Below are positions 1 through 64,000 of a DNA stretch of 64,000 nucleotides, one piece after another. The number at the start of each line of letters is the position of its first letter. The stretch's first letter is position 1. The stretch comes from Anas platyrhynchos (lineage: Eukaryota; Chordata; Aves; Anseriformes; Anatidae), in assembly GCF_047663525.1 (NCBI RefSeq), contig NC_092590.1, positions 5,290,001-5,354,000 on the forward strand, written 5' to 3'. A program made the translations under genes and the position numbers. The notes beneath the pieces were generated by a model. It did no database searches, was not told the DNA's origin, and was given only the letters and a program-made list of their open reading frames with translations.

Positions 1-168
1 GGTCACTGCACCGAGCCTGACTGAATTTAAGAAGAGATTGGACTGTGCACTTAGTCACATGGTCTGAACTCGGGTAGACCTGTGCGGTGTCAAGAGTTGG
101 ACTTGATGATCCTTAAGGGTCCCTTCCAACTCAGGATATTCTATGATTCTATGATTCTATGATTCTAT
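1..168 (+). mobile_element. CR1 LINE 3' end (cut by window start)
   Basis: Ends with GGACTTGATGATCCTTAAGG, then CCCTTCCAACTCAGGATATT and three ATTCTATG-type octamers. It belongs to the same subfamily as the minus-strand copies at 22586 and 26692, whose start is the complement. Confidence 0.9.
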
Positions 169-1099
169 TTATTTTTTAATCCCTTATAGGTTAGAAGGAA
201 ACCTACTGTTTGAATTTTCTGGATTTGGTGCAGAACACAGTTGCCAAAGTTCCTTGGAAAGCACAGCACATTTTCAACACATTCAAGATGATCTAAAAGT
301 TGTCAGTTATTGACCACTAATGCTGATAAGTAGAAAAACAATCTGATTAGCACTTGATACAAAATCATTCCCAACACCCTATCAATTAGTATTTATGCTC
401 CTGTCACTGAGTTCTGCATATATTTTTTTTTGACAGGCTGAATATTGAATATGAAAAATCTAATTTTTTACCCATCTTAAAACTTATTAAGAAGACAGAT
501 TATCTGTATGGCCCTAATCATTTCTTGACTAGTTTCTCATGAAATCTAATGATGCTTGAGACATTTAAAAATTATTTTGCATTAAAAAACAAATAATTTT
601 CTAGTAATACTTGGCAATATCCTAATCAATGTGGCATTTATTTGTATTTTGGAGGAAAAATCTTAAGCACAGCTTAAAAATAAAACAAAAAGATGAGCAA
701 AAAGTGATTGAATGTCACATTTTCTCTTTTATTCCTTAGGAAAGCAATTGTATCAGCCTGCACAAGCTTGTGGTGTATTGGCGTGTTTCTCTACAGATTG
801 CAAGATCCTTTTCAGAGCAGAACTAGAACTCAGATGATGTTTTGAAAAAATCAAAATTCAAGAATAAATTCTGTGCTTGACTTCAAATATAATTCATTAA
901 ACACAAGGCATATCATACAATACAACGATATCATACAATCACACAACATTAATGACTTTGGTTCTGAGTTAATAATTCTTAGGTTAATTCAGAAAATTGC
1001 CAGTGCCAGAGGATAAGCAAGCAGTGGCCATAGAAGAGCACTGAGCCACAGGTATCACAATTTCCACCCCTAAGGTGACTGTAGCCCTCTGAATTCAAA
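169..1099. other. AT-rich intergenic DNA, nothing recognised
   Basis: Short A/T runs only. I see no open frame, repeat family or RNA gene that I can support. Confidence 0.5.
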
Positions 1100-1439
1100 G
1101 TCTGGAGTCAACGTCCAGGTTCACTCCAGTCAACAAGAGGAAGAGATGGGAAAAAAAAAAAAAAAGTCAATGCACAACGAGCTCTCTGTCTAGTAAACTT
1201 CACAAATTCTGACAATAGTGTAAGGAATGTTCCAGAAATTCGTGTCAATAGAGGGCTTGAAGGGTAACCTTGAGTCTCTGATATCTGGGGATAAGAGAAA
1301 AAAGGGGTTTCAGAATAACTGCTAACTATTGTGACTATTGCATGGGATGCTACGCAAGTCTCTGGTATCCGGCCAAGACGGACAAAGGAGAAGGAAAAGG
1401 ACAAAGCCTGGGAGGAAGACTATGAGCCTTCAGCACAAG

Positions 1440-1716
1440 ACACCCCCAGAGGGACCACCGGAATGTATCAGAGGGACTGATATGCATGTGCCAGTGGGAG
1501 GGTTTGGATTCCAGGAACTAATTATAATAACCCTGCCTTTTCTAGAAGTAGTAATGAATATGTATTAGCCTAGGAGCATAAAAACCAGCCACCTGATGTA
1601 ACGTGTGTGTGTGTTGGAGAAGCCCAGACTCTCCATGCACCCAGCACCATTTACTTGCCTTTTATTGACCCCATAAATAAATCTTATAAAGCTAAATTGA
1701 CTCGGAATTTATAACA
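1440..1716 (+). mobile_element. LTR-retrotransposon terminus (solo or fragment)
   Basis: The 3' part shares the order CACCCAGC, TTTACTTGCCTTTTAT and terminal TTTATAACA with the two LTR copies at 58.2 and 61.5 kb. There is a TATA-like CATAAAAACC near 1578 and a polyadenylation signal AATAAA near 1675. The 5' limit is uncertain; similarity is clear only from about 1600. Confidence 0.6.
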
Positions 1717-2177
1717 ATAGAAAAACAAACAAACAAACAAAACACAACACCTGAAATCCCTCCTGTCTCTGAATAAAGGCATATTGATCAGATGCAGTCA
1801 CCACCATAAAGCATATAAGTAAAGAAGCATTCAGGTAGAAACACACCTAAAACCTAGCTGGAGAAATCCCAGTTCTCTACAACCCCTAAGGATGCCTGAA
1901 TGCACCAGACCCTGTACTCACCACTTTGCTGACACTAAGCAGCAAGCACAATTGATTGATCAGAGGAAAAATAAAAAGACTGTGATTGAACTTCCAAAAG
2001 GTAAAAGTACTTATACCTGTCCTGGTTAAATACTCACAGTACACATTCTTCACCTTTCAAAGGCTTCCAAAACACTGTATGTGAAGGGTTCTCAGGAGAC
2101 TCTCTTACAGCACTGTCCTACTCAGCATGGGGTTTCTCAATGATTCTTCCACCAATGATTCTGGAAGCAGGTAGCTG
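1717..2177. other. Intergenic DNA, nothing recognised
   Basis: A short AAAC/AAC-rich stretch at 1722-1750, otherwise unremarkable sequence between the LTR end and the next CR1. Confidence 0.5.
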
Positions 2178-2880
2178 AAAATGAGTGGTTGGAGAGCTGC
2201 CTGGCAGAGAAGAACCTGGGAGTATTGGTTGATAGTCAGCTGAATATGAGCCAGCAGTGTGCTCAGGTGGCCAAGAAGGCCAACGGCATCCTGGCTTGTA
2301 TAAGAAACAGTGTGACCAGCAGGGCTAGGGAAGTGATCGTCCCCCTGGACTCGGCTCTGGTGAGGCCGAACCTCGAGTACTGTGTTCAGTTTTGGGCCCC
2401 TCGCTACAAGAAGGACATCGAGGTGCTTGAGCGGGTCCAGAGAAGGGTGACGAAGCTGGTGAGGGGCCTGGAGAACACGTCCTACGAGGAGCGGCTGAAG
2501 GAGCTGGGCTTGTTCAGCCTGGAGAAAAGGAGGCTCAGGGGCGACCTTATTGCTCTCTACAGGTACCTTAAAGGAGGCTGTAGCGAGGTGGGGGTTGGCC
2601 TGTTCTCCCACATGCCTGGTGACAGGACGAAGGGGAATGGGCTTAAGTTGCGCCAGGGGAGTTTTAGGTTGGATGTTAGGAAGAACTTCTTTACCAAAAG
2701 GGTTGTTAGACATTGGAACGGGCTGCCCAGGGAGGTGGTGGAGTCACCATTCCTGGAGGTCTTTAAAAGACGTTTAGATGTAGAGCTTAGGGATATGGTT
2801 TAGTGGGGACTGTTAGTGTTAGGTCAGAGGTTGGACTCGATCTTGAGGTCTCTTCCAACCTAGAAATTCTGTGATTCTGT
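2178..2880 (+). mobile_element. 5'-truncated CR1 LINE
   Basis: Carries the last about 200 codons of CR1 ORF2 (open from 2189 to TAG at 2801-2803), the 3'UTR with GGTCAGAGGTTGGACTCGAT, and terminal ATTCTGTG octamers. It closely resembles 20388-21078, so both are young copies of one subfamily. It has a 4-base deletion in the 3'UTR relative to that copy. Confidence 0.95.
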
Positions 2881-3438
2881 AAATATTAATTTGGAGAAGT
2901 TTTAGCATCTTCCCCATCTCAGTAGCACATATTAAGCAAGGAGTGTTGCCTACATATTCATTCTTAGTCCATCGCTCTCTAATTTCTAATCCCATGTTTC
3001 ACAACGAGGAGCAGCCCAACGATCAAGCGCAGCAAGGACCTGGGCCGGCACCCCGGAGCCCATGTGGCCGCCTGGCACCGCAGAACTACAGCTCCCAGCA
3101 CGCCTCGGGACGGAGCAGCCCACCTGACCCTGCGGGGACTCTGGAGCACCCCCCCCCACCGTGGCCCTCCCCTCCTCTGCTCGCTCTGCACTACGGCAGC
3201 TTCCAACGTCCCATCCTGCCCATGCTGTCTCTCTCCAGGTGCCCACACAGGTTCCGAGGGAGCCTTCAGACCGCCTCCCTGGTAAGGCAGCTTGTGCTGA
3301 CGGGCCTGCTTCAGTGCCCCGCATCTCTTGCTGGGGGAGCAAGCTCTCCTTTTCTGAGAAGAACTTGCTTCTTCTTCCCAAACTGAACCTTCCCTGGCAA
3401 GGCCTGACAACCACCACCATAAGAGAACAGATGTTTTA
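2881..3438. other. GC-rich 3' flank of the ADCY10 copy
   Basis: From about 2990 to the stop codon the sequence is GC-rich and contiguous with the gene, but I find no further ADCY10 coding similarity and no AATAAA on the minus strand close to the stop. It contains one copy (3256-3339) of an 84-bp duplicated segment. The 3' end of the transcript is not located. Confidence 0.5.
3256..3339 (-). repeat. 84-bp direct duplication, copy A (3' flank)
   Basis: Nearly identical to 4919-5002, with about six substitutions and no gap. On the minus strand it begins with an acceptor-like CCCCCAG|CAAGAG. It lies just beyond the stop codon of the cyclase gene. Confidence 0.85.
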
Positions 3439-3652
3439 CTAAGACACACTGAGAAAAGCAGGGATGGAAAGGTAGTTGTCGGGGTGGAAGCCTTCTTCCT
3501 TTAAGGAGTCTATTCTCCTGTCCACGTTGGCTTTCATGCGAGCTGCCAGGCGGGACAAGCTCTGTCGTCCTGATGTGTCCTCCAGGCTGTAGAGGTGCCC
3601 CAGTGAGGAGAGGCAGCGGGTCTGCTGAAGCATCCAGGCTACCTTCTTCCTC
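3439..3652 (-). CDS. ADCY10: ADCY10 exon 25, terminal exon (residues 1180-1250)
   Basis: Begins RRKKVAWMLQQTRCLSSLGH then LYS, like mammalian KKRLAQLYRQTVCLSLLWRIYS. It becomes unlike mammals after about residue 1228 and ends LSIPAFLSVS then TAG (3439-3441). The tail could be intron read-through at a lost donor, making this a terminal exon created by truncation. Acceptor TGGCAG|GAGGAA, phase 2. Confidence 0.82.
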
Positions 3653-6600
3653 CTGCCACACAAGAGAAACTGCTGAGCCCAGAGGCGCGGCTGTAGAGCA
3701 CCAAACCAGACTGGGCAGGGGAAAGTGGGGTGGCAGCTGAGACACGTACACCTCCTCAGAGGAAGGGAGCTGGTGCTGAAAGGGCTGCCAGCATGGAAGT
3801 GGGCAAACGAAGAAGTGCTGCCAGGGGCAGCCAACCGCTACAGAGGGTGTGTTGGCACTACAGCACCGGGGGGGAAGTGATGCCAGGCACCAGCAGGAGA
3901 AGGACTATCGCAACTCTGAGCCTTCTCCTCATCACGCCCTCCCTCCCCCCGCCAACCTTAACCCAACCCCATCCCGTCCCTTGAGGTCACTGCCTTCCTT
4001 CCCCTGTTAAGCCCGTCCTCGCTGTTCACATCTCTCTGTTCCCAGCCACCCCGGCCTCATCCGAAACGTGCCAGCAGGTACATCCCTCGGCACAAGCTGC
4101 TTTCTATGCAAAGGCCCAGGGGCTGCCCAGGGGGGCAGCGTGAGGCTGCACTGGCCCCTGTTTGACCCACACGTCGTGCCTTAATGCCTCGGTCCTGCTA
4201 ATGAGCTATGGGACAGCTTAGGCGTGGCCTGAAGTCCAGGCAGGCCTGGGCCTGAATGCCTGGCACCAGAATACTCTTCCTTTCCCACCAGAATACTCTT
4301 CCTTTCCCACGCTCTCCCTTCTGCTGCTTACCGAGCCTCTAGCGGAAGTGAGGGTGTTCTGTTTGTGTCACAAAGAGCACGCTGAAACCTTTCCCACAGA
4401 GACGTGACAAAGGCTCCGGAGCATGTCTGAGGGAATGGCTTTTTCAGAAGGCTCAGCGCCTGCCTGGTCATTTTCCTGGCCAGCCCCACGCATCCTAGGA
4501 TACAGCAGACCTGCACAGGAAGAGGAAGCCATGCAGACATGGACCGCTTTCCCAAGCCTCTCCTCCTGCAGAGGCTGCAGAAACGTACAAGGGGCTGGCC
4601 ATAGCAGGGACACCCCCTGCAAGAAGGGCATCACCCTGCCGCTTTACCTCCGCTTTGAGGCTTAAGAAGGTCGCCTTCTCAAAGCAGTCTAACACAGTTG
4701 CTGTCTTCCGCATGGAGTTCCTCAGGACCTCTGCTTCTCTGAGCTTCATAAGGGCCTTTGAGCAAGCACACAGGCAGCAGGTGAGCATCGGTGCAGAGCC
4801 CCCAGCTAGCTCCACCCTTCCCTCTTGCCTCCTGTGGCACCTGCCTTAGGAGGGCCCGCATCTCCCCATGTGATCCCTGCCCTAGCACAGTGCCCCGTGG
4901 GCTCAGAGCTCAGGCACCAAGGGAGCCTTCAGACTGCCTCCCAGGTAACGCAGCTTGTGCTGACGGGCCTGCTTCAGTGCCCCGCGTCTCTTGCTGTGGG
5001 AGAGGCAAAGCGCAGGAAACAGTCCGGCTCTGCCCCCACTGTTTCTTTTGGGAGGCCCCTCAGCGAGCATGTCCTGTTGCAGTGGACTCCAGGTGCAGTG
5101 CGTGCTGGCAAGCAGGGTCACTCACCATGTAGCTGTTGGAGACGTGCAGGTAGGCAGCCGCACACTCCAGCAGGTAGTAGAAGGCTCGGGAAGCATTGCC
5201 TGTTGCCACATAGTGGCGAGCCAAAGGCACAAGCACTGATTCAATGATGGCTTCGCATTCGCAGGAACACTTGTCACCGTCCAGGGTGCTGACCAAGAGA
5301 GCAAAGAGCAGATGAGCATCACCTGAGATGACCCTGCTCTCCCTACGGGTAGCAACAAAACCCTATTTCCTGCTGTCTCATCCCAGCTCCCACCCCACAG
5401 CCAGCCTCCTCCTCCCAAAGCTGGAGTCCCAGCCAGCAGCCAAATGGCAGAGCTCCATCTGTCTCCCCTGGAGCTCGCTCGTTTCCACAATCATCAGAAC
5501 CTTGTCTCCTCACCTGAACTCCTCCTTCGAGAAAGCCTGCTGCGGCTGCAGGGCATTTGCACTACCTGGGAAGAAGAGAGCGTGTCAAGGGACTCCCCAC
5601 GTAGCCCGGGCTAAGAGCTGCAGGCTTGCAAGGGTCCTGCCGAGCAGACCCAGGGCACAAGAGCTGCGGTGATCGTCCTCGTCCCCTGGCTTATCCCTGG
5701 TGCTGGGGACCTGGTGGGCCCCAGCCTGCATGGGCCTGGGCTTCCAGAAGGAGGGGGCTCCGCAGCAGGGCACACAGCCTACCTTCAGGGATGTGAGTCC
5801 TGTCCTTCTTCAGCTGTTCTCCAGCGAGCACCAAGGCCTCCCAGCTGTGCCAGTCATCCTCGTCAGCAGAGCCCTGGCAGTTTTCCCCGTCCTGGGGACT
5901 GGGGACGGCGAAGCGGTGGAAGGCCACAAAGTCCCCTCCGTGGCAGCGCCGGCATTTGTGCGCGTGCTTCTCCAGGAAGGCAGCACACTTGCGCTGTGTG
6001 CTGGCCCTCTGTCTCTTGGGCCACAGCTCGTAGGCTGCCTCCTGCAGCAGTGGGGCACAGAAGGCCAGAACGCCAGCCTGCTGCTCCGTGGTCTCCTTGC
6101 TTGTAGACGGCCTCTCCACCCCTGCAAGGCAATGGATGGTGGCCTCAGCCAGAGTGGTAGAGACATTCCCAACAGCCGCTGGGAATTTCCCTCTGCACAA
6201 AGCTGGTGGGGGAAGGCCTCCTTCAGCTACAGCGCTCCTGGGTCTACCTTACTGCCACCACTTACCGCTCCCTGCCTGCTGAGAGGTGGACGGCCCCTCT
6301 CGAGCATCTTGGATGTCTCTGGGCACCCCTGTGTCCTTCAGCCACTTAAGGATGTTGTCGCTCACCAGCCCATCCAACAAACTATTCATGTGCTGCCTGG
6401 TACAAGTGGGAAGGATGTGAGCCAGCAGCTGGGTGGTAAACACTGGCCCTATGATGGCTGCAAACTTCAAAACCATCTGCTTCTGCAGCGTGATCCGGTC
6501 CAGCTCAGCCAGTGCAATCTCTGTCAAGAAGAAGCAAAACGTCTCTCTCTTTTGTGTCCTGGAGCCTGAGCTTGGAGAGGCTGGACAGTTCCACCACAGG

Positions 6601-9600
6601 AAACAGGGTAGACTTTGGCCTCTCTTCCTCAAGATGGCACCTGCTGGGCAATTGGAGTCCAGGGGAATGTCTTCAAGATGGCTCCTCTCCTCTTGCAACC
6701 ACAGGCAACAAGGCCCAGGGATAAGAGCTCCTCCACCAAGGATGGGGAGGGTACGATCCTGCGGGTACATGCGACCCGTGATGCGACCTACCAGAGCTGA
6801 ACTAGGCTGACGCCCAGCAGTGCACACAGAGAGCAGAGAGCGCTTTCAGCACCTCAGAGCTGGACTTGGAGCTCCCCACAACTGCTGTGGGCCTCACAGC
6901 CCGGAGGGGGACATCTGTGCCCTTAAGCGCAGGGCTCTGTCTGCTCAGACCAGAGTCGCCTTCCTGGCAGGGCCCCCCAGGCTGAGAGGGTGCTTCTGCA
7001 GCATGCCGATGCCCATCCCCTCTCTCACGTGCACCCCAGGAAAGGACCCCAGCACAGCCGCAAACTCAGCCCCTCACCTTTCAAGGTGGCCGGCAGCACG
7101 GTGGTCTCCAGGCTGACGTCTGCTCTGATGGTGCAGACCCTGCCACTGTTATTCCCAGCACTGGAGCTTGAGGTGGCTGAGACAACGAGTGAAGCCTCAA
7201 CTGCAGAAGCTGGGAAGAGAGAGAGAGAGCATGAACAAGGTGGGGCAAGTCCAACCTGTCACGGTTGGGTGCACTTCATGGCCCGCACCGAATGCGGTCA
7301 GTGAGCAGGGCAAACCGGTTTCCACTGCAATGGTTTTGTCTGCATTGCCCTTGCAACTCTTTTTCTGCCTTCGGACCTGCTGCCCAGCTGTACTGACTGA
7401 ATATCCCGCAACAGAACACAGCGGTTGCTACCTTTGACAGCGCTCCCTCCCACAGCCAGGGAAATTGCCAGTGATAATCCAAAAGGCAAAGCCCATGCAG
7501 GCTGTCCCCAGGGCAACAGCACTCTGCTTGGCATTGCTCTTACAATTACTGCTCTTGCGTTACTGCCAAGCTCCTCAGTTCCCAGCGCCTTTGCGGGCAT
7601 TTCTGGTTTTGGATTACACTTTCCCAGGTCTGACCCTCTCCTGCAGAAGGGCTTTCTTCTCGAGGGAGCTGGTGGCTTGCCAAGGTGACGGCAAGGTGTG
7701 CAGGAGCCCACACCTCAGCCAGATCAAGTTCTGTCCTGCTGCCAGATCGGACTCTGCCCAGAGTCACTGGAAAGCCACAGGACACGGTCATGTGTGTGTG
7801 TGTGTGGGGGGGGGGGGTGACGTGCAACAGCATCTAGCCAGTCCGCAACAAGAGTGCTTACCGATCAAGCCCTCCCAGTTGTCCTCCACTTTTTTGTCCT
7901 GCCTCCCAGTGCTGAACAAGAGCACGTTGTCGCGACGCAGGCAGTGCAGCAGTTCCTCACAGTAATATGGGATGCCAGAGCTTCTTTGGATCAGGAACCT
8001 GGGCAGGAGCAGACCCAGCAGTGACCAACACCAGGGAAGTATGGTGCAACACAGTTCTGATGGGCGAGTGGCGAGTCACTCAGGCCTCACAGGGTAACCA
8101 GCCTCTTTGTCACAGCTACGGCTCACTTCAGAAGGGGGCGGTCCTCCCACTGGCTTGGGCGTTTGGGACCCCTGACCCTACACTGTTTGCTGGAGTCTGT
8201 GGGGAAATGGTCGTGGGCAATGTCCAAAGCACAACACAGCAAGCCTGATCTTCCCTGTCCTCAGGAGCCCAGATCTGCTCTGGCAGCTGGCTGGACCCCC
8301 TGCTCCTGGGAATCCCTACTGCAGCCTGGCTACATTGGTCAAAGCCTTTTTGACCCACGCTGAGGCTTGGGTACCCATCTCCCTCTGCTCTCCTCTCTCC
8401 TCTTCTCTCCCTTTTCCTCCCTGCCTTGCCCTCCCTCCTCTGCAACAGCAAAGGGCTGTCACTGCCCACGTGCTGCGTCCTGGGAGCTGCCTATTCTTAG
8501 CTCACACCTGCTGTGGTGGTTCTTAAGGAGAAACCCAGGTCCTTGCTGGAGTCAAGGATGCTGCCAGAAGGCCCCGTGCTTCCTTTCCTGCGGGGCGACT
8601 TCCTTCCGTGGCAGCATAGGTCCAAGCCCTCCGGAAGAGCTCCGTGGCCTGCAACATACCTTGCTAGATCCCTGGGGATGCTGACCACTCCAAGGTCCTG
8701 GCAGACTTTCTGCACCACAGCTGCAGGTTTCAGCTCTTCCAGATGAAGACAGCTGATTCTCTGGGACGTTGTGCTGTCTGCTGCAGCTTTGAAAAAGCTC
8801 TCCGTTCTCTCGTGGCCAGGAGCTAAGCTCATCACCATAAAGAGCGTGACGCTTTGGAGCACGGGCCACATGACAGTCCAGGAGGCAGGGTCGATGAAGT
8901 GGGCGTTGTCGATGACAAATATGCCAAATTCTCCTCCAAGGGTCTGAAAAAAGCAGATGGTTCTGCGTGGAGTCTGGCGGATTCTCAAGCATCCTCTAGG
9001 GGAGGAGATGTAGCCTCTCTCCGGAGACGGAGAATACTCAGAAGTCTCTCCCCAGCCGCTTCCCTCTTCAGAAGCTTACTGGCTTTTCATTTCTGCAAGA
9101 CTTTAAGGCCTCCTCGAACATCACTTCCCCTTCTGAAGAAGGGAGCTTGGGCAAAGGAATGCAGAAGGCGTCAATCCTCCTCCAGGGCACATAGCCTCCA
9201 ACTTAACAGGAGGCGAGCTACGACGAGGCATATGGGGAGGGCGTGAGAGGGGCTTCTGGGAGGAGGGGCTCCTGGGCCCTGAAGGGCGGTGACCCTGGCA
9301 CATCGTCCTGCTGCCCACTCAGGCTGTTCTGATGTGGAGCCTGCAGCGGGCAGGGTTGTTTTCTTTCCCTGACCCAGGTAGAAGGAGGAACGCTCACCTT
9401 CTGTAGCACTTCCCTGCAAGTCTTCTGCAACTCCCCTTTCATTTGAAGGTCATGCATCTGGCGAACCTCGTCTGAGATGGCAAACTGGACAGGAAAGCAG
9501 AGTCAGAAAGAAACATCATCCTGGGACCAGGCATGCCTATCCACCAAGCTAGACGGCAGAGCAAAGCGCCTCTGCTTTTGCATGAGGTCAGCGCAAGCCT

Positions 9601-12600
9601 CTCTTCACTGGCCTTTCCAGGGTGCTGACCAAGAAACCTGGCACATGCACAGGACATGAAGTCACCACAGACAAGGAGCCTCCCTGGACCCAGGAATCAG
9701 AACGGGGTGCTATGAGCACTGCAACTCCCAGCCCAGCAGAACACCCAAACAACCACCAGACTACCTCAGGAGGCCTCCCTCTCGCTCTCACCTTGACGAG
9801 GAAAATGTTGTTGAGGAGGCAGTATCTGCTCTCTGCTATCACCCCTTGGAGCTTGGCCTGCAGGGTGCGCTGCCAGTCCTCGCACGTTTCACCTGCCTGC
9901 AGTCCCAGGGCCCTGGCCACCAGCATACGGATGGCAGAGAAGGGCTGCCTCATGTGGGCCTCGGTCAGTTCCATGGTGACAACCCTGCGGTGCAAAAGCA
10001 AAAGGTACTTGAGCTGCAGAAAAGGCCCCCAGTAGCCCACGCCTGCCAAGACAGGAGAGTTAGAGACGCACGCTGCCTGGTTCTTACTGCAAAGGAACGC
10101 AGGGTGCACAGTCCCGGGGGTGGGGGCGGAGGGCCAGGCACAGGGCAGAGGCATCGCAGTCTTCCACGAACGTCAGGGGACGGGCATGGGAAGGGTCTCA
10201 AAAAACCCACTTACCTGTGCCCAGCGGCCTGGCCCAGAAAGGCCAGCTCAGTAAGTAAGCGGCTCTTTCCAGAGCCCAGAATGCCTGCGTACGCCAGGAT
10301 GCGCGGCTGTCCCAAAGTCTCGTAGGCCTTCAAGCTGCGTTCAAAGAGGTCAATCTCCACCTCCCGACCTGTGAAGACCAACCAGGAAACAAGCTGTTGC
10401 AGCATGCTGAAAAGCAGGGCAGCATTCCCTTTTGCTGGCACGGCGGCTTCCCTCCACCACGTCAGTAAGCCTGCCTACACCCAGGCCTCCTTCCAAGCCC
10501 CTCATCTCAGCTTTGGCACCACTGCCTTCCTTAGAGCTCTAACAGAGCCGCCTGCCCACTGGCCACACGGCGCAGCTTGTAGGAGCTCTTTCCCCTCCGC
10601 TTCTCCTCCCACAGGCAACGAGATTCAGCCAGCTGGACGCAGCTCCCCACACTGATCCAGCCCAAGACTGGAGGGCACACTTGGAGACACTGCAGGCAGC
10701 TGCGCCCAAAAGGCATGCCAAACATCTCACTGCACCCTGAGCCCCAGAGCTCTTGCCGGCACCCTGTAGCTAAGGTGGTGTCTTCGGGCCTGTTGTGGTT
10801 TTGGCTGCGATACAGCTCCTTGTCTTCACAGGAGCTTGGAGTGTGCTGTGATGTGGTGGACTTGCCACCAAAGGAACGCCGAGAACACACTGAACTCTTG
10901 CCGAGCAGTGCTGGCACAGTGTCAAGGCCTCTGCAGTTTCTCATGCTGCCCCACTAGCCAGCAGGCTAGAGGAGGGAGGAAGGGAGGGAGGGGGCTGTGT
11001 GGGGCTCAGCTGCCTACCAGGGTTAACCTCCAGCAAGGCGCACCGCTTTGGGCAAAGGGAAGCAGCTGGGGTTCTGAAGAGCGAGGACTTCTCTACCTAC
11101 CCAGCAAGGGGCGACGGTCCGACCTCCTCTTGGTACGATCCGTGTCAAAGATGCTAGAAGCGGGAGAAGACAAAACATGAGTTTCACTTAGTTGGTCAGA
11201 AGCCAGGGGATATAGAGCCTGCTGTGTTAGGGGAGGAGACCCTCCGCAGGTAACTGCTTTTCTTTCCAGCAGCATGCTGTCCGGAGCATGCTCCCCGGCC
11301 AACATTCCAGTGGACATGCCAGGACAGCTTCAAGCACAAAGAAGGCCAGCAGCCATGGCGGGACAGCAGAAGGTGTTGGGAGTCCCTCGCCAGAGGCCAA
11401 AACCAAAGAAAGCCCAGATGGGGCAAAGAAGCCAGGGTGTGCTGTTGGCTAGGTAGACTGCTTTGCCACCCTGGACAAGCAAAAGAAGCCTCTTGGAAAG
11501 GAGGACCTGTGTCACTTAGTGGCTCAGGACAACAAGCACCTGGCACCTTTGGCTCAAGTCTTTTGGTAGTTTTCAAGAGACAGCAACGTTAACATCCAAA
11601 AGGTCCTCCAACCCTGGCCCGGAGGGACAGCTGAGAACTGAGCAGGCAGACAGGAGGAAGAGTGGCCCAGTGGCCCACCTTTCCCCAAGGTGACATGACT
11701 GACCCAAAGCTTCCTGCGCAGAAGGAGCTGGGAAAAAAATCCTCCTTGCATCAGAATGACCTCTGCCTTAGCCTTGCACATAGTGAAGCAAACACAGGGC
11801 AGGGAGCCCAGCGGAAAGCCGCTTGGAAAAAGCCTGCATGGCTAGCGTGCGTCTCCAAAGCCAGGACAACCTTCCACACCCCACTGGCGTCACTCGCAGC
11901 TCTCTTAGCAGCAGGAGACACAAGGGCAGAAGGGCACAAAGCAGACCCATGCCAGGCCTTTGGATCTTCTTGGCCACAGGGAAGGGATTTCTGTGGGAGG
12001 CCAGGCTGGTCTCTTGCTGCACAGCTCCTCTTTACCAGTCAAGGTTGCACCCTTGGCTTCCCTTGTGGCCCCATCCAGATGGCTTGGAAGACACTCACCA
12101 CTTGTTGGTGATCCCCACATATTGATAGACAGGGCTGGGATCTGTAACACCTTTCAACTCTTTCTTCGGCAACTCCTTGAAGAAGTAACTGGGCAGCCGA
12201 GAAGCCTTGTAGGTGTCTTCATCACAGGACACCAGCCTGGGGTAGTGCACCATCAAGCGGGCACCCAAATTCACCTTATGGCCAATCACTGCCATGGAGA
12301 GAGAACACATTGACATGGTTAGGAAAGCAGCCTTGCCCCACCCTTCAAGGCCAAGGGCTACTTCCCCTTGTTGTCCATAGGTGCATGCCTAGTGCACTGC
12401 ACCAATGAGCACACAGAGCGAAGATCTTTTAATTAAGTAATTCATTATATAAATATATATATATATTATATAATAAAATAATTTATTATATAACTCTGCA
12501 GAGTCAGGTGCTTGGTGATCTTCCGCAAAGCCAGCACACCTCTGACTTGAATCACTGTTACTTATACACAGCAAACTTGTGAAAGTTATCTCTTTGGGTA

Positions 12601-15600
12601 CTTTTGATTGGCTATTACAGCTCACCTAACTTATGTCTCCTGAGTTTGCACATTACAGAGAAAGAGTGGGGGCTGGGGAAGCAGGGACACACCAAATCCC
12701 ACATTAGCATACGTTAGCATTTTGATGGGTACGATTTTTAATACGTTTACGACCCTTAATGAGCAAAAGGTTACTACAGATTAGTCTGGAGCTGTTGTTC
12801 TCCTCCTTGTTTTCACCTTTTGTCCCTTATCTCCCTTGCTCCTGCTAGCTCAAGGCTACCTGTCTCTCTGTTCCCATATTCTCTCACCTAAAAGACTATA
12901 CAAGCTATAGAAATACTACACAAGCTACAGGCCTCTCTATATTCTTCAAGGTTTCCTTGTTTTTTTTTCCCAGCTTTGGGACTACACCCTCAGGCACAGG
13001 TCAACCCCGCAGCAGGGCAAGCGGACCCAGCGGGAACCGCAAGTCTCTGAGGCCATTCTCCCACCTCAGGTGGAGACCCGTGACATCTGGGCCGCTCTCG
13101 GCAGGCTGTAGCATATGTGCTTGCCCCAGCCTTCCCATCTCTTCATGACTGACATGCTTAAGCACACCCACGCCAGCCTCCCACTCTTCAGACTAAGGTG
13201 CGGTACCTGTATGTTCAGCCCTCTCCGGATGGCCACAGAGGCCGCAGAACATCGTCCCGGTGGTGACCCCAATAGACATTGCCCTGGCACACAGGGAGAG
13301 AAGCGCAAATTCAGTGGTGCCCCAGGCGCAGTCCTGCTCGCCCCGCTCTGCCACTTCCCACGTCTCCCCTTGGCACCAACCAGGGGGACCACAGCCGGTG
13401 CATGCCTTGGGGACTTGGAGAGCTCGGGGCACCACACAGCCCACCCACAAGGGACGTGGGGAGGGTGCACGCAAGATGGCTTGGACCCTTCCCCTGAGGC
13501 CCAATGGCTGCGACCTGCAGCAGGCCACAGCCCCTCTCACTAGTGGAGGAAAGCAGGTGCTACCCATAGAGCACCTACAATGCCAGCGACTTTGAGATTA
13601 GGCCCGAGCCCTGTTCCTGGCAGGCTCTGCTTGGAGGGACTGCGCCTGGCTGCCGTGAGCTAAGCCCAGGGGCCACGTGCTGCTTCTCAGGGTGCTGCCT
13701 CAGTCCTGCCAGGGACAAAGGAGGCCAAGCCAGGAGGCCACGTCTCTTGCTGGTCAGCCCCCTTGCGCTGTCCCAGGCAGCACGCATGCCCTGCAACACC
13801 GCCACACACTCACTCAAGATTCCTCAACGATGTGGAGCACGTGCTGAAGATCTGAAGAGCGCTGTCCAAGGCATGGGTGCTCTCGTGATGCAGCTTTGCT
13901 CCAGACATTCCGAACACACAGAGGAATGTGCAGCCCTGCAGAGGACAGATGCAACACATCTGGTTACAGTGCCTATGGCCAGCAGCTAATGCCGTTCCAT
14001 TGCAGTTGCCAGGGAGACCAGTACAGCTGCAGGTCAACACAAAGCCACAGAGGACTGATCCCACCAGCAAGGCAGAGCTGCTCCTCAGTCCCTCTCCACT
14101 AAACAGACACAGGCCACCCTCGGGGGGTGGGATTGCTCCCCCACGCTCACCTTATCAAACAGAAGGCTTTTGTTGATTTCGCCCTTGTGAGGACTGATGA
14201 TTGTTGAAATCATCCTGGTGGCATCACAGAGGCCCCTCTGAAGATCCATTGTGTTGGCATTTTCAGAAAACTGCAGCTGGATAAAGAGGCTGGTGACTGG
14301 CCGTAGCTCAGACCACAGGTGCAGCGGCATATCCACGTCCAGCTGGAAGTGAAGAGCACGACAGCTTTGCCAGCCTGTTCTCCCGGCGGTTCCTCTGGGC
14401 CCGTGCCACGTACCAAGGGAGATCAGGCATGTTGGCAATACCAGGTACTACTGGAGGAAGGGTAAGTCCTCTGCTCGGTGCCAATCGCAGGCCAGCCTGC
14501 GGCAGGCAGGTCATAGCAGAGTCATAGCACAAACGACAGAGGGGAATGTTCCAGCAACACTCCATCTTGTGGCAAGTACGGATGCGAGGGGCGACCCTCT
14601 GGCACGTCCCAGGGACTTGAGCAGAGTCATGGAAAAGACAGAGGCAAGTCCACCTCCCGCCACCCGTGCCTCTTTGAGGAGCAGCACAAAATGGGCAGAT
14701 GCCTGGCACATGCGGCACCACTAAGCCTGGCATCAGGTCCCCTGGGTTCCCGCCCCAGGGTGCTTTTTCTTCCATTTGTCTGTTTTCACGAGAGCTCCAC
14801 CCATGCAACGCACACCTTCTTCTGCCCTCCCAAAATGAAGCCTCCAGCAGCAGTGGCCTTACCTTCCTGAGAGCAGCTTCTGGTATGTACTTCTGCATCT
14901 TTGCTGCCGCTTTAGGATCATTGGACACGTGAAAAGGTGGCCTTTGGTGCCCTAAGGGAAGCAAATGCAGGCCTTCACTGGCAGGATGGGACTAGAAGGG
15001 GGTTGAAAGACGGGGCTGGCACTGGGCAAAGCAGAGCAAAGATTCTTTGGCGTTTCCTCCTGCTCCCCTCTGCAGCTGCTTGGCCAGAGCCGTGCCCTGG
15101 AAGGAGGGGATGGCAGCGACAGCCTCAGCTGAAGCACAGGAGGGACAAAGGCACGAACGCTGACTGAAAGGTGGAAGAGGGCAGGGGGAGTTCCTCCCTG
15201 GAACTCTGAAGCAGGCAGGCCCCATTTTTCCAGCCAGTCTCAGAACATGGTGAAGCAGGGACTCACTTAGCCTTTCCAAACGCCGCATCTTCGTGTGTTG
15301 GTCAAACTGGCCTGCAGCATCTTCGCGTTCTGATCCAGACATGTGCTCCGTCCTCTGAACCTGCAGACACGCAGAACAAAAGTACTGCCACTGGCCTCCC
15401 CAAGGAGCCCCGGGAGACACAGCCTGCCCCTCCACTCTCACTTTCCAGAGAAGGGCAGAACCTCTTGGTGCAGCAAGCCCACCTCTCTGGCTTTTCAGCT
15501 GGGACAGAAGTGCCTCCTCAGAAGGACCAAAGCCACGCAGGCATCACCCAAGCATGCCCCAGCTCTCCAGGACAGCTGCGCGACCCACGGGGAACATTGC

Positions 15601-18058
15601 TGGTGGGGCCCACACCCTTCCTGTGCTTCCCTCGGCCAGTCACACCAAGCAAGCACTACCCAGAGCTACCCCTGAGGTGGAAGGGCAACTGCTTCAGCTC
15701 TCTACCAACCCTTACAGCTACAACTCTCTCCACATCCAGCGCCTCAGCCTTCTAGCACCTGCCTCCTTCCCTCTCAGGTGCGGGTCTTCAGAGAGGCTCT
15801 AGAGGCCAACCCGTCTACCTACCTTCAGAACCCGTTTGCGACCAAAAAGCCTGGTCTGGATCTGTTCCTGCTCACACAGCTCCCAGCAGGTGGGCGAGAC
15901 AATCACTTCACTTTTAACCGCAAGGTTTTGGGCCATCATAACTTCATCCAGGGCGTTGCTGCAGATGAAGTACTGCTGATGGTACCTGTCTCCAGCAGAC
16001 AGTATGGTCATTTTCCCTGCGGAGATCCCTGGGGAGAGAGCAAGAAGCAGCATTGACACCGGGGAGCAGCAGCAGTCAGCAGCACTGGAGAGTGCCAGGG
16101 CTGTGCACGTGGCACAGCTGACCCTGCAGCGCCCATACCTATCTTCAGGTGGAGCTTCTGACCCAAATGCGTGTCACGACTGCCATGCTTCTTCTGGATT
16201 TGTTGGCAACACTGCAGCACCAGGCTGATGGTCTGAGGCAGCTGAGCTTCTGATGCTCTCCACACCACCAGCACAGCATCCCCTGGGGAAAGTGAGGGGA
16301 AGGGGAAGGCTCTCCTGAGGGACAGCAGCAAGTGGCCAGCTGGCGTGCAGAGGAAGACGGGCTTGTGGGAGGGCATCCTCCTGAAGGACAGCACCCTGGC
16401 CACAGGGACCCCTCCTCTCTGCCAGACCAGCCACAGCACCAGCCAGGGCAGCAGGGGAAGAGGGTGGGTGGCGGGGGGACCCTCTGCCCAGCACTCCTCC
16501 GCAGCTGCAGCAGCCCAGGGACACCACCAGAGGGATTGCTGCGTGGCCAGAGAGCTGCTCCATCAGGCCAGAGCACAGAGCAAGCGGCTCCCGCGGGAAA
16601 CACTGCACAGCAGCAGGACATGGAAGCAGCCTCCTCCTAAGGACATACCTCCAAACTTCAGGATGTCTCCTCCAAAATCCAGCACAACTGTGGAGAAAGA
16701 AGGGAAGGCAGAGTTATGGGGCGCCTTCTTCCGGAATCCGTGGGGCAAGCCACCTGTAGCCACAGCCCTGGCCCCTGTACAGTGAGTTGGGAGGCCACAC
16801 AAGCACAGTACAGTGCAAGCTGGAAGGCACCTCTGGAGAGTATCTGCTCCGGTCCCGCACCCCGTCTCCACTCAAGCCGAGCCACTCAGAGCCACCTGCC
16901 CGGGGCCACGTCCAGATGCCTGGTGAAGATCTCTGAGCGGGGACACTTGCAAATGCTGCCAAAGTGGTGGCCACCACATGCTCACGGTCAGAGACATCCC
17001 CCAGGATAAGGGGCTCAGGAGGGCCACCAAGTGGGTCACCTTGTCATAGGAGATCAGGGTAGTCAGGAGGCACCTAGCCTTCAAAATCCCACGCCAGCTG
17101 CTTCTGATCCCTCCATTGGAGGCATGTGCCATGTCACAGCACTCAGGATCACCTGCTCCGTAACCTGCCCTGATACTGACATCAGACTGACGGGCCTGTA
17201 ATTCCCTGGAAAGTCCTTCCAGCCCTTCCTGTTGCCTGGAGGCACGTCTGCCAGCCTGCAGTCCACTGGGGCCTCCCTCATCACAATGGGCAGCAGAAGA
17301 GACCTGCTGCGCTCCTCCCTTGCCACGGGAGCCCCACGGCTCCCACTGTCCCCCCAGGCCACAGTGAGCTCCACAGCCCTTCCAAGGAGGCTGGAGCAGG
17401 TGGTGCAGCAAGGCTGCCTCTGCCCTCCGCAAGCAACCTCAGGGCCCGATACACAACAGCCTGGCAGCATGGCTCTTACCCTCCAAAAAGTCGCTCATGT
17501 AGTCATTGAGTATTTGTGCCAGCTCGTCAGCACCTCTGTCTGTGCCGCTCTGCTGGACACACTTCTGTGACAAAGCAGTATAACCTGCAGGAAGAACAGG
17601 CAGAAATCAGGACATGTCTACGTGGGCCACAGGGCCTGGCAGCCAGTCCCGTGCTGCCAAGCCTAAGCGCCTGTCAGTCGCTGCATCGCAAGAGAAGCCA
17701 ATCCGTGCTCTCTTTAGCCATCACAGCAGGAGTCCGCAACAGCGACAAGATAGCTGTGCCATCTACGGGCCAGGGCCCCTGAGGGCCTGGTGTGTCCCAA
17801 TGGTTAGAGGTTGGACTCGATGATCTTGAGGTCTCTTCCAACCTAGAAATTCTGTGATTCTGTGTGATTCTGTTTCCGGGGAGGCTCTACCGTGCCCAAC
17901 CCACCTGAAACATCTGCTAAGAACAGCACTCCCATGATCGTCTTGGGGATCAGGTTCTCCCAGGCGAAGTTCTCAGAAAGAAGGAGATCGGGGAGGAGGA
18001 GCACGCTCCTTTGCCCCATCTCAGAGTACGGGCACTCCCGCTCCCAGGCAGATGCCAT
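3439..18058 (-). CDS. ADCY10: Soluble adenylyl cyclase (adenylate cyclase type 10), 25 exons, C-terminally short
   Basis: Makes cAMP from ATP; the mammalian enzyme is a bicarbonate- and calcium-responsive cytosolic cyclase. Joined exons in transcript order: 18058-17905, 17584-17480, 16687-16649, 16282-16139, 16028-15823, 15360-15267, 14951-14863, 14342-14151, 13935-13814, 13283-13207, 12288-12099, 11153-11101, 10368-10215, 9984-9792, 9484-9398, 8943-8660, 7998-7862, 7200-7078, 6520-6266, 6121-5783, 5565-5514, 5288-5126, 4755-4648, 4510-4332, 3652-3439. They total 3753 nt, 1250 aa plus stop. All introns are GT-AG and all phases agree, with no frameshift or internal stop. Domains: C1 cyclase about 40-216, C2 about 285-455, P-loop NTPase about 488-770, helical repeat-like region 815-1230. 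The mammalian protein is about 1610 aa, so the last roughly 360 residues are absent; nothing in 1-3438 resembles them. An in-frame upstream ATG at 18197-18199 would add 47 residues; I chose 18058 because it puts D49 at the spacing of human D47. A functional paralogue or a recently truncated copy are both possible. Confidence 0.92.
4265..4308 (+). repeat. 22-bp unit tandemly duplicated
   Basis: Two perfect head-to-tail copies of a unit beginning ACCAGAATACTCTTCC, just 3' of exon 24 in the last intron. Confidence 0.9.
4332..4510 (-). CDS. ADCY10: ADCY10 exon 24 (residues 1121-1179)
   Basis: Starts VCCILGCVGLARKMTRQALS then LLKKPFP, aligned with mammalian VCFNMGQIVLAKKMLRKALKLLNRIFP. Acceptor GTGCAG|GTCTGC, donor CTCG|GTAAGC, phase 0 to 2. 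The C-terminal half diverges from mammals. Confidence 0.9.
4648..4755 (-). CDS. ADCY10: ADCY10 exon 23 (residues 1085-1120)
   Basis: Reads ALMKLREAEVLRNSMRKTAT then VLDCFEKATFLSLKAE, matching the mammalian segment around FESATFYSLKGEV. Acceptor TCAAAG|GCCCTT, donor GAG|GTAAAG, phase 0 to 0. Confidence 0.92.
4919..5002 (-). repeat. 84-bp direct duplication, copy B (intron 22)
   Basis: The partner of 3256-3339, inside the intron between exons 22 and 23. On the minus strand it begins CCCACAG|CAAGAG. Phases of exons 22 and 23 join without it, so it is not needed as an exon. Confidence 0.85.
5126..5288 (-). CDS. ADCY10: ADCY10 exon 22 (residues 1030-1084)
   Basis: Reads CSCECEAIIESVLVPLARHY then VATGNASRAFYYLLECAAAYL, matching mammalian CQCEEILEIVILPLAHHFLALGEND and KALYYFLEIASAYL. 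Acceptor GGTCAG|CACCCT, donor ATG|GTGAGT, phase 2 to 0. Confidence 0.93.
5514..5565 (-). CDS. ADCY10: ADCY10 exon 21 (residues 1013-1029, 52 nt)
   Basis: A short exon reading SANALQPQQAFSKEEF, with acceptor TCCCAG|GTAGTG and donor TCAG|GTGAGG, phase 1 to 2. Little similarity can be seen; it is accepted because it restores the phase between exons 20 and 22. Confidence 0.7.
5783..6121 (-). CDS. ADCY10: ADCY10 exon 20 (residues 900-1012)
   Basis: The longest exon. Contains FCAPLLQEAAYELWPKRQRA and KCAAFLEKHAHKCRRCHGGD, then FVAFHRF. The Cys/His cluster matches mammalian KCARFLEEDAHRCDHCRGRDF, so a possible metal-binding knuckle is conserved. Acceptor TTGCAG|GGGTGG, donor GAAG|GTAGGC, phase 1 to 1. 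Confidence 0.93.
6266..6520 (-). CDS. ADCY10: ADCY10 exon 19 (residues 815-899)
   Basis: Reads EIALAELDRITLQKQMVLKF then AAIIGPVFTTQLLAHILPTC, closely matching mammalian ISLIQLDSMRLSHQMLVRCAA and IIGLTFTTELLFEILP. Acceptor TGACAG|AGATTG, donor AGCG|GTAAGT, phase 1 to 1. Confidence 0.93.
7078..7200 (-). CDS. ADCY10: ADCY10 exon 18 (residues 774-814)
   Basis: A low-conservation, Ser/Thr-rich exon containing GRVCTIRADVSLETTVLPAT, placed where mammals have the CHLTSGVRLKNLSPPTSLK segment. Acceptor CTGCAG|TTGAGG, donor AAAG|GTGAGG, phase 1 to 1. Splice sites and phase support it more than the sequence does. Confidence 0.8.
7790..7818 (+). repeat. (TG)n followed by a G homopolymer
   Basis: A run of alternating TG leading into about 13 consecutive G residues, in intron 17 close to exon 17. 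Confidence 0.9.
7862..7998 (-). CDS. ADCY10: ADCY10 exon 17 (residues 728-773)
   Basis: Reads FLIQRSSGIPYYCEELLHCL then RRDNVLLFSTGRQDK, matching the mammalian GIPFYCEELLKNLEHHEVLVF. Acceptor GCCCAG|GTTCCT, donor ATCG|GTAAGC, phase 2 to 1. A GT/G microsatellite lies just downstream in the intron. Confidence 0.93.
8660..8943 (-). CDS. ADCY10: ADCY10 exon 16 (residues 634-727, Walker B region)
   Basis: Contains FGIFVIDNAHFIDPASW, aligned with the mammalian IIFIIDEAQFVDSTSW, then FMVMSLAPGHE. The Walker B hydrophobic run and D645 are kept, but the following acidic residue is Asn646. Acceptor TTTCAG|ACCCTT, donor CAAG|GTATGT, phase 0 to 2. Confidence 0.93.
9398..9484 (-). CDS. ADCY10: ADCY10 exon 15 (residues 605-633)
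   Basis: Reads FAISDEVRQMHDLQMKGELQ then KTCREVLQK, matching the mammalian FPISREISRMSTLKKQ region. Acceptor GTCCAG|TTTGCC, donor AAG|GTGAGC, phase 0 to 0. Confidence 0.9.
9792..9984 (-). CDS. ADCY10: ADCY10 exon 14 (residues 540-604)
   Basis: Reads RQPFSAIRMLVARALGL and later YCLLNNIFLVK, aligning with the mammalian HQTFYTIQMFMANVLGL and YCLLNDIFHVQ. Acceptor CCGCAG|GGTTGT, donor AAG|GTGAGA, phase 2 to 0. Confidence 0.92.
10215..10368 (-). CDS. ADCY10: ADCY10 exon 13 (residues 489-539, Walker A)
   Basis: Begins GREVEIDLFERSLKAYE. It carries a full P-loop, GILGSGKS, at residues 517-524, followed by RLLTELAFLGQAAGH. Acceptor CTTCACAG|GTCGGG, donor CAG|GTAAGT, phase 1 to 2. Confidence 0.93.
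11101..11153 (-). CDS. ADCY10: ADCY10 exon 12 (residues 471-488, 53 nt)
   Basis: A short exon reading IFDTDRTKRRSDRRPLLG. The PLLGR junction with the next exon aligns with the mammalian YPLLGRNKEI entry to the NTPase domain. Acceptor TTCTAG|CATCTT, donor CTGG|GTAGGT, phase 2 to 1. Confidence 0.85.
12099..12288 (-). CDS. ADCY10: ADCY10 exon 11 (residues 408-470, end of C2)
   Basis: Reads VIGHKVNLGARLMVHYPRLV and later YFFKELPKKELKGVTD and PSPVYQYVG. N414 and R418 match human N412 and R416, the transition-state pair. Acceptor GGCAG|TGATTG, donor AGTG|GTGAGT, phase 1 to 2. Confidence 0.94.
12415..12960. other. AT-rich block inside the GC-rich gene (intron 10)
   Basis: Between exons 11 and 10 the base composition switches sharply to AT-rich, including a TA-rich tract (12437-12492), and then returns to GC-rich at about 12.96 kb. 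The contrast suggests an inserted element, possibly a solo LTR, but I could not identify its ends or a target-site duplication. Confidence 0.4.
13207..13283 (-). CDS. ADCY10: ADCY10 exon 10 (residues 382-407, C2)
   Basis: Reads AMSIGVTTGTMFCGLCGHPE then RAEHT. T407 corresponds to human T405, which helps recognise the adenine base. Acceptor TGCCAG|GGCAAT, donor ACAG|GTACCG, phase 2 to 1. Confidence 0.9.
13814..13935 (-). CDS. ADCY10: ADCY10 exon 9 (residues 342-381, C2)
   Basis: Reads GCTFLCVFGMSGAKLHHEST then HALDSALQIFSTCS, a close match to the mammalian GCSFLCVFGFPGEK segment. Acceptor CTGCAG|GGCTGC, donor TTGA|GTGAGT, phase 0 to 2. Confidence 0.93.
14151..14342 (-). CDS. ADCY10: ADCY10 exon 8 (residues 278-341, start of C2)
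   Basis: Contains WSELRPVTSLFIQLQFSEN and GEINKSLLFDK, matching the start of the C2 domain (mammalian LSELRPVTIVFVNL and GQINKVFMFDK). K335 aligns with human K334, a phosphate-contacting lysine. Acceptor TTCCAG|CTGGAC, donor AAG|GTGAGC, phase 0 to 0. Confidence 0.93.
14863..14951 (-). CDS. ADCY10: ADCY10 exon 7 (residues 248-277, linker)
   Basis: Reads RPPFHVSNDPKAAAKMQKYI then PEAALRK, aligning with the mammalian linker segment ending in LQKYVMESILKQ. Acceptor CCTTAG|GGCACC, donor AAG|GTAAGG, phase 1 to 0. Confidence 0.85.
15267..15360 (-). CDS. ADCY10: ADCY10 exon 6 (residues 217-247, C1-C2 linker)
   Basis: Acceptor CTGCAG|GTTCAG, donor CTAA|GTGAGT, phase 0 to 1. The sequence is rich in charged residues (EREDAAGQFDQHTKMRRLER) and poorly conserved against mammals, as expected for the linker. 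It is assigned by position, clean splice sites and phase fit. Confidence 0.75.
15823..16028 (-). CDS. ADCY10: ADCY10 exon 5 (residues 148-216, end of C1)
   Basis: Reads GISAGKMTILSAGDRYHQQ, then FICSNALDEVMMAQNLAVK, then SEVIVSPTCWELCEQ. The segment NALDEVMMAQN aligns with the mammalian QAVDDVRLAQN, so the bicarbonate-binding Arg (human R176) is Met178 here. Donor AAG|GTAGGT, phase out 0. Confidence 0.92.
16139..16282 (-). CDS. ADCY10: ADCY10 exon 4 (residues 100-147)
   Basis: Starts GDAVLVVWRA; D101 corresponds to the second catalytic metal ligand, human D99. It ends LHLKIG, with K146 at the place of human K144. Acceptor CCCCAG|GGGATG, donor ATAG|GTATGG, phase 1 to 1. Confidence 0.92.
16649..16687 (-). 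CDS. ADCY10: ADCY10 exon 3 (residues 87-99, 39 nt)
   Basis: A 13-codon microexon reading VVLDFGGDILKFGG across its ends, with acceptor CCACAG|TTGTGC and donor GGAG|GTATGT. K97 corresponds to human K95, which contacts the adenine and bicarbonate region. Phase 1 to 1. Confidence 0.9.
17040..17285 (-). mobile_element. Degenerate CR1 LINE fragment in ADCY10 intron 2
   Basis: On the minus strand the translation contains [17 protein letters not shown] and TEQVIL, the conserved reverse-transcriptase motif of CR1 ([20 protein letters not shown] in the copy near 19.7 kb). A further CR1-like YDKVTHLV lies downstream. It is old and frameshifted, and oriented with the host gene. Confidence 0.75.
17480..17584 (-). 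CDS. ADCY10: ADCY10 exon 2 (residues 52-86)
   Basis: Acceptor CTGCAG|GTTATA, donor GAGG|GTAAGA, phase 1 to 1. Completes the C1 motif as SGYTALSQ and continues with DRGADELAQILNDYMSDFLE, which aligns with the mammalian segment containing DRGAEQLVEILN. Intron 1 (17585-17904) holds a CR1 3' end. Confidence 0.9.
17803..17873 (+). mobile_element. CR1 LINE 3' end in ADCY10 intron 1
   Basis: A short 3'-terminal fragment starting GTTAGAGGTTGGACTCGATG and ending in ATTCTGTG-type octamer repeats. It is the same subfamily as the copies ending at 2880, 21078 and 60511, inserted antisense to the gene. Confidence 0.9.
17905..18058 (-). CDS. ADCY10: ADCY10 exon 1 (residues 1-51, start of C1 domain)
   Basis: Begins ATG GCA TCT with a strong initiation context (GACCATGG). 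It ends in the first half of the C1 metal-binding motif GVLFLADVS, where D49 matches human D47. The donor is CAG|GTGGGT and the phase out is 1. The frame stays open upstream to another ATG at 18197-18199, also in good context, so the true start is uncertain. Confidence 0.88.
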
Positions 18059-18310
18059 GGTCAGTGCCCTGTGGTACCGGGGTACCTCAGCAGAAGACAA
18101 CCATGCCCAGCTGGGAGGGAGGAGATGAAGACCCCTCAGCACCGGACGGTGCAGTGAGCCTGGGGCCTTCTTGAAGGACAGTTTGGTCTCTGCCCCCATG
18201 GGTCATCACAATCACCTGGTTGTGATGTCATTCATAGGTCATCGCTTATTGGCTGCCCTCCAGCAACACGGTGGGCTAACCGTGCCATCCTCCATAGATC
18301 AATGCCTGCT
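18059..18310 (-). promoter_or_regulatory. Putative 5'UTR and proximal promoter of the ADCY10 copy
   Basis: GC-rich sequence directly upstream of the start codon, ending where the DNA turns AT-rich at about 18.34 kb. On the gene's strand there is a CRE-like octamer TGACATCA (18223-18230) and a CCAAT box (18248-18252). An in-frame upstream ATG lies at 18197-18199. No TATA box is evident. The transcription start is not determinable here. Confidence 0.35.
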
Positions 18311-19175
18311 GAGCAGCAGCCGCTGTGACCCCGTGCAAATGTAGAGAGCTACTTCTTCCAATGAGGTTATTAAAAAAAAGAAAAAAGTACAAATAGGATT
18401 AAGACTGGAAGAGGGTAAAGAACATTCATATATTCATGACAACATTCACCACCAGAACCTTCCAGAATGGTTGCTCAGTTCTTCTGTTCTGGGGGGGTGG
18501 TTAGGGGCTGGTGGCAGGGAATGCAGGCTGCTGGTCAGTTAAGTCAGTGGACCACTGACACAACCAGAATGAAGAATGCTAATACATAAATAAAATTCAG
18601 AAATTATTCTATTCTGGCTAGAAAAGTTGTTTCATGTTTTTCCATCCATCCAAGAAGAAAGGTTGAAAACAACAGTGGCAACGTGAAGGTTAAGAGAAGA
18701 AGAGATGAGGAGTGAAGGATGGAGGATGAGGATGGTAACATAAGCAGCAAACGGTGGTTAGTAATTAACCTCTTAGAAGAGCACTAGAAAGAGATATTTA
18801 AGTAGGAGATTTGTTTTGTTTTGAAAACACTGGCTTGTGCTTTTAAGGATCACCGATTATCTGAACTGTTTGCAAGGTCACTGCTTGAAAACTGGAAAAC
18901 TTGTTCAATAAAATTAACAATTCTGTATTTTGAAAATGATATGGTTTAAATATTAAACTTCATAAATGTTATAATTTGTGTATTACATTTATGAATCCAG
19001 TAGTTCTTAACTGAAAACAACCAAATGTTTTAATTAAGGTTTAATAGGAAATAAATGCATTTCAACTTTCCAAACTCGTTTTTCAGCAATTTTAGCCTAC
19101 TGTAATTCCAATTACTTGATTCAAATCATGCTTCAGTCTGGTGTAACAACAAAATCAAGTTTAACTTTCATTAAC
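18311..19175. other. AT-rich flank upstream of the cyclase gene
   Basis: Composition changes abruptly from the GC-rich gene block. A short A-rich run lies near 18372-18390. No gene or repeat is recognised. Confidence 0.5.
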
Positions 19176-21078
19176 TATAAGGATGTAGCGAGGCTGTGCA
19201 GGGACAAAATTAGGAAGGCCAAAGCTCATCTGGAGCTCAATCTGGCTACTGCCGTTAAAGATAACAAAAAACGTTTTTATAAATACATCAACACAAAAAA
19301 GGAGGGCTAAGGAGAATCTCCATCCTTTACTGGATGCGGGGGGAAACTTAGTTACAAGAGATGAGGAAAAGGCGGAGGTGCTTAATGCCTTCTTCACCTC
19401 AGTCTTTAGCGGCAATACCAGTTGTTCTCTGGATACCCAGTACCCTGAGCTGGTGGAAGGGGATGGGGAGCAGAATGTGGCCTTCACTATCCATGAGGAA
19501 ATGGTTGGTGACCTGCTACGGCACTTGGATGTGCCCAAGTCAATGGGGCCGGATGGGATCCACCCAAGGGTACTGAGAGAGTTGGCAGAGGAGCTGGCCA
19601 AGCCCCTATCCATCATTTATCAGCAGTCCTGGCTATCGGGGGAGGTCCCAATTGACTGGCAGCTAGCAAACGTGACGCCCATCTACAAGAAGGGCCGGAG
19701 GGCAGACCCAGGAAACTATAGGCCTGTCAGTTTGACCTCAGTGCCAGGGAAGCTCATGGAGCAGATTATCTTGATTATCATTATCAGATTATCATTACGT
19801 GGCACTTGCAGGGCAACCAGTTGATCAGGCCCAGTCAGCATGGGTTTATGAAAGGCAGGTCCTGCTTAATGAACCCAATCTCCTTCTACGACAAAGTGAT
19901 GCGCTGGGTGGAAGAGGGAAAGGCTGTGGATATGGTCTACCTTGACGTCAGCAAGGCTTTTGACACCGTTTCCCACAGCATTCTCCTCAAGAAACTGGCT
20001 GCTCTTGGCTTGGACTGGCGCACGCTTCGTTGGGTTAGAAACTGGCTGGATAGCCGGGCTCAAAGAGTCGTGGTGAATGGAGTCAAATCCAGTTGGATGC
20101 CAGTTACTAGTGGCATTTCCCAGGGCTCGGTGCTGGGGCCGGTCCTCTTTAATATCTTCATCGATGATCTGGATGATGGTATTGAGTGCACCCTCAGTAT
20201 GTTTGCAGATGACACCAAGTTAGGTGCGTGTGTCGATCTGCTTGAGGGTAGGAAGTCTCTGCAGGAGGATCTGGATAGGCTGCACCGATGGGCTGAGGTC
20301 AACTGCATGAAGTTCGATAACGCCAAGTGCCGGGTCCTGCACCTGGGGTGCAATAACCCCAAGCAGAACTACAGGCTGGGAGATGGGTGGTTGGAAAGCT
20401 GCCTGGCAGAGAAGGACCTGGGAGTGATGGTGGACAGTCGGCTGAATATGAACCAGCAATGTGCTCAGGTGGCCAAGAAGGCCAACAGCATCCTGGCTTG
20501 TATAAGAAGCAGTGTGACCAGCGGGGCTAGGGAAGTGATCGTCCCCCTGGACTCGGCTCTGGTGAGGCCACTCCTCGAGTACTGTGTTCAGTTTTGGGCC
20601 CCTCGCTACAAGAAGGACATCGAGGTGCTTGAGCGGGTCCAGAGAAGGGTGACAAAGCTGGTGAGGGGCCTGGAGAACAAGTCCTACGAGGAGTGGCTGG
20701 GCTTGTTCAGCCTGGAGAAGAGGAAGCTCAGGGGCGACGTTATTGCTCTCTACAGGTACCTTAAAGGAGGCTGTAGCAAGGTGGGGGTTGGTCTGTTCTC
20801 CCACATGCCTGGTGACAGGACAAAGGGGAATGGGCTTAAGTTGCGCCAGGGGAGTTTTAGGTTGGATGTTAGGAAGAACTTCTTTACCAAAAGGGTTGTT
20901 AGGCATTGGAACGGGCTGCCCAGGGAAGTGGTGGAGTCACCATCCCTGGAAGTGTTTAAAAGACGTTTAGGTGTAGAGTTTAGGGATATGGTTTAGTGGA
21001 GGACTGTTAGTGTTAGGTCAGAGGTTGGACTCGATGATCTTGAGGTCTCTTCCAACCTAGAAATTCTGTGATTCTGTG
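19176..21078 (+). mobile_element. CR1 LINE, about 1.9 kb, 5'-truncated, with RT domain
   Basis: ORF2 C-terminal half with reverse-transcriptase motifs: [40 protein letters not shown] and the catalytic FADD. The last reading frame (19806-20996, 396 codons from its first ATG) is intact to the stop. The frame shifts between 19310 and 19378 and again near 19770-19806, where GATTATC-type microrepeats lie, so it is not autonomous. The 3'UTR and octamer tail are intact. Confidence 0.96.
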
Positions 21079-21370
21079 TCTCCAGGTGATCACTATACCT
21101 CCAGCCCCTGCTGACCAGCTGCCACGTTCACCTCCCTGAATGTTTAGATGGATATTTGCAGATAATCCAAAACAGAGATTGAAAAAGATTTTCATTGTTT
21201 AGGTAAGGCCTACTTTCATCCCAGTATCTAAGATAGCACAGAAGTTTTCACTGGACTGATCAACTCTGAAACAGACAGCACGCATAGCCAGAAACACTTT
21301 TTTCCTTACTTGCTTTTCTTTCAGGACATTTTTGCCCCAAACAGACGTTCATTCAGACCACTACAGATAA

Positions 21371-21660
21371 TCACAAAATCACAGAATTTAAGGGGTTGGA
21401 AGGGACAGAGATCATAGGGTCTAACCCCTCTGCCAAAGCAGGTTCCTTAGAGCAGGCTGCCCAGGTAGGCATCCAGAAGAGCCTTGAATATCTCCAGAGA
21501 AGGAGACTCCACAACCTCCCTGGGCAGCCTGCCCCAGTGCTCCGTCACCCTCACCATGAAGTTCTTTCGTATGTTGGTGCGGAACTTCCTGTGCTCTATC
21601 TTGTGGCCATTACCCCTTGTCCTGTCCCCGCAAACCACTGAAAAGAGCTTGGCCAAAGAT
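21371..21660 (-). mobile_element. CR1 LINE 3' end
   Basis: Begins on the plus strand with the complement of the CR1 tail (TCACAAAATCACAGAATTTA). The minus strand encodes [20 protein letters not shown], the conserved ORF2 C-terminus. Divergent from the 19.2-kb copy. Confidence 0.92.
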
Positions 21661-22585
21661 ATTTGGTTATCATTATATCTTTGATATCACCTGATATAGT
21701 AGCCAGGGCATATAATAGAATAGCTCTGTACAGTATTGCAAAATTTGACAATAATCAGACACACCCATGGAAACCCAAGTGTCTACAAGCAAACATTTTG
21801 CTCACTCAAAAAGTCCAGGCCCCAACATTTTAATTTTTATTTTTCCTGAGCTCCAACTTTTCCTCAACTTTATTCTTTCTTTGTAAACAGATTCAATTTA
21901 TGTTGTCTTACCATTGTCAGTGCTGTTGTAGCCCTATTAGTTTATCAGTTTGCCCACTCCATCAAAGAAAGTAAATGAAAATCTTGTAATTAAATGGCTT
22001 CAGTATCCGGATTCTATTTCTTTTCCAACTAGTTTTGGACAACGAGACCTCACACCTGTGCATGAGAGCTGTCATGATATGATCTAATAAATCATTGTGG
22101 GTTTTTTTGTTTGTTTTTTTTTTAATATTTTAAGGACCAAGATAATCATTCAATCAATTAAGCATTTTAAAAAAAAAAAAAGTACACACATACAAATTTT
22201 AATTTTTACTTGGTACCTCTACAACTTAAGCCATTCATACACAGTTGTGTTCAAAATTTCTTCATACCCATGAGTTAAAGAACAGGTTTCAATATATCAA
22301 CATTTTGTTTGTTTGTTTTTAAGATTACAACTAGTAACGGTCATTTTTTACTATATTAAAAGGTAGCATTGTAAAGCATAATTGCACTGATGTTTTAATC
22401 ACTGTATCAATACATGACAACACCAAATTTTGGCTCAGGTTAAAAAGACAAAGAGAGAATGGATTGTCATTGTAATTTGCTTTTACAAATTGCTTTAATA
22501 TCCTCTTAAACTAAATGAATGCTATAATTTTCCGTGTATTCCTCTTTAAAGCCCTGGATATGCTCATAACATCCTGAATGGTGTA
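21661..22585. other. AT-rich DNA between CR1 copies
   Basis: Several A and T homopolymers (about 22116-22125 and 22170-22181). No gene seen. Confidence 0.5.
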
Positions 22586-22776
22586 TCATAGAATCATAGA
22601 ATATCCCGAGTTGGAAGGGACCCATAAGGATCAGCATGTCCAACTCCTGGCACCGCATAGGTCTGCCCAAAAGTTTAGACTATGTGACTGAGTGCGCAGT
22701 CCAATCACTTCTTAAATTCAGACAGGCTTGGTGCAGTGACTACTTCACTGGGGAGCCTGTTCCAGCGTGCAACCAA
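22586..22776 (-). mobile_element. CR1 LINE 3' end
   Basis: Starts TCATAGAATCATAGAATATC (complement of the octamer tail) and continues with the same sequence as 26692 onward, including CAGACAGGCTTGGTGCAGTG. Truncated after about 190 bp. Confidence 0.93.
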
Positions 22777-25700
22777 TAAGCACACTGTAAACCTATAAGC
22801 CTATAAGCATCTGTAGCATGTGATCTACAGAATCAGAAAATGGATGAATACGAGTCACATTATACTTTAAGTGAAAGCTGGAAATTTCTATTCTAAAACT
22901 ATTGCTTCACGATGCTATAAATCATAGCATTTCAATAACCCAATAACCGTGTAACTGGATCTCAGAAGCTAACACAATTGAGGCATGGCCTACTGAAAAT
23001 ATCAAACAGGTAACAAAAAGGCACAATGGTCTTATTTTTGACTGAAAATTTTTCTGATGAGTGAGAAAGGAAAACTCCAGGAAAATATCTTGGTCTTGAC
23101 ATAGGTTGTAACTACCTGGATTTTCCATATTCGTACAACATGGCATCTAATAACAAGGGAGAAACCTCAGTGGGCTCTTATTTTTTCTGACGTACAAAGT
23201 TTGTACTTTAGATGTGTTGTTCAAAGCTGTAGTGTTTTTCTGAGAAGTACCATTGTCTGCAATTTTAACCTACTTTGAGCCAGTGCTCTTACCTTTGGTT
23301 CAGCAGCAACTGAAACATTCGCAGTATATCAGACTTCCACAGTATTTGGAGGACTGCTGTTTCTGTTCAGATTGGCAGCTTAACCCATACTGTTTTCCAC
23401 AAACTGCAATATGTGGATTTGCACCACATTTCTCACAGCATTTGAAGAGTGATCAGGGTTCCCAGGTATTCGAAATAAATTAATCAAAAGATATCGGCTA
23501 GTAAATTAGTAGTAAAACTCAATTTAAGTGGGCTCTGTTTCAGTTCATCTACTGGGGCTGTCACCTATGGACAGCACAGCAGATTTTAAACAATTTCATT
23601 ATTTAAAAGCTGATCTCTCTCTTTTGTTGGGGAACTGAAGCAAGTATACTGTGGAGCGATCTAAAATTGCCTTAGTATTCAGCTCCAGCTGAAGGTGAAA
23701 TTTATGTGGGTGAAGTTGAAAAAATTTTTGTCCATGTATTTGGTATGGAAGTCTCAAGCATTAGTCCAGCCCTTGAGACAACCAATGAAATATGGGATGT
23801 TATGGAGACATATTTATGGCATTTGGCTTATGGAGAAAGTCTGCTGCATTTTGGATACTCACAAAGTGTTTTCTTTTGAGTAATGAGGAACTCTAGGATG
23901 ATTTCTATGAGTCCTAATAGATTTTCTGTGAAAGTAGTGTGGATGTGACAGATCTGCCATCATCAGTCTCAGAGACAAGGTAAAGGTTCCTAAAGTGATG
24001 GATGATAAATTAGGTTGTTCTGCATTTCTTTGATCCTTTTAACAAGGAGTTTGATGCTGCAGTTGAGGCATTTTTAAGACCATATGGAATCACTCAATTT
24101 ACACCTGCCACAAACCTTGACACCTAAACTGTTTTCCCTAAGAAGCAAACATTTGTACAGGACTGAAATTCTATCTTTCTTTTGAAATTAATGAAAATAG
24201 AATGGCAGAAAAATACTTTAAAAGGCTATGCTCAATTGTTTACTATTGGCTTGTGAAGGAGTAAAAGAAAATTATCAAATATAACATTCAAGATTAGTAC
24301 CCAAAACAAACAAACAAACAAAAAAAAACACACCACAGTATACATAAACATTCTCCATTCCTTTTCTTGCTGCAGTTCCAAGCTTAATATTGCATGGATA
24401 ATTATAGAAACAGACTGGGTTTCTTTCAGTAACACAGTCCATATGCTTATTATGCTTATATAGGAGGCCACAATATAATCTTCTGCTACAAAACTCTGGC
24501 TATTGGTTTTGAAAAATATAAAATATTCAGTTTACACTGCACACAGAATTATGCATTAAAACACAGTATAGCCTAACAAATAAATCAGATTCAGTTCAAG
24601 TAAAATTTAAAACAGGATCTACATTTATTATCAAATACTGTAAAGGACTTGTGTAACTTAGACCTTTTCAAGCTAAAAAATCACATTATGTTCCTAAATA
24701 GTAAAACAATTTTAACATTGAGTGGTGTTTTGTGTTTTATACATCCGTTTATTCTCCATGTGCAAACATACTTTTTTATTATGGTCACTTTTACAACCTT
24801 TACATCCATACTTGCAAGTCAAACCTTTGTAATTTGCAAAGGGTCAAATCTTCATTTTGCAACCTGACAGCAGGAAGGACATGTGCATACGGCAAAGCAT
24901 CTCTCATATGAGAGCTTGTGAAGGCAGATGCCAAGTATCACTCCAGGATGAAGAGAAAACACACCAGTTTAGAATGAATATTATGGTACTTTTCCCTTAA
25001 TCTTATGAAGTGCAACTTTAAGATATACAAATATTGTCATTTCTTCTTCCAAGACACATTTCTGTTTCTTAATATAAGTATTTATATCCTCAACCTTTAA
25101 TAAAATCATATGCTCTGTTTTCCAGACTTCATATGGTAATACATTCTAGAGAATTTTTGCATACATAAAATGAATAAAAGATGTGAAGGCAAATTAATGT
25201 CATATCTCACCAAAACAACGAAAAACAAAACTATAAAGTGAACAGTGGGAACTCTGCTGTAAATGGGTAAGGATAAATCACTTTCCCAAAAAAAAAAAAA
25301 AAAAAAAAAAAAGGAAAATAAAAAGAAAAAACATGTAAATTGCTAAGATAACATTTCCTGGAGATCTTAGCAGAAGAATTATTAAAATACCAAATTAATT
25401 TTCCTGACACCTTCACCTTCAAATATCATTACGTTTCTTTAACCCTTCCACTTCCTTAATAGCTTGTTTCTGATGCATATCGCTTTTTGTGTCAGTGCAG
25501 CAGAAAGGTGTCGATGCCTCTAGTGACCACTGACAAATTTACTATTCTTCAACAAATCTCAAAGGACGACAGAAGACAAAAATATAGAATTATATATTCA
25601 CCTATTCTTTTTTCCAGGTCAGAATACAGAGAGATAAGCCTGTATTTTTAGCCTCAGCAGTATCATTGTCTTTTCTTGTCTCTCCATCTCGATGCCACAA

Positions 25701-26691
25701 AAACTCAAGGAATGTTTCAGAATGAGCCAAGACAGCTAATATTAAAAAGATTTTTCATTCATGACTATTTTACCTGTTCTATTGAAACAAGGATTACTCA
25801 GGAAGATGTTGGGTAATGATCAGGAGTCTAGATATAACAAAATACGATACTTATTTGAAAACAAAAGGCACATGGAAAAATCTATTACAAGTTTACTTAC
25901 AGAAGCCTTAACCCTGAAAATATTTCACCAGGTCTTAGTGCATCTATGTTCATGGCACATCTAGTCCATTCACTGAATGCAAAATCCTCCCAAACCCAAA
26001 CGTTCATCCCAGTCATGGTGAAAGTTTCCATGTTGGCTAGTTCACTGAATAACCATGTATAGTCCAGTATCTTGGAAGCAGCAGAGCTGTGTGAGGGAGG
26101 AACCATGCTTTAGGCATTCGGCCTTGCTGCCCATCACCCTCATCCATCTTTGCATGGCTGTGCACTGCCGATTTAGGACTTACAAAACTTGCAAATCCAT
26201 CTAAGAAGGATTAGTCAAAGTATTTAAAATATAGATTATGTTTAACTGGTTGTAAAGAAGACAGTCTTAAATGCTGAGACAATAATCTTTTCAGTTGATG
26301 GAACATTTTCAGTTAACTGGATATGCATTGAACATATTTTTAATTATTATTTTTAACTGAGTTAGGATTTTCATATATCAAAATTTACTTTTAAGCCTTT
26401 TTATTCAATTTTTCTCAGACGTGTTTTGGTAGTGTCGCATACTAAATATTCTAACTCTCAAGTTGGAACAAGCACCCTGGTTCATTACAGAGACTCTGGT
26501 ACAGATGCCAAAGGATCAAGCATCCAACTTTATAGAATTAAATGCTAAATCATTCAATCATTTGCTTTTGGATACATCAGTCTATCAAATAGACTTCCCA
26601 GCAAATCTGCACCTATCTATGCATTCTTTGTCTGACTATAAATAAAAAGTAACAGGAAATTGCTGTATTCTACGGTCAGGCTCAAAAACTA
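22777..26691. other. AT-rich DNA, one possible decayed coding segment
   Basis: Contains a (CAAA)n/A tract at 24306-24330 and a 25-base A run at 25288-25312. The only coding-like signal is at 23676-24126. No other gene, repeat family or RNA is supported. Confidence 0.45.
23676..24126 (+). pseudogene. Possible decayed protein-coding sequence, family unknown
   Basis: A 67-codon frame without start codon (23676-23879) reads protein-like, including EIYVGEVEKIFVHVFGMEVS and TNEIWDVMETYLWHLAYGES. After a stop and frame changes, a second stretch ends EFDAAVEAFLRPYGITQF before a stop near 24124. I do not recognise the family. Unrelated chance frames in AT-rich DNA are a real alternative. Confidence 0.25.
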
Positions 26692-27190
26692 GAATCATAG
26701 AATATCCCGAGTTGGAAGGGACCCATAAGGACCATCAAGTCCAATTCCTGGCACTGCACAGGTCTACCCAAAGGTTTAGACCATGCGACTAAGTGCACAG
26801 TCCAATCGCTTCTTAAATTCAGACAGGCTTGGTGCAGTGACTACTTCACTGGGGAGCCTGTTCCAGTGTGCAACTACCCTCTCGGTGAAGAACCTCTTCC
26901 TGATGTCCAGCCTAAACTTCCCCTGCCTTAGCTTAACACTGTTTCCGCGGGTTCTATCACTGGTGATTATGGAGAACAGGTCAGCTCCTGCCCCTCCACT
27001 CCCCCTCACGAGGAAGTTGTAGACCCCGATGAGGTCTCCCCTCAGCCTCTTCTTCTCCAGGCTGAACAGGCCCAGTGACTGCAACTCCTCATATGTCTTT
27101 CCCTCTAGGCCCTTCACCATCTTTGTTGCCCTCCTCTGGACACTCTCCAAAATTTTTACATCCTTCTTGTACTGTTTTGTACTGCAAAGC
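26692..27190 (-). mobile_element. CR1 LINE, about 0.5 kb 3' fragment
   Basis: The minus strand encodes 138 residues of ORF2 C-terminus (27192-26776), with [32 protein letters not shown] and [19 protein letters not shown]. The plus-strand start is the complement of the octamer tail. Same subfamily as 22586-22776 and 1-168. Confidence 0.95.
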
Positions 27191-27296
27191 AATTAAAACC
27201 GTTCATATCCACCTAAGAAATTCTTTGTCAGCTTTCTAAATGTCAGCTGGAGGCTGTTAATAGATACAGGAAATGGAAACAGTCCACAAATTATAA

Positions 27297-27356
27297 CATA
27301 TATATATATACACATACATATACATATAATATATATATATATATATATTATAATTT
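27297..27356 (+). repeat. (TA)n-rich microsatellite
   Basis: Alternating AT interspersed with CATA units. Confidence 0.9.
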
Positions 27357-28070
27357 AATTTGGTAATAAAGCTTTATTACCAACTGAGGTAAAATCATGA
27401 ACATTTTGTGAAGGCAATAACATTACATTTCGTCTTAACCTCTTAATTTTGTCACAAAAATATACCTTTAATCTTTGTGGACTGATTCATTTTAAATATT
27501 CAGTAACCAAAACCCCAAAGATATGCTGATAACATAGGGACTATTATGAGTATGCACTTTGGGACCTAAACACAGAGATCTGGGCAAGCTCATAAGATAT
27601 CCAAAGAAGCTGGATGATCTGAATGACAACATTCTTCTGGATAGCTTTGCAAACAACTAAATTTTTCAAGAGCATATTCATTTAAATTCAGATTTGGTTT
27701 TCAATAAATTATTTCCTCTGCAAAACAGATCAAAAATCTTCATCCTATTTGTGTTTTCCATGTTCCTTGGGCTTTAGAAAGATATAAGCCTAAAATTTAA
27801 ATCCTCAGATCTTGAATGCCTCTCTTGAGCCAACAGGAAGTACTGTTTATGCTCATGGTCTTTCCAAGCTAAAACTGAAAATTTAGGAAATGTTTAAACT
27901 GGGCATAGGAACAAAATGTTAGGTTTTTAATTTTGTCAAATTTTAATTTTTAATTTTAATTTTAATTTAACATTATATAATTTTATTTTTGCTTGCTTGC
28001 TTGTTTTCTTTTGGCTTTAACAGGCTGATGGATTTTCTGATCATTTATATTCATTAAATAATTAGATGTG

Positions 28071-28166
28071 AATGTATTATCTATACTAAATATATTGTTT
28101 ATGTATATTATATATATTATTTATAATATATTATATATATGTATATTTATATGTATATATATTAAA
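28071..28166 (+). repeat. TA-rich simple repeat
   Basis: Imperfect TATA/TATT/GTATA array about 95 bp long. Confidence 0.85.
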
Positions 28167-28407
28167 TAAGTGGCTCTATCTCTGAGTTATTTCAGTGAGG
28201 TCACATTACTGATATTATGATTTCCTCTCTTTGTATGTTACAGACACACAAGCGACTGGGTTTTCAGTAAGATGCTACACTTTAATCTGAATTTAAATGG
28301 AGCCTGAGTTGTGAAGACAAAATATTTCACCTAGAAACCTGCTACTAATTAGAAACAATTTTATCTTGGAAGAAAGAAAAATGAGAATGGTCTGGATAAA
28401 AGCTGAA

Positions 28408-28438
28408 AGGTTTTTTTGTTTTGTTTTGTTTTGTTTTT
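28408..28438 (+). repeat. (TTTTG)n microsatellite
   Basis: Four to five TTTTG units following a T run. Confidence 0.85.
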
Positions 28439-31400
28439 CTCTATATTAGATTTAAAACATATTGGAAAAATGCACTGGAAAAAACTGCACTGTTGATGTC
28501 CTTATGCATCTACATTCCATTAGAAGAGTGTAACATATGGAAATCTGAAAAATCACAGCAATTTTTTGAAACTTTTTTTGAAAGAAAAGCAGTGCAGAAA
28601 GAAAAGAAGAACAAGAGGAGATTACTATTTCTTCATAAACGTTTGGAGATACGTCCTGGCTGGGTCATTGATCATTTGACTAATAGTCTTGTGGTGTGGT
28701 GTATTGTTAATGAAATGCTAATAGTTTGCTGCTTTGCCCTGTGGATATCCGTGCACTGGGAATAATATAATATTGATCTGAGGAGGTAGTAACGCAATTG
28801 GCTACACAGATTTCCTCTGAAAATAATTTCTGGGAAGTCCAGCAATTATAAGCAGTTCTTGTACAGTTATAATAATTACTTAGGGCTCCTTTTAGCCCTT
28901 GGACATTTGTTAACATTTCGCATCCCTAATTGTAACAGGAACAGTTTTAATTACTATAGCAAAAATGTCTTCGGCAAATCTTTGTTCCCCTAACTGAATT
29001 ACTAGCCTTGCAGATATGCAAAAAGATGGAAAATCTAAGTTGCTAGGTAGAGTCTTATCTATAGATTTAGCAAGAGGAGCGTCATCATAGATCCTCTTAA
29101 ACAACAGTACCTTACATTCTCTGAGGACATGGAAGTTATTTCTCTACATATACCCTCTCAACCTTGGCAATGCCGTGATCTTTGTTACCTGCCACATACT
29201 GCTTTCCTAATGAGACACTCAGATTCGGCACATCCCATCCTATATCACTTCTAGGACTGATTTGAATGTATTTATTCAGAGACTGCATTCTCACAGAACA
29301 CACCACCAGCTAGCCAATAATCTAGGATAACTTGCCTAGAATGTAGGAGACATGGCTTGGGTCTTATCACCAACTTTGGACTTGAAATCTGTCATTTCTT
29401 GAGGAAGTACTCTAATCAGTCTGAAGATGATTACTCCAATATGGACAGAACATGCCAACGTTCTTTGTTAATGACAGGAATTGTGAATTTAAATCCCCTG
29501 TAGACAAAAACTGGTATCAAGAGAAATTAAATTGTTTTCAATTTCCACATTGGAACAGAAAATGCAGAACCATCTTTCCTACCAGTGTTTTAGTTCTCCC
29601 CTTTGCTATTCAGCTTTCTTGAAGGTAACATTAACATGATTGCTTATAACTAACTAACCAAATGTGAGAAACTCAGGGTCACTGGAGCAGGGAATCAAGA
29701 CTATTAAAACAGGTCATATTACAAACATTATATGAAACAACTGAAAATCAGTGTCACAAATCTGGGATTTACTGGGGGAGAGGACAGGGCTAATTTTCAT
29801 AAAAACAGTCTTACATGAGTAAGAATGCTCAGTAACATTTCCCACCCAAGACTGTACAAGTGCTACTGACCTCTTTCCAGGTAATGAGAGCTGTTCCAAA
29901 AGCAGTGCTCTGCCTTAATGTAATATCTTCTCAGAACTGCATCTTTCTGCACAGTTTCTCGGATACCCAGTATTACTTGGCTGTGACAAGGTTGACTTAA
30001 TAAAATGCTATTGTTATTCAAATGACTCCCCTTTCTGTTCCATGCAAGTGCACACTAAAGAGATCTTCTAGCATTGTGCTATCAAATTGGAAGTTTACAT
30101 GGGTGAGAAGACTCAGTTTGTGTCCATGTCAGTTGATATTTGTCACCCATTTCCATTCTGCATGTCGATCATTCCATTTTCACCACTGAGCTAAAGAGAT
30201 GTGAAGCCAGCAGGTTTTGAGAATGAATTGCAGTGCTGCCTTATTTTTTTTTCTTTTGTCCTTCAACCTCAGCTTTTGAGTAATCAGAAAGCCTTTGAAT
30301 CTGAAGACCCATTTCAGAAGCAATATAAAATTTTATGTAACAATGTTCTGTGAAATCAGACATGGAAGATGCCATTGAATAACCGAGATGATGGCTGATC
30401 TAATCCAAAGTGTTCAATGCTAGCTGCCTTTACTATGTCTGACCTGTGGTTCTTCTTTACATCATCTCATTCTTCCTGTGTGTTAGGTGGGAAAACAACT
30501 TAGAAAGGAAATGTGTTTGCTAAATATAGCCATAAATAAGCTTTAGATCAAAGAGGAAATTCACTTTTAAAAATACATTAACATAAACTATTAATGATCT
30601 TAGAGGAGGAGAGCTCACAAAAACAAGATTAAGAACTCTTTTGACTCTTTACATCCATGAACAGATAACTGAAATACAAGATAATATTTTCACTGAATTG
30701 CCTCTGCAATTTAGAAAATTGAAAACTCAGACATTATCATTGTCATACTGAAAGGAAAAGGATATTCACTTTTGAATAGGTTTCCTTAAGCTTGCTGTAA
30801 ACATATACTTAGGATCTTCTTGTGCTCTGGACTTCAGCTTCACATATTTTCCTAAATATTGTATCAATGACATACAAAATACATCTGTTTGTTTTAACAC
30901 AAAGACTTAGGGATGCAACCTTCTTATCTCAATATATTTTATGATCTTTGCTGTTTTGCCAGTAAATAACTGTTAGGCTAAAACTCCTTAGCAGAATGTG
31001 TCTGACTTGTAACATGAATTTTACAGAGAAATATGCTAGGGAAATCAGGAAGAATTAAAATGGTTATCAGTCTTAGACATGTCTCCTCAAACTACATCAC
31101 ACCCATCTTGTCAGTATTTCTGGCTCTGATTTAGGGAAGAACTTCTGCATGTACATAACTCGAAACACTATAGCAGTGCTATTGAAACCAATGGAATTAT
31201 TTCTGCATTTAAAGCTAAGAAAATGCTGAAGTGTGTGAGGCAAGAAATATTAATACCTACCGTGTGATTTAGTTTATTTTATATATAAAAATAAGGAGAA
31301 ATATAGCACAATTACTATCTTGGTAGAAAAGAAAGGACTCCTTTCCCTTATCATTTCTGTATAAAAATCTAAGCTGCCTAGTCATCTTCTATTTTCTGCA

Positions 31401-34400
31401 TAAATAAGAGGCCATATGAATGCATTTACAGAACAGTAAATTACCTATCACCCATTTAACATGCAGAAATGTTTGTTCAAATGTAGACATGCACAAGCAC
31501 TGAATTTCTGCACGCAGTAAAATGGAAGGCATTACCACTGAATTGCCCAAAAGACCAGAATCTCTTGAAAGTCGCTGTTAAAATGTCTCCCCTTTAATAA
31601 CATCACTGAGTAATTTTACAAGATTTTTGAAATCTAATTTCACCATTCTTGAAAAACCTTAATTTCAAGCATTAGTTTCATTATGGGAAGAAAAACTGGC
31701 ATATACAAAAAACAACTGTAAATTTTGCAAATATATGTTTAAATGTTTCCACATAAATAAAAAATGTTCTGCTCCCACCAAATTGTGACTACTCTGAAGC
31801 TAGGTCTTCCACTATCATCCTCTTTTTGAGTGTACATTTGGTGTTTGCACAAGAAACAGAAGGAAGGGGTATGATGCAAAGAAAAAATCCTAAGCAAAAT
31901 GTGCGTGTCAGTCACTAAAATATGGGTCTAAAAGACACCTAGAACATCAGAAATAATGTACTGAAAGAATTATATTCAACTTTTCCTAGCAGACCAAACA
32001 CTTTCCATTCTCCAAAAGATTAAATATGCCTGGAGCTGTGGCCAGGCTAGGCTTTTTGCAATGGCATAAAACTGCAGTTGCCCTTATTTCTCTTTATACT
32101 TCATTTTATTACAGCTAAAGTATTTATTTGCATGGAAAGGTGACTCTTGCCTTGTTTCTACATTTGAAGGATACTAAAACTACTGCAGCATTATATTTTG
32201 TGGCAAGTAGTAGGATTGTGAATATTAAAAAGTACTATCTGCAGACACACTGCACTTCTTAAGATTAAATTATAAGGTCTATCAAATCTCATGGCTAAGG
32301 GCACTGACTATTATTATTATGCATTTATGTAGATCCATAAATGTACCCTACGCTTCAAGAGACTTGCAGATATTCTTACCCGAAAAAGGTTACCATGCTA
32401 AAAGAACGATTGCAATCAGAGATAGGACACATTTCCCATGTGCTGCAAATGTTTTTTGCATACATTATAAACTTCACCTTGCTAAGAAGCATTGGGCTTT
32501 AATTCCTGTTGGAGTAAGGTTACAAGATTAGATGCCCACTGGACTTTACTAGCATTTTAATCACTTCATTTATGAAACAGAAGAAAAAAAAAATGTAGAG
32601 AAGACACTGCAGTGCATGATTTTTTTGTTTCTATATCCAGGGAAGTGTGTTAACCCCTGCCTTATCAAACAACAGCTGAGTTCTCTATTGCATTCTCTTA
32701 TGGGAAATCTTTTCTCCACTTTGCTTCACCTACATTTTATAAAGTCTGCACACCATGTCATTTCTCATGACCTGGGATTCTTCCACAATTCTGAAATCCT
32801 TCTGCAGCAATGACAGCTTTTTCATAATTGCTTTGAGAAATACATTTTCCGAACAGTAACTTTCTGCCTGGAAGCTCAAGGGCAGATGGCTACAAGATGG
32901 CCAAGAATTCATGGACAGTTGTGTCAGGTAGAGTGTCTGGAGAGTTTTCTCTGCCTGACTATATTGGTCCAGGGCCATTAATCATGCCACCATTCCTGAA
33001 ATCCCTCAGGTACAACATGAGCTCCAGCCCCCGACAGCCTACTTGGGCTTTCTAAAGCCTAAGTACCTGGGGAGTACTGGCAGTCCACATGTGCCAAGAA
33101 TCAACAATCTTGAAGTCCCACACTTAATCTAGGTTTATCACTTTTTCTCCAGCAAGAAGGCTGGAAGCACTAGGAAAATATGAAATCACACATTTGGAAA
33201 CCATAGGACCTGAAGTTTTGACCCCATGACTGATCTCTGAGGCATTGGTGGTAGATGGTAATTGAACTGATCTTTTTAGTTCCGTTAGATTCCAATGGAT
33301 TATGAATGATTTGGCAAGTGAATGTGTTATGTATATTTAAAATATTTATGGGTTTGGGAAAACATGGAAAATGGTTTCTTGTAGCCTAAGACTAACATGA
33401 AAGTTGGCTTTGTGCACTTAAAATTATGTCCTTCGGATTCATCAGTTCCACAGAGAGTGCTGTTTATATTCTAAATACTCTGAAAATTTTCCACCTGCTC
33501 CTTTCAAACAGCATTTTAACCAGAAGAAAACTGAGTGCCTAGTCTTTTAGGCTATTCAGAATTGGTTCTATGCCTACAGAATTGTCAATAATAAACAAGT
33601 TTCACATTTGAAATAATAGCCAAAATGTACAAAACACTCAGCCTATAGTTAATTATAAGAATCTTACTTAGTTGCTTCAGCAACTCAGTGTTTGTAAAGT
33701 TGGTTAGTTACCTTTTCAAACCATCTGGCACTGGCAATTCTTAGAGCTGCATATCTCTTGCTCTCTCAGAAAGCCTATGGACATTGTCCAGAGCAACTGC
33801 TTTAGTCAACCTGTCCCCTCTCTAGCCAAGATGGGAAAGGGACCCAGCACAGTCTCACAGCACCACACAAACAGTTGTGAACAGAAGGCAGTAGAATATC
33901 ACATACAGAATATCCCATACATTATTTTCTTCATTGCTCCTGTCAAAGATACTTAATTTCTAATGACACATAGGCAGTTTGACCTCCACAATCTTTTTGT
34001 AGTTGTTGCAATCAGAAGATATACAAGGTGACTTTTTTGTGTCATACCATTAGATGCTAATGGTACAGTCATGCTATATTCACAATTACTAATTATTTTT
34101 TCCTTGAGCATGATTGGAAGAGGACACAGTACACAAGATGGTGAAATACAGCATGGAGCGCCCAGACTAAGATATTCTCCTGATATGAAATGCAAGATTC
34201 AAGGAAACGTTTTTGGAAACCTCTCCTTCCCTGTTCCACCTTTTCTCCTTTGTTTCTCTATTATACCATATCAGAGTATCTAAATGAAAGTAGTGGCATT
34301 TACAACAGCATGAAGCTGGCATGCTGTAATGGAGATTCAAATCCTCACTCTTTCCAATAAGGTGAAAAGGTTAAATGCACCTTTCAAGATCTAATTAGCT

Positions 34401-35298
34401 CAGCCACTTAGTGCAAGGCAAATTTTCACTTACCTAAGTGAACGTTTTATAGGGTTCTAGTTGCAGACCATTCAGAGGTTTTAGATCAGTGGAGGCATCT
34501 CACATTACTAAACTGACATTATTCTTTAGAAGGAGTGCTTACATGGGATGCTCCACTGGCTGAGATTTACTCTAGATTTACTTTTCAACAGAGGAGAATC
34601 CAAGTCACTCCTTTTCCTGCTTCTTCATTTCATATCCATAAAAATCTTATGAAGTAGGTGCCTCATCTGGGAACAAAGAAACAGCCCCAGTTGGTGCTTT
34701 GTCCTAAGCACACTGACAACTAGGAAAGTTCAGCTCTCCTGACAGCTCTACGCTCACCAACAACTTTCAGAACTTTTCAGGAATTTGTCTTAAATTTCAC
34801 CTTTTGCAGGTGTTGATCCCTGTGTGCCACCGCAGAAGTCTGAAAAGATGCACCAGAATCCTGTGTCAAGGCCAAACTTCTCTTGAGAAGTTGCCAGCTG
34901 GTCAAGCAAGGGCAAGTTATGGGAGTCCTCCTTGGCAGCACATGAGAATCAAAACACAGCCCACAAACTAACTTCATTAAACTGTTAGGCTTCTGTTCAC
35001 ATGGCTGGGTGCAACTGCAACTTCATGATAATGCTCTTGGCTTCCCCCTCCCCCTCCATATTTTCCTTTTTATAAAAACAATGCCATGGGGCTGTTTCTT
35101 ATTTTATTCAGAGATGCACTAATGTGAAGCAAGCGTTCAGTCTGATCAAAAATTGCTTCTAGTTATCCATAGCTTAGCAGTACACACTTCATTGCATATC
35201 TTCTTCCCCTGGCTGATTATTCCCTTATGGTAGTTAAGGAATAGCTGTACCCACATTTCTGCTTTTTCTCTGTTTACTTTTGTCTATATTTTGTTGTT

Positions 35299-35343
35299 GT
35301 TATATAATATATATATGTAAATATATAGTATAATATATATAAA
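35299..35343 (+). repeat. TA-rich simple repeat
   Basis: Imperfect TATA array after a GTTGTT stretch. Confidence 0.8.
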
Positions 35344-35433
35344 AACCAAGCTGTCAGGAACAAACACACATATCTGATGTCTGACCAAAAGAAAAAAAAA
35401 TCTGTTATAGATTTTTTGTTTTCATTTGCTTTT

Positions 35434-35508
35434 AAGAATATTTAAATATTTAAGAATTTAAATATTTAAGAATATTTAAAGGAATGACTTCCTGGAATGA
35501 CTTCCTCG
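35434..35508 (+). repeat. Nested short tandem repeats
   Basis: Two to three copies of AAGAATATTTAAATATTT-like units, directly followed by a 13-bp unit GGAATGACTTCCT present twice in tandem. Confidence 0.8.
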
Positions 35509-37036
35509 TGATTCCTCAAAAATGTTCCCATTATCACAGGAAAATACTGCACCTTCTGATACTAATGTTTCATTAAGACATTTCCCTCAAAAAAGCACTT
35601 CTTCAACATCTTTAGGACAAGAGTTGTAAGTGCAGTTTTGAACGCAGCATCTTGAAGACAGAGCAGGAAATTATATTGTAAAATCACTTGCCCTAAGGCT
35701 ATCTATCACTGAAGTCAGAGATATAAAGTATATATAAAATTACACTTCTAATACTCGAGACACTGTAAGAAGGAATCAAACTCACCCATATCATACACTT
35801 GTTTGAAACTTGAAAAAAAATCACTCCATGCAAGCCTCATGGTTGTCTTAAACTTTGAAGATGACAGTTATTCTTTTAAGACATGACAGATTATTTCTAC
35901 TACTTTCTTGATTTCCCATTACACTACACAAGCAAACAGGAACTGGAGCAAGACAACCATCACTGTCAATGTGCTATTAAATGCCAATAAACAATGAAGG
36001 CAAAAATCCTCTGCCTCCAGGAATTCATTCTTTCTCCCCTGCAGTCTCTTCTGATCTCAGAGGTCAGTGTCAAAAAGTCCTTTCCAAACAGCTCCCCAAA
36101 TGCACTGTAACCAACCCAGCAAATGTCTAGGCCTGTATAATTTTGTGGCTCTTTGGATCCAGAACTAAATATATTTTCTTCCCATGATTGTGTGAACACC
36201 TACACAGAACTTACAGCTCGCCTCTCTCTCAAACCTAGAAGTCAACTAGCAGAAAGCTTAAACCAGAGTTTCTAGCTCTGGTCTGCTTCAGAGTCTGGGA
36301 CTATTTCAACACCAAATGCAAGATCCAAGCTGCCTGTCTGATCCTCAGGAGCTAACCTGAAGGATTAGACATCCTTTAAGAAACACTGCAGGTTCCAGGA
36401 GGAAGGCTGAGCTGCCAAGACCTAATTCTAAAATACATCTTCGTTTCTTGTGCTCCACAGGCAGCTGAATTATAAATATTCTACTGCTAAGCTCAGGGCT
36501 AGGGAAAGAATTGAGAATGCATAATAAAAAAATATAAATAGGAGCAAGACAGAAACCTGCAGAGAAAACCAAGCAAGCTTTGATGTCAGGATTTCCTAGA
36601 GCTTGGAGAAGCATATTTGTTAAAGTCGCAGCAGTAACTGATAGCACATCTGTGGCAGCATGCAAGCAAAGAGCGTGTGTGTGCCTGGGGACAGGGAGCT
36701 GGGGCAGGTTCTCATTACACCTCTTCTGGGTCTCTCTCCTTCACTCACACCGAGGATGCATCTCAGCAAGACCATTCAACAGTAAAAGTAGCATCTATGC
36801 ATGAAGATGACTGAATTTCCTGACAGCTTAGTGTTTCATTTCCAGCTGAATAAGGCTGTATACCTCAAAAGTACCAGTCAACTTCTCCCCAGTTTGCAAA
36901 CTCTTACACTTGAATGCAACCTGCCCCCTTCCAGCCCTCCCAGTTTTAAATGCAGAGCCATCACGAGCATTTCTCCTGCAGAAGCAAGTCTAAATACACT
37001 ACTTCATTACCTAGACAGAGCACTAGACCATTAGGT

Positions 37037-37063
37037 AACAAAACAAACAAACAAACACACACG

Positions 37064-37106
<43 letters not shown>
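37037..37106 (+). repeat. (CAAA)n-(CA)n-(A)n compound tract
   Basis: AAAC units run into CA repeats and then about 34 consecutive A residues. Confidence 0.92.
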
Positions 37107-37110
<4 letters not shown>

Positions 37111-38022
37111 TACTTTGCTGAACTTAAAGCAATACTACTACTTCATTGCCATTCTGACATGTAAAATTTGGTGAAAGATTTTTTTAAAAAAAATTAGTTT
37201 CAACAGACCAGTAGGGATAGCACAGAAGTGTATTTTTTAGTTATTATTTTAAAAGTTTAACTCAAGTATGTATTTAAGCTTATGACCTTTAAACTTTCTT
37301 GACATGCAAGTTCAGTAATTTATGGCATGGGGATGGATATTTGGCATGAAATGAAAATGGCCACAGGTTTAATTAAAATGTAAGTTATTGTTAGCAAGAA
37401 AGGTCATGCTAAGAAAATGTAATTTCAGGAGTATATTAGCAACAACTCTCCAGTGCTATTTGCATCTAAAATATATATTTTGTACTTGACATTTAAAAAG
37501 GAAATTGGAACTGTTTATAATGGATGCTTGAACACTTTTGTGTTCTTGTGCTGCTTTTGTTCACATTTTTGTATAATTGGTTGGATCTCACATACAACAG
37601 TAGTTACATTTTATTCTCTATGCCTGAATGCCTAACTGATCTGGGAATTAGTTCACAAAAGCTGATATAGGTTGGAATCAAAAGCATACTGCAGAATATT
37701 CCTTATATGGCCACAGCTTCAAATGAGGGGATAGTTAATTGCCCACCTTACTTAGGATCATTTTTTTCTTGTTCTTCAAGCAGAGAAATTTTAATGGTGA
37801 TGAAGACTTCTGGCTCCATTCTGTTTATAGGGCACTTCAGAAGTGCCTGTGTGAAGGAGGCAGTTTTTCCTTTGAGAGAGTTAATGTTTTATGATCTGCT
37901 AATAAAAGTAATGGTGTGTCATACCAATCAGTTTAACTTCAGGGAAAGTGGGAAGTGAAAGAAAAATGCTTTGACTTAATTGAAAGCATTTGTTTCAAAT
38001 CAATACAGTGGGTTCTCATCTG

Positions 38023-38074
<52 letters not shown>
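38023..38074 (+). repeat. Poly(A) tract of 52
   Basis: An uninterrupted A run. No AATAAA precedes it within the usual distance and no recognisable retrocopy lies upstream, so I call it a homopolymer only. Confidence 0.95.
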
Positions 38075-38076
<2 letters not shown>

Positions 38077-39513
38077 ATATAATGACGCTGTTGTTGACTA
38101 CAAAGAGGTGCTTTCTTGCTCAAAGAGGTTTTTACTGATTTCTGTACTCAGTCTTGCAAAGAACATCATTGTGGTAGATCTTATAGATACATCTTCTACT
38201 TCATCAGAAGTCACTGCCCTTGATCATGCTACAGATGCGTCCAGATCTTGCTGCATACATAACTTAGAGACAGGAAAATGGCAAGCAGTTCATAATAATG
38301 CATGCAGCTAATAGTAGTCCTTTAAAGTCTTTGAAAATACAGTGCTGAATACTTGGCTGGAAAGAACAAATTGTTTGGGGGGCATTTATGTGTAAATTAA
38401 ATAAACACAATGGTAAAGAAATCTCCTGGCACTCTATAACTCCACTCCTAGGCAGTCTCAGCTCTTCACAGGAGAAATGACTTAGTCACAGAGATCTGAA
38501 GCATTAGGCGTGCTGGGATGGGATGGCAAATGAAGTTATCACAGTGAGAATATGCACAGAAGTTATACAAACTGCCTGTAAGAACAGCTTGTGAAACCAA
38601 AAATGAAATAGTGTATTAGGTGTATTAGCACTTACCTTTTCCACCACCACAGCACAGAGGACCTGGACCCTGTGTGAAATGCAGACACATGATGCTATTG
38701 TGAAGACTGCAAAGAAAACCAGACTTCAGTTTGAAATAAGCTTTGTAGCATCAGGTGGAAAGAGTCAGCTGATTAGGAAAACGGATACAGAGATGCCAAG
38801 GGATCCCTGATCACAGCATTAAAGAACAATTTGCTCTGCAAGCTTGGACCTCTCTTAATGCCTTGGAAGCTACTTGAGAAAACCACTCCAGACAGCTTGG
38901 GGATCCCTGCATTTTCCAAATTTAAGAAGTACTTCAAGAAGTACAGGAAGGTCATGTGCAGTATTTCACTGAATTTGGTGTTTCTATATCTAGATTACGG
39001 TGATTTTTTTTTTTTTTTTTTTGTATTTATATATTAAAATTAACAAAATCACAGCAAATTTTTGTAGGAAAAAGAATAGATTTTATTCTCTACTGTATGG
39101 CAAGCACCTCTAAATAACTGCTAGCAGACTTTCTTTTTTTTTTCTTAATTGCAAAACCCCTTGTATTCTTGCCAGCAGGTAAACTTTTATTTCAAACTCT
39201 AAAGCTTGTTTAACACCAACTAAGTAGTTTTGGAGACAGAAGAGGTATGTATGTGATTGAAACAGAAGAATAGGCTGTGTGTGTATGATTCTGTAACACA
39301 TGATGGTTTATAAACCCGAGTGAGCACTAGCTATTAGTCCGATGATAAAATAGATACATGACAATCCCCTCATCAATGCCTGTCACCATTTGTCTAAAAC
39401 AGTTCAGTAATACATGACAGTAATCAATACATGGGTTATAATCTGAGTTCATGCTGAGCAAGGGGATACTTAACACTTATTAGGAACATTGTTGGATAAT
39501 TTTCTGTTGTTGA

Positions 39514-39819
39514 TTGGGCAAAAAGATTTATTGGTATGCTGGGGCCCAACAGTTGGCATCTGCTTCAGGCTGTGATATTGTATTTGTACCCCCAGCTCCC
39601 TGTCAAACAATCACCACAACAAGATGGTCTCCAAAAAGGAGGAGACGCGTGACTTTAGCTTGCAACATCACTATTTGCAATCCAGTTGGCTCCAAAACTA
39701 CTAAACGGAGCCTCACCATCCCTGAGATGACCAGGATGCTCTCTTCTGTCAGCCATGTAGCTCTGTACATACCCCGATCAGGTTTTCCAGAGGCAGCAAG
39801 ACCAGCTCTTGTCCTCTAA
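39514..39819 (+). other. Unexplained 101-codon open frame
   Basis: An ATG-initiated frame with unusually balanced composition in AT-rich DNA. It holds a basic cluster SPKRRRRVTLACN and a C-terminal IPRSGFPEAARPALVL. No signal peptide or membrane segment is clear and I do not recognise it. It may be a fragment of a decayed mobile element or chance. Confidence 0.2.
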
Positions 39820-42800
39820 TCCCTCATTTGCACATGTACTCCCAGACAGAGGTTTAACATGCTCTGACCAGGCACACACAAACACACACAACAGTAAGTG
39901 ATTTGACAGGGTAGGGATCTATACTCTAATGATAGTGACACCTGTTATCAGGAAAGAGTGCATCAGCTTGTAAAATCAGAAAGAAAAGCAAAAGAACAAA
40001 GTTCATAGAAGACCCAACAGATCCAAAAATATCAATGCAAGGTGTTTGTGGAATTTAAGCTAAGTTATCAAAATCGGCAGGCTGATTTGTGCTCTACAGC
40101 AACTATTAGTATAAAAGCACAGTAATTATTCTGAATGTTTCATAAATACAGTTTTAGAGATCATTTTTTTATGCATTGGTGCATTCTAAATAGACACACT
40201 TAAATGTCAGTCTATGAAAGGGAAGGAGTCATCAGCAGCCACAGAAAGAGCTGTTACCTAGCCAGGTGGTCTCCCAGCCAGTCACAAAGACAGTGAATTA
40301 TGGTGGCAAATCCTGGACAGATCTTTTCAAAACTGCATAAATTCCCTCCACTGGCTGGTGAATTGCCCTGGTAATTAATGGCACGATTTTCTTTTAATCT
40401 TGTTTAATCTATTCAGTATGTAGCTTGGTTAGCTTCTATTTTAAAAGAATTTATGGTAATACTAAGTTGAAGACTCGACAAGAAATCTAAACATAATGCA
40501 CTGCAGTTACCAGCTACGTTGGTGATGGCCAAACCATCAAACTCCTTTGACAACCTGTATGTTCTACAATATGAAATTACTCGTTAATGGTCATGTTGCC
40601 TTTTAATTCTTTAGTGACTGATTCCAGTAATTTTTTATTTTTTTTTCCCTGTGATTGATTCACTTGGATTATCATTATGCCAGCTATCCTGTCATTACCC
40701 ATTTCATACTATCTGTCTTCTTAAAATACTGACAGACATTAGCCTCTAATATCTACAGGATACACCTTCCATGGTTTATCCTCCCTGGGGTAAGATCTTG
40801 AAAATATTTTCTGAATAAGCTGAGGGGAGGGGGAGATCTTTTCTATTTAGATCAATCACTGTAGCAATATAAAGTGGAAGTAACCCAATTCTGTTCCTAA
40901 TAATGAAATTTCACTAACTGCTGTTCCCTTAGTCATCTTCTCTCACAGACAGTCTTCTGAAGTATGATTTTATTTCTTTCCAAATAAATCTTTCTGGTCT
41001 AACATAAATAACCTCCTTTGCTTAATACATTTAATCTTGGGCAAAAAGGGGAAAAGAAAAAGCTGGGAAGTAATAATTCCAGCTACAGATATGCCTGAAT
41101 GTCAGATCAAGTCTGCTTTGAAACTAACTCGAGGAGTATTACATAGCTAAGAAGAAAATAAGATAAAAACAGTTCATAAAAAAGTACTTAATTTTACAGA
41201 TGGGTGGGGAGGAGGGCATACTTTTCATACACATTACACTTTTTTATAAGCCAAAGTGCTTAAATTTCACAATAACAATTAGAAAATGTGAATTACTTTA
41301 AGTAGATGTCAACACAAATATCAGAAAATTAGTGTTAATAGGATATTCTTATGCCATGGAAGATAAAGCTTTATACATTGAATATTCATTCCAAGGGAAG
41401 TGCATCCTGGTTACTGTAAAATATATCTTCTAAAGAGAAAAAATATAAGGCATGCATGATAGAGAAACAGAAAAATACCACATCGTTATTTTGTTGAGCA
41501 CTAACTACTAAATTATCAATGAATAGATGATTTTGTATGAAAGAAAAGACCTCTGAATTTTGTCAACAATCTTAAGGGTATAATGATTTAGGAGTGATTA
41601 ATGGTGCATGACACTGGAACATGTAAGAAATTCATACTTAAACAAAGACAGAGGTATATTGGAATTGTGCCCATGAAGATGGAAATTACTTCCTGCCCTG
41701 GTATGTGCACATATAGTATTTCAGCTTCCTTTACAGGAAGAAAAAAAGGGGCTTAATAGACTTACTGTAGGCTATTTATGCTGCTTGTTAAGGGGATCAG
41801 TGCTGCAGGTGCATAATTGCCTAAAACAATCACTTCCAAATGAAATAAGGCAGTTTTATTGCTTACTTCCTTTCTTCCTTTGCCTCAACAGAAACCCTGC
41901 ATTCACTTTTGTCCCAATGGGAGAAAAACTGCTGCCAGGAACTAAGATGGGACTGAACTGATTAACTGATTAGCATCCTAGAGAAGAAGGTTAGAAAGTG
42001 AATTTTCTATTATGGAGCAATTGCCATTGGAAAGTAATCTTATTTATTAACTGCAATTTTATCTTCTCTGGAGGGTTCCTTGACATAAAATAATGGAATT
42101 TTCTCACTTTATGTTGTTTAAAACTATAATCATATCCAGAAAAGAAAGCATTTATTGTGTCATTAAGCCAAGGTAAAGAGGACTAACGTGAAGGGTTCTT
42201 GATGTCTTGCAAACCTTTTTATCATTTCAATTAACATTGCCAAATGTTCTGCTTTATGTCATAGACATAAATGTAGTTTTACAGGCTTTCTAGGTGTGCT
42301 TATACCCTAATTAATTTTAGCAACTGAGATTAGTAACAGGAGTGTGACTATGCAAAATAATAGCTTTTAAGGCCATGAAAACCAGTCATTAGCAGCTACC
42401 CAGGGAAAGCTGTGTGCAGTATGCTGCCTGCACAACTTGTTTACTGTTACCAAACATCAGTTTAGAAGTTTTGTTGCCTCTCCTCCCTGTCCTTTAGCAA
42501 AGAAAAAAAAAAAAAAAGACCCTCACCTTTAACAAAGAAAAAAAAAAAAGACCCCCCAAAAAACAATGTTTCTGTTCCCTTATTCCATATGAAAAGTGAA
42601 TGATGCTGTATCAAAGATTCCTCTTCATAACGCTGAATTGATAATCATTTTCCATGTAGCAGAATCACTCTGAGCAGGATTTAGGGTGCTTGCTTGTTTG
42701 TTCATCATTCTGTCTCTGCGTGAGAAGATTTAGTACTGAGCTGAATCAACTGGAGTGCATACAGAGTATTTCCAATTTCCTTATCATAAAAAAGAACGGC

Positions 42801-42939
42801 CTCACTTGGATATTTCTGATCTTTAGGGCAGATTTTCTCTCCTTTTGCCCTTCTGCATTTTTAGGAAATCCAGAAAACAATGTTGTCTTCCATCCTGACC
42901 TCGTATACCACCAGCAAACAGCAGAATGTTCTGCATATA

Positions 42940-43002
42940 ATACATTTGTGGCAGTTGGACTTGATGATCTTAAGGGTCTTTTCAAATCTAAATGACTCCA
43001 TG
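42940..43002 (+). mobile_element. Short degenerate CR1 3' remnant
   Basis: GCAGTTGGACTTGATGATCT, then TAAGGGTCTT, TCAAATCTAA and ATGACTCCATG, matches the CR1 3'UTR and terminal octamer with several changes. Old copy. Confidence 0.75.
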
Positions 43003-46000
43003 TTTTACAGATTTGGTGATTTGGATGCAAGCTCAGTCTGAGGGGAGAAGATTGATTGATCTTAATGTATTGGCAAGCCCTAGCTTCAGGCTAAGAATAA
43101 AAACAATATTTCTCAAGTCGTGCGTTATTACTTTTCGTTTGTTTCTTATTGATTAACTGTCAAAAGTAAGAACATGCTTTTTAAAACAAGGCAGCTGTGG
43201 TGGTCTGCCCCCACCCCCATTTTTTTTTTTTCTTTTAAGTTTATAAATCAGACTATATAACAGCAAAGGCTAAGGTAAAACTAAACATCATGCACTATGG
43301 CATTGCTATGTATTAAAATCTGTGCTCACACTAATCTTGTTAAATACAGCACTAATTTATTTTTCCCAGTTCAACACTCAGTCCAGTCTCAGGAAGTATC
43401 TTACATTGCTCTTGTGAAAATTGCACAAAGTGAAAAGGTTATCTTTTAGTGGTTTTTTGTTTGTTTGTTTGTTTTTACAAAATAGGAAATGCATTACCTA
43501 TTGAAAGAAAGCATTTAAAAAAAAAAAAAAAGTAATAAGGTTGTTTCTTCTATACTGTCTAATGAACTTAACCAGACATTTGAAACACTTCTATCTCAGA
43601 ACAAAATCCCTGTCCATTTGGCTCAAACCCTAATGTATAGGTAAAGTAGGAATTTCTGCAGCTGACAATGAAAGACATCATGACTTTTGGCTGAAAGGGG
43701 GTTGAAACGGGTCTCAGAGATGAGAACAGTTGTCTGAGAGAGTTCTAGCCACGTAGCCAAGAATAAAGGAAAAAGTGAAAAGCAGATGAATAAAGTCTTT
43801 TTTCACCAGGGCCATCACACTTGTAGTCTAGTACAGTACCTTCCCCAGTTGCAAGTTTTCTAACATGAAGCATAATTCTGCTCCCCTCTTCTTCCTCTCT
43901 GCTTCATGAGCCATGCATCATTACCACAGATCAGCTTTCTCCCCCATGTGCCAGAACAGATATATTTTTTTTAGTTCTACATTTGCTTTGTTGTAGTTAA
44001 ATTATGTTATAGTAGTTCTGAATTTTCCTATACTGTTTCATGTAGTGTTCTATTTTCCCAACAACAGGCAATGTTACAGAACTGCTGTTTCCTCTCACCT
44101 CTTTCCCAGGCTGCAAAATGAGTCCTCTGGCTTGAATGTGGTAGGCACTGAGTCAAGAACATTTTTTTTTTTCTTGCTGAAGTAAATCTCCCCCTTTTTA
44201 ACTGAAGTACAGTAGATGGAAAGTTCTGTTTCAGAAGAGTAGATTTCTGATGAATCTAGCTTTTTAGAGTAGTAAAACAATTTCTTGATCATTAAAAGCA
44301 TAGTGATGTCTTTCAAAATACAACCAGTAACAGATAGAGGCCAAACAATTTCAAGAAGGTACTTTATTGTATTGAAAAAGGGTCTTTGTTTTTTTCCACC
44401 TCTTTTCAATATCTAAGACAGCAATAAATATCACCATTGATTAACTACATAAAGTGTATTTGAAATATGAATATGGATGTAACAGTTAATAAAAGTAATA
44501 AAAGAGCAATAGCTTTCTATTTCATGTGGCAACCATGAAAGAACACAGAAAGATGAATCAGAAAATAATTGGAATAAGACACTTTGCCAGAGAGCCTTTT
44601 TTTTTTTTTTTATTGCAAGCTTCTGTAAGTTACTAGTTCTGTAGGGCCTTCATAGATATAAAAGATCAGAATTAGATTTATCAAGCTAAGACGACAGCTC
44701 AATACTACTTTCCATAAGAATTAATCAAGAAACTTCAGTATAAATCAACATAGAAAATGTTCTTTTAATTATAAAGCCACCTTAGATATAAATATTCTGT
44801 TTCTGAAATATTATTTATCATCTCCTTTAACTCTGGAAATCAATAAATGAGTTGAGAAACAGCTGTAGGCTGTGAAATAAGCTCCCTATTTCACATACGA
44901 TTTTTTGTGGGGCAAACAAAAATAAGATGTTGGCACTGGGCCTAACTTATGATTGAACTGTAACAGAGAAAATGCTGATATTTATTTTCTATCCTTTTTT
45001 TTTTCTTTTTTAAAGGATACATAAATATCCCAGATTTCTCTGCCACTAATACACAGTAGAGAAGATGCAAGCAGTTTGGTTGGTTTCCTTATTGTTTAAG
45101 TCAATGGCCATCACATAAAACTTTTTTCCCTTAACCTTTAAATAAATGTTGGAAAATTAGTGGGAAATAAATTTATTTATGTAGAAAAGGTTTTATGTAG
45201 ATTATTATGCAGAAAATATTTTATGTAGAAAAGGAATGTGCTTTAGGTGTAACCTTGGGCTGACTTCAATGACTCTGCAGGAATTATGCAGTAACCTAAT
45301 TGTTTATATTTTCATTTGCCATAACATGACGGGAAAAATAACAATAGTGTTGCATTTCTGGCAGATGCTACTATGTACTACGTACAGTATGTTAAGTTTT
45401 ACAGTAGAAGAAATCCCCTTCTATGACACGTGCTCCAGCAGCTGGCAATAGCAGGTATGTCACAAGAAGTCCTTCAGGTCAGCCAGCTAGCACTGACCAC
45501 ATTACCAACCACCCAGACCAGCCCAAGGAGGGACACAGCAGAGGTGACACTGTGGCTTTGCAGAGGACTTCAGTTGCTACTTCAGTGAAGGTTTAAATGG
45601 GCTTCAGCAACCTGTTAATATTATAAGCCATTTTACCTTCACAGAGCAAGGCCAAAGGTGATGACAATTGGTTCTAATTGTGTTATCGAGTAAAGAAATT
45701 TCTATATTAGTTCCATCCCTGAATGGCAATTCTCCAGCCTTCCTACAGCTGCAATGGAAGTGCAAGCTGTGCCAAAAATGCCTAGTGTCTTGAGGCCTAA
45801 AGCAGGAAAATAGGTGAAATCAGTTGGTTGTGAATAGTCTTCATGTAAAGCACACTGGGAAATTTATACATTAAACCAAGTCAGGAGAGCTTAAAACACA
45901 ACAGAGACTGAATTAGGCAGCGGTAGTTTAATCTAGATTCTACTCTGTGTAGACCCTCTGACCATTCATTTTGTAACTTACCTTTCTATCCTAAGAATAT

Positions 46001-48651
46001 CTCCTTTCTTAAACTGACTCAGCAAGGAAACATCAGCTAATTTACACAAGACGTTTTTTCACATTTGTCTACTGGTGACAGAGTTGACTATTTTGACTGC
46101 AATAAAAGACAAACTAAGCTCGTAACTTAAGACAGTTTTTAAACATTCAGGTTTTTCCCAGTGCAAATTGTAGTTTAAGAACAGATTTCCTTCTGTCAAA
46201 TTAACTTAGGATCTGTCAGATTTTTGAAAGGCTGATATAATCAATACTATTTTTTATAAGCAGGTTTGAAAAAAGGTTAGAAGAAAAAAAGAAACTCCTG
46301 AAAAGAGAAGAAAAAAGCAAAATAACCTCAGGGAAATTACAGGAATTCAGAAGGGGAACAAATACAAAAATGATTGGTGATATAGTTTGTGGATAAGAGA
46401 AAGTCTAAAGTTAATTTTCAAAATGTATTTCAATGAATATTTCTCTGAATATCATCCTATGGTAAGCTGTGCATCAAGAATCATTTTATCAGTGTTGTAA
46501 ATCCTGTGATGCATTCACAGCATACTCATATCTTCATAGTTTATCAAGGTTCAAACAACACATCTTGTACCCTAACTAGTAGGGACAGTTTTTCTGTATT
46601 CAGCAGAAAATACCAAAGTAGAAAAATGTTAGGGAAGTTAAAGAAAAGCTAGTTTTGCAGAGTTCAAGAGTATTAACTCTATTACAAAAATAAATAAAAG
46701 GCGATATGATCAGTGAATTTATGAGAGTTCAGTAATCTCAGGTAAGGCTGCAGACTGCTGACTGCAGTAGTAAATAGGACTATTTCCTGCAAACTACATG
46801 GGAACCAATTTCATGAAGCCATCTGGTTCAAGAAAATGAAAATGCATAGCTTCAAAATTAGTAGTGAGAGACAGAAAGCTCAGAGTGGCACTAGTTCTGT
46901 GGTTACCTTTTGGTCCCAGTTGAAGGTTAATCTATCCCATCTCCCAAAGTCCATTAAAACCAGCCAGTTTCATTCCCTGGCAAAACAAATGCAAGCCCAC
47001 AAAGATCCACCCGTCTTTGCCCATACACAAATACAGAGATTCATAATTTCTTCTGGTCCTGCTCTTCATCCAGTGCAGGTAGCCAGCAAAGTTATGGCTC
47101 CTATAACTGCACTTTCTGCACAGAGAATAATTCATTAACAAGGGTGCCTTACTTCAGTACGCAGAGGAATTTTTCAGAACATAATTGGTGTTTGTCATAT
47201 GCTCCAACTGCGTGAAGTTTTCTGAAATAAACTTCTCTAGGCTCCAGTCCTGACAGTTAATAATTTAGAAATGTGTGCAGTGGATCAATTTTAGCAGGAG
47301 AGCTTGAAAAAGTCCCCTGCGACATACTGCATCTCACAGGGAAGCCTGATGGCAATAACAGGTTTTGGAGGCTGCCATGACACAGGTACAAATGAGAACA
47401 TCCCAAGCATATGCCAAACCTCATCACAGTCTTTGGTACAGAAACAACTTTCCCCTGGACTCACAGTGTGATCGGGGGTAAAAGCTGTCCTTAAAACCTG
47501 TCACATTCCCCCATAAGCATAGCTTAGCAAGTCTGAATACTTGAGTTGCATTATTATCTGCTGAAAAAGGTAAATTTTTTAAACAACTCACCCACCACAT
47601 CCCGCAGTGATGCAAACTTGTACAAGACTCAGGCTGGACTATTTTTGTGCTGGTTTACCAATCTTTTCCAACCCTGCAACACAAACATATTTGCAACAAT
47701 GAACTTGACAGTGATGCAGTTATTCTTTGATTCTTCAAAGGACTTTGGAAAGTTTTCAGTTTGTGTCTTTTTTTTTTTTGTCCCACTACTTCACTGAGAA
47801 AAACCTACTGACCTCCCTATAGTTCTCTGGATTTTTTTTTCTTCTTTTATTTATTTATTTTTCCTCCCCTCTGGTAGGTTACAGGTAATTTCTGTTGCTT
47901 TGCAATTTCAACTCTGTCTCCCCCTGAGTAAAAGAAAAGACTCCATCCTACTTGCAATCAAAGACAATGCTTTTCATACACACAAAACATTTGCAAGCAC
48001 TACATTGTAATGGACAATAAATGATGGATGGATACATAATACTCATTCTACCCTTTGTTCTCTATGTTCTGCAGGTTGTGCTATTAACTGTCATTTATCA
48101 TACACATAAAGTGTACGTTTTCTTTCTCTGCATGTACAAGAAACAGCAGTTACACTACTTAAGGCTTTTTTTTCCAGGTTAGAACATTTTACTGCACCTT
48201 TCCCACAATTTGTACTTAGATTTTTTTTTTAATAATAGGAATGTAATGACAATTAAAAACAAACCAAACTGATCAGCCAAAATCTTGTCTATAAACCTAA
48301 ATGCAATTCCCACCAGTTTGCATTATGTTTCTCTCTGGCACCAGCTTGTTATTCATTACATACAGAATCTGGTTTAAAACAAAGACTGGCTCTTGGTATC
48401 CTCCCCCTCCTTTAAGGAAAAAAAATAAAAACTGGCCCAGTAATTAAGGGGCATTTTTGCTGTTTGTGTTTTCCTCACAAGGAAAATTCAAGATACTAGG
48501 AAGTTTGTAAGTGAATTACAAATCTGTTTTTAAGAGCTATGAGGTTTGATCCTGCCTACCCAAAAACAATTCTGACAGATAAGTTTTGAAATCTGCCAGG
48601 TAGTTACAAGGATAGCCTTTAAACATAACACCATAAAACAACAGCTACTGT

Positions 48652-48699
48652 TATATATATATATATATATATATATACATACATACACATATACGTCTG
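48652..48699 (+). repeat. (TA)n/(CATA)n microsatellite
   Basis: About 14 TA units followed by CATACATACACATATAC. Confidence 0.92.
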
Positions 48700-51600
48700 T
48701 CAGGCAAAGTAAATCATGCCTTGTTTCCATGAACTCAAGAAATTTTGTGAAGATCAATGCTACTCTGTGTAATGAGGTTACCTGTTACGCTGTTATATTG
48801 ACTCCAGCCACTTCAGGAGTAATTCACTTCTTTTTTCTATTTCTGGAGAGCTGTTAAATTAAAAACCATGACCTGTTCATTGAAAGAAAATCAGTGAGAA
48901 GGATAGTGCTGCTCATCTTCCTACCTGAAGAGGTTCCCCATCCCACTGCACTGAGGCCAAGGTATTACGCACTCTTTTGTATTTCGGGTCCACACGTGGA
49001 TCAAGGCAACAAGTAACGAACTAACGAACGACCAGCAGATTACAGACTTGACAAGAATGGTAAGAGCCTTTATAGTTTAAGTATGTTCTGCAGACTGAGG
49101 GCAAAAGCTTTGTTCATTTTTCCAACTCATGAAGAGGAGCTAGCATGAAGAGGAGAGCTGTGTTTGTACAGGAAGGAACCAGTAACCATGCAAATGAAGC
49201 TGCTGCCAGGTGTTCAGTGCTCCGAGGAAAATACCTTTCCTTTGCAGCCCCTCTCTCACCAAGGATCTGCAAATGACACTAATGCTGCATACTTGTTTCA
49301 GCTTTCCTTGGGGCTAGAAACAGTCTTTGCTAATACTAAATCACTAGGTTTTTCTGTACTGACAGAGGCTGGTTAGCCAGTTATAGTGATTATTGTTTGT
49401 GTTTTCCAGATGGGCAAACTGATTCACAGAGGTCCTTGATTTATCCAAGTCCTTACCCTGATGCAGGTGCAAAGATTGGGGAAAATTCAAATGCTACTGT
49501 CACACAATACTCGTCATTCTAACAAACAAACAAACAAATAAAACAGCCTTACAAGGGATTTTTCTTCCACCCCCTCCTTGCAAATGAAAGTTAGATTAAC
49601 TGTGGAGTGAAAACACTAACTGATCTTTCTCAAGAGCTTATTTCTATCTGTAGAAAGTGAAAGGTGCTGCATATTAATATTGTGCCATTAGCATGCTCCT
49701 TAGGTACAGTGGAAATACCATATGCATTTGGAAAAGAACCAGCAAAAAAGATGAGTGACATTTCTGAGAAGAGACAAAGAAGATGGCTCCTATTCCTAAC
49801 AGTAAAGAATTTGGGGGCAAATTCAGACTGAAATATGGAAGATCAAAAGCCAAAAGCCTGAGTGGAAAATGACAGCTATGCTATCATTCTCCCAAGCGTG
49901 CCTTGAACACCTAACTCAAGAAGTTAAACTATTAAACTAAAATTCCTGTTGTTGGAAATTGATTGTTATAATTACTATTTCAAGAGTTTAGCCTATCTAG
50001 GCTAAATTATTAAGTAAACTGCAAACAAAACACCAAAATGAATTGCAAAATCAAATCCAACAGTATTGAGGATAGAAGTCTTACTAAGATGAAATCTACT
50101 ACATCACCATTTGTCTCCATTAATTGCCTTCAAACACATTGACTCCTACAGCCCAGATTTTCATTTCTTATGGAAATATTTATACAGTGTATCTGTGACC
50201 CAGCAGGTAAAATCTGGTCACATCTCCTCTGATTCAGTACGGTTAGTAATGTGATGTTGGATTTCATTGCAGGTCATACTGACAAAAAGACAATTTTTAT
50301 CTTTATTTCCCATTCACCTTTCCTTTATTTTGTTTCAGCAGTCATAAAAAACGCAAGGGTGAGGGTTACAAAAAGACCAGAAGGATTCTCTGACTAGAAG
50401 CTAATATGCCATGTCCTGTCCAAAGAGCATACAATCTGCAGGTTCTCAGGTAAAGACACTCAGCCAGAAATAAAAGAGAAACTAATTAGAAAGTGAATCA
50501 GGGACCCTTTCGTGCAATTAGCATTTTTCTTCTGCTGTACAGAGCAAACGTAAAGACCTGTCTGAACACTGCATAGTGCCCACACTGCAGTTCTGCACAC
50601 AAAGCTTCCCACTGCACAAAATATTTTTGTCTTGTTTCCTGCTGAGAAATTAATTCATCTTCTGACCATATTAATCATTTTAAAGTATATTTTTCTTGTA
50701 TCCTGCTCACAACGATTACAAATACAAGACTATCTTAAAGAAACGTGTTTCAATTGACATGTGGGAAAAAGTACATATTGGATCTTGCTCATCAAATGGG
50801 TAACCCAACACACCAGGCCACAAATACGATGAATGGAAGATATCTAATTAAAGCTTCCAACCTGTAAAAATTATTTGGCCATGATTAATTTAACTCATGA
50901 AAAAAATATATATATATTTTGCTCAACAGTGTTGTTCGTGAACTTACAGCTTGGCCTTAACTACCTCACCTGGAATATGCCCTAAAATCCATTCCCTGCA
51001 TAGGCAGGCCTAGGAGTTTAATTCAGGCAATAATATAACCTCTGATCTGTTGTTATTCAATTATTCAGACAGAAGAGGAAAATACAAGACAAAGAAATAA
51101 AAACTATTGTCCCTTTCTTTTTCACTCCTCCCCAAGGTATATTTTTGTCAAGTTTATCATTGCAATAAAAATATTGCATCTGCAGTTTAGCACTCTCAAG
51201 TAGCTAAATTATGCTATCTCAATAAATGAAAAATCCAGAATCAGTATTTCTGGAGTTAACAGAGACATTAACTTTAAACAGTTTCTGAGAATATTCTTCA
51301 TTGCCTCCATCTTTGCTTCAGTCCATCATCTGATTTGCTGCACAGAAGAGTAGTGCAAAAGGAAAACAAGGTGGAGCACAGAGCTAGCCAAAAGAAACTG
51401 TTTAAAAAAAAAAAAAAAAAAGACAAAAATCATTCATGTTGTTTTCTCTTTAACTTTCCCTCATCTTGTTTTCTCTAAAGTTTGCCCACCTGGATTTGGG
51501 TAGAGTAAGTGAACCTAACACCTAACAGAAACAACATGATGCTAATTTTTGGTTAATGTCAGAGACAATTAAAGGCAATTGAAAAGAGCAAAGACTTTTT

Positions 51601-53766
51601 AACTGGTTTTAAAACATGTGTTTTTTTGTTTACCTGTTGTTCACTGAGAGGAGCTGTTTCTGTGCACCACAGTATGGATGCTAGGTATCAGTTTTCCCTA
51701 CGCCCTCACACTTTTGAATCCTCCTCCTTACTCCACAGCCACTGCTCAGAAGTGCAGGAGTTGAGATCGCACCATAACAGCATTGGTGTCATTCTTTGTG
51801 CACTGTCACTTTTAGCCATCAGGTTCTTCCTGATCTGTTGTTGCAATCTGTAAGCATTACTCTATTTGAAATTACTCTTCTGTCTATAGCTTTATAGCTT
51901 TAAGTGTTTATTAATATGCTAAATCTGAAATCAAATATTACCTTGCTTGTGATCCCAAGTACTAAAAACTGAAATATGCCTCTACCACCATAAAGCTGCT
52001 TCTGAACAATGAAAGCTTTTTTTCCCAGCCACTGCAATCTGGCATCCAATGATCTCTGCAAGTTGCACATTTAATTAGAGTGAGAAACTCATTAAGGTAT
52101 CTGGAATATTAAGATGATAGCATTGTTCTAAATAGCACTGTGCACAATCGAATATGGCAGATGGCACAGACTGCTGACACCTGTGCTGGTTTTGCTATCT
52201 TGCTGACAGATACAAACAGTCAGCAGTATAATTGTAGGATACATAATCATAAAAAAGGATCTGAAAATAAAATGCCCATCAAATCTTCAGGTTTTTGGAT
52301 GCCTGTTTGTTCATAAAGAAGCATTTTGTATTTAGTCACTGAATTTGAGAAAAGAGATGCACAGGTTGTGGTTTTGCTTTTTATTTCTTTAAATGCCACT
52401 TAGATTTTTATGCATCAGTTCTACTTAGGAACCAAACATATTCTTACTTCTTCGGAAGTGACAATGTAGTGCTATTGGGGTCATGGGAAACTTCATTCCT
52501 CTTCACCTGCATGCTAAGGTGACATATTCAATTTTGCTCCTCATTAGTCTGGACTCAGGGAGTATTTTCAATGCTCTGGGGAATCTGATTAAAAATTGAC
52601 ATGCTTTAAGGTGCTTCAGCTTGCTGACTGATAATGATGATAATGGTGATGTGATGAAAGTTCTTATTTCTCACCAGAAAATTGGAGATTTTAGTTTTTA
52701 AAAAGTTATGTAATACCCCAAAATCTCAACAGTTAATTGGTAAATCTCACGGTGAAATGGCGTACCTTAAATCATGCCAAGGATAGACAAAAATGTTTTT
52801 TAAGATGTAATATTTCTTATTTGCTTTGGCTTGCGACTGATGGTGGCAGGTAAGAGATGACTCAGCAGTCACTAGATCTCACAAAGTGGTCTTTTTTGGT
52901 ATGCTTTTTGGAAGAAAAAGAAAAAAAAAAGGTATCTTGTTTGCACACATCAGTACTACAGACAGACAATGACAGAAAAAGAGATAGAAGAAAGGTTATA
53001 TTTCATGTTCTAGTCAGCTTCTAAAAAGAAGCACTACCAACAAGCATTACTCCAAACACCTAGGCCCAAAAACTTGTCTTCAAGTCTCAATTTCAAAAAA
53101 TATCACACTTCCCTTTGGTTTGCTTTTATTTAATGCCATAGAAAATCAATAGTTGGTACTACACCTACTTGCAAAGACTTAGTACAGTTCAGGATTGACA
53201 GCTTCCATGACCGTGCTAGATTTCACAAGTTGGTGTGCTGTTTATCAAGGTACCTGAAGAGATACCATTCAAAAGAGTGAGGCAAATCTAATCTCTGATT
53301 CCTGCGGTACATTTTCTATCATCCTGTTCATTATTGCAGAAAAGAAATTGAACACTGATGTTATGGTCATTGAGAACTTTGTTTGTTGAAGAGTTTCTTT
53401 CCTGAACTACTTGTTTTATCAAAATATTTTAGATTTTAAAACCTATGCACATATTTTGACCCAGAATTTTTCAACAAGCTTGGGTTGTTGCAGATAGCTT
53501 TGTCAGAAAGTATAAACTGCTAGTTTTAATACTGCAGTGTATAGGGTTTCATTTTTCATTATTGAAATAAGCTTGGATGCATTCCACTGATCAATGCTGA
53601 AAATTAATTTCTTGTAGTTCCTGGCATAAATATGTCTCATCAGCACTGACTTTTTGTACTGTAACCCCAAAAGGGCAAAGCATGCCAACCAATGTATGCT
53701 GACAGATTTGCAATTATTGGCAACTAATGTAATACCATCATGTTTTGTGAATGCCTACATTTTCAG

Positions 53767-53808
53767 AAAACCATTTATATATATATATATAAATATATAT
53801 ATATATAT
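53767..53808 (+). repeat. (TA)n microsatellite
   Basis: Two TA arrays separated by an AAA interruption. Confidence 0.92.
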
Positions 53809-56372
53809 GAACAGGCCATCACCTCTTGTGTTGTTAATGCCACATTATCCATTTCTTTAGCTTGATCTTTCAACTTCAGGTCAGATTTTAGGCTTACCAG
53901 ACCACAACCTTTCTTTTATTAAGTATTCTTTCACACAAAGAAAGAAACCTTCTCTTCCCTATTTTTCATAGAAACTGTCCTTTAGTGAAGAATACTCTTA
54001 CAGAGGACACAGCAACATACTTATGAGAAAATTAAAGTTATCTTTTCCTTCCAGGAGAAGAAATGAAACAGCCCATGGTGCAGCAAAACATTAGGTTTAA
54101 GAACAATAAAATGCTATAAAAATAGAAAGTTACCTTTCTTATACTGGTTTTATTTTTTTGTTACTGCAATACTTATTTATTAAGAGCCAGTAGAGATTGT
54201 CCAGTTATCTTAATATATACATAATGCTAATCTTGCAACTCAGTTTGCATGATACTCTGTTAGTGAAGCATGAGTATCCATTTCCTATCTGAAGACTTGT
54301 TAAATAGATAAGAATTAATTAGATTTTACAGGAGGTGCACAAAAAAAGGTAAGTATAACACATGAAATGGTTACGAGTTCCAGGCAGATTTTCCTAAATT
54401 TAATGAAAACAAATAGATGAGCTTAAGGTTTGGTCTCTTACAATAACTCTCTTGCTCCTCTTATTTAAGCAAAACGAACAAAAGACAAGTCTAAGTACAC
54501 TTTGACTCAAGCTTTTCTCATGAACTTTCCTGAACATAAAGTATTGTTTATTTTGATCAGTTGCACAGGGGTAAGTTGCCAAGCTTAGTGAAATCAGGAA
54601 ATTCTAAACTCTTCCCAAAGTTTCACATTAACTTTTATACCTGAAGAAGAAGTGGAGAGTCTCAAAGATTGCCAAAGAGTAAATACATGAATAGAAGAAA
54701 CTATTTCTTCCTCAGAACCAACAGCACTGAGAATGGCAGTTCACAATTAGTGTTCTTCTGAAAATAGTTTCAATGCATATGCTCCACTTAGATTAAGCAG
54801 TTCTTAGCATGAACTTGTGCTGCTCTATTTGATACAACCAAACACGGATGAGATTTTTCCTGCTGGAGTAGATTTGTCAGTTTTGCAAAACGCACGTCTC
54901 CCAAGGCAGTCAGGTCCTTATATTAATGTTGTGAAAACACAGATCAAGACACAGATCAAGGAGGAAAAGCAGGCCTAAGAAAAGTGGTTCTTCAAATATT
55001 AACAGGTTTGGTTACAATCTGCATCTTAGCAGCTGGGTGCATCATAATTTCTTCCATCTTCTTATCAATTTAACGTTACACACTTTATTTAGGGACCTTG
55101 AGTCTCACAGCACAAAACAATTTCATTCTTAGGAATGGTAGATGAATGAGTTGTCTCCTCTGCTATAGCCTACCCTCCAATCTCAGTTCCTTAATCCTGG
55201 ATAGATTACTTTTGGTGGTTTTACCTGCATGGCACTGCATTTGTCATTGTTACAGAGCGCCTTTTGCAGCTGATTATGTTTAAAGAGCAGAATGAATCAG
55301 GGAAGATTTTTTTTTTCCCTATTTTGCGAGCAGTTCCATCAAACTACTAAAACAATTCCAGACAAGCAACTGTCTAATATCAGTGTCTCTCAGTTGTAGA
55401 TACACACACTGGAGAAAAATCACTGGTGATTAAACAGACTGTGACTAAATGTGCAGAAAAGCCTGCCTTGCAAGAGAGAAAAAAAAAAAAAAAAATCATA
55501 TATTGTTTCAATATACATTAAAGGAAGATAAAGACATGAAATAACGGAATTCACTGTCATCAAGCACTAGATGTGCATTCTCCATCTCCATAATGTGCAG
55601 TTATTTTCTTTTTCACATATAGATTCTATTCTGAATTAGGACTATTCTGGTAGCTTTAAATTTAAAGACTGCAGCCGTATGCTTTTAAGAAGAATTTCAA
55701 GAACAAGAATTTCTAATTTAACCTGGCTTTATTTTGGGGTACCACCTGGTCCATTAAGGCCTCTTAAACTCATCCCATTTTCAAAAATAAAAAAGTCAAA
55801 CTGGCCAGAATACTGACATGGAATCCCTTTTTATGAGAATTACATTAATTATTAGCTGGCCTTCACATGGAGCTGATTGCAGAAAATGATATTTTTTTGA
55901 CATTTTTGAGGTGAGGGTTAAAAAGGGCAGTATGCTATTAGCCTCCTCTTCTGTCATATTTCTCCTATATACATATTTCCATTATAAAACACATATTTAT
56001 TCCAGGTGGGTAGACTGGACAATTAATCCCTAGGCATCTGCAATGGATCTCAATTTGGCAGCAGGACATACATTTATGTTAGTTTTGGGAATATGAATAC
56101 TCTCTGGATAGCCAATTCCATTCTCAACCCTTCAGCATGAGATTCAGCAAAAGATTATATTTAAGCTTAGCTTAACAGGAAGCTTCTAGCACTGTATTTT
56201 GGAGTTTCTATCTGGTCTTTCTAGTTTCCTGCCAACTACTCACATTACAACCAACAAAATTCTGAAGACTATGGAAATATTTTGGTAAGAGTTATGAGCA
56301 CAAGTATTGAAATTCAGATGACCAGGAAGCATTGTGATTTCTTCCTCTCCTTGACTCCTTTTATCCTCCCCA

Positions 56373-56443
56373 TTTTATTTTATTTTATTTTATTTTATTT
56401 TATTTTATTTTATTTTATTTTATATTTTATTTTATTTTTAATA
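56373..56443 (+). repeat. (TTTTA)n microsatellite
   Basis: About 13 pentamer units, with one imperfect unit (TATATTTTA) near the 3' end. Confidence 0.95.
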
Positions 56444-57646
56444 ATTTACTTTTTGCCAAGAGTGAGTAGAGGTACAAAATTGTTTTAGGAATGTACTATT
56501 TCAGATCAGATTTATTCTGATGGATACATCCCTCTCACTTTCTGTCAGAAGATGAAGGCTTTCCCATCAATACTTTCTTCATGGAAATATAATGGGGTAG
56601 ATGTCATTATTTGTAGCACCACAAAGTCATTGTAGGACTTGACATAAATTCTCCTTCTGCCTTTAAAGAAAGTTTTGTTGTTTTAATGTTTTTTTTGCCA
56701 GGATGACAATGAGGTACAAAATGCAGACAGGTGAAGATAGGCAAATAATTAAGCTATTTTAATTTACTTGCTGATAAAGATGATTCCACTGTGTTAGGTA
56801 TATCAGTTTACTGTCACATCAGCAAAATTCAAGAAAAGAAAGCCACAAGATTTACTTCAGCAGATATAATTTTCATTTCCAAAGATTTATGGTTTCATGA
56901 GTATAATGTCTTCAGTTTATGCTTTTAAAACTACCAGAGCTTAAAAGAGAACTTTGGACATTATCTGCATCAACTTGAAAGCAGACTGGGATAGCTTACT
57001 TCAAAAATGAAACTCTCAAGAGTATTTCCCTCTGTGTTACCCCCATACCTGTACAATTCACCCTGCTATTAAAATCATTTGGTTCAATTTGGAATTTTTA
57101 TGGCTTTTTTGTTGTTGTTGTTTTAATAGATGATTATTTTTTTGTCTTAATTTCTTAATTTCTCAAGGAATTATTTAATCTGCCCAACGTGCAAGAACTC
57201 TCCCCCTACAAAGCTATGAAGCAAGCTGTATCTTTTCTTAAAAAATAAAGAAGAAGCAATATAGAATGCTGAGGGAGAAACACTTTCTCCAAGTTATTTA
57301 AAACATGTTTTCAGTAGTCTCATAGTATTGGTCAGCTTGGATTTTAAAATAATAATTTTTCAAGGGCACTTGTTTTGGGGAAAATTTAAGTTCCTTTCCT
57401 GTCACTGCTTCCAATATCATACTGGCTTTGGTATTAATAAAAGACAACATTTATTTTGGTATAGCAAGTATATAGACCTCTTAGACCTGTATTTTTTATA
57501 TCAGGTTACAGATTTTGATAGGCTACGCATTCTTAGGTTGGGCTATAATATTCTAAATCATACTTTCAAGATTACCAATAGCAGTACTCAAGGCACCATC
57601 TATTTTACAGTTTGTACTTTGATTTTCTAATTAAGAAAGCACTGAC

Positions 57647-57829
57647 ATGGCACTACAGCAGCAAAATACAAGGGAAATCATTAGTCAAGAATTAGAAGCA
57701 ATGTCAGATCTGGCTTCTGTCTTAGATCATTACATTCCTGACGTATTTCCTTTCCCACATCACCTGTCTCTGAATCTAGCAGTACCTACCATTATTGGAA
57801 CACTACAACATATGCAGCTGATAAGGTAG
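57647..57829 (+). other. Possible orphan exon-like open frame
   Basis: A 60-codon frame from ATG that ends against a donor-like ATAAG|GTAGGG, with reasonable composition (ISQELEAMSDLASVLDHYIP). The family is unknown and no partner exon was found. A 28-base T run follows at 57835. Chance is likely. Confidence 0.15.
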
Positions 57830-57831
57830 GG

Positions 57832-57865
<34 letters not shown>

Positions 57866-58219
57866 GTAATCTATTTGAACCAAAGTAAATTACATGGTTC
57901 ATTAGCCATCTATTTACTTGATAAATAATTCAGTCCAAATCCTTTCACGTTTTAATTTTTGTCTGAGTGATGCAGTGGCTGGCTATTCTTTCCATTTGGG
58001 AGACTTTAAACTGAGTCATAGAACCAAGTGGTGTGCAATGCTGAACTCCTATAGGCGAAGTTTCCTGCACGATGCACACACGCGTGGACACCCTTCATGT
58101 ATCTGATTGTCTCTGAGAAATTAGCGTATTTGCAAAATTATTTGTTTACTCCCAAGAAAGCAGAGGGGGGGAAAGTTGAAAATCTTTAAGGCAGTTTCAG
58201 AGCACAAATTTATTTCATG

Positions 58220-59595
58220 TGTTATAAATGAATTCTCAACTCAATCTGAATTTAGTAATATTTATAAAAGGCAAGTAAACAGCGCTGGGTGCGCGGGGAG
58301 TCTATGCTCTACCAACACACACACACGAACATTGAACCTTCTAAATATACAGAACATTGCTTTTACATACTAAACCCAAGTATGCCTATACCTATGTACA
58401 ATCAGAAAAGGTAACAGTCCTTTAAGTTCCATGACGTAACAGTCTCCATTTTCTGTTCCTTTTCTTGATTACAAACACCGGAGAATTCCAGGGCTAGTCG
58501 TGGGAACAACAAGTCTGGCTTTAAGTTGTCAAGCAACTCAGTCTTCAGGCCTTATGAATCCCATTCTTCCCGAATCGAAGAAAAACATATCCATCTCCTT
58601 TTCAAGGCCAGTAGGGCCTGGGTCAAAAGGCACATCCAGGTCACCAGGGGGCGAAACAGCAAAAGCCTGTGATGGCTGTAGCAGCAGAGGGGCCCATGGC
58701 GTAGCAGTCGGATCAGTAAAGGAGCCCGCAGCTCCCTCACTGTCTGGCAAACCACATGTGTCTGACTGTGGTCCCACATGGCTCTTTAAGGCCTCAGAGA
58801 CTGCTCACCAGGTGCCAAGCAATCCCGCCTTGTCATTTTTAGTAGCAGAGTCCCACACCTTGACCTCCATTTGGTACCATGTTTCAGGATTATAGACTGT
58901 CTGATTGTTAGTAAAGGGAATAAGCTGTAAGGTTACCAGGACAGTCTTTGTTCCTAAGGACGTATGATTCCCCATAATGCGCAACTGCTTACCAGCGAGG
59001 GGCAGTTGTGTGCGCGGCTCCACTTTTCTCAGCTTGAGCTTCTTCCCAGCTCCGGTGCGCCAATTTCCAGCGACTTTCTGTACGAGCTTCTCTGAGCGGT
59101 TTGCTGAGTTTGGCCAAACCGATCTTCATGAGGCAATCACTGTCCCTTTTCCTGTCCTGGTCTCCATTCTGCTGGCCTGTTCCTTTTCATTCCTTCTTTC
59201 TGCTTCTTTATTGATGACATAAATTCATCATGTTGCCGCTTTTTTATCTCGAGGGCAGGCTCCCCTCTTACACCCTTTTCTCCACAGCAGTCTTTTTCAA
59301 AAACAACTTTTAATTGGTCAAACAACTTTGCAAATAACAGCAATGGCAAACACCCAGCAACTTCCATGCCTTAATGGCTGGAGAACAAGCAACCCTGGAT
59401 GGCATGGTGTCTCCTGAATCACTCTTCTTTGTTCCCTCTAAAGTCTTTTACATTCCTGATGGCCTCATCATTAATAGTCTAATAGTATCATCAACCACAG
59501 GGCTTTCTGACTCCCATGGCCACCCTCCCAAATCTTCCCCTTCTTTATTAATACAAACCATTTTCTTGATATGAATTATTATGCCATATATCACA
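58220..59595 (-). mobile_element. LTR-element segment, minus orientation (arm 1 of an inverted pair)
   Basis: Read on the minus strand it runs from TATATGG-type sequence at about 59595, through a purine tract AATAAAGAAGGGGAAGAT (about 59535-59552), a TATA-like AATGTAAAAG and a central region with short broken frames, to a terminal TTTATAACA at 58220. The same order of sequence occurs on the plus strand at 60258-61520. The purine tract before it and the CA end are typical of an LTR, but the 1.2-kb length and the central frames leave open whether this is one long LTR or a deleted element. I see no intact retroviral gene. Confidence 0.7.
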
Positions 59596-60257
59596 CCTGG
59601 ATGATTTCAAATCATCCTAGCCACCAGCCAAATACATGGTTTGTGTAAACTGAAAATATTTTGTGCATTTACAGTCTGAGTGTGTCATTGTAACTCATTC
59701 ACACACAGTACATATACATACTGTGCATTTATTTTTTACAGCTAAAATAAACATAGGTAGTTCCCCCTTTTTTTTAAAGTGCCTGCTCAACACAAAAATC
59801 AGCCTGAAACTGCTGAAGTACTCAGTAGCTTTTGAAATTCATTCTCCATATTAAAAAAATTACTCCTTTTTCAGTTATTTCAGATTTAACTAATGAGTTA
59901 TATCACCACATTTATTTCTGCTTTATTCTTAGATGCAGGATATTAATAGCTCAGTAACAAGCAGTAAACATCCATTGTGACAAAATTTATGTAATTCATA
60001 CAGGGATAGAGCAGAAAGTGGGCTGTAACCAGATTTTGGGGAGGTGTGAGTGAGAGAAGCTTTTCCCAACCTGTAAAGAACAGATGAGTGCTTTGCATGT
60101 GAAATTAAATTGCATAATTTAGTGATGTTTATTATTAGCAATAGGACTGCTTTAATTTTTCTGGCAAAATATTTTTTTGGAGGAGAGGAAGAATGACACA
60201 AACAAACAAACAAAAAAGTAAAGGAATACAGCCTGAGATTCAGACACTGCAATGTAT
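59596..60257. other. Spacer between inverted LTR-element arms
   Basis: About 660 bp of AT-rich sequence with a (CAAA)n run near 60198-60215. Nothing else recognised. Confidence 0.5.
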
Positions 60258-60429
60258 TTGTTATATATGGAGTGGTAATTCGTATCGAGAAAATGGTTGA
60301 TACTAATAAAGAAGGGGGAGATTTTGGAATGTGGCCATGGGGGTTGGAAAGCCCCGTGATTGAGATAACATTAGACTCTTAACGATGAGGCCATCAGGAA
60401 TATAAAAGAGTTTAGAGGGAGCAAAGAAG

Positions 60430-60511
60430 GGTTAGTGTTAGGTCAGAGGTTGGACTCGATGATCCTGAGGTCTCTTCCAACCTAGAAATTCTGTGATTCT
60501 GATTCTGTGAT
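60430..60511 (+). mobile_element. CR1 LINE 3' end nested in the LTR element
   Basis: GGTTAGTGTTAGGTCAGAGG followed by the standard 3'UTR and ATTCTGTG octamers. Arm 1 lacks it at the matching place (AAGAAGAGTGATTCAGG), so this is a later insertion; a short GATTC-type target duplication is possible. Confidence 0.92.
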
Positions 60512-60530
60512 TCAGGAGACTCCATGCAGT

Positions 60531-60807
60531 CTCCTGGCCCACATTTGCTCTCCTGTCTCTTGCCATCCAGCGTGTTCCATAGCCCCAGGGAACAGCCTTC
60601 AGCACACTGTGGAGCCCTGCCTGTCCCCTTCCGCAAGGGTCATTGTTGAAGATTGACTCCACCTTAAGGGACATAGTGCCTTTTGTGGCTTCTCTCTTCT
60701 CTTTGAAACAACCAGGATAAAGCAGAAAAGATGTAAACAGCAAGCTGAAGGGAGTGCTGAAATTAATAAATTGTTTGTTACCTTAAAAAAAAAAAAAAAA
60801 AAAAAAA
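60531..60807 (+). mobile_element. Candidate poly(A)-tailed retrocopy inside the LTR element
   Basis: Absent from the inverted partner, which has unrelated sequence of about 165 bp here. It ends with AATAAA (60765-60770), 14 nt, then 23 A residues (60785-60807), after which LTR-element homology resumes (GGCAACACGATG). The source transcript is not recognised. The 15 bases before the A tract, ATTGTTTGTTACCTT, also occur at 61306-61320 in the same element, so an element-derived transcript is possible. Confidence 0.45.
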
Positions 60808-61520
60808 GGCAACACGATGTGATGAAGTCATGTCATCAATGAAGAAGCAGAAAAAAGTAATGAAGAGGAACAGGCTAGCAGAATGGAGACCAGGATGGGA
60901 ACAGGCACGTTGATCGCCTCATGAAAATAGGTTTGGCCAAACTCAGCAAACCGCTCAGAGAAGCTTGTACAGAAAAAGAGCCATGTGGGGCCACAAGCAC
61001 AAACGTGTGGTTTACCAGACAGTGAGGAAGCTGCAGGCTCCTTTACTGATCCGACTGCTACGCCATCGGCCCCTCTGCTGCTACAGCCATCGAAGGCTTT
61101 TGCTTTTACGCCCCCTGCTGACCTGGACGTGCCTTTTGACCCAGGCCTATTGGCCTTGAAAAGGAGATGGATATGTTTTTCTTCGATTCGGGAAGAACAG
61201 GATATATAAGGCCCAAAGATCAAGTTGCTTGACAACTTAAAGCAAGACTTATTGTTCAAAAGGAATGGAAAATGGAGACTGTTAAGTCATGGAACTTAAA
61301 GGATTGTTTGTTACCTTTTCTGATTGTATAGGCATACTCGGGTTTAGTATGTAAAAGCAATGTTCTGTATATTTAGAAGGTTTGATGTTCATGTGTGCGT
61401 GTTGGTGGAGTGTAGACTCCCCACACACCCAGCGCTGTTTACTTGCCTTTTATACCTTTTAGAAATATTCTTTTACAAATATTACTAAATTCAGATTGAG
61501 TTGGGACTTTATTTATAACA

Positions 61521-64000
61521 AAAGGAAAATCAGCCCCCCAAAATTATGTCAAATGAAGTGTAAGATACAATGGAAGAGTTCAAAGTTTGAGAAAATTCAC
61601 TGATGTGCATTTTCACTGAAATGTTTCATTAGGGAAACAGAGACAAAAGGAAAGTCTGACAGTAAAGTTGCTTCATCTAACAAAAATCACAAAATATTGT
61701 TTATAAGCATTATGGTTTAAACATCCTTGACCAGAAGGTGTACTATACCAACAGCATTTAGGATCTAAATGAAAGTAGAAGTTGGTTTGCGTTCATCAGT
61801 CAAACCAGTTTAGCATGCACATACAAAAATGCCCTTGCAATAACAAATGTGATACCTTCATATACTTCATATATCCTAGGGATGTAGTTTACTTTCATAT
61901 ATCCTATGGATGTAGTTTAGAAGCTTAGACCAAAATTCATGACTAAGAGGTAAGGAACCTATCCCTATCCCTGCTCTCTGGTCTGCCTCAAGGGTCTGAG
62001 GGAAGAACAGCATGTCCAGAGACTTCAGCTGTAGCCTCGCCTCCTGGTTACCACTTCCCTCTGTCATGCCACCAAAGACCACAGCTGGCAATTTAAAATA
62101 ACCAGAAACCAGTGTCCACGCACCTTGGAAAAATGAAGTACAAAGTGAAGTGGTCCAAAGCTGCTGCAGATGAAGTGAATCACTCCTGTAGGAAAGGGGA
62201 ACATTTGTGGAGGCAGCTTGGTAAGCAGCCAAAGGCTGGGGAGAGGCACAGCAAGGAAGAAAGCAGCCCAGGACTGCTTCCCAGCCAGAAACCCTGGCAT
62301 TCAGTGCACTACATTTATTTTGTATCTCTGCTCCCCTTTTCCATTTTTTGTATTACCCATTGTAATGTGCTGCTACAGAGGTTTGTGTGATGTTTGTTTT
62401 TTGTTTGTTTGGTTTTTTTTTTATTTTTATAATTAATTTATTTTTTATTGCAGGTGCCAGATGTATTGGAAGTCTGATTTTAATCAGACCTTCAAGGCAT
62501 AGTTATACAAATAATTGCATCCTCCCAGATATCAGGAACATATCTGGAATCAAGGCATCACACTGTGCTTGAAAGCAGGTTTGCAATTCACTAATTCTCC
62601 TCTGAAACATCAAGCATCAGAACTTCACCGAATCAGCTAACATGATTAAAATCCTTTGTGAGGATTAAAAAAAAAAAAAAAAAAAAAAAAGAAAGAAAAA
62701 AGAGAAGCAAGAGTTCTTCTGACAAGTTTTCCTTTCATTCTTTGTATCATTTTCCTTTCCATGGCTCCTTGGCAATTTTCCTTTAGCCAAGAAAGGTCCT
62801 GTCACTCAGATATGCCCATGGGACTGCTTACAACTTGCACTGATTAAAGCAGAAGAAACAAAAAAAAGGCATTCCTGGAATTTCAAAGGTTAGATAAGAC
62901 ACCTAATATTAATCAGTAGATCCAAGTTGATTTGTTTTATTGAGAGATAGATGACCTCTCTGGGATGTTAAAAAAAAAAATATACAAAAAAAAAAAAAAA
63001 CACAAAAAAAACCCACACAAATAACAAAGCACTATTGGATGGATTTCCAACAATTTTCGTATTGAAAGATTTTACAATTAAATCAACTTCTATATGTAGA
63101 TATTTAGGTGAAGATACTTATACCTAAGCTATCTGAAATAGTTTCAATGTCTTTAAAAATAGTTTAAAAACAACCCAAAGAAAATCAAATCTGTGGCACT
63201 ACAATACATTCACACAATTTCCTCCCAGATTTTAACATTCATTCCATACCAACTGTTTATTTCTTGAACTTACAGCAGAAACAAATGGATAAAACTATTA
63301 GATATTTCCTATAGAAAAAACCCTAGAGGGCCTAGAACCCTCTTGCTAGAAATATATAGTACAAAGTTTACCCTTTCCCCATTATTGTGCACCAATGGAA
63401 CCAATTAATGGAACCAATTAAGGTTTTCGAATTTTTGTCCAAATGTCTCCTAGTATTTTGTTGACCATGCAGCTATTTCCTTAACACTATAATAACAAAC
63501 AAATAACAACAACAAAACCAGTTTTGTTCACGTGAGCTCAGAAAGATGCTTCAGAGCGTCCCACCAGGCTGTGCACTGAGAGCTCCAGGGGAATGTGCCT
63601 GTGGGACACATCAGCTCTCAGACAGGAGAGGGAGAAGACTGGGAACTCAAGAGCTAAGTTAAATCTGCTCGATGCAAATGACATGGATCTCGCAAAATAC
63701 TGGAAGTAAAAATTTGCCAAACTTTGATCCAGTAAGGTGTTGCAATACACAGTTTTAGAAGTTTATGTTTCCATTGATGTTTACAAGTTTATTTGCATTG
63801 TATCAGGGTCATCAATCTAGCTCTACCTTCAAGTAAACTTGTACTGCATCTGATACCAAGAATAGAGAGTTTAAATGGACAACCTAAGGCCACAGCAACA
63901 GTTTGGACTCAATCAAGCCTGGACTTCTCCAGGACACCTAGTAAATTTTATCCAAATAGCTTACCCATTTCGCTCACATTACAATTTCTCTGCTCTCTCC
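61521..64000. other. AT-rich DNA to the window end
   Basis: Holds a direct repeat of CTTCATATATCCTA-GGATGTAGTTTA-type sequence at about 61866-61920, A runs near 62667-62690 and 62969-63009, and a T-rich tract at 62392-62445. A slightly GC-richer patch (61970-62300) has no frame I can interpret. No gene seen. Confidence 0.45.

What the first reader, a model, noticed from the sequence alone, without database searches (positions are those of the whole stretch)
3439..18058. Intact but C-terminally shortened ADCY10 copy in a compact GC-rich island
Seen: 25 exons in 14.6 kb join into one 1250-codon frame with all GT-AG introns and consistent phases. Established: mammalian ADCY10 is about 1610 residues, and a short isoform made of little more than the two cyclase domains is active. 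Inference: loss of the last roughly 360 residues together with an otherwise undamaged frame points to a retained functional paralogue or a recent duplication, rather than an old pseudogene. Its placement in a gene desert suggests it moved or was copied there.
Basis: partly seen in the sequence, partly recalled or inferred. Interest (0 to 1): 0.8.

Follow-up and report, generated by a model that had tools for sequence, protein, structure and literature searches.

The report
Shortened sperm-type cyclase gene in birds
A duck-family genome carries an intact gene for soluble adenylyl cyclase, the enzyme that makes cAMP in mammalian sperm; its missing last quarter is an old feature seen across modern birds outside the ostrich-kiwi-tinamou group, not a sign of a recent copy, and one residue needed for bicarbonate sensing is lost.

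Summary
Window 18058-3439 (minus strand) contains 25 exons, all GT-AG and in phase, joining into one 1253-residue frame. It is ADCY10 (soluble adenylyl cyclase, sAC) of a duck-family bird.

Of 59 neognath records, 42 reach the last shared exon and none carries the region beyond; 11 of 21 palaeognath and 60 of 61 other records do. A search with the kiwi C-terminus gave 58 proteins, none neognath. The gene tree puts the window among ducks. So this is the neognath ADCY10 lineage, most simply shortened once in its ancestor.

Catalytic residues are kept. Bicarbonate residue R176 is M here; it is R in 59/59 non-bird, 0/19 palaeognath and 13/44 neognath rows. Walker-B E645 is N in all 79 bird rows with a residue. 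Most likely role, inferred: a working, re-regulated cAMP source in sperm. Print says duck sAC is a pseudogene, or that nearly all birds lack sAC (PMC6660944, PMC12867704). Copy number and expression here were not testable.

The parts
17905..18058 (-). exon 1, modelled start codon (alternative in-frame ATG at 18199); MASAWER start shared with several Neoaves records; metal residue D49 (human D47)
17480..17584 (-). exon 2 (C1 domain)
16649..16687 (-). exon 3 (C1; K97 = human K95)
16139..16282 (-). exon 4 (C1; D101 = human D99)
15823..16028 (-). exon 5 (C1; M178 = human R176, bicarbonate residue replaced)
15267..15360 (-). exon 6 (linker)
14863..14951 (-). exon 7 (linker)
14151..14342 (-). exon 8 (C2; K335 = human K334, D340 = human D339)
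13814..13935 (-). exon 9 (C2)
13207..13283 (-). exon 10 (C2; T407 = human T405)
12099..12288 (-). exon 11 (C2; N414 and R418 = human N412 and R416)
11101..11153 (-). exon 12 (short)
10215..10368 (-). exon 13 (Walker A GILGSGKS)
9792..9984 (-). exon 14 (P-loop NTPase region)
9398..9484 (-). exon 15
8660..8943 (-). exon 16 (Walker B FVIDN; human E645 is N here)
7862..7998 (-). exon 17
7078..7209 (-). exon 18
6266..6520 (-). exon 19
5783..6121 (-). exon 20
5514..5565 (-). exon 21; relatives have 24-26 more residues between this and exon 22
5126..5288 (-). exon 22
4648..4755 (-). exon 23
4332..4510 (-). exon 24
3439..3652 (-). exon 25 with stop; homology to full-length ADCY10 ends near human 1240, then a short tail
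2181..2882 (+). truncated LINE copy (CR1-type by recall) at the 3' side of the gene, direct repeat of 20383-21079
   Evidence: 94-96% over two 300-nt blocks
19806..20996 (+). LINE reverse transcriptase ORF (PF00078) at the 5' side of the gene

Best explanation
This is the ADCY10 (soluble adenylyl cyclase) gene of a duck-family bird, a member of the neognath ADCY10 lineage. It encodes C1-C2 catalytic domains, a P-loop NTPase domain and part of the C-terminal repeat region, and stops near human residue 1240. Shown: gene structure, homology, kept catalytic residues, truncation shared across neognath records, R176 replaced by M, E645N in the bird rows. Inferred: the truncation arose once, in the neognath ancestor, when the frame ran past the point where the full-length protein continues and met a stop soon after; the protein makes cAMP, most likely in sperm; bicarbonate no longer switches it in the mammalian way; as in sea urchin sAC, which also keeps K95 and lacks R176, pH or another cue may control it; and the NTPase domain may bind but not hydrolyse nucleotide.
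For: Gene model. PDB sAC match over residues 20-470; Pfam PF00211 twice. D47, K95, D99, K334, D339, T405, N412, R416 all kept in the window. C-terminus present in 0/59 neognath, 11/21 palaeognath, 60/61 other records; of rows that reach 1199-1237, 0/42, 11/17 and 59/60. Region search with kiwi residues 1300-1670: 58 hits, 14 palaeognath, 0 neognath. Tree of 51 rows: neognaths one clade (SH-aLRT 100), window with Anas (99), then Aythya and Anser (100). Position 176: R 59/59 other, 0/19 palaeognath (18 W, 1 L), 13/44 neognath. Position 645: N 58/58 neognath and 21/21 palaeognath, E 57/61 other. Since the Anser split, about 182 residue changes predict 8.5-9.1 nonsense changes if neutral; none seen, P about 1-2e-4. 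K95/R176 bind bicarbonate in human sAC, and sea urchin sAC without R176 is pH-driven (PMC12867704, passages). In chicken sperm the sAC inhibitor KH7 and the tmAC inhibitor MDL lowered PKA-substrate phosphorylation (PMC7660528, passages).
Against: No RNA or protein evidence from this species. The gene evolves fast: distance from the sauropsid node 1.08, against 0.30 in crocodiles and turtles. Constraint in Anatidae is weak: differences from Anser at conserved versus variable columns 51/370 versus 188/845 (odds ratio 1.79), and from Anas P0002 not significant, p 0.077. Since the Anas split only about 2.3 nonsense changes are expected, P(0) about 0.1, so a recent death is not excluded. One in-frame linker segment is lost. 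Thirteen of 44 neognath rows (6 species) have R at 176, so loss of the bicarbonate pair is not general in neognaths. K95 is K in 33 of 36 and D47 is D in 20 of 26 neognath rows. The neognath records are predictions, several per species, and 17 of 59 do not reach the last shared exon. KH7 was one of two cyclase inhibitors with an effect, so the cyclase in chicken sperm is not pinned to this gene. Pfam AAA_16 scores 26.9, under its cut-off of 32.6.
Confidence: 0.68

Rival explanations
1. It is a recent extra copy: a local or transposed duplicate of another ADCY10 in the same genome. Not exclusive of the best explanation.
For: Other birds hold several loci: Mycteria 7 gene ids, Harpia records on 4 contigs, Phalacrocorax on 2, Rhea many on one 4.29 Mb contig. 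Two mallard records differ (792 of 830 alike). Direct LINE repeats of 94-96% flank the gene. ADCY10 is among expanded families in the Asian king vulture (PMC11043450, passage).
Against: The truncation is not recent; the tree places the window among ducks, where a single local gene would fall. No second copy in the window.
Confidence: 0.2
2. A young or dying pseudogene whose frame happens still to be open.
For: Fast evolution, weak constraint, lost linker segment, mallard models that skip exons. PMC6660944 marks the duck as having a pseudogene.
Against: 24 good splice pairs, no stop or shift in 1253 codons, catalytic residues kept; retention of conserved columns (0.748) close to goose (0.761) and above the annotated mallard rows (0.705, 0.712); neutral expectation since Anser about 9 stops.
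Confidence: 0.1
3. The protein is full length; 3' exons lie beyond base 1 of the window or were missed.
For: Only 3.4 kb of 3' flank is in the window; none of nine poly-A signal variants lies within 1.7 kb of the stop.
Against: Introns here are at most 945 bp; no tail hits in the window; no neognath record found has the region.
Confidence: 0.05
4. The neognath protein is no longer an enzyme but a scaffold or decoy.
For: Conserved-column retention falls from 0.835-0.872 in palaeognath to 0.614-0.832 in neognath rows; R176 often lost, Walker-B E645N, C-terminus lost; D47 not D in 6 of 26 rows (gene-model errors not excluded).
Against: D99 34 of 35, K334 48 of 48, D339 47 of 47, N412 51 of 51, R416 51 of 51 neognath rows with a residue; inhibitor effects in chicken sperm.
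Confidence: 0.08

Closest known systems
Mammalian ADCY10 / sACfl (1610 aa)
   Same: C1-C2 cyclase domains with the same catalytic residues, P-loop domain, domain order; 443 of 1218 aligned residues identical (human sequence recalled)
   Different: lacks about 370 C-terminal residues; R176 is M; Walker-B E645 is N; gene packed into 14.6 kb
Mammalian sACt (C1-C2 only, from exon-12 skipping; PMC12802110, passages)
   Same: a naturally shortened, active sAC
   Different: sACt ends just after C2 (53 kDa); here the NTPase domain and part of the repeat region remain, and the shortening is in the gene
Sea urchin sAC (PMC12867704, passages)
   Same: K95 kept, R176 replaced by a neutral residue
   Different: sea urchin has N at 176 and only the full-length form; its pH control is measured, the bird's is not
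Palaeognath 'adenylate cyclase type 10-like' (kiwi, rhea, emu)
   Same: bird branch; R176 lost (W), E645N
   Different: C-terminus retained
Neognath 'adenylate cyclase type 10-like' database records (Anser, Anas, Aythya, Gallus, Gymnogyps and others)
   Same: same gene lineage, same truncation point
   Different: several annotated models skip or misplace exons (for example Anas P0002 at exon 24 and Anser P0001 at exon 1); the window gives a complete 25-exon frame

Membership tests
soluble adenylyl cyclase (ADCY10) | two class III cyclase domains C1 and C2 | tested here: met
   PF00211 in two stretches; human sAC structures aligned over 20-470
soluble adenylyl cyclase (ADCY10) | catalytic metal and substrate residues | tested here: met
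   D47, D99, K334, D339, T405, N412, R416 conserved in the window; residue roles partly recalled
soluble adenylyl cyclase (ADCY10) | P-loop NTPase domain after C2 (criterion of PMC6660944) | tested here: met
   Walker A GILGSGKS aligned to sAC relatives, several of which carry PF13191; the window's own Pfam AAA_16 score is 26.9, below its cut-off of 32.6
soluble adenylyl cyclase (ADCY10) | no transmembrane segments | not tested
   no predictor was run
soluble adenylyl cyclase (ADCY10) | phylogenetic place within amniote ADCY10 | tested here: met
   tree of 51 rows, window inside the bird clade, supports 99-100
mammalian-type, bicarbonate-switched full-length sAC | bicarbonate pair K95 and R176 | tested here: not met
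   K95 kept, R176 is M
mammalian-type, bicarbonate-switched full-length sAC | C-terminal region to about residue 1610 | tested here: not met
   stop after human ~1240; no further exons found
mammalian-type, bicarbonate-switched full-length sAC | activation by bicarbonate and calcium | not testable with these tools
   needs an enzyme assay
processed or decayed pseudogene | introns lost, or stops and frameshifts | tested here: not met
   24 introns, no stop or shift

The most novel reading that the evidence does not exclude
Neognath birds run a re-engineered soluble cyclase: shortened once in their common ancestor, with the bicarbonate switch residue lost already on the bird stem (and regained or kept in a few lines) and the NTPase glutamate replaced on that stem. 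Their sperm cAMP would then be set by pH or another cue rather than by bicarbonate, in step with the loss of CatSper and sNHE; the gene has since changed about two to three and a half times as much as in other sauropsids and multiplied in several orders.
Probability: 0.35. Interest if true: 0.75.

Novelty: new variant of a known kind. Interest (0 to 1): 0.5.

Why it matters
sAC is the essential cAMP source of mammalian sperm. Print holds that nearly all birds lack it (PMC12867704) or that the duck gene is a pseudogene (PMC6660944). An intact 25-exon frame in the duck family, and records from 38 neognath species (31 of them with a row that reaches the last shared exon, none going on), argue otherwise. 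The loss of R176 in many birds, of E645 in the bird rows and of the C-terminus in neognaths makes a direct test possible: does bird sAC still answer to bicarbonate, and what controls sperm cAMP in animals without CatSper and sNHE?

Tried and rejected
A first ab initio gene model gave 44 exons with spurious small ones; it was replaced by a homology-guided model (still had wrong borders for exons 23-25, put right). An idea that the last residues match the human C-terminal exon (an internal deletion) was dropped after the relatives' tails were lined up. Copy number: the genome search 'own' did not complete. Z-linkage: Anser, Anas, Aythya and Gallus records lie on contigs of 85-86 Mb; that 86,044,486 is chicken Z in GRCg7b is recall, and so is a role of ADCY10 in the chicken Z amplicon; searches for ADCY10 with Z chromosome and chicken, or with Z-linked, found no paper, two wider ones listed none on the point, and the 2010 Z paper is not held. 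dN/dS was not possible: no relative's nucleotide sequence was reachable. No structure job was run: the spliced protein is not a contiguous translation of the window. The palaeognath figures near 1.0 are circular (those columns were chosen partly on palaeognaths); only the other column set is cited. The counts rest on one MAFFT alignment each. No row was dropped before the counts (59 + 21 + 61 = 141); 50 of the 120 homologues then held, plus the window, were used in the tree, chosen by me for length and taxon spread. Groups neognath, palaeognath and other were set by hand from the species names; order names are recalled.

Full report
Observation. On the minus strand of the window 18058-3439, 25 exons with GT-AG borders and consistent phases join into 3762 nt: 1253 residues and one stop. 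The exons align with relatives in register, weakly in exons 1, 6 and 7 and hardly at all in exon 21. tblastn with the kiwi protein finds 19 pieces at E <= 1e-3, all between 18225 and 3526; the reversed island, 1-3000 and 21201-64000 give none at E <= 1. One kiwi piece lies upstream of the modelled start, and an in-frame ATG at 18199 would add 47 residues resembling quail and kiwi records, so the true start is open.

Identity. Residues 20-470 match human sAC structures at E about 1e-109. Of 526 homologues found, 120 listed, the nearest are Anser cygnoides (1265 aa, 80%), Anas platyrhynchos (92% over 78%) and Aythya fuligula (88% over 74%). In a 51-row tree (quick search, SH-aLRT only) the window is sister to the two mallard rows (99), then Aythya, then Anser (100); Galliformes follow; neognaths form one clade (100), palaeognaths another (100), with crocodiles, turtles and squamates outside. 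Some forks inside Neoaves are unresolved. The gene is thus the ADCY10 of a duck-family bird, not a separate old paralogue. Because several birds have many records (Mycteria, Harpia, Phalacrocorax, Rhea) a second copy in this genome is possible; nine requests to the own genome did not complete.

The short C-terminus. Homology to full-length proteins ends near human 1240, after ...SRLAARMKAN; non-neognath proteins go on with ..MKVNTAEESEDASH.. (palaeognaths) or ..VNSAEESED.. (crocodile, turtle). Of 59 neognath records (38 species by the names given), 42 reach the last shared exon and none carries as much as 200 of the 300 residues 1260-1559; among 21 palaeognath records 17 reach it and 11 carry the region; among 61 others 60 and 60, 59 of them both. 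In 38 neognath records the LA..MKAN motif is found; 37 of them end 1-36 residues later and one (P0007) runs on for 113 residues of other make-up. Two rows (Anas P0002, Melopsittacus P0047) end in a different frame, which I take for annotation errors. Among palaeognath rows that lack the region, P0054 and P0100 run past the point into the ancestral continuation and P0056 ends just before it; the rest were not looked at one by one. A search with kiwi residues 1300-1670 gave 58 proteins: 14 palaeognath, 43 reptile, one caecilian, no neognath. That search did not reach mammals, so its reach is limited, and it sees only proteins of 0.55-1.75 times 1749 residues. In the window itself no tail exon was found. 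The loss is therefore old and shared; a single origin is the simplest reading. A search with the condor C-terminal part gave 72 proteins, 51 of them neognath and none named as a passerine, nor is any passerine among the 120 of 526 listed; loss in passerines is a guess, not a test.

Working parts. The window keeps D47, K95, D99, K334, D339, T405, N412 and R416 (human numbers). The Walker A motif is intact. R176, which with K95 holds bicarbonate in human sAC (PMC12867704, passages and section 5 read), is M. It is R in 59 of 59 non-bird rows with a residue, W in 18 and L in 1 of 19 palaeognath rows, and R in 13 of 44 neognath rows (Harpia, Alca, Chroicocephalus, Larus, Rhynochetos, Nyctibius grandis), otherwise C 19, M 3, I 3, S 2 and four single others. 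E645 of Walker B is N in 58 of 58 neognath and 21 of 21 palaeognath rows with a residue, and E in 57 of 61 others. The same paper reports that sea urchin sAC, with K95 but N for R176, is driven by pH and not by bicarbonate. The window's enzyme is of the same K/non-R kind, so pH or some other control is the natural inference; nothing here measures it. Half of the non-bird rows (29 of 58) have N for K95, so an incomplete pair is not special to birds, as that paper also says for non-mammals.

Is it alive? For: intact frame; about 182 residue changes since the Anser split would bring 8.5-9.1 nonsense changes if neutral, none seen, P 1-2e-4; differences from Anser are rarer at conserved columns (51/370) than at variable ones (188/845), p 5.5e-4, likewise from Aythya (15/259, 78/644), p 0.005, condor (odds ratio 3.0) and chicken (3.1). 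Against: the same test against Anas P0002 gives p 0.077; constraint within ducks and geese looks weaker than in a Neoaves pair (condor-buzzard 22/372 and 169/853, odds ratio 3.9); since the Anas split only about 2.3 nonsense changes are expected; and a 24-26 residue linker segment present in Anser, Anas and Aythya is missing. Mean distance from the sauropsid node is 0.30 in crocodiles and turtles, 0.55 in squamates, 0.80 in palaeognaths, 1.06 in neognaths, and 1.08 for the window. So the gene is fast but not visibly broken. In 312 columns conserved outside birds the window keeps 0.748, goose 0.761, annotated mallard 0.705-0.712, palaeognaths 0.835-0.872.

Literature. PMC6660944 (passages and section 14 read): some birds keep full or truncated sAC, none sNHE, CatSper is kept in two palaeognaths only; turkey, duck and pigeon are marked as having a pseudogene. 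PMC12867704: all but a few birds lack sAC. PMC7660528 (passages): in chicken sperm KH7 (sAC) and MDL (tmAC) inhibitors lowered PKA-substrate phosphorylation. PMC10668734 (passages): ADCY10 transcripts high in Yili goose liver and nearly absent in hybrids. PMC11371425 (passages): ADCY10 among outlier loci between penguins. PMC12192435 (passages): a chicken gene ADCY10L1. PMC11043450 (passage): ADCY10 in expanded families of a vulture. PMC12802110 (passages): sACt is about 3-fold more active than full-length. Ten paper searches listed no title or abstract start that describes a truncation shared by neognaths or the R176/E645 pattern in birds; only open-licence papers are held, and only the passages named here were read. 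'Truncated isoforms' in birds are already in PMC6660944.

Setting. The gene is compact (introns at most 945 bp) and GC-rich to about the same degree in introns and exons; the 43 kb beyond are at 0.366 GC. Of the 15 ORFs of 90 aa or more listed there, the nine sent to Pfam had no match; one further has LINE-like sequence and five were not tested. No Rfam or tRNA match in the window (the tRNA scan used the bacterial code). Two LINE copies, 94-96% alike and in direct orientation, flank the gene 18.2 kb apart; recombination between them could duplicate or delete the gene (inference). How the island came to be GC-rich is open.

Verdict. Confirmed observation, re-read: an intact duck-family ADCY10 of an old short form shared by neognath birds, with altered regulatory residues. 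New variant of a known kind.

Noticed in passing
window 58256-61461: Large imperfect palindrome: six pairs of inverted arms (69-173 nt, 82-91% complementary) centred near 59.9 kb. Nature unknown.
   Followed up: no
window 3248-3339 and 4911-5002: A 92-nt stretch of the intron between exons 22 and 23 recurs at 91% just 3' of the stop codon, a small internal duplication.
   Followed up: no
window 3084-3100: AACTACAGCTCCCAGCA in a GC-rich stretch beyond the gene's 3' end resembles a promoter motif (ZNF143 type, recalled); a second transcript could start here.
   Followed up: no
window 18058-18199: In-frame ATG and a stretch resembling quail and kiwi records upstream of the modelled start: a longer N-terminus, or a conserved leader.
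   Followed up: partly
records P0030-P0032, P0036, P0038, P0040 (Rhea pennata, one 4.29 Mb contig): Many ADCY10-like records on one contig, several joined in prediction to domains PF21047/PF23227: perhaps a tandem array beside another repeated gene.
   Followed up: no
records P0002 and P0004 (Anas platyrhynchos): Two mallard records differ at 38 of 830 aligned residues, in part where one model leaves the frame; two copies or two strains.
   Followed up: partly
position 176 in Harpia, Alca, Chroicocephalus, Larus, Rhynochetos, Nyctibius grandis: These neognaths show R at 176: kept, or regained from W/C; at least 5 R/non-R changes on the 51-row tree.
   Followed up: partly
non-bird rows, position 95: 29 of 58 non-bird rows have N for K95, mostly turtles, crocodiles and geckos, while keeping R176.
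   Followed up: no
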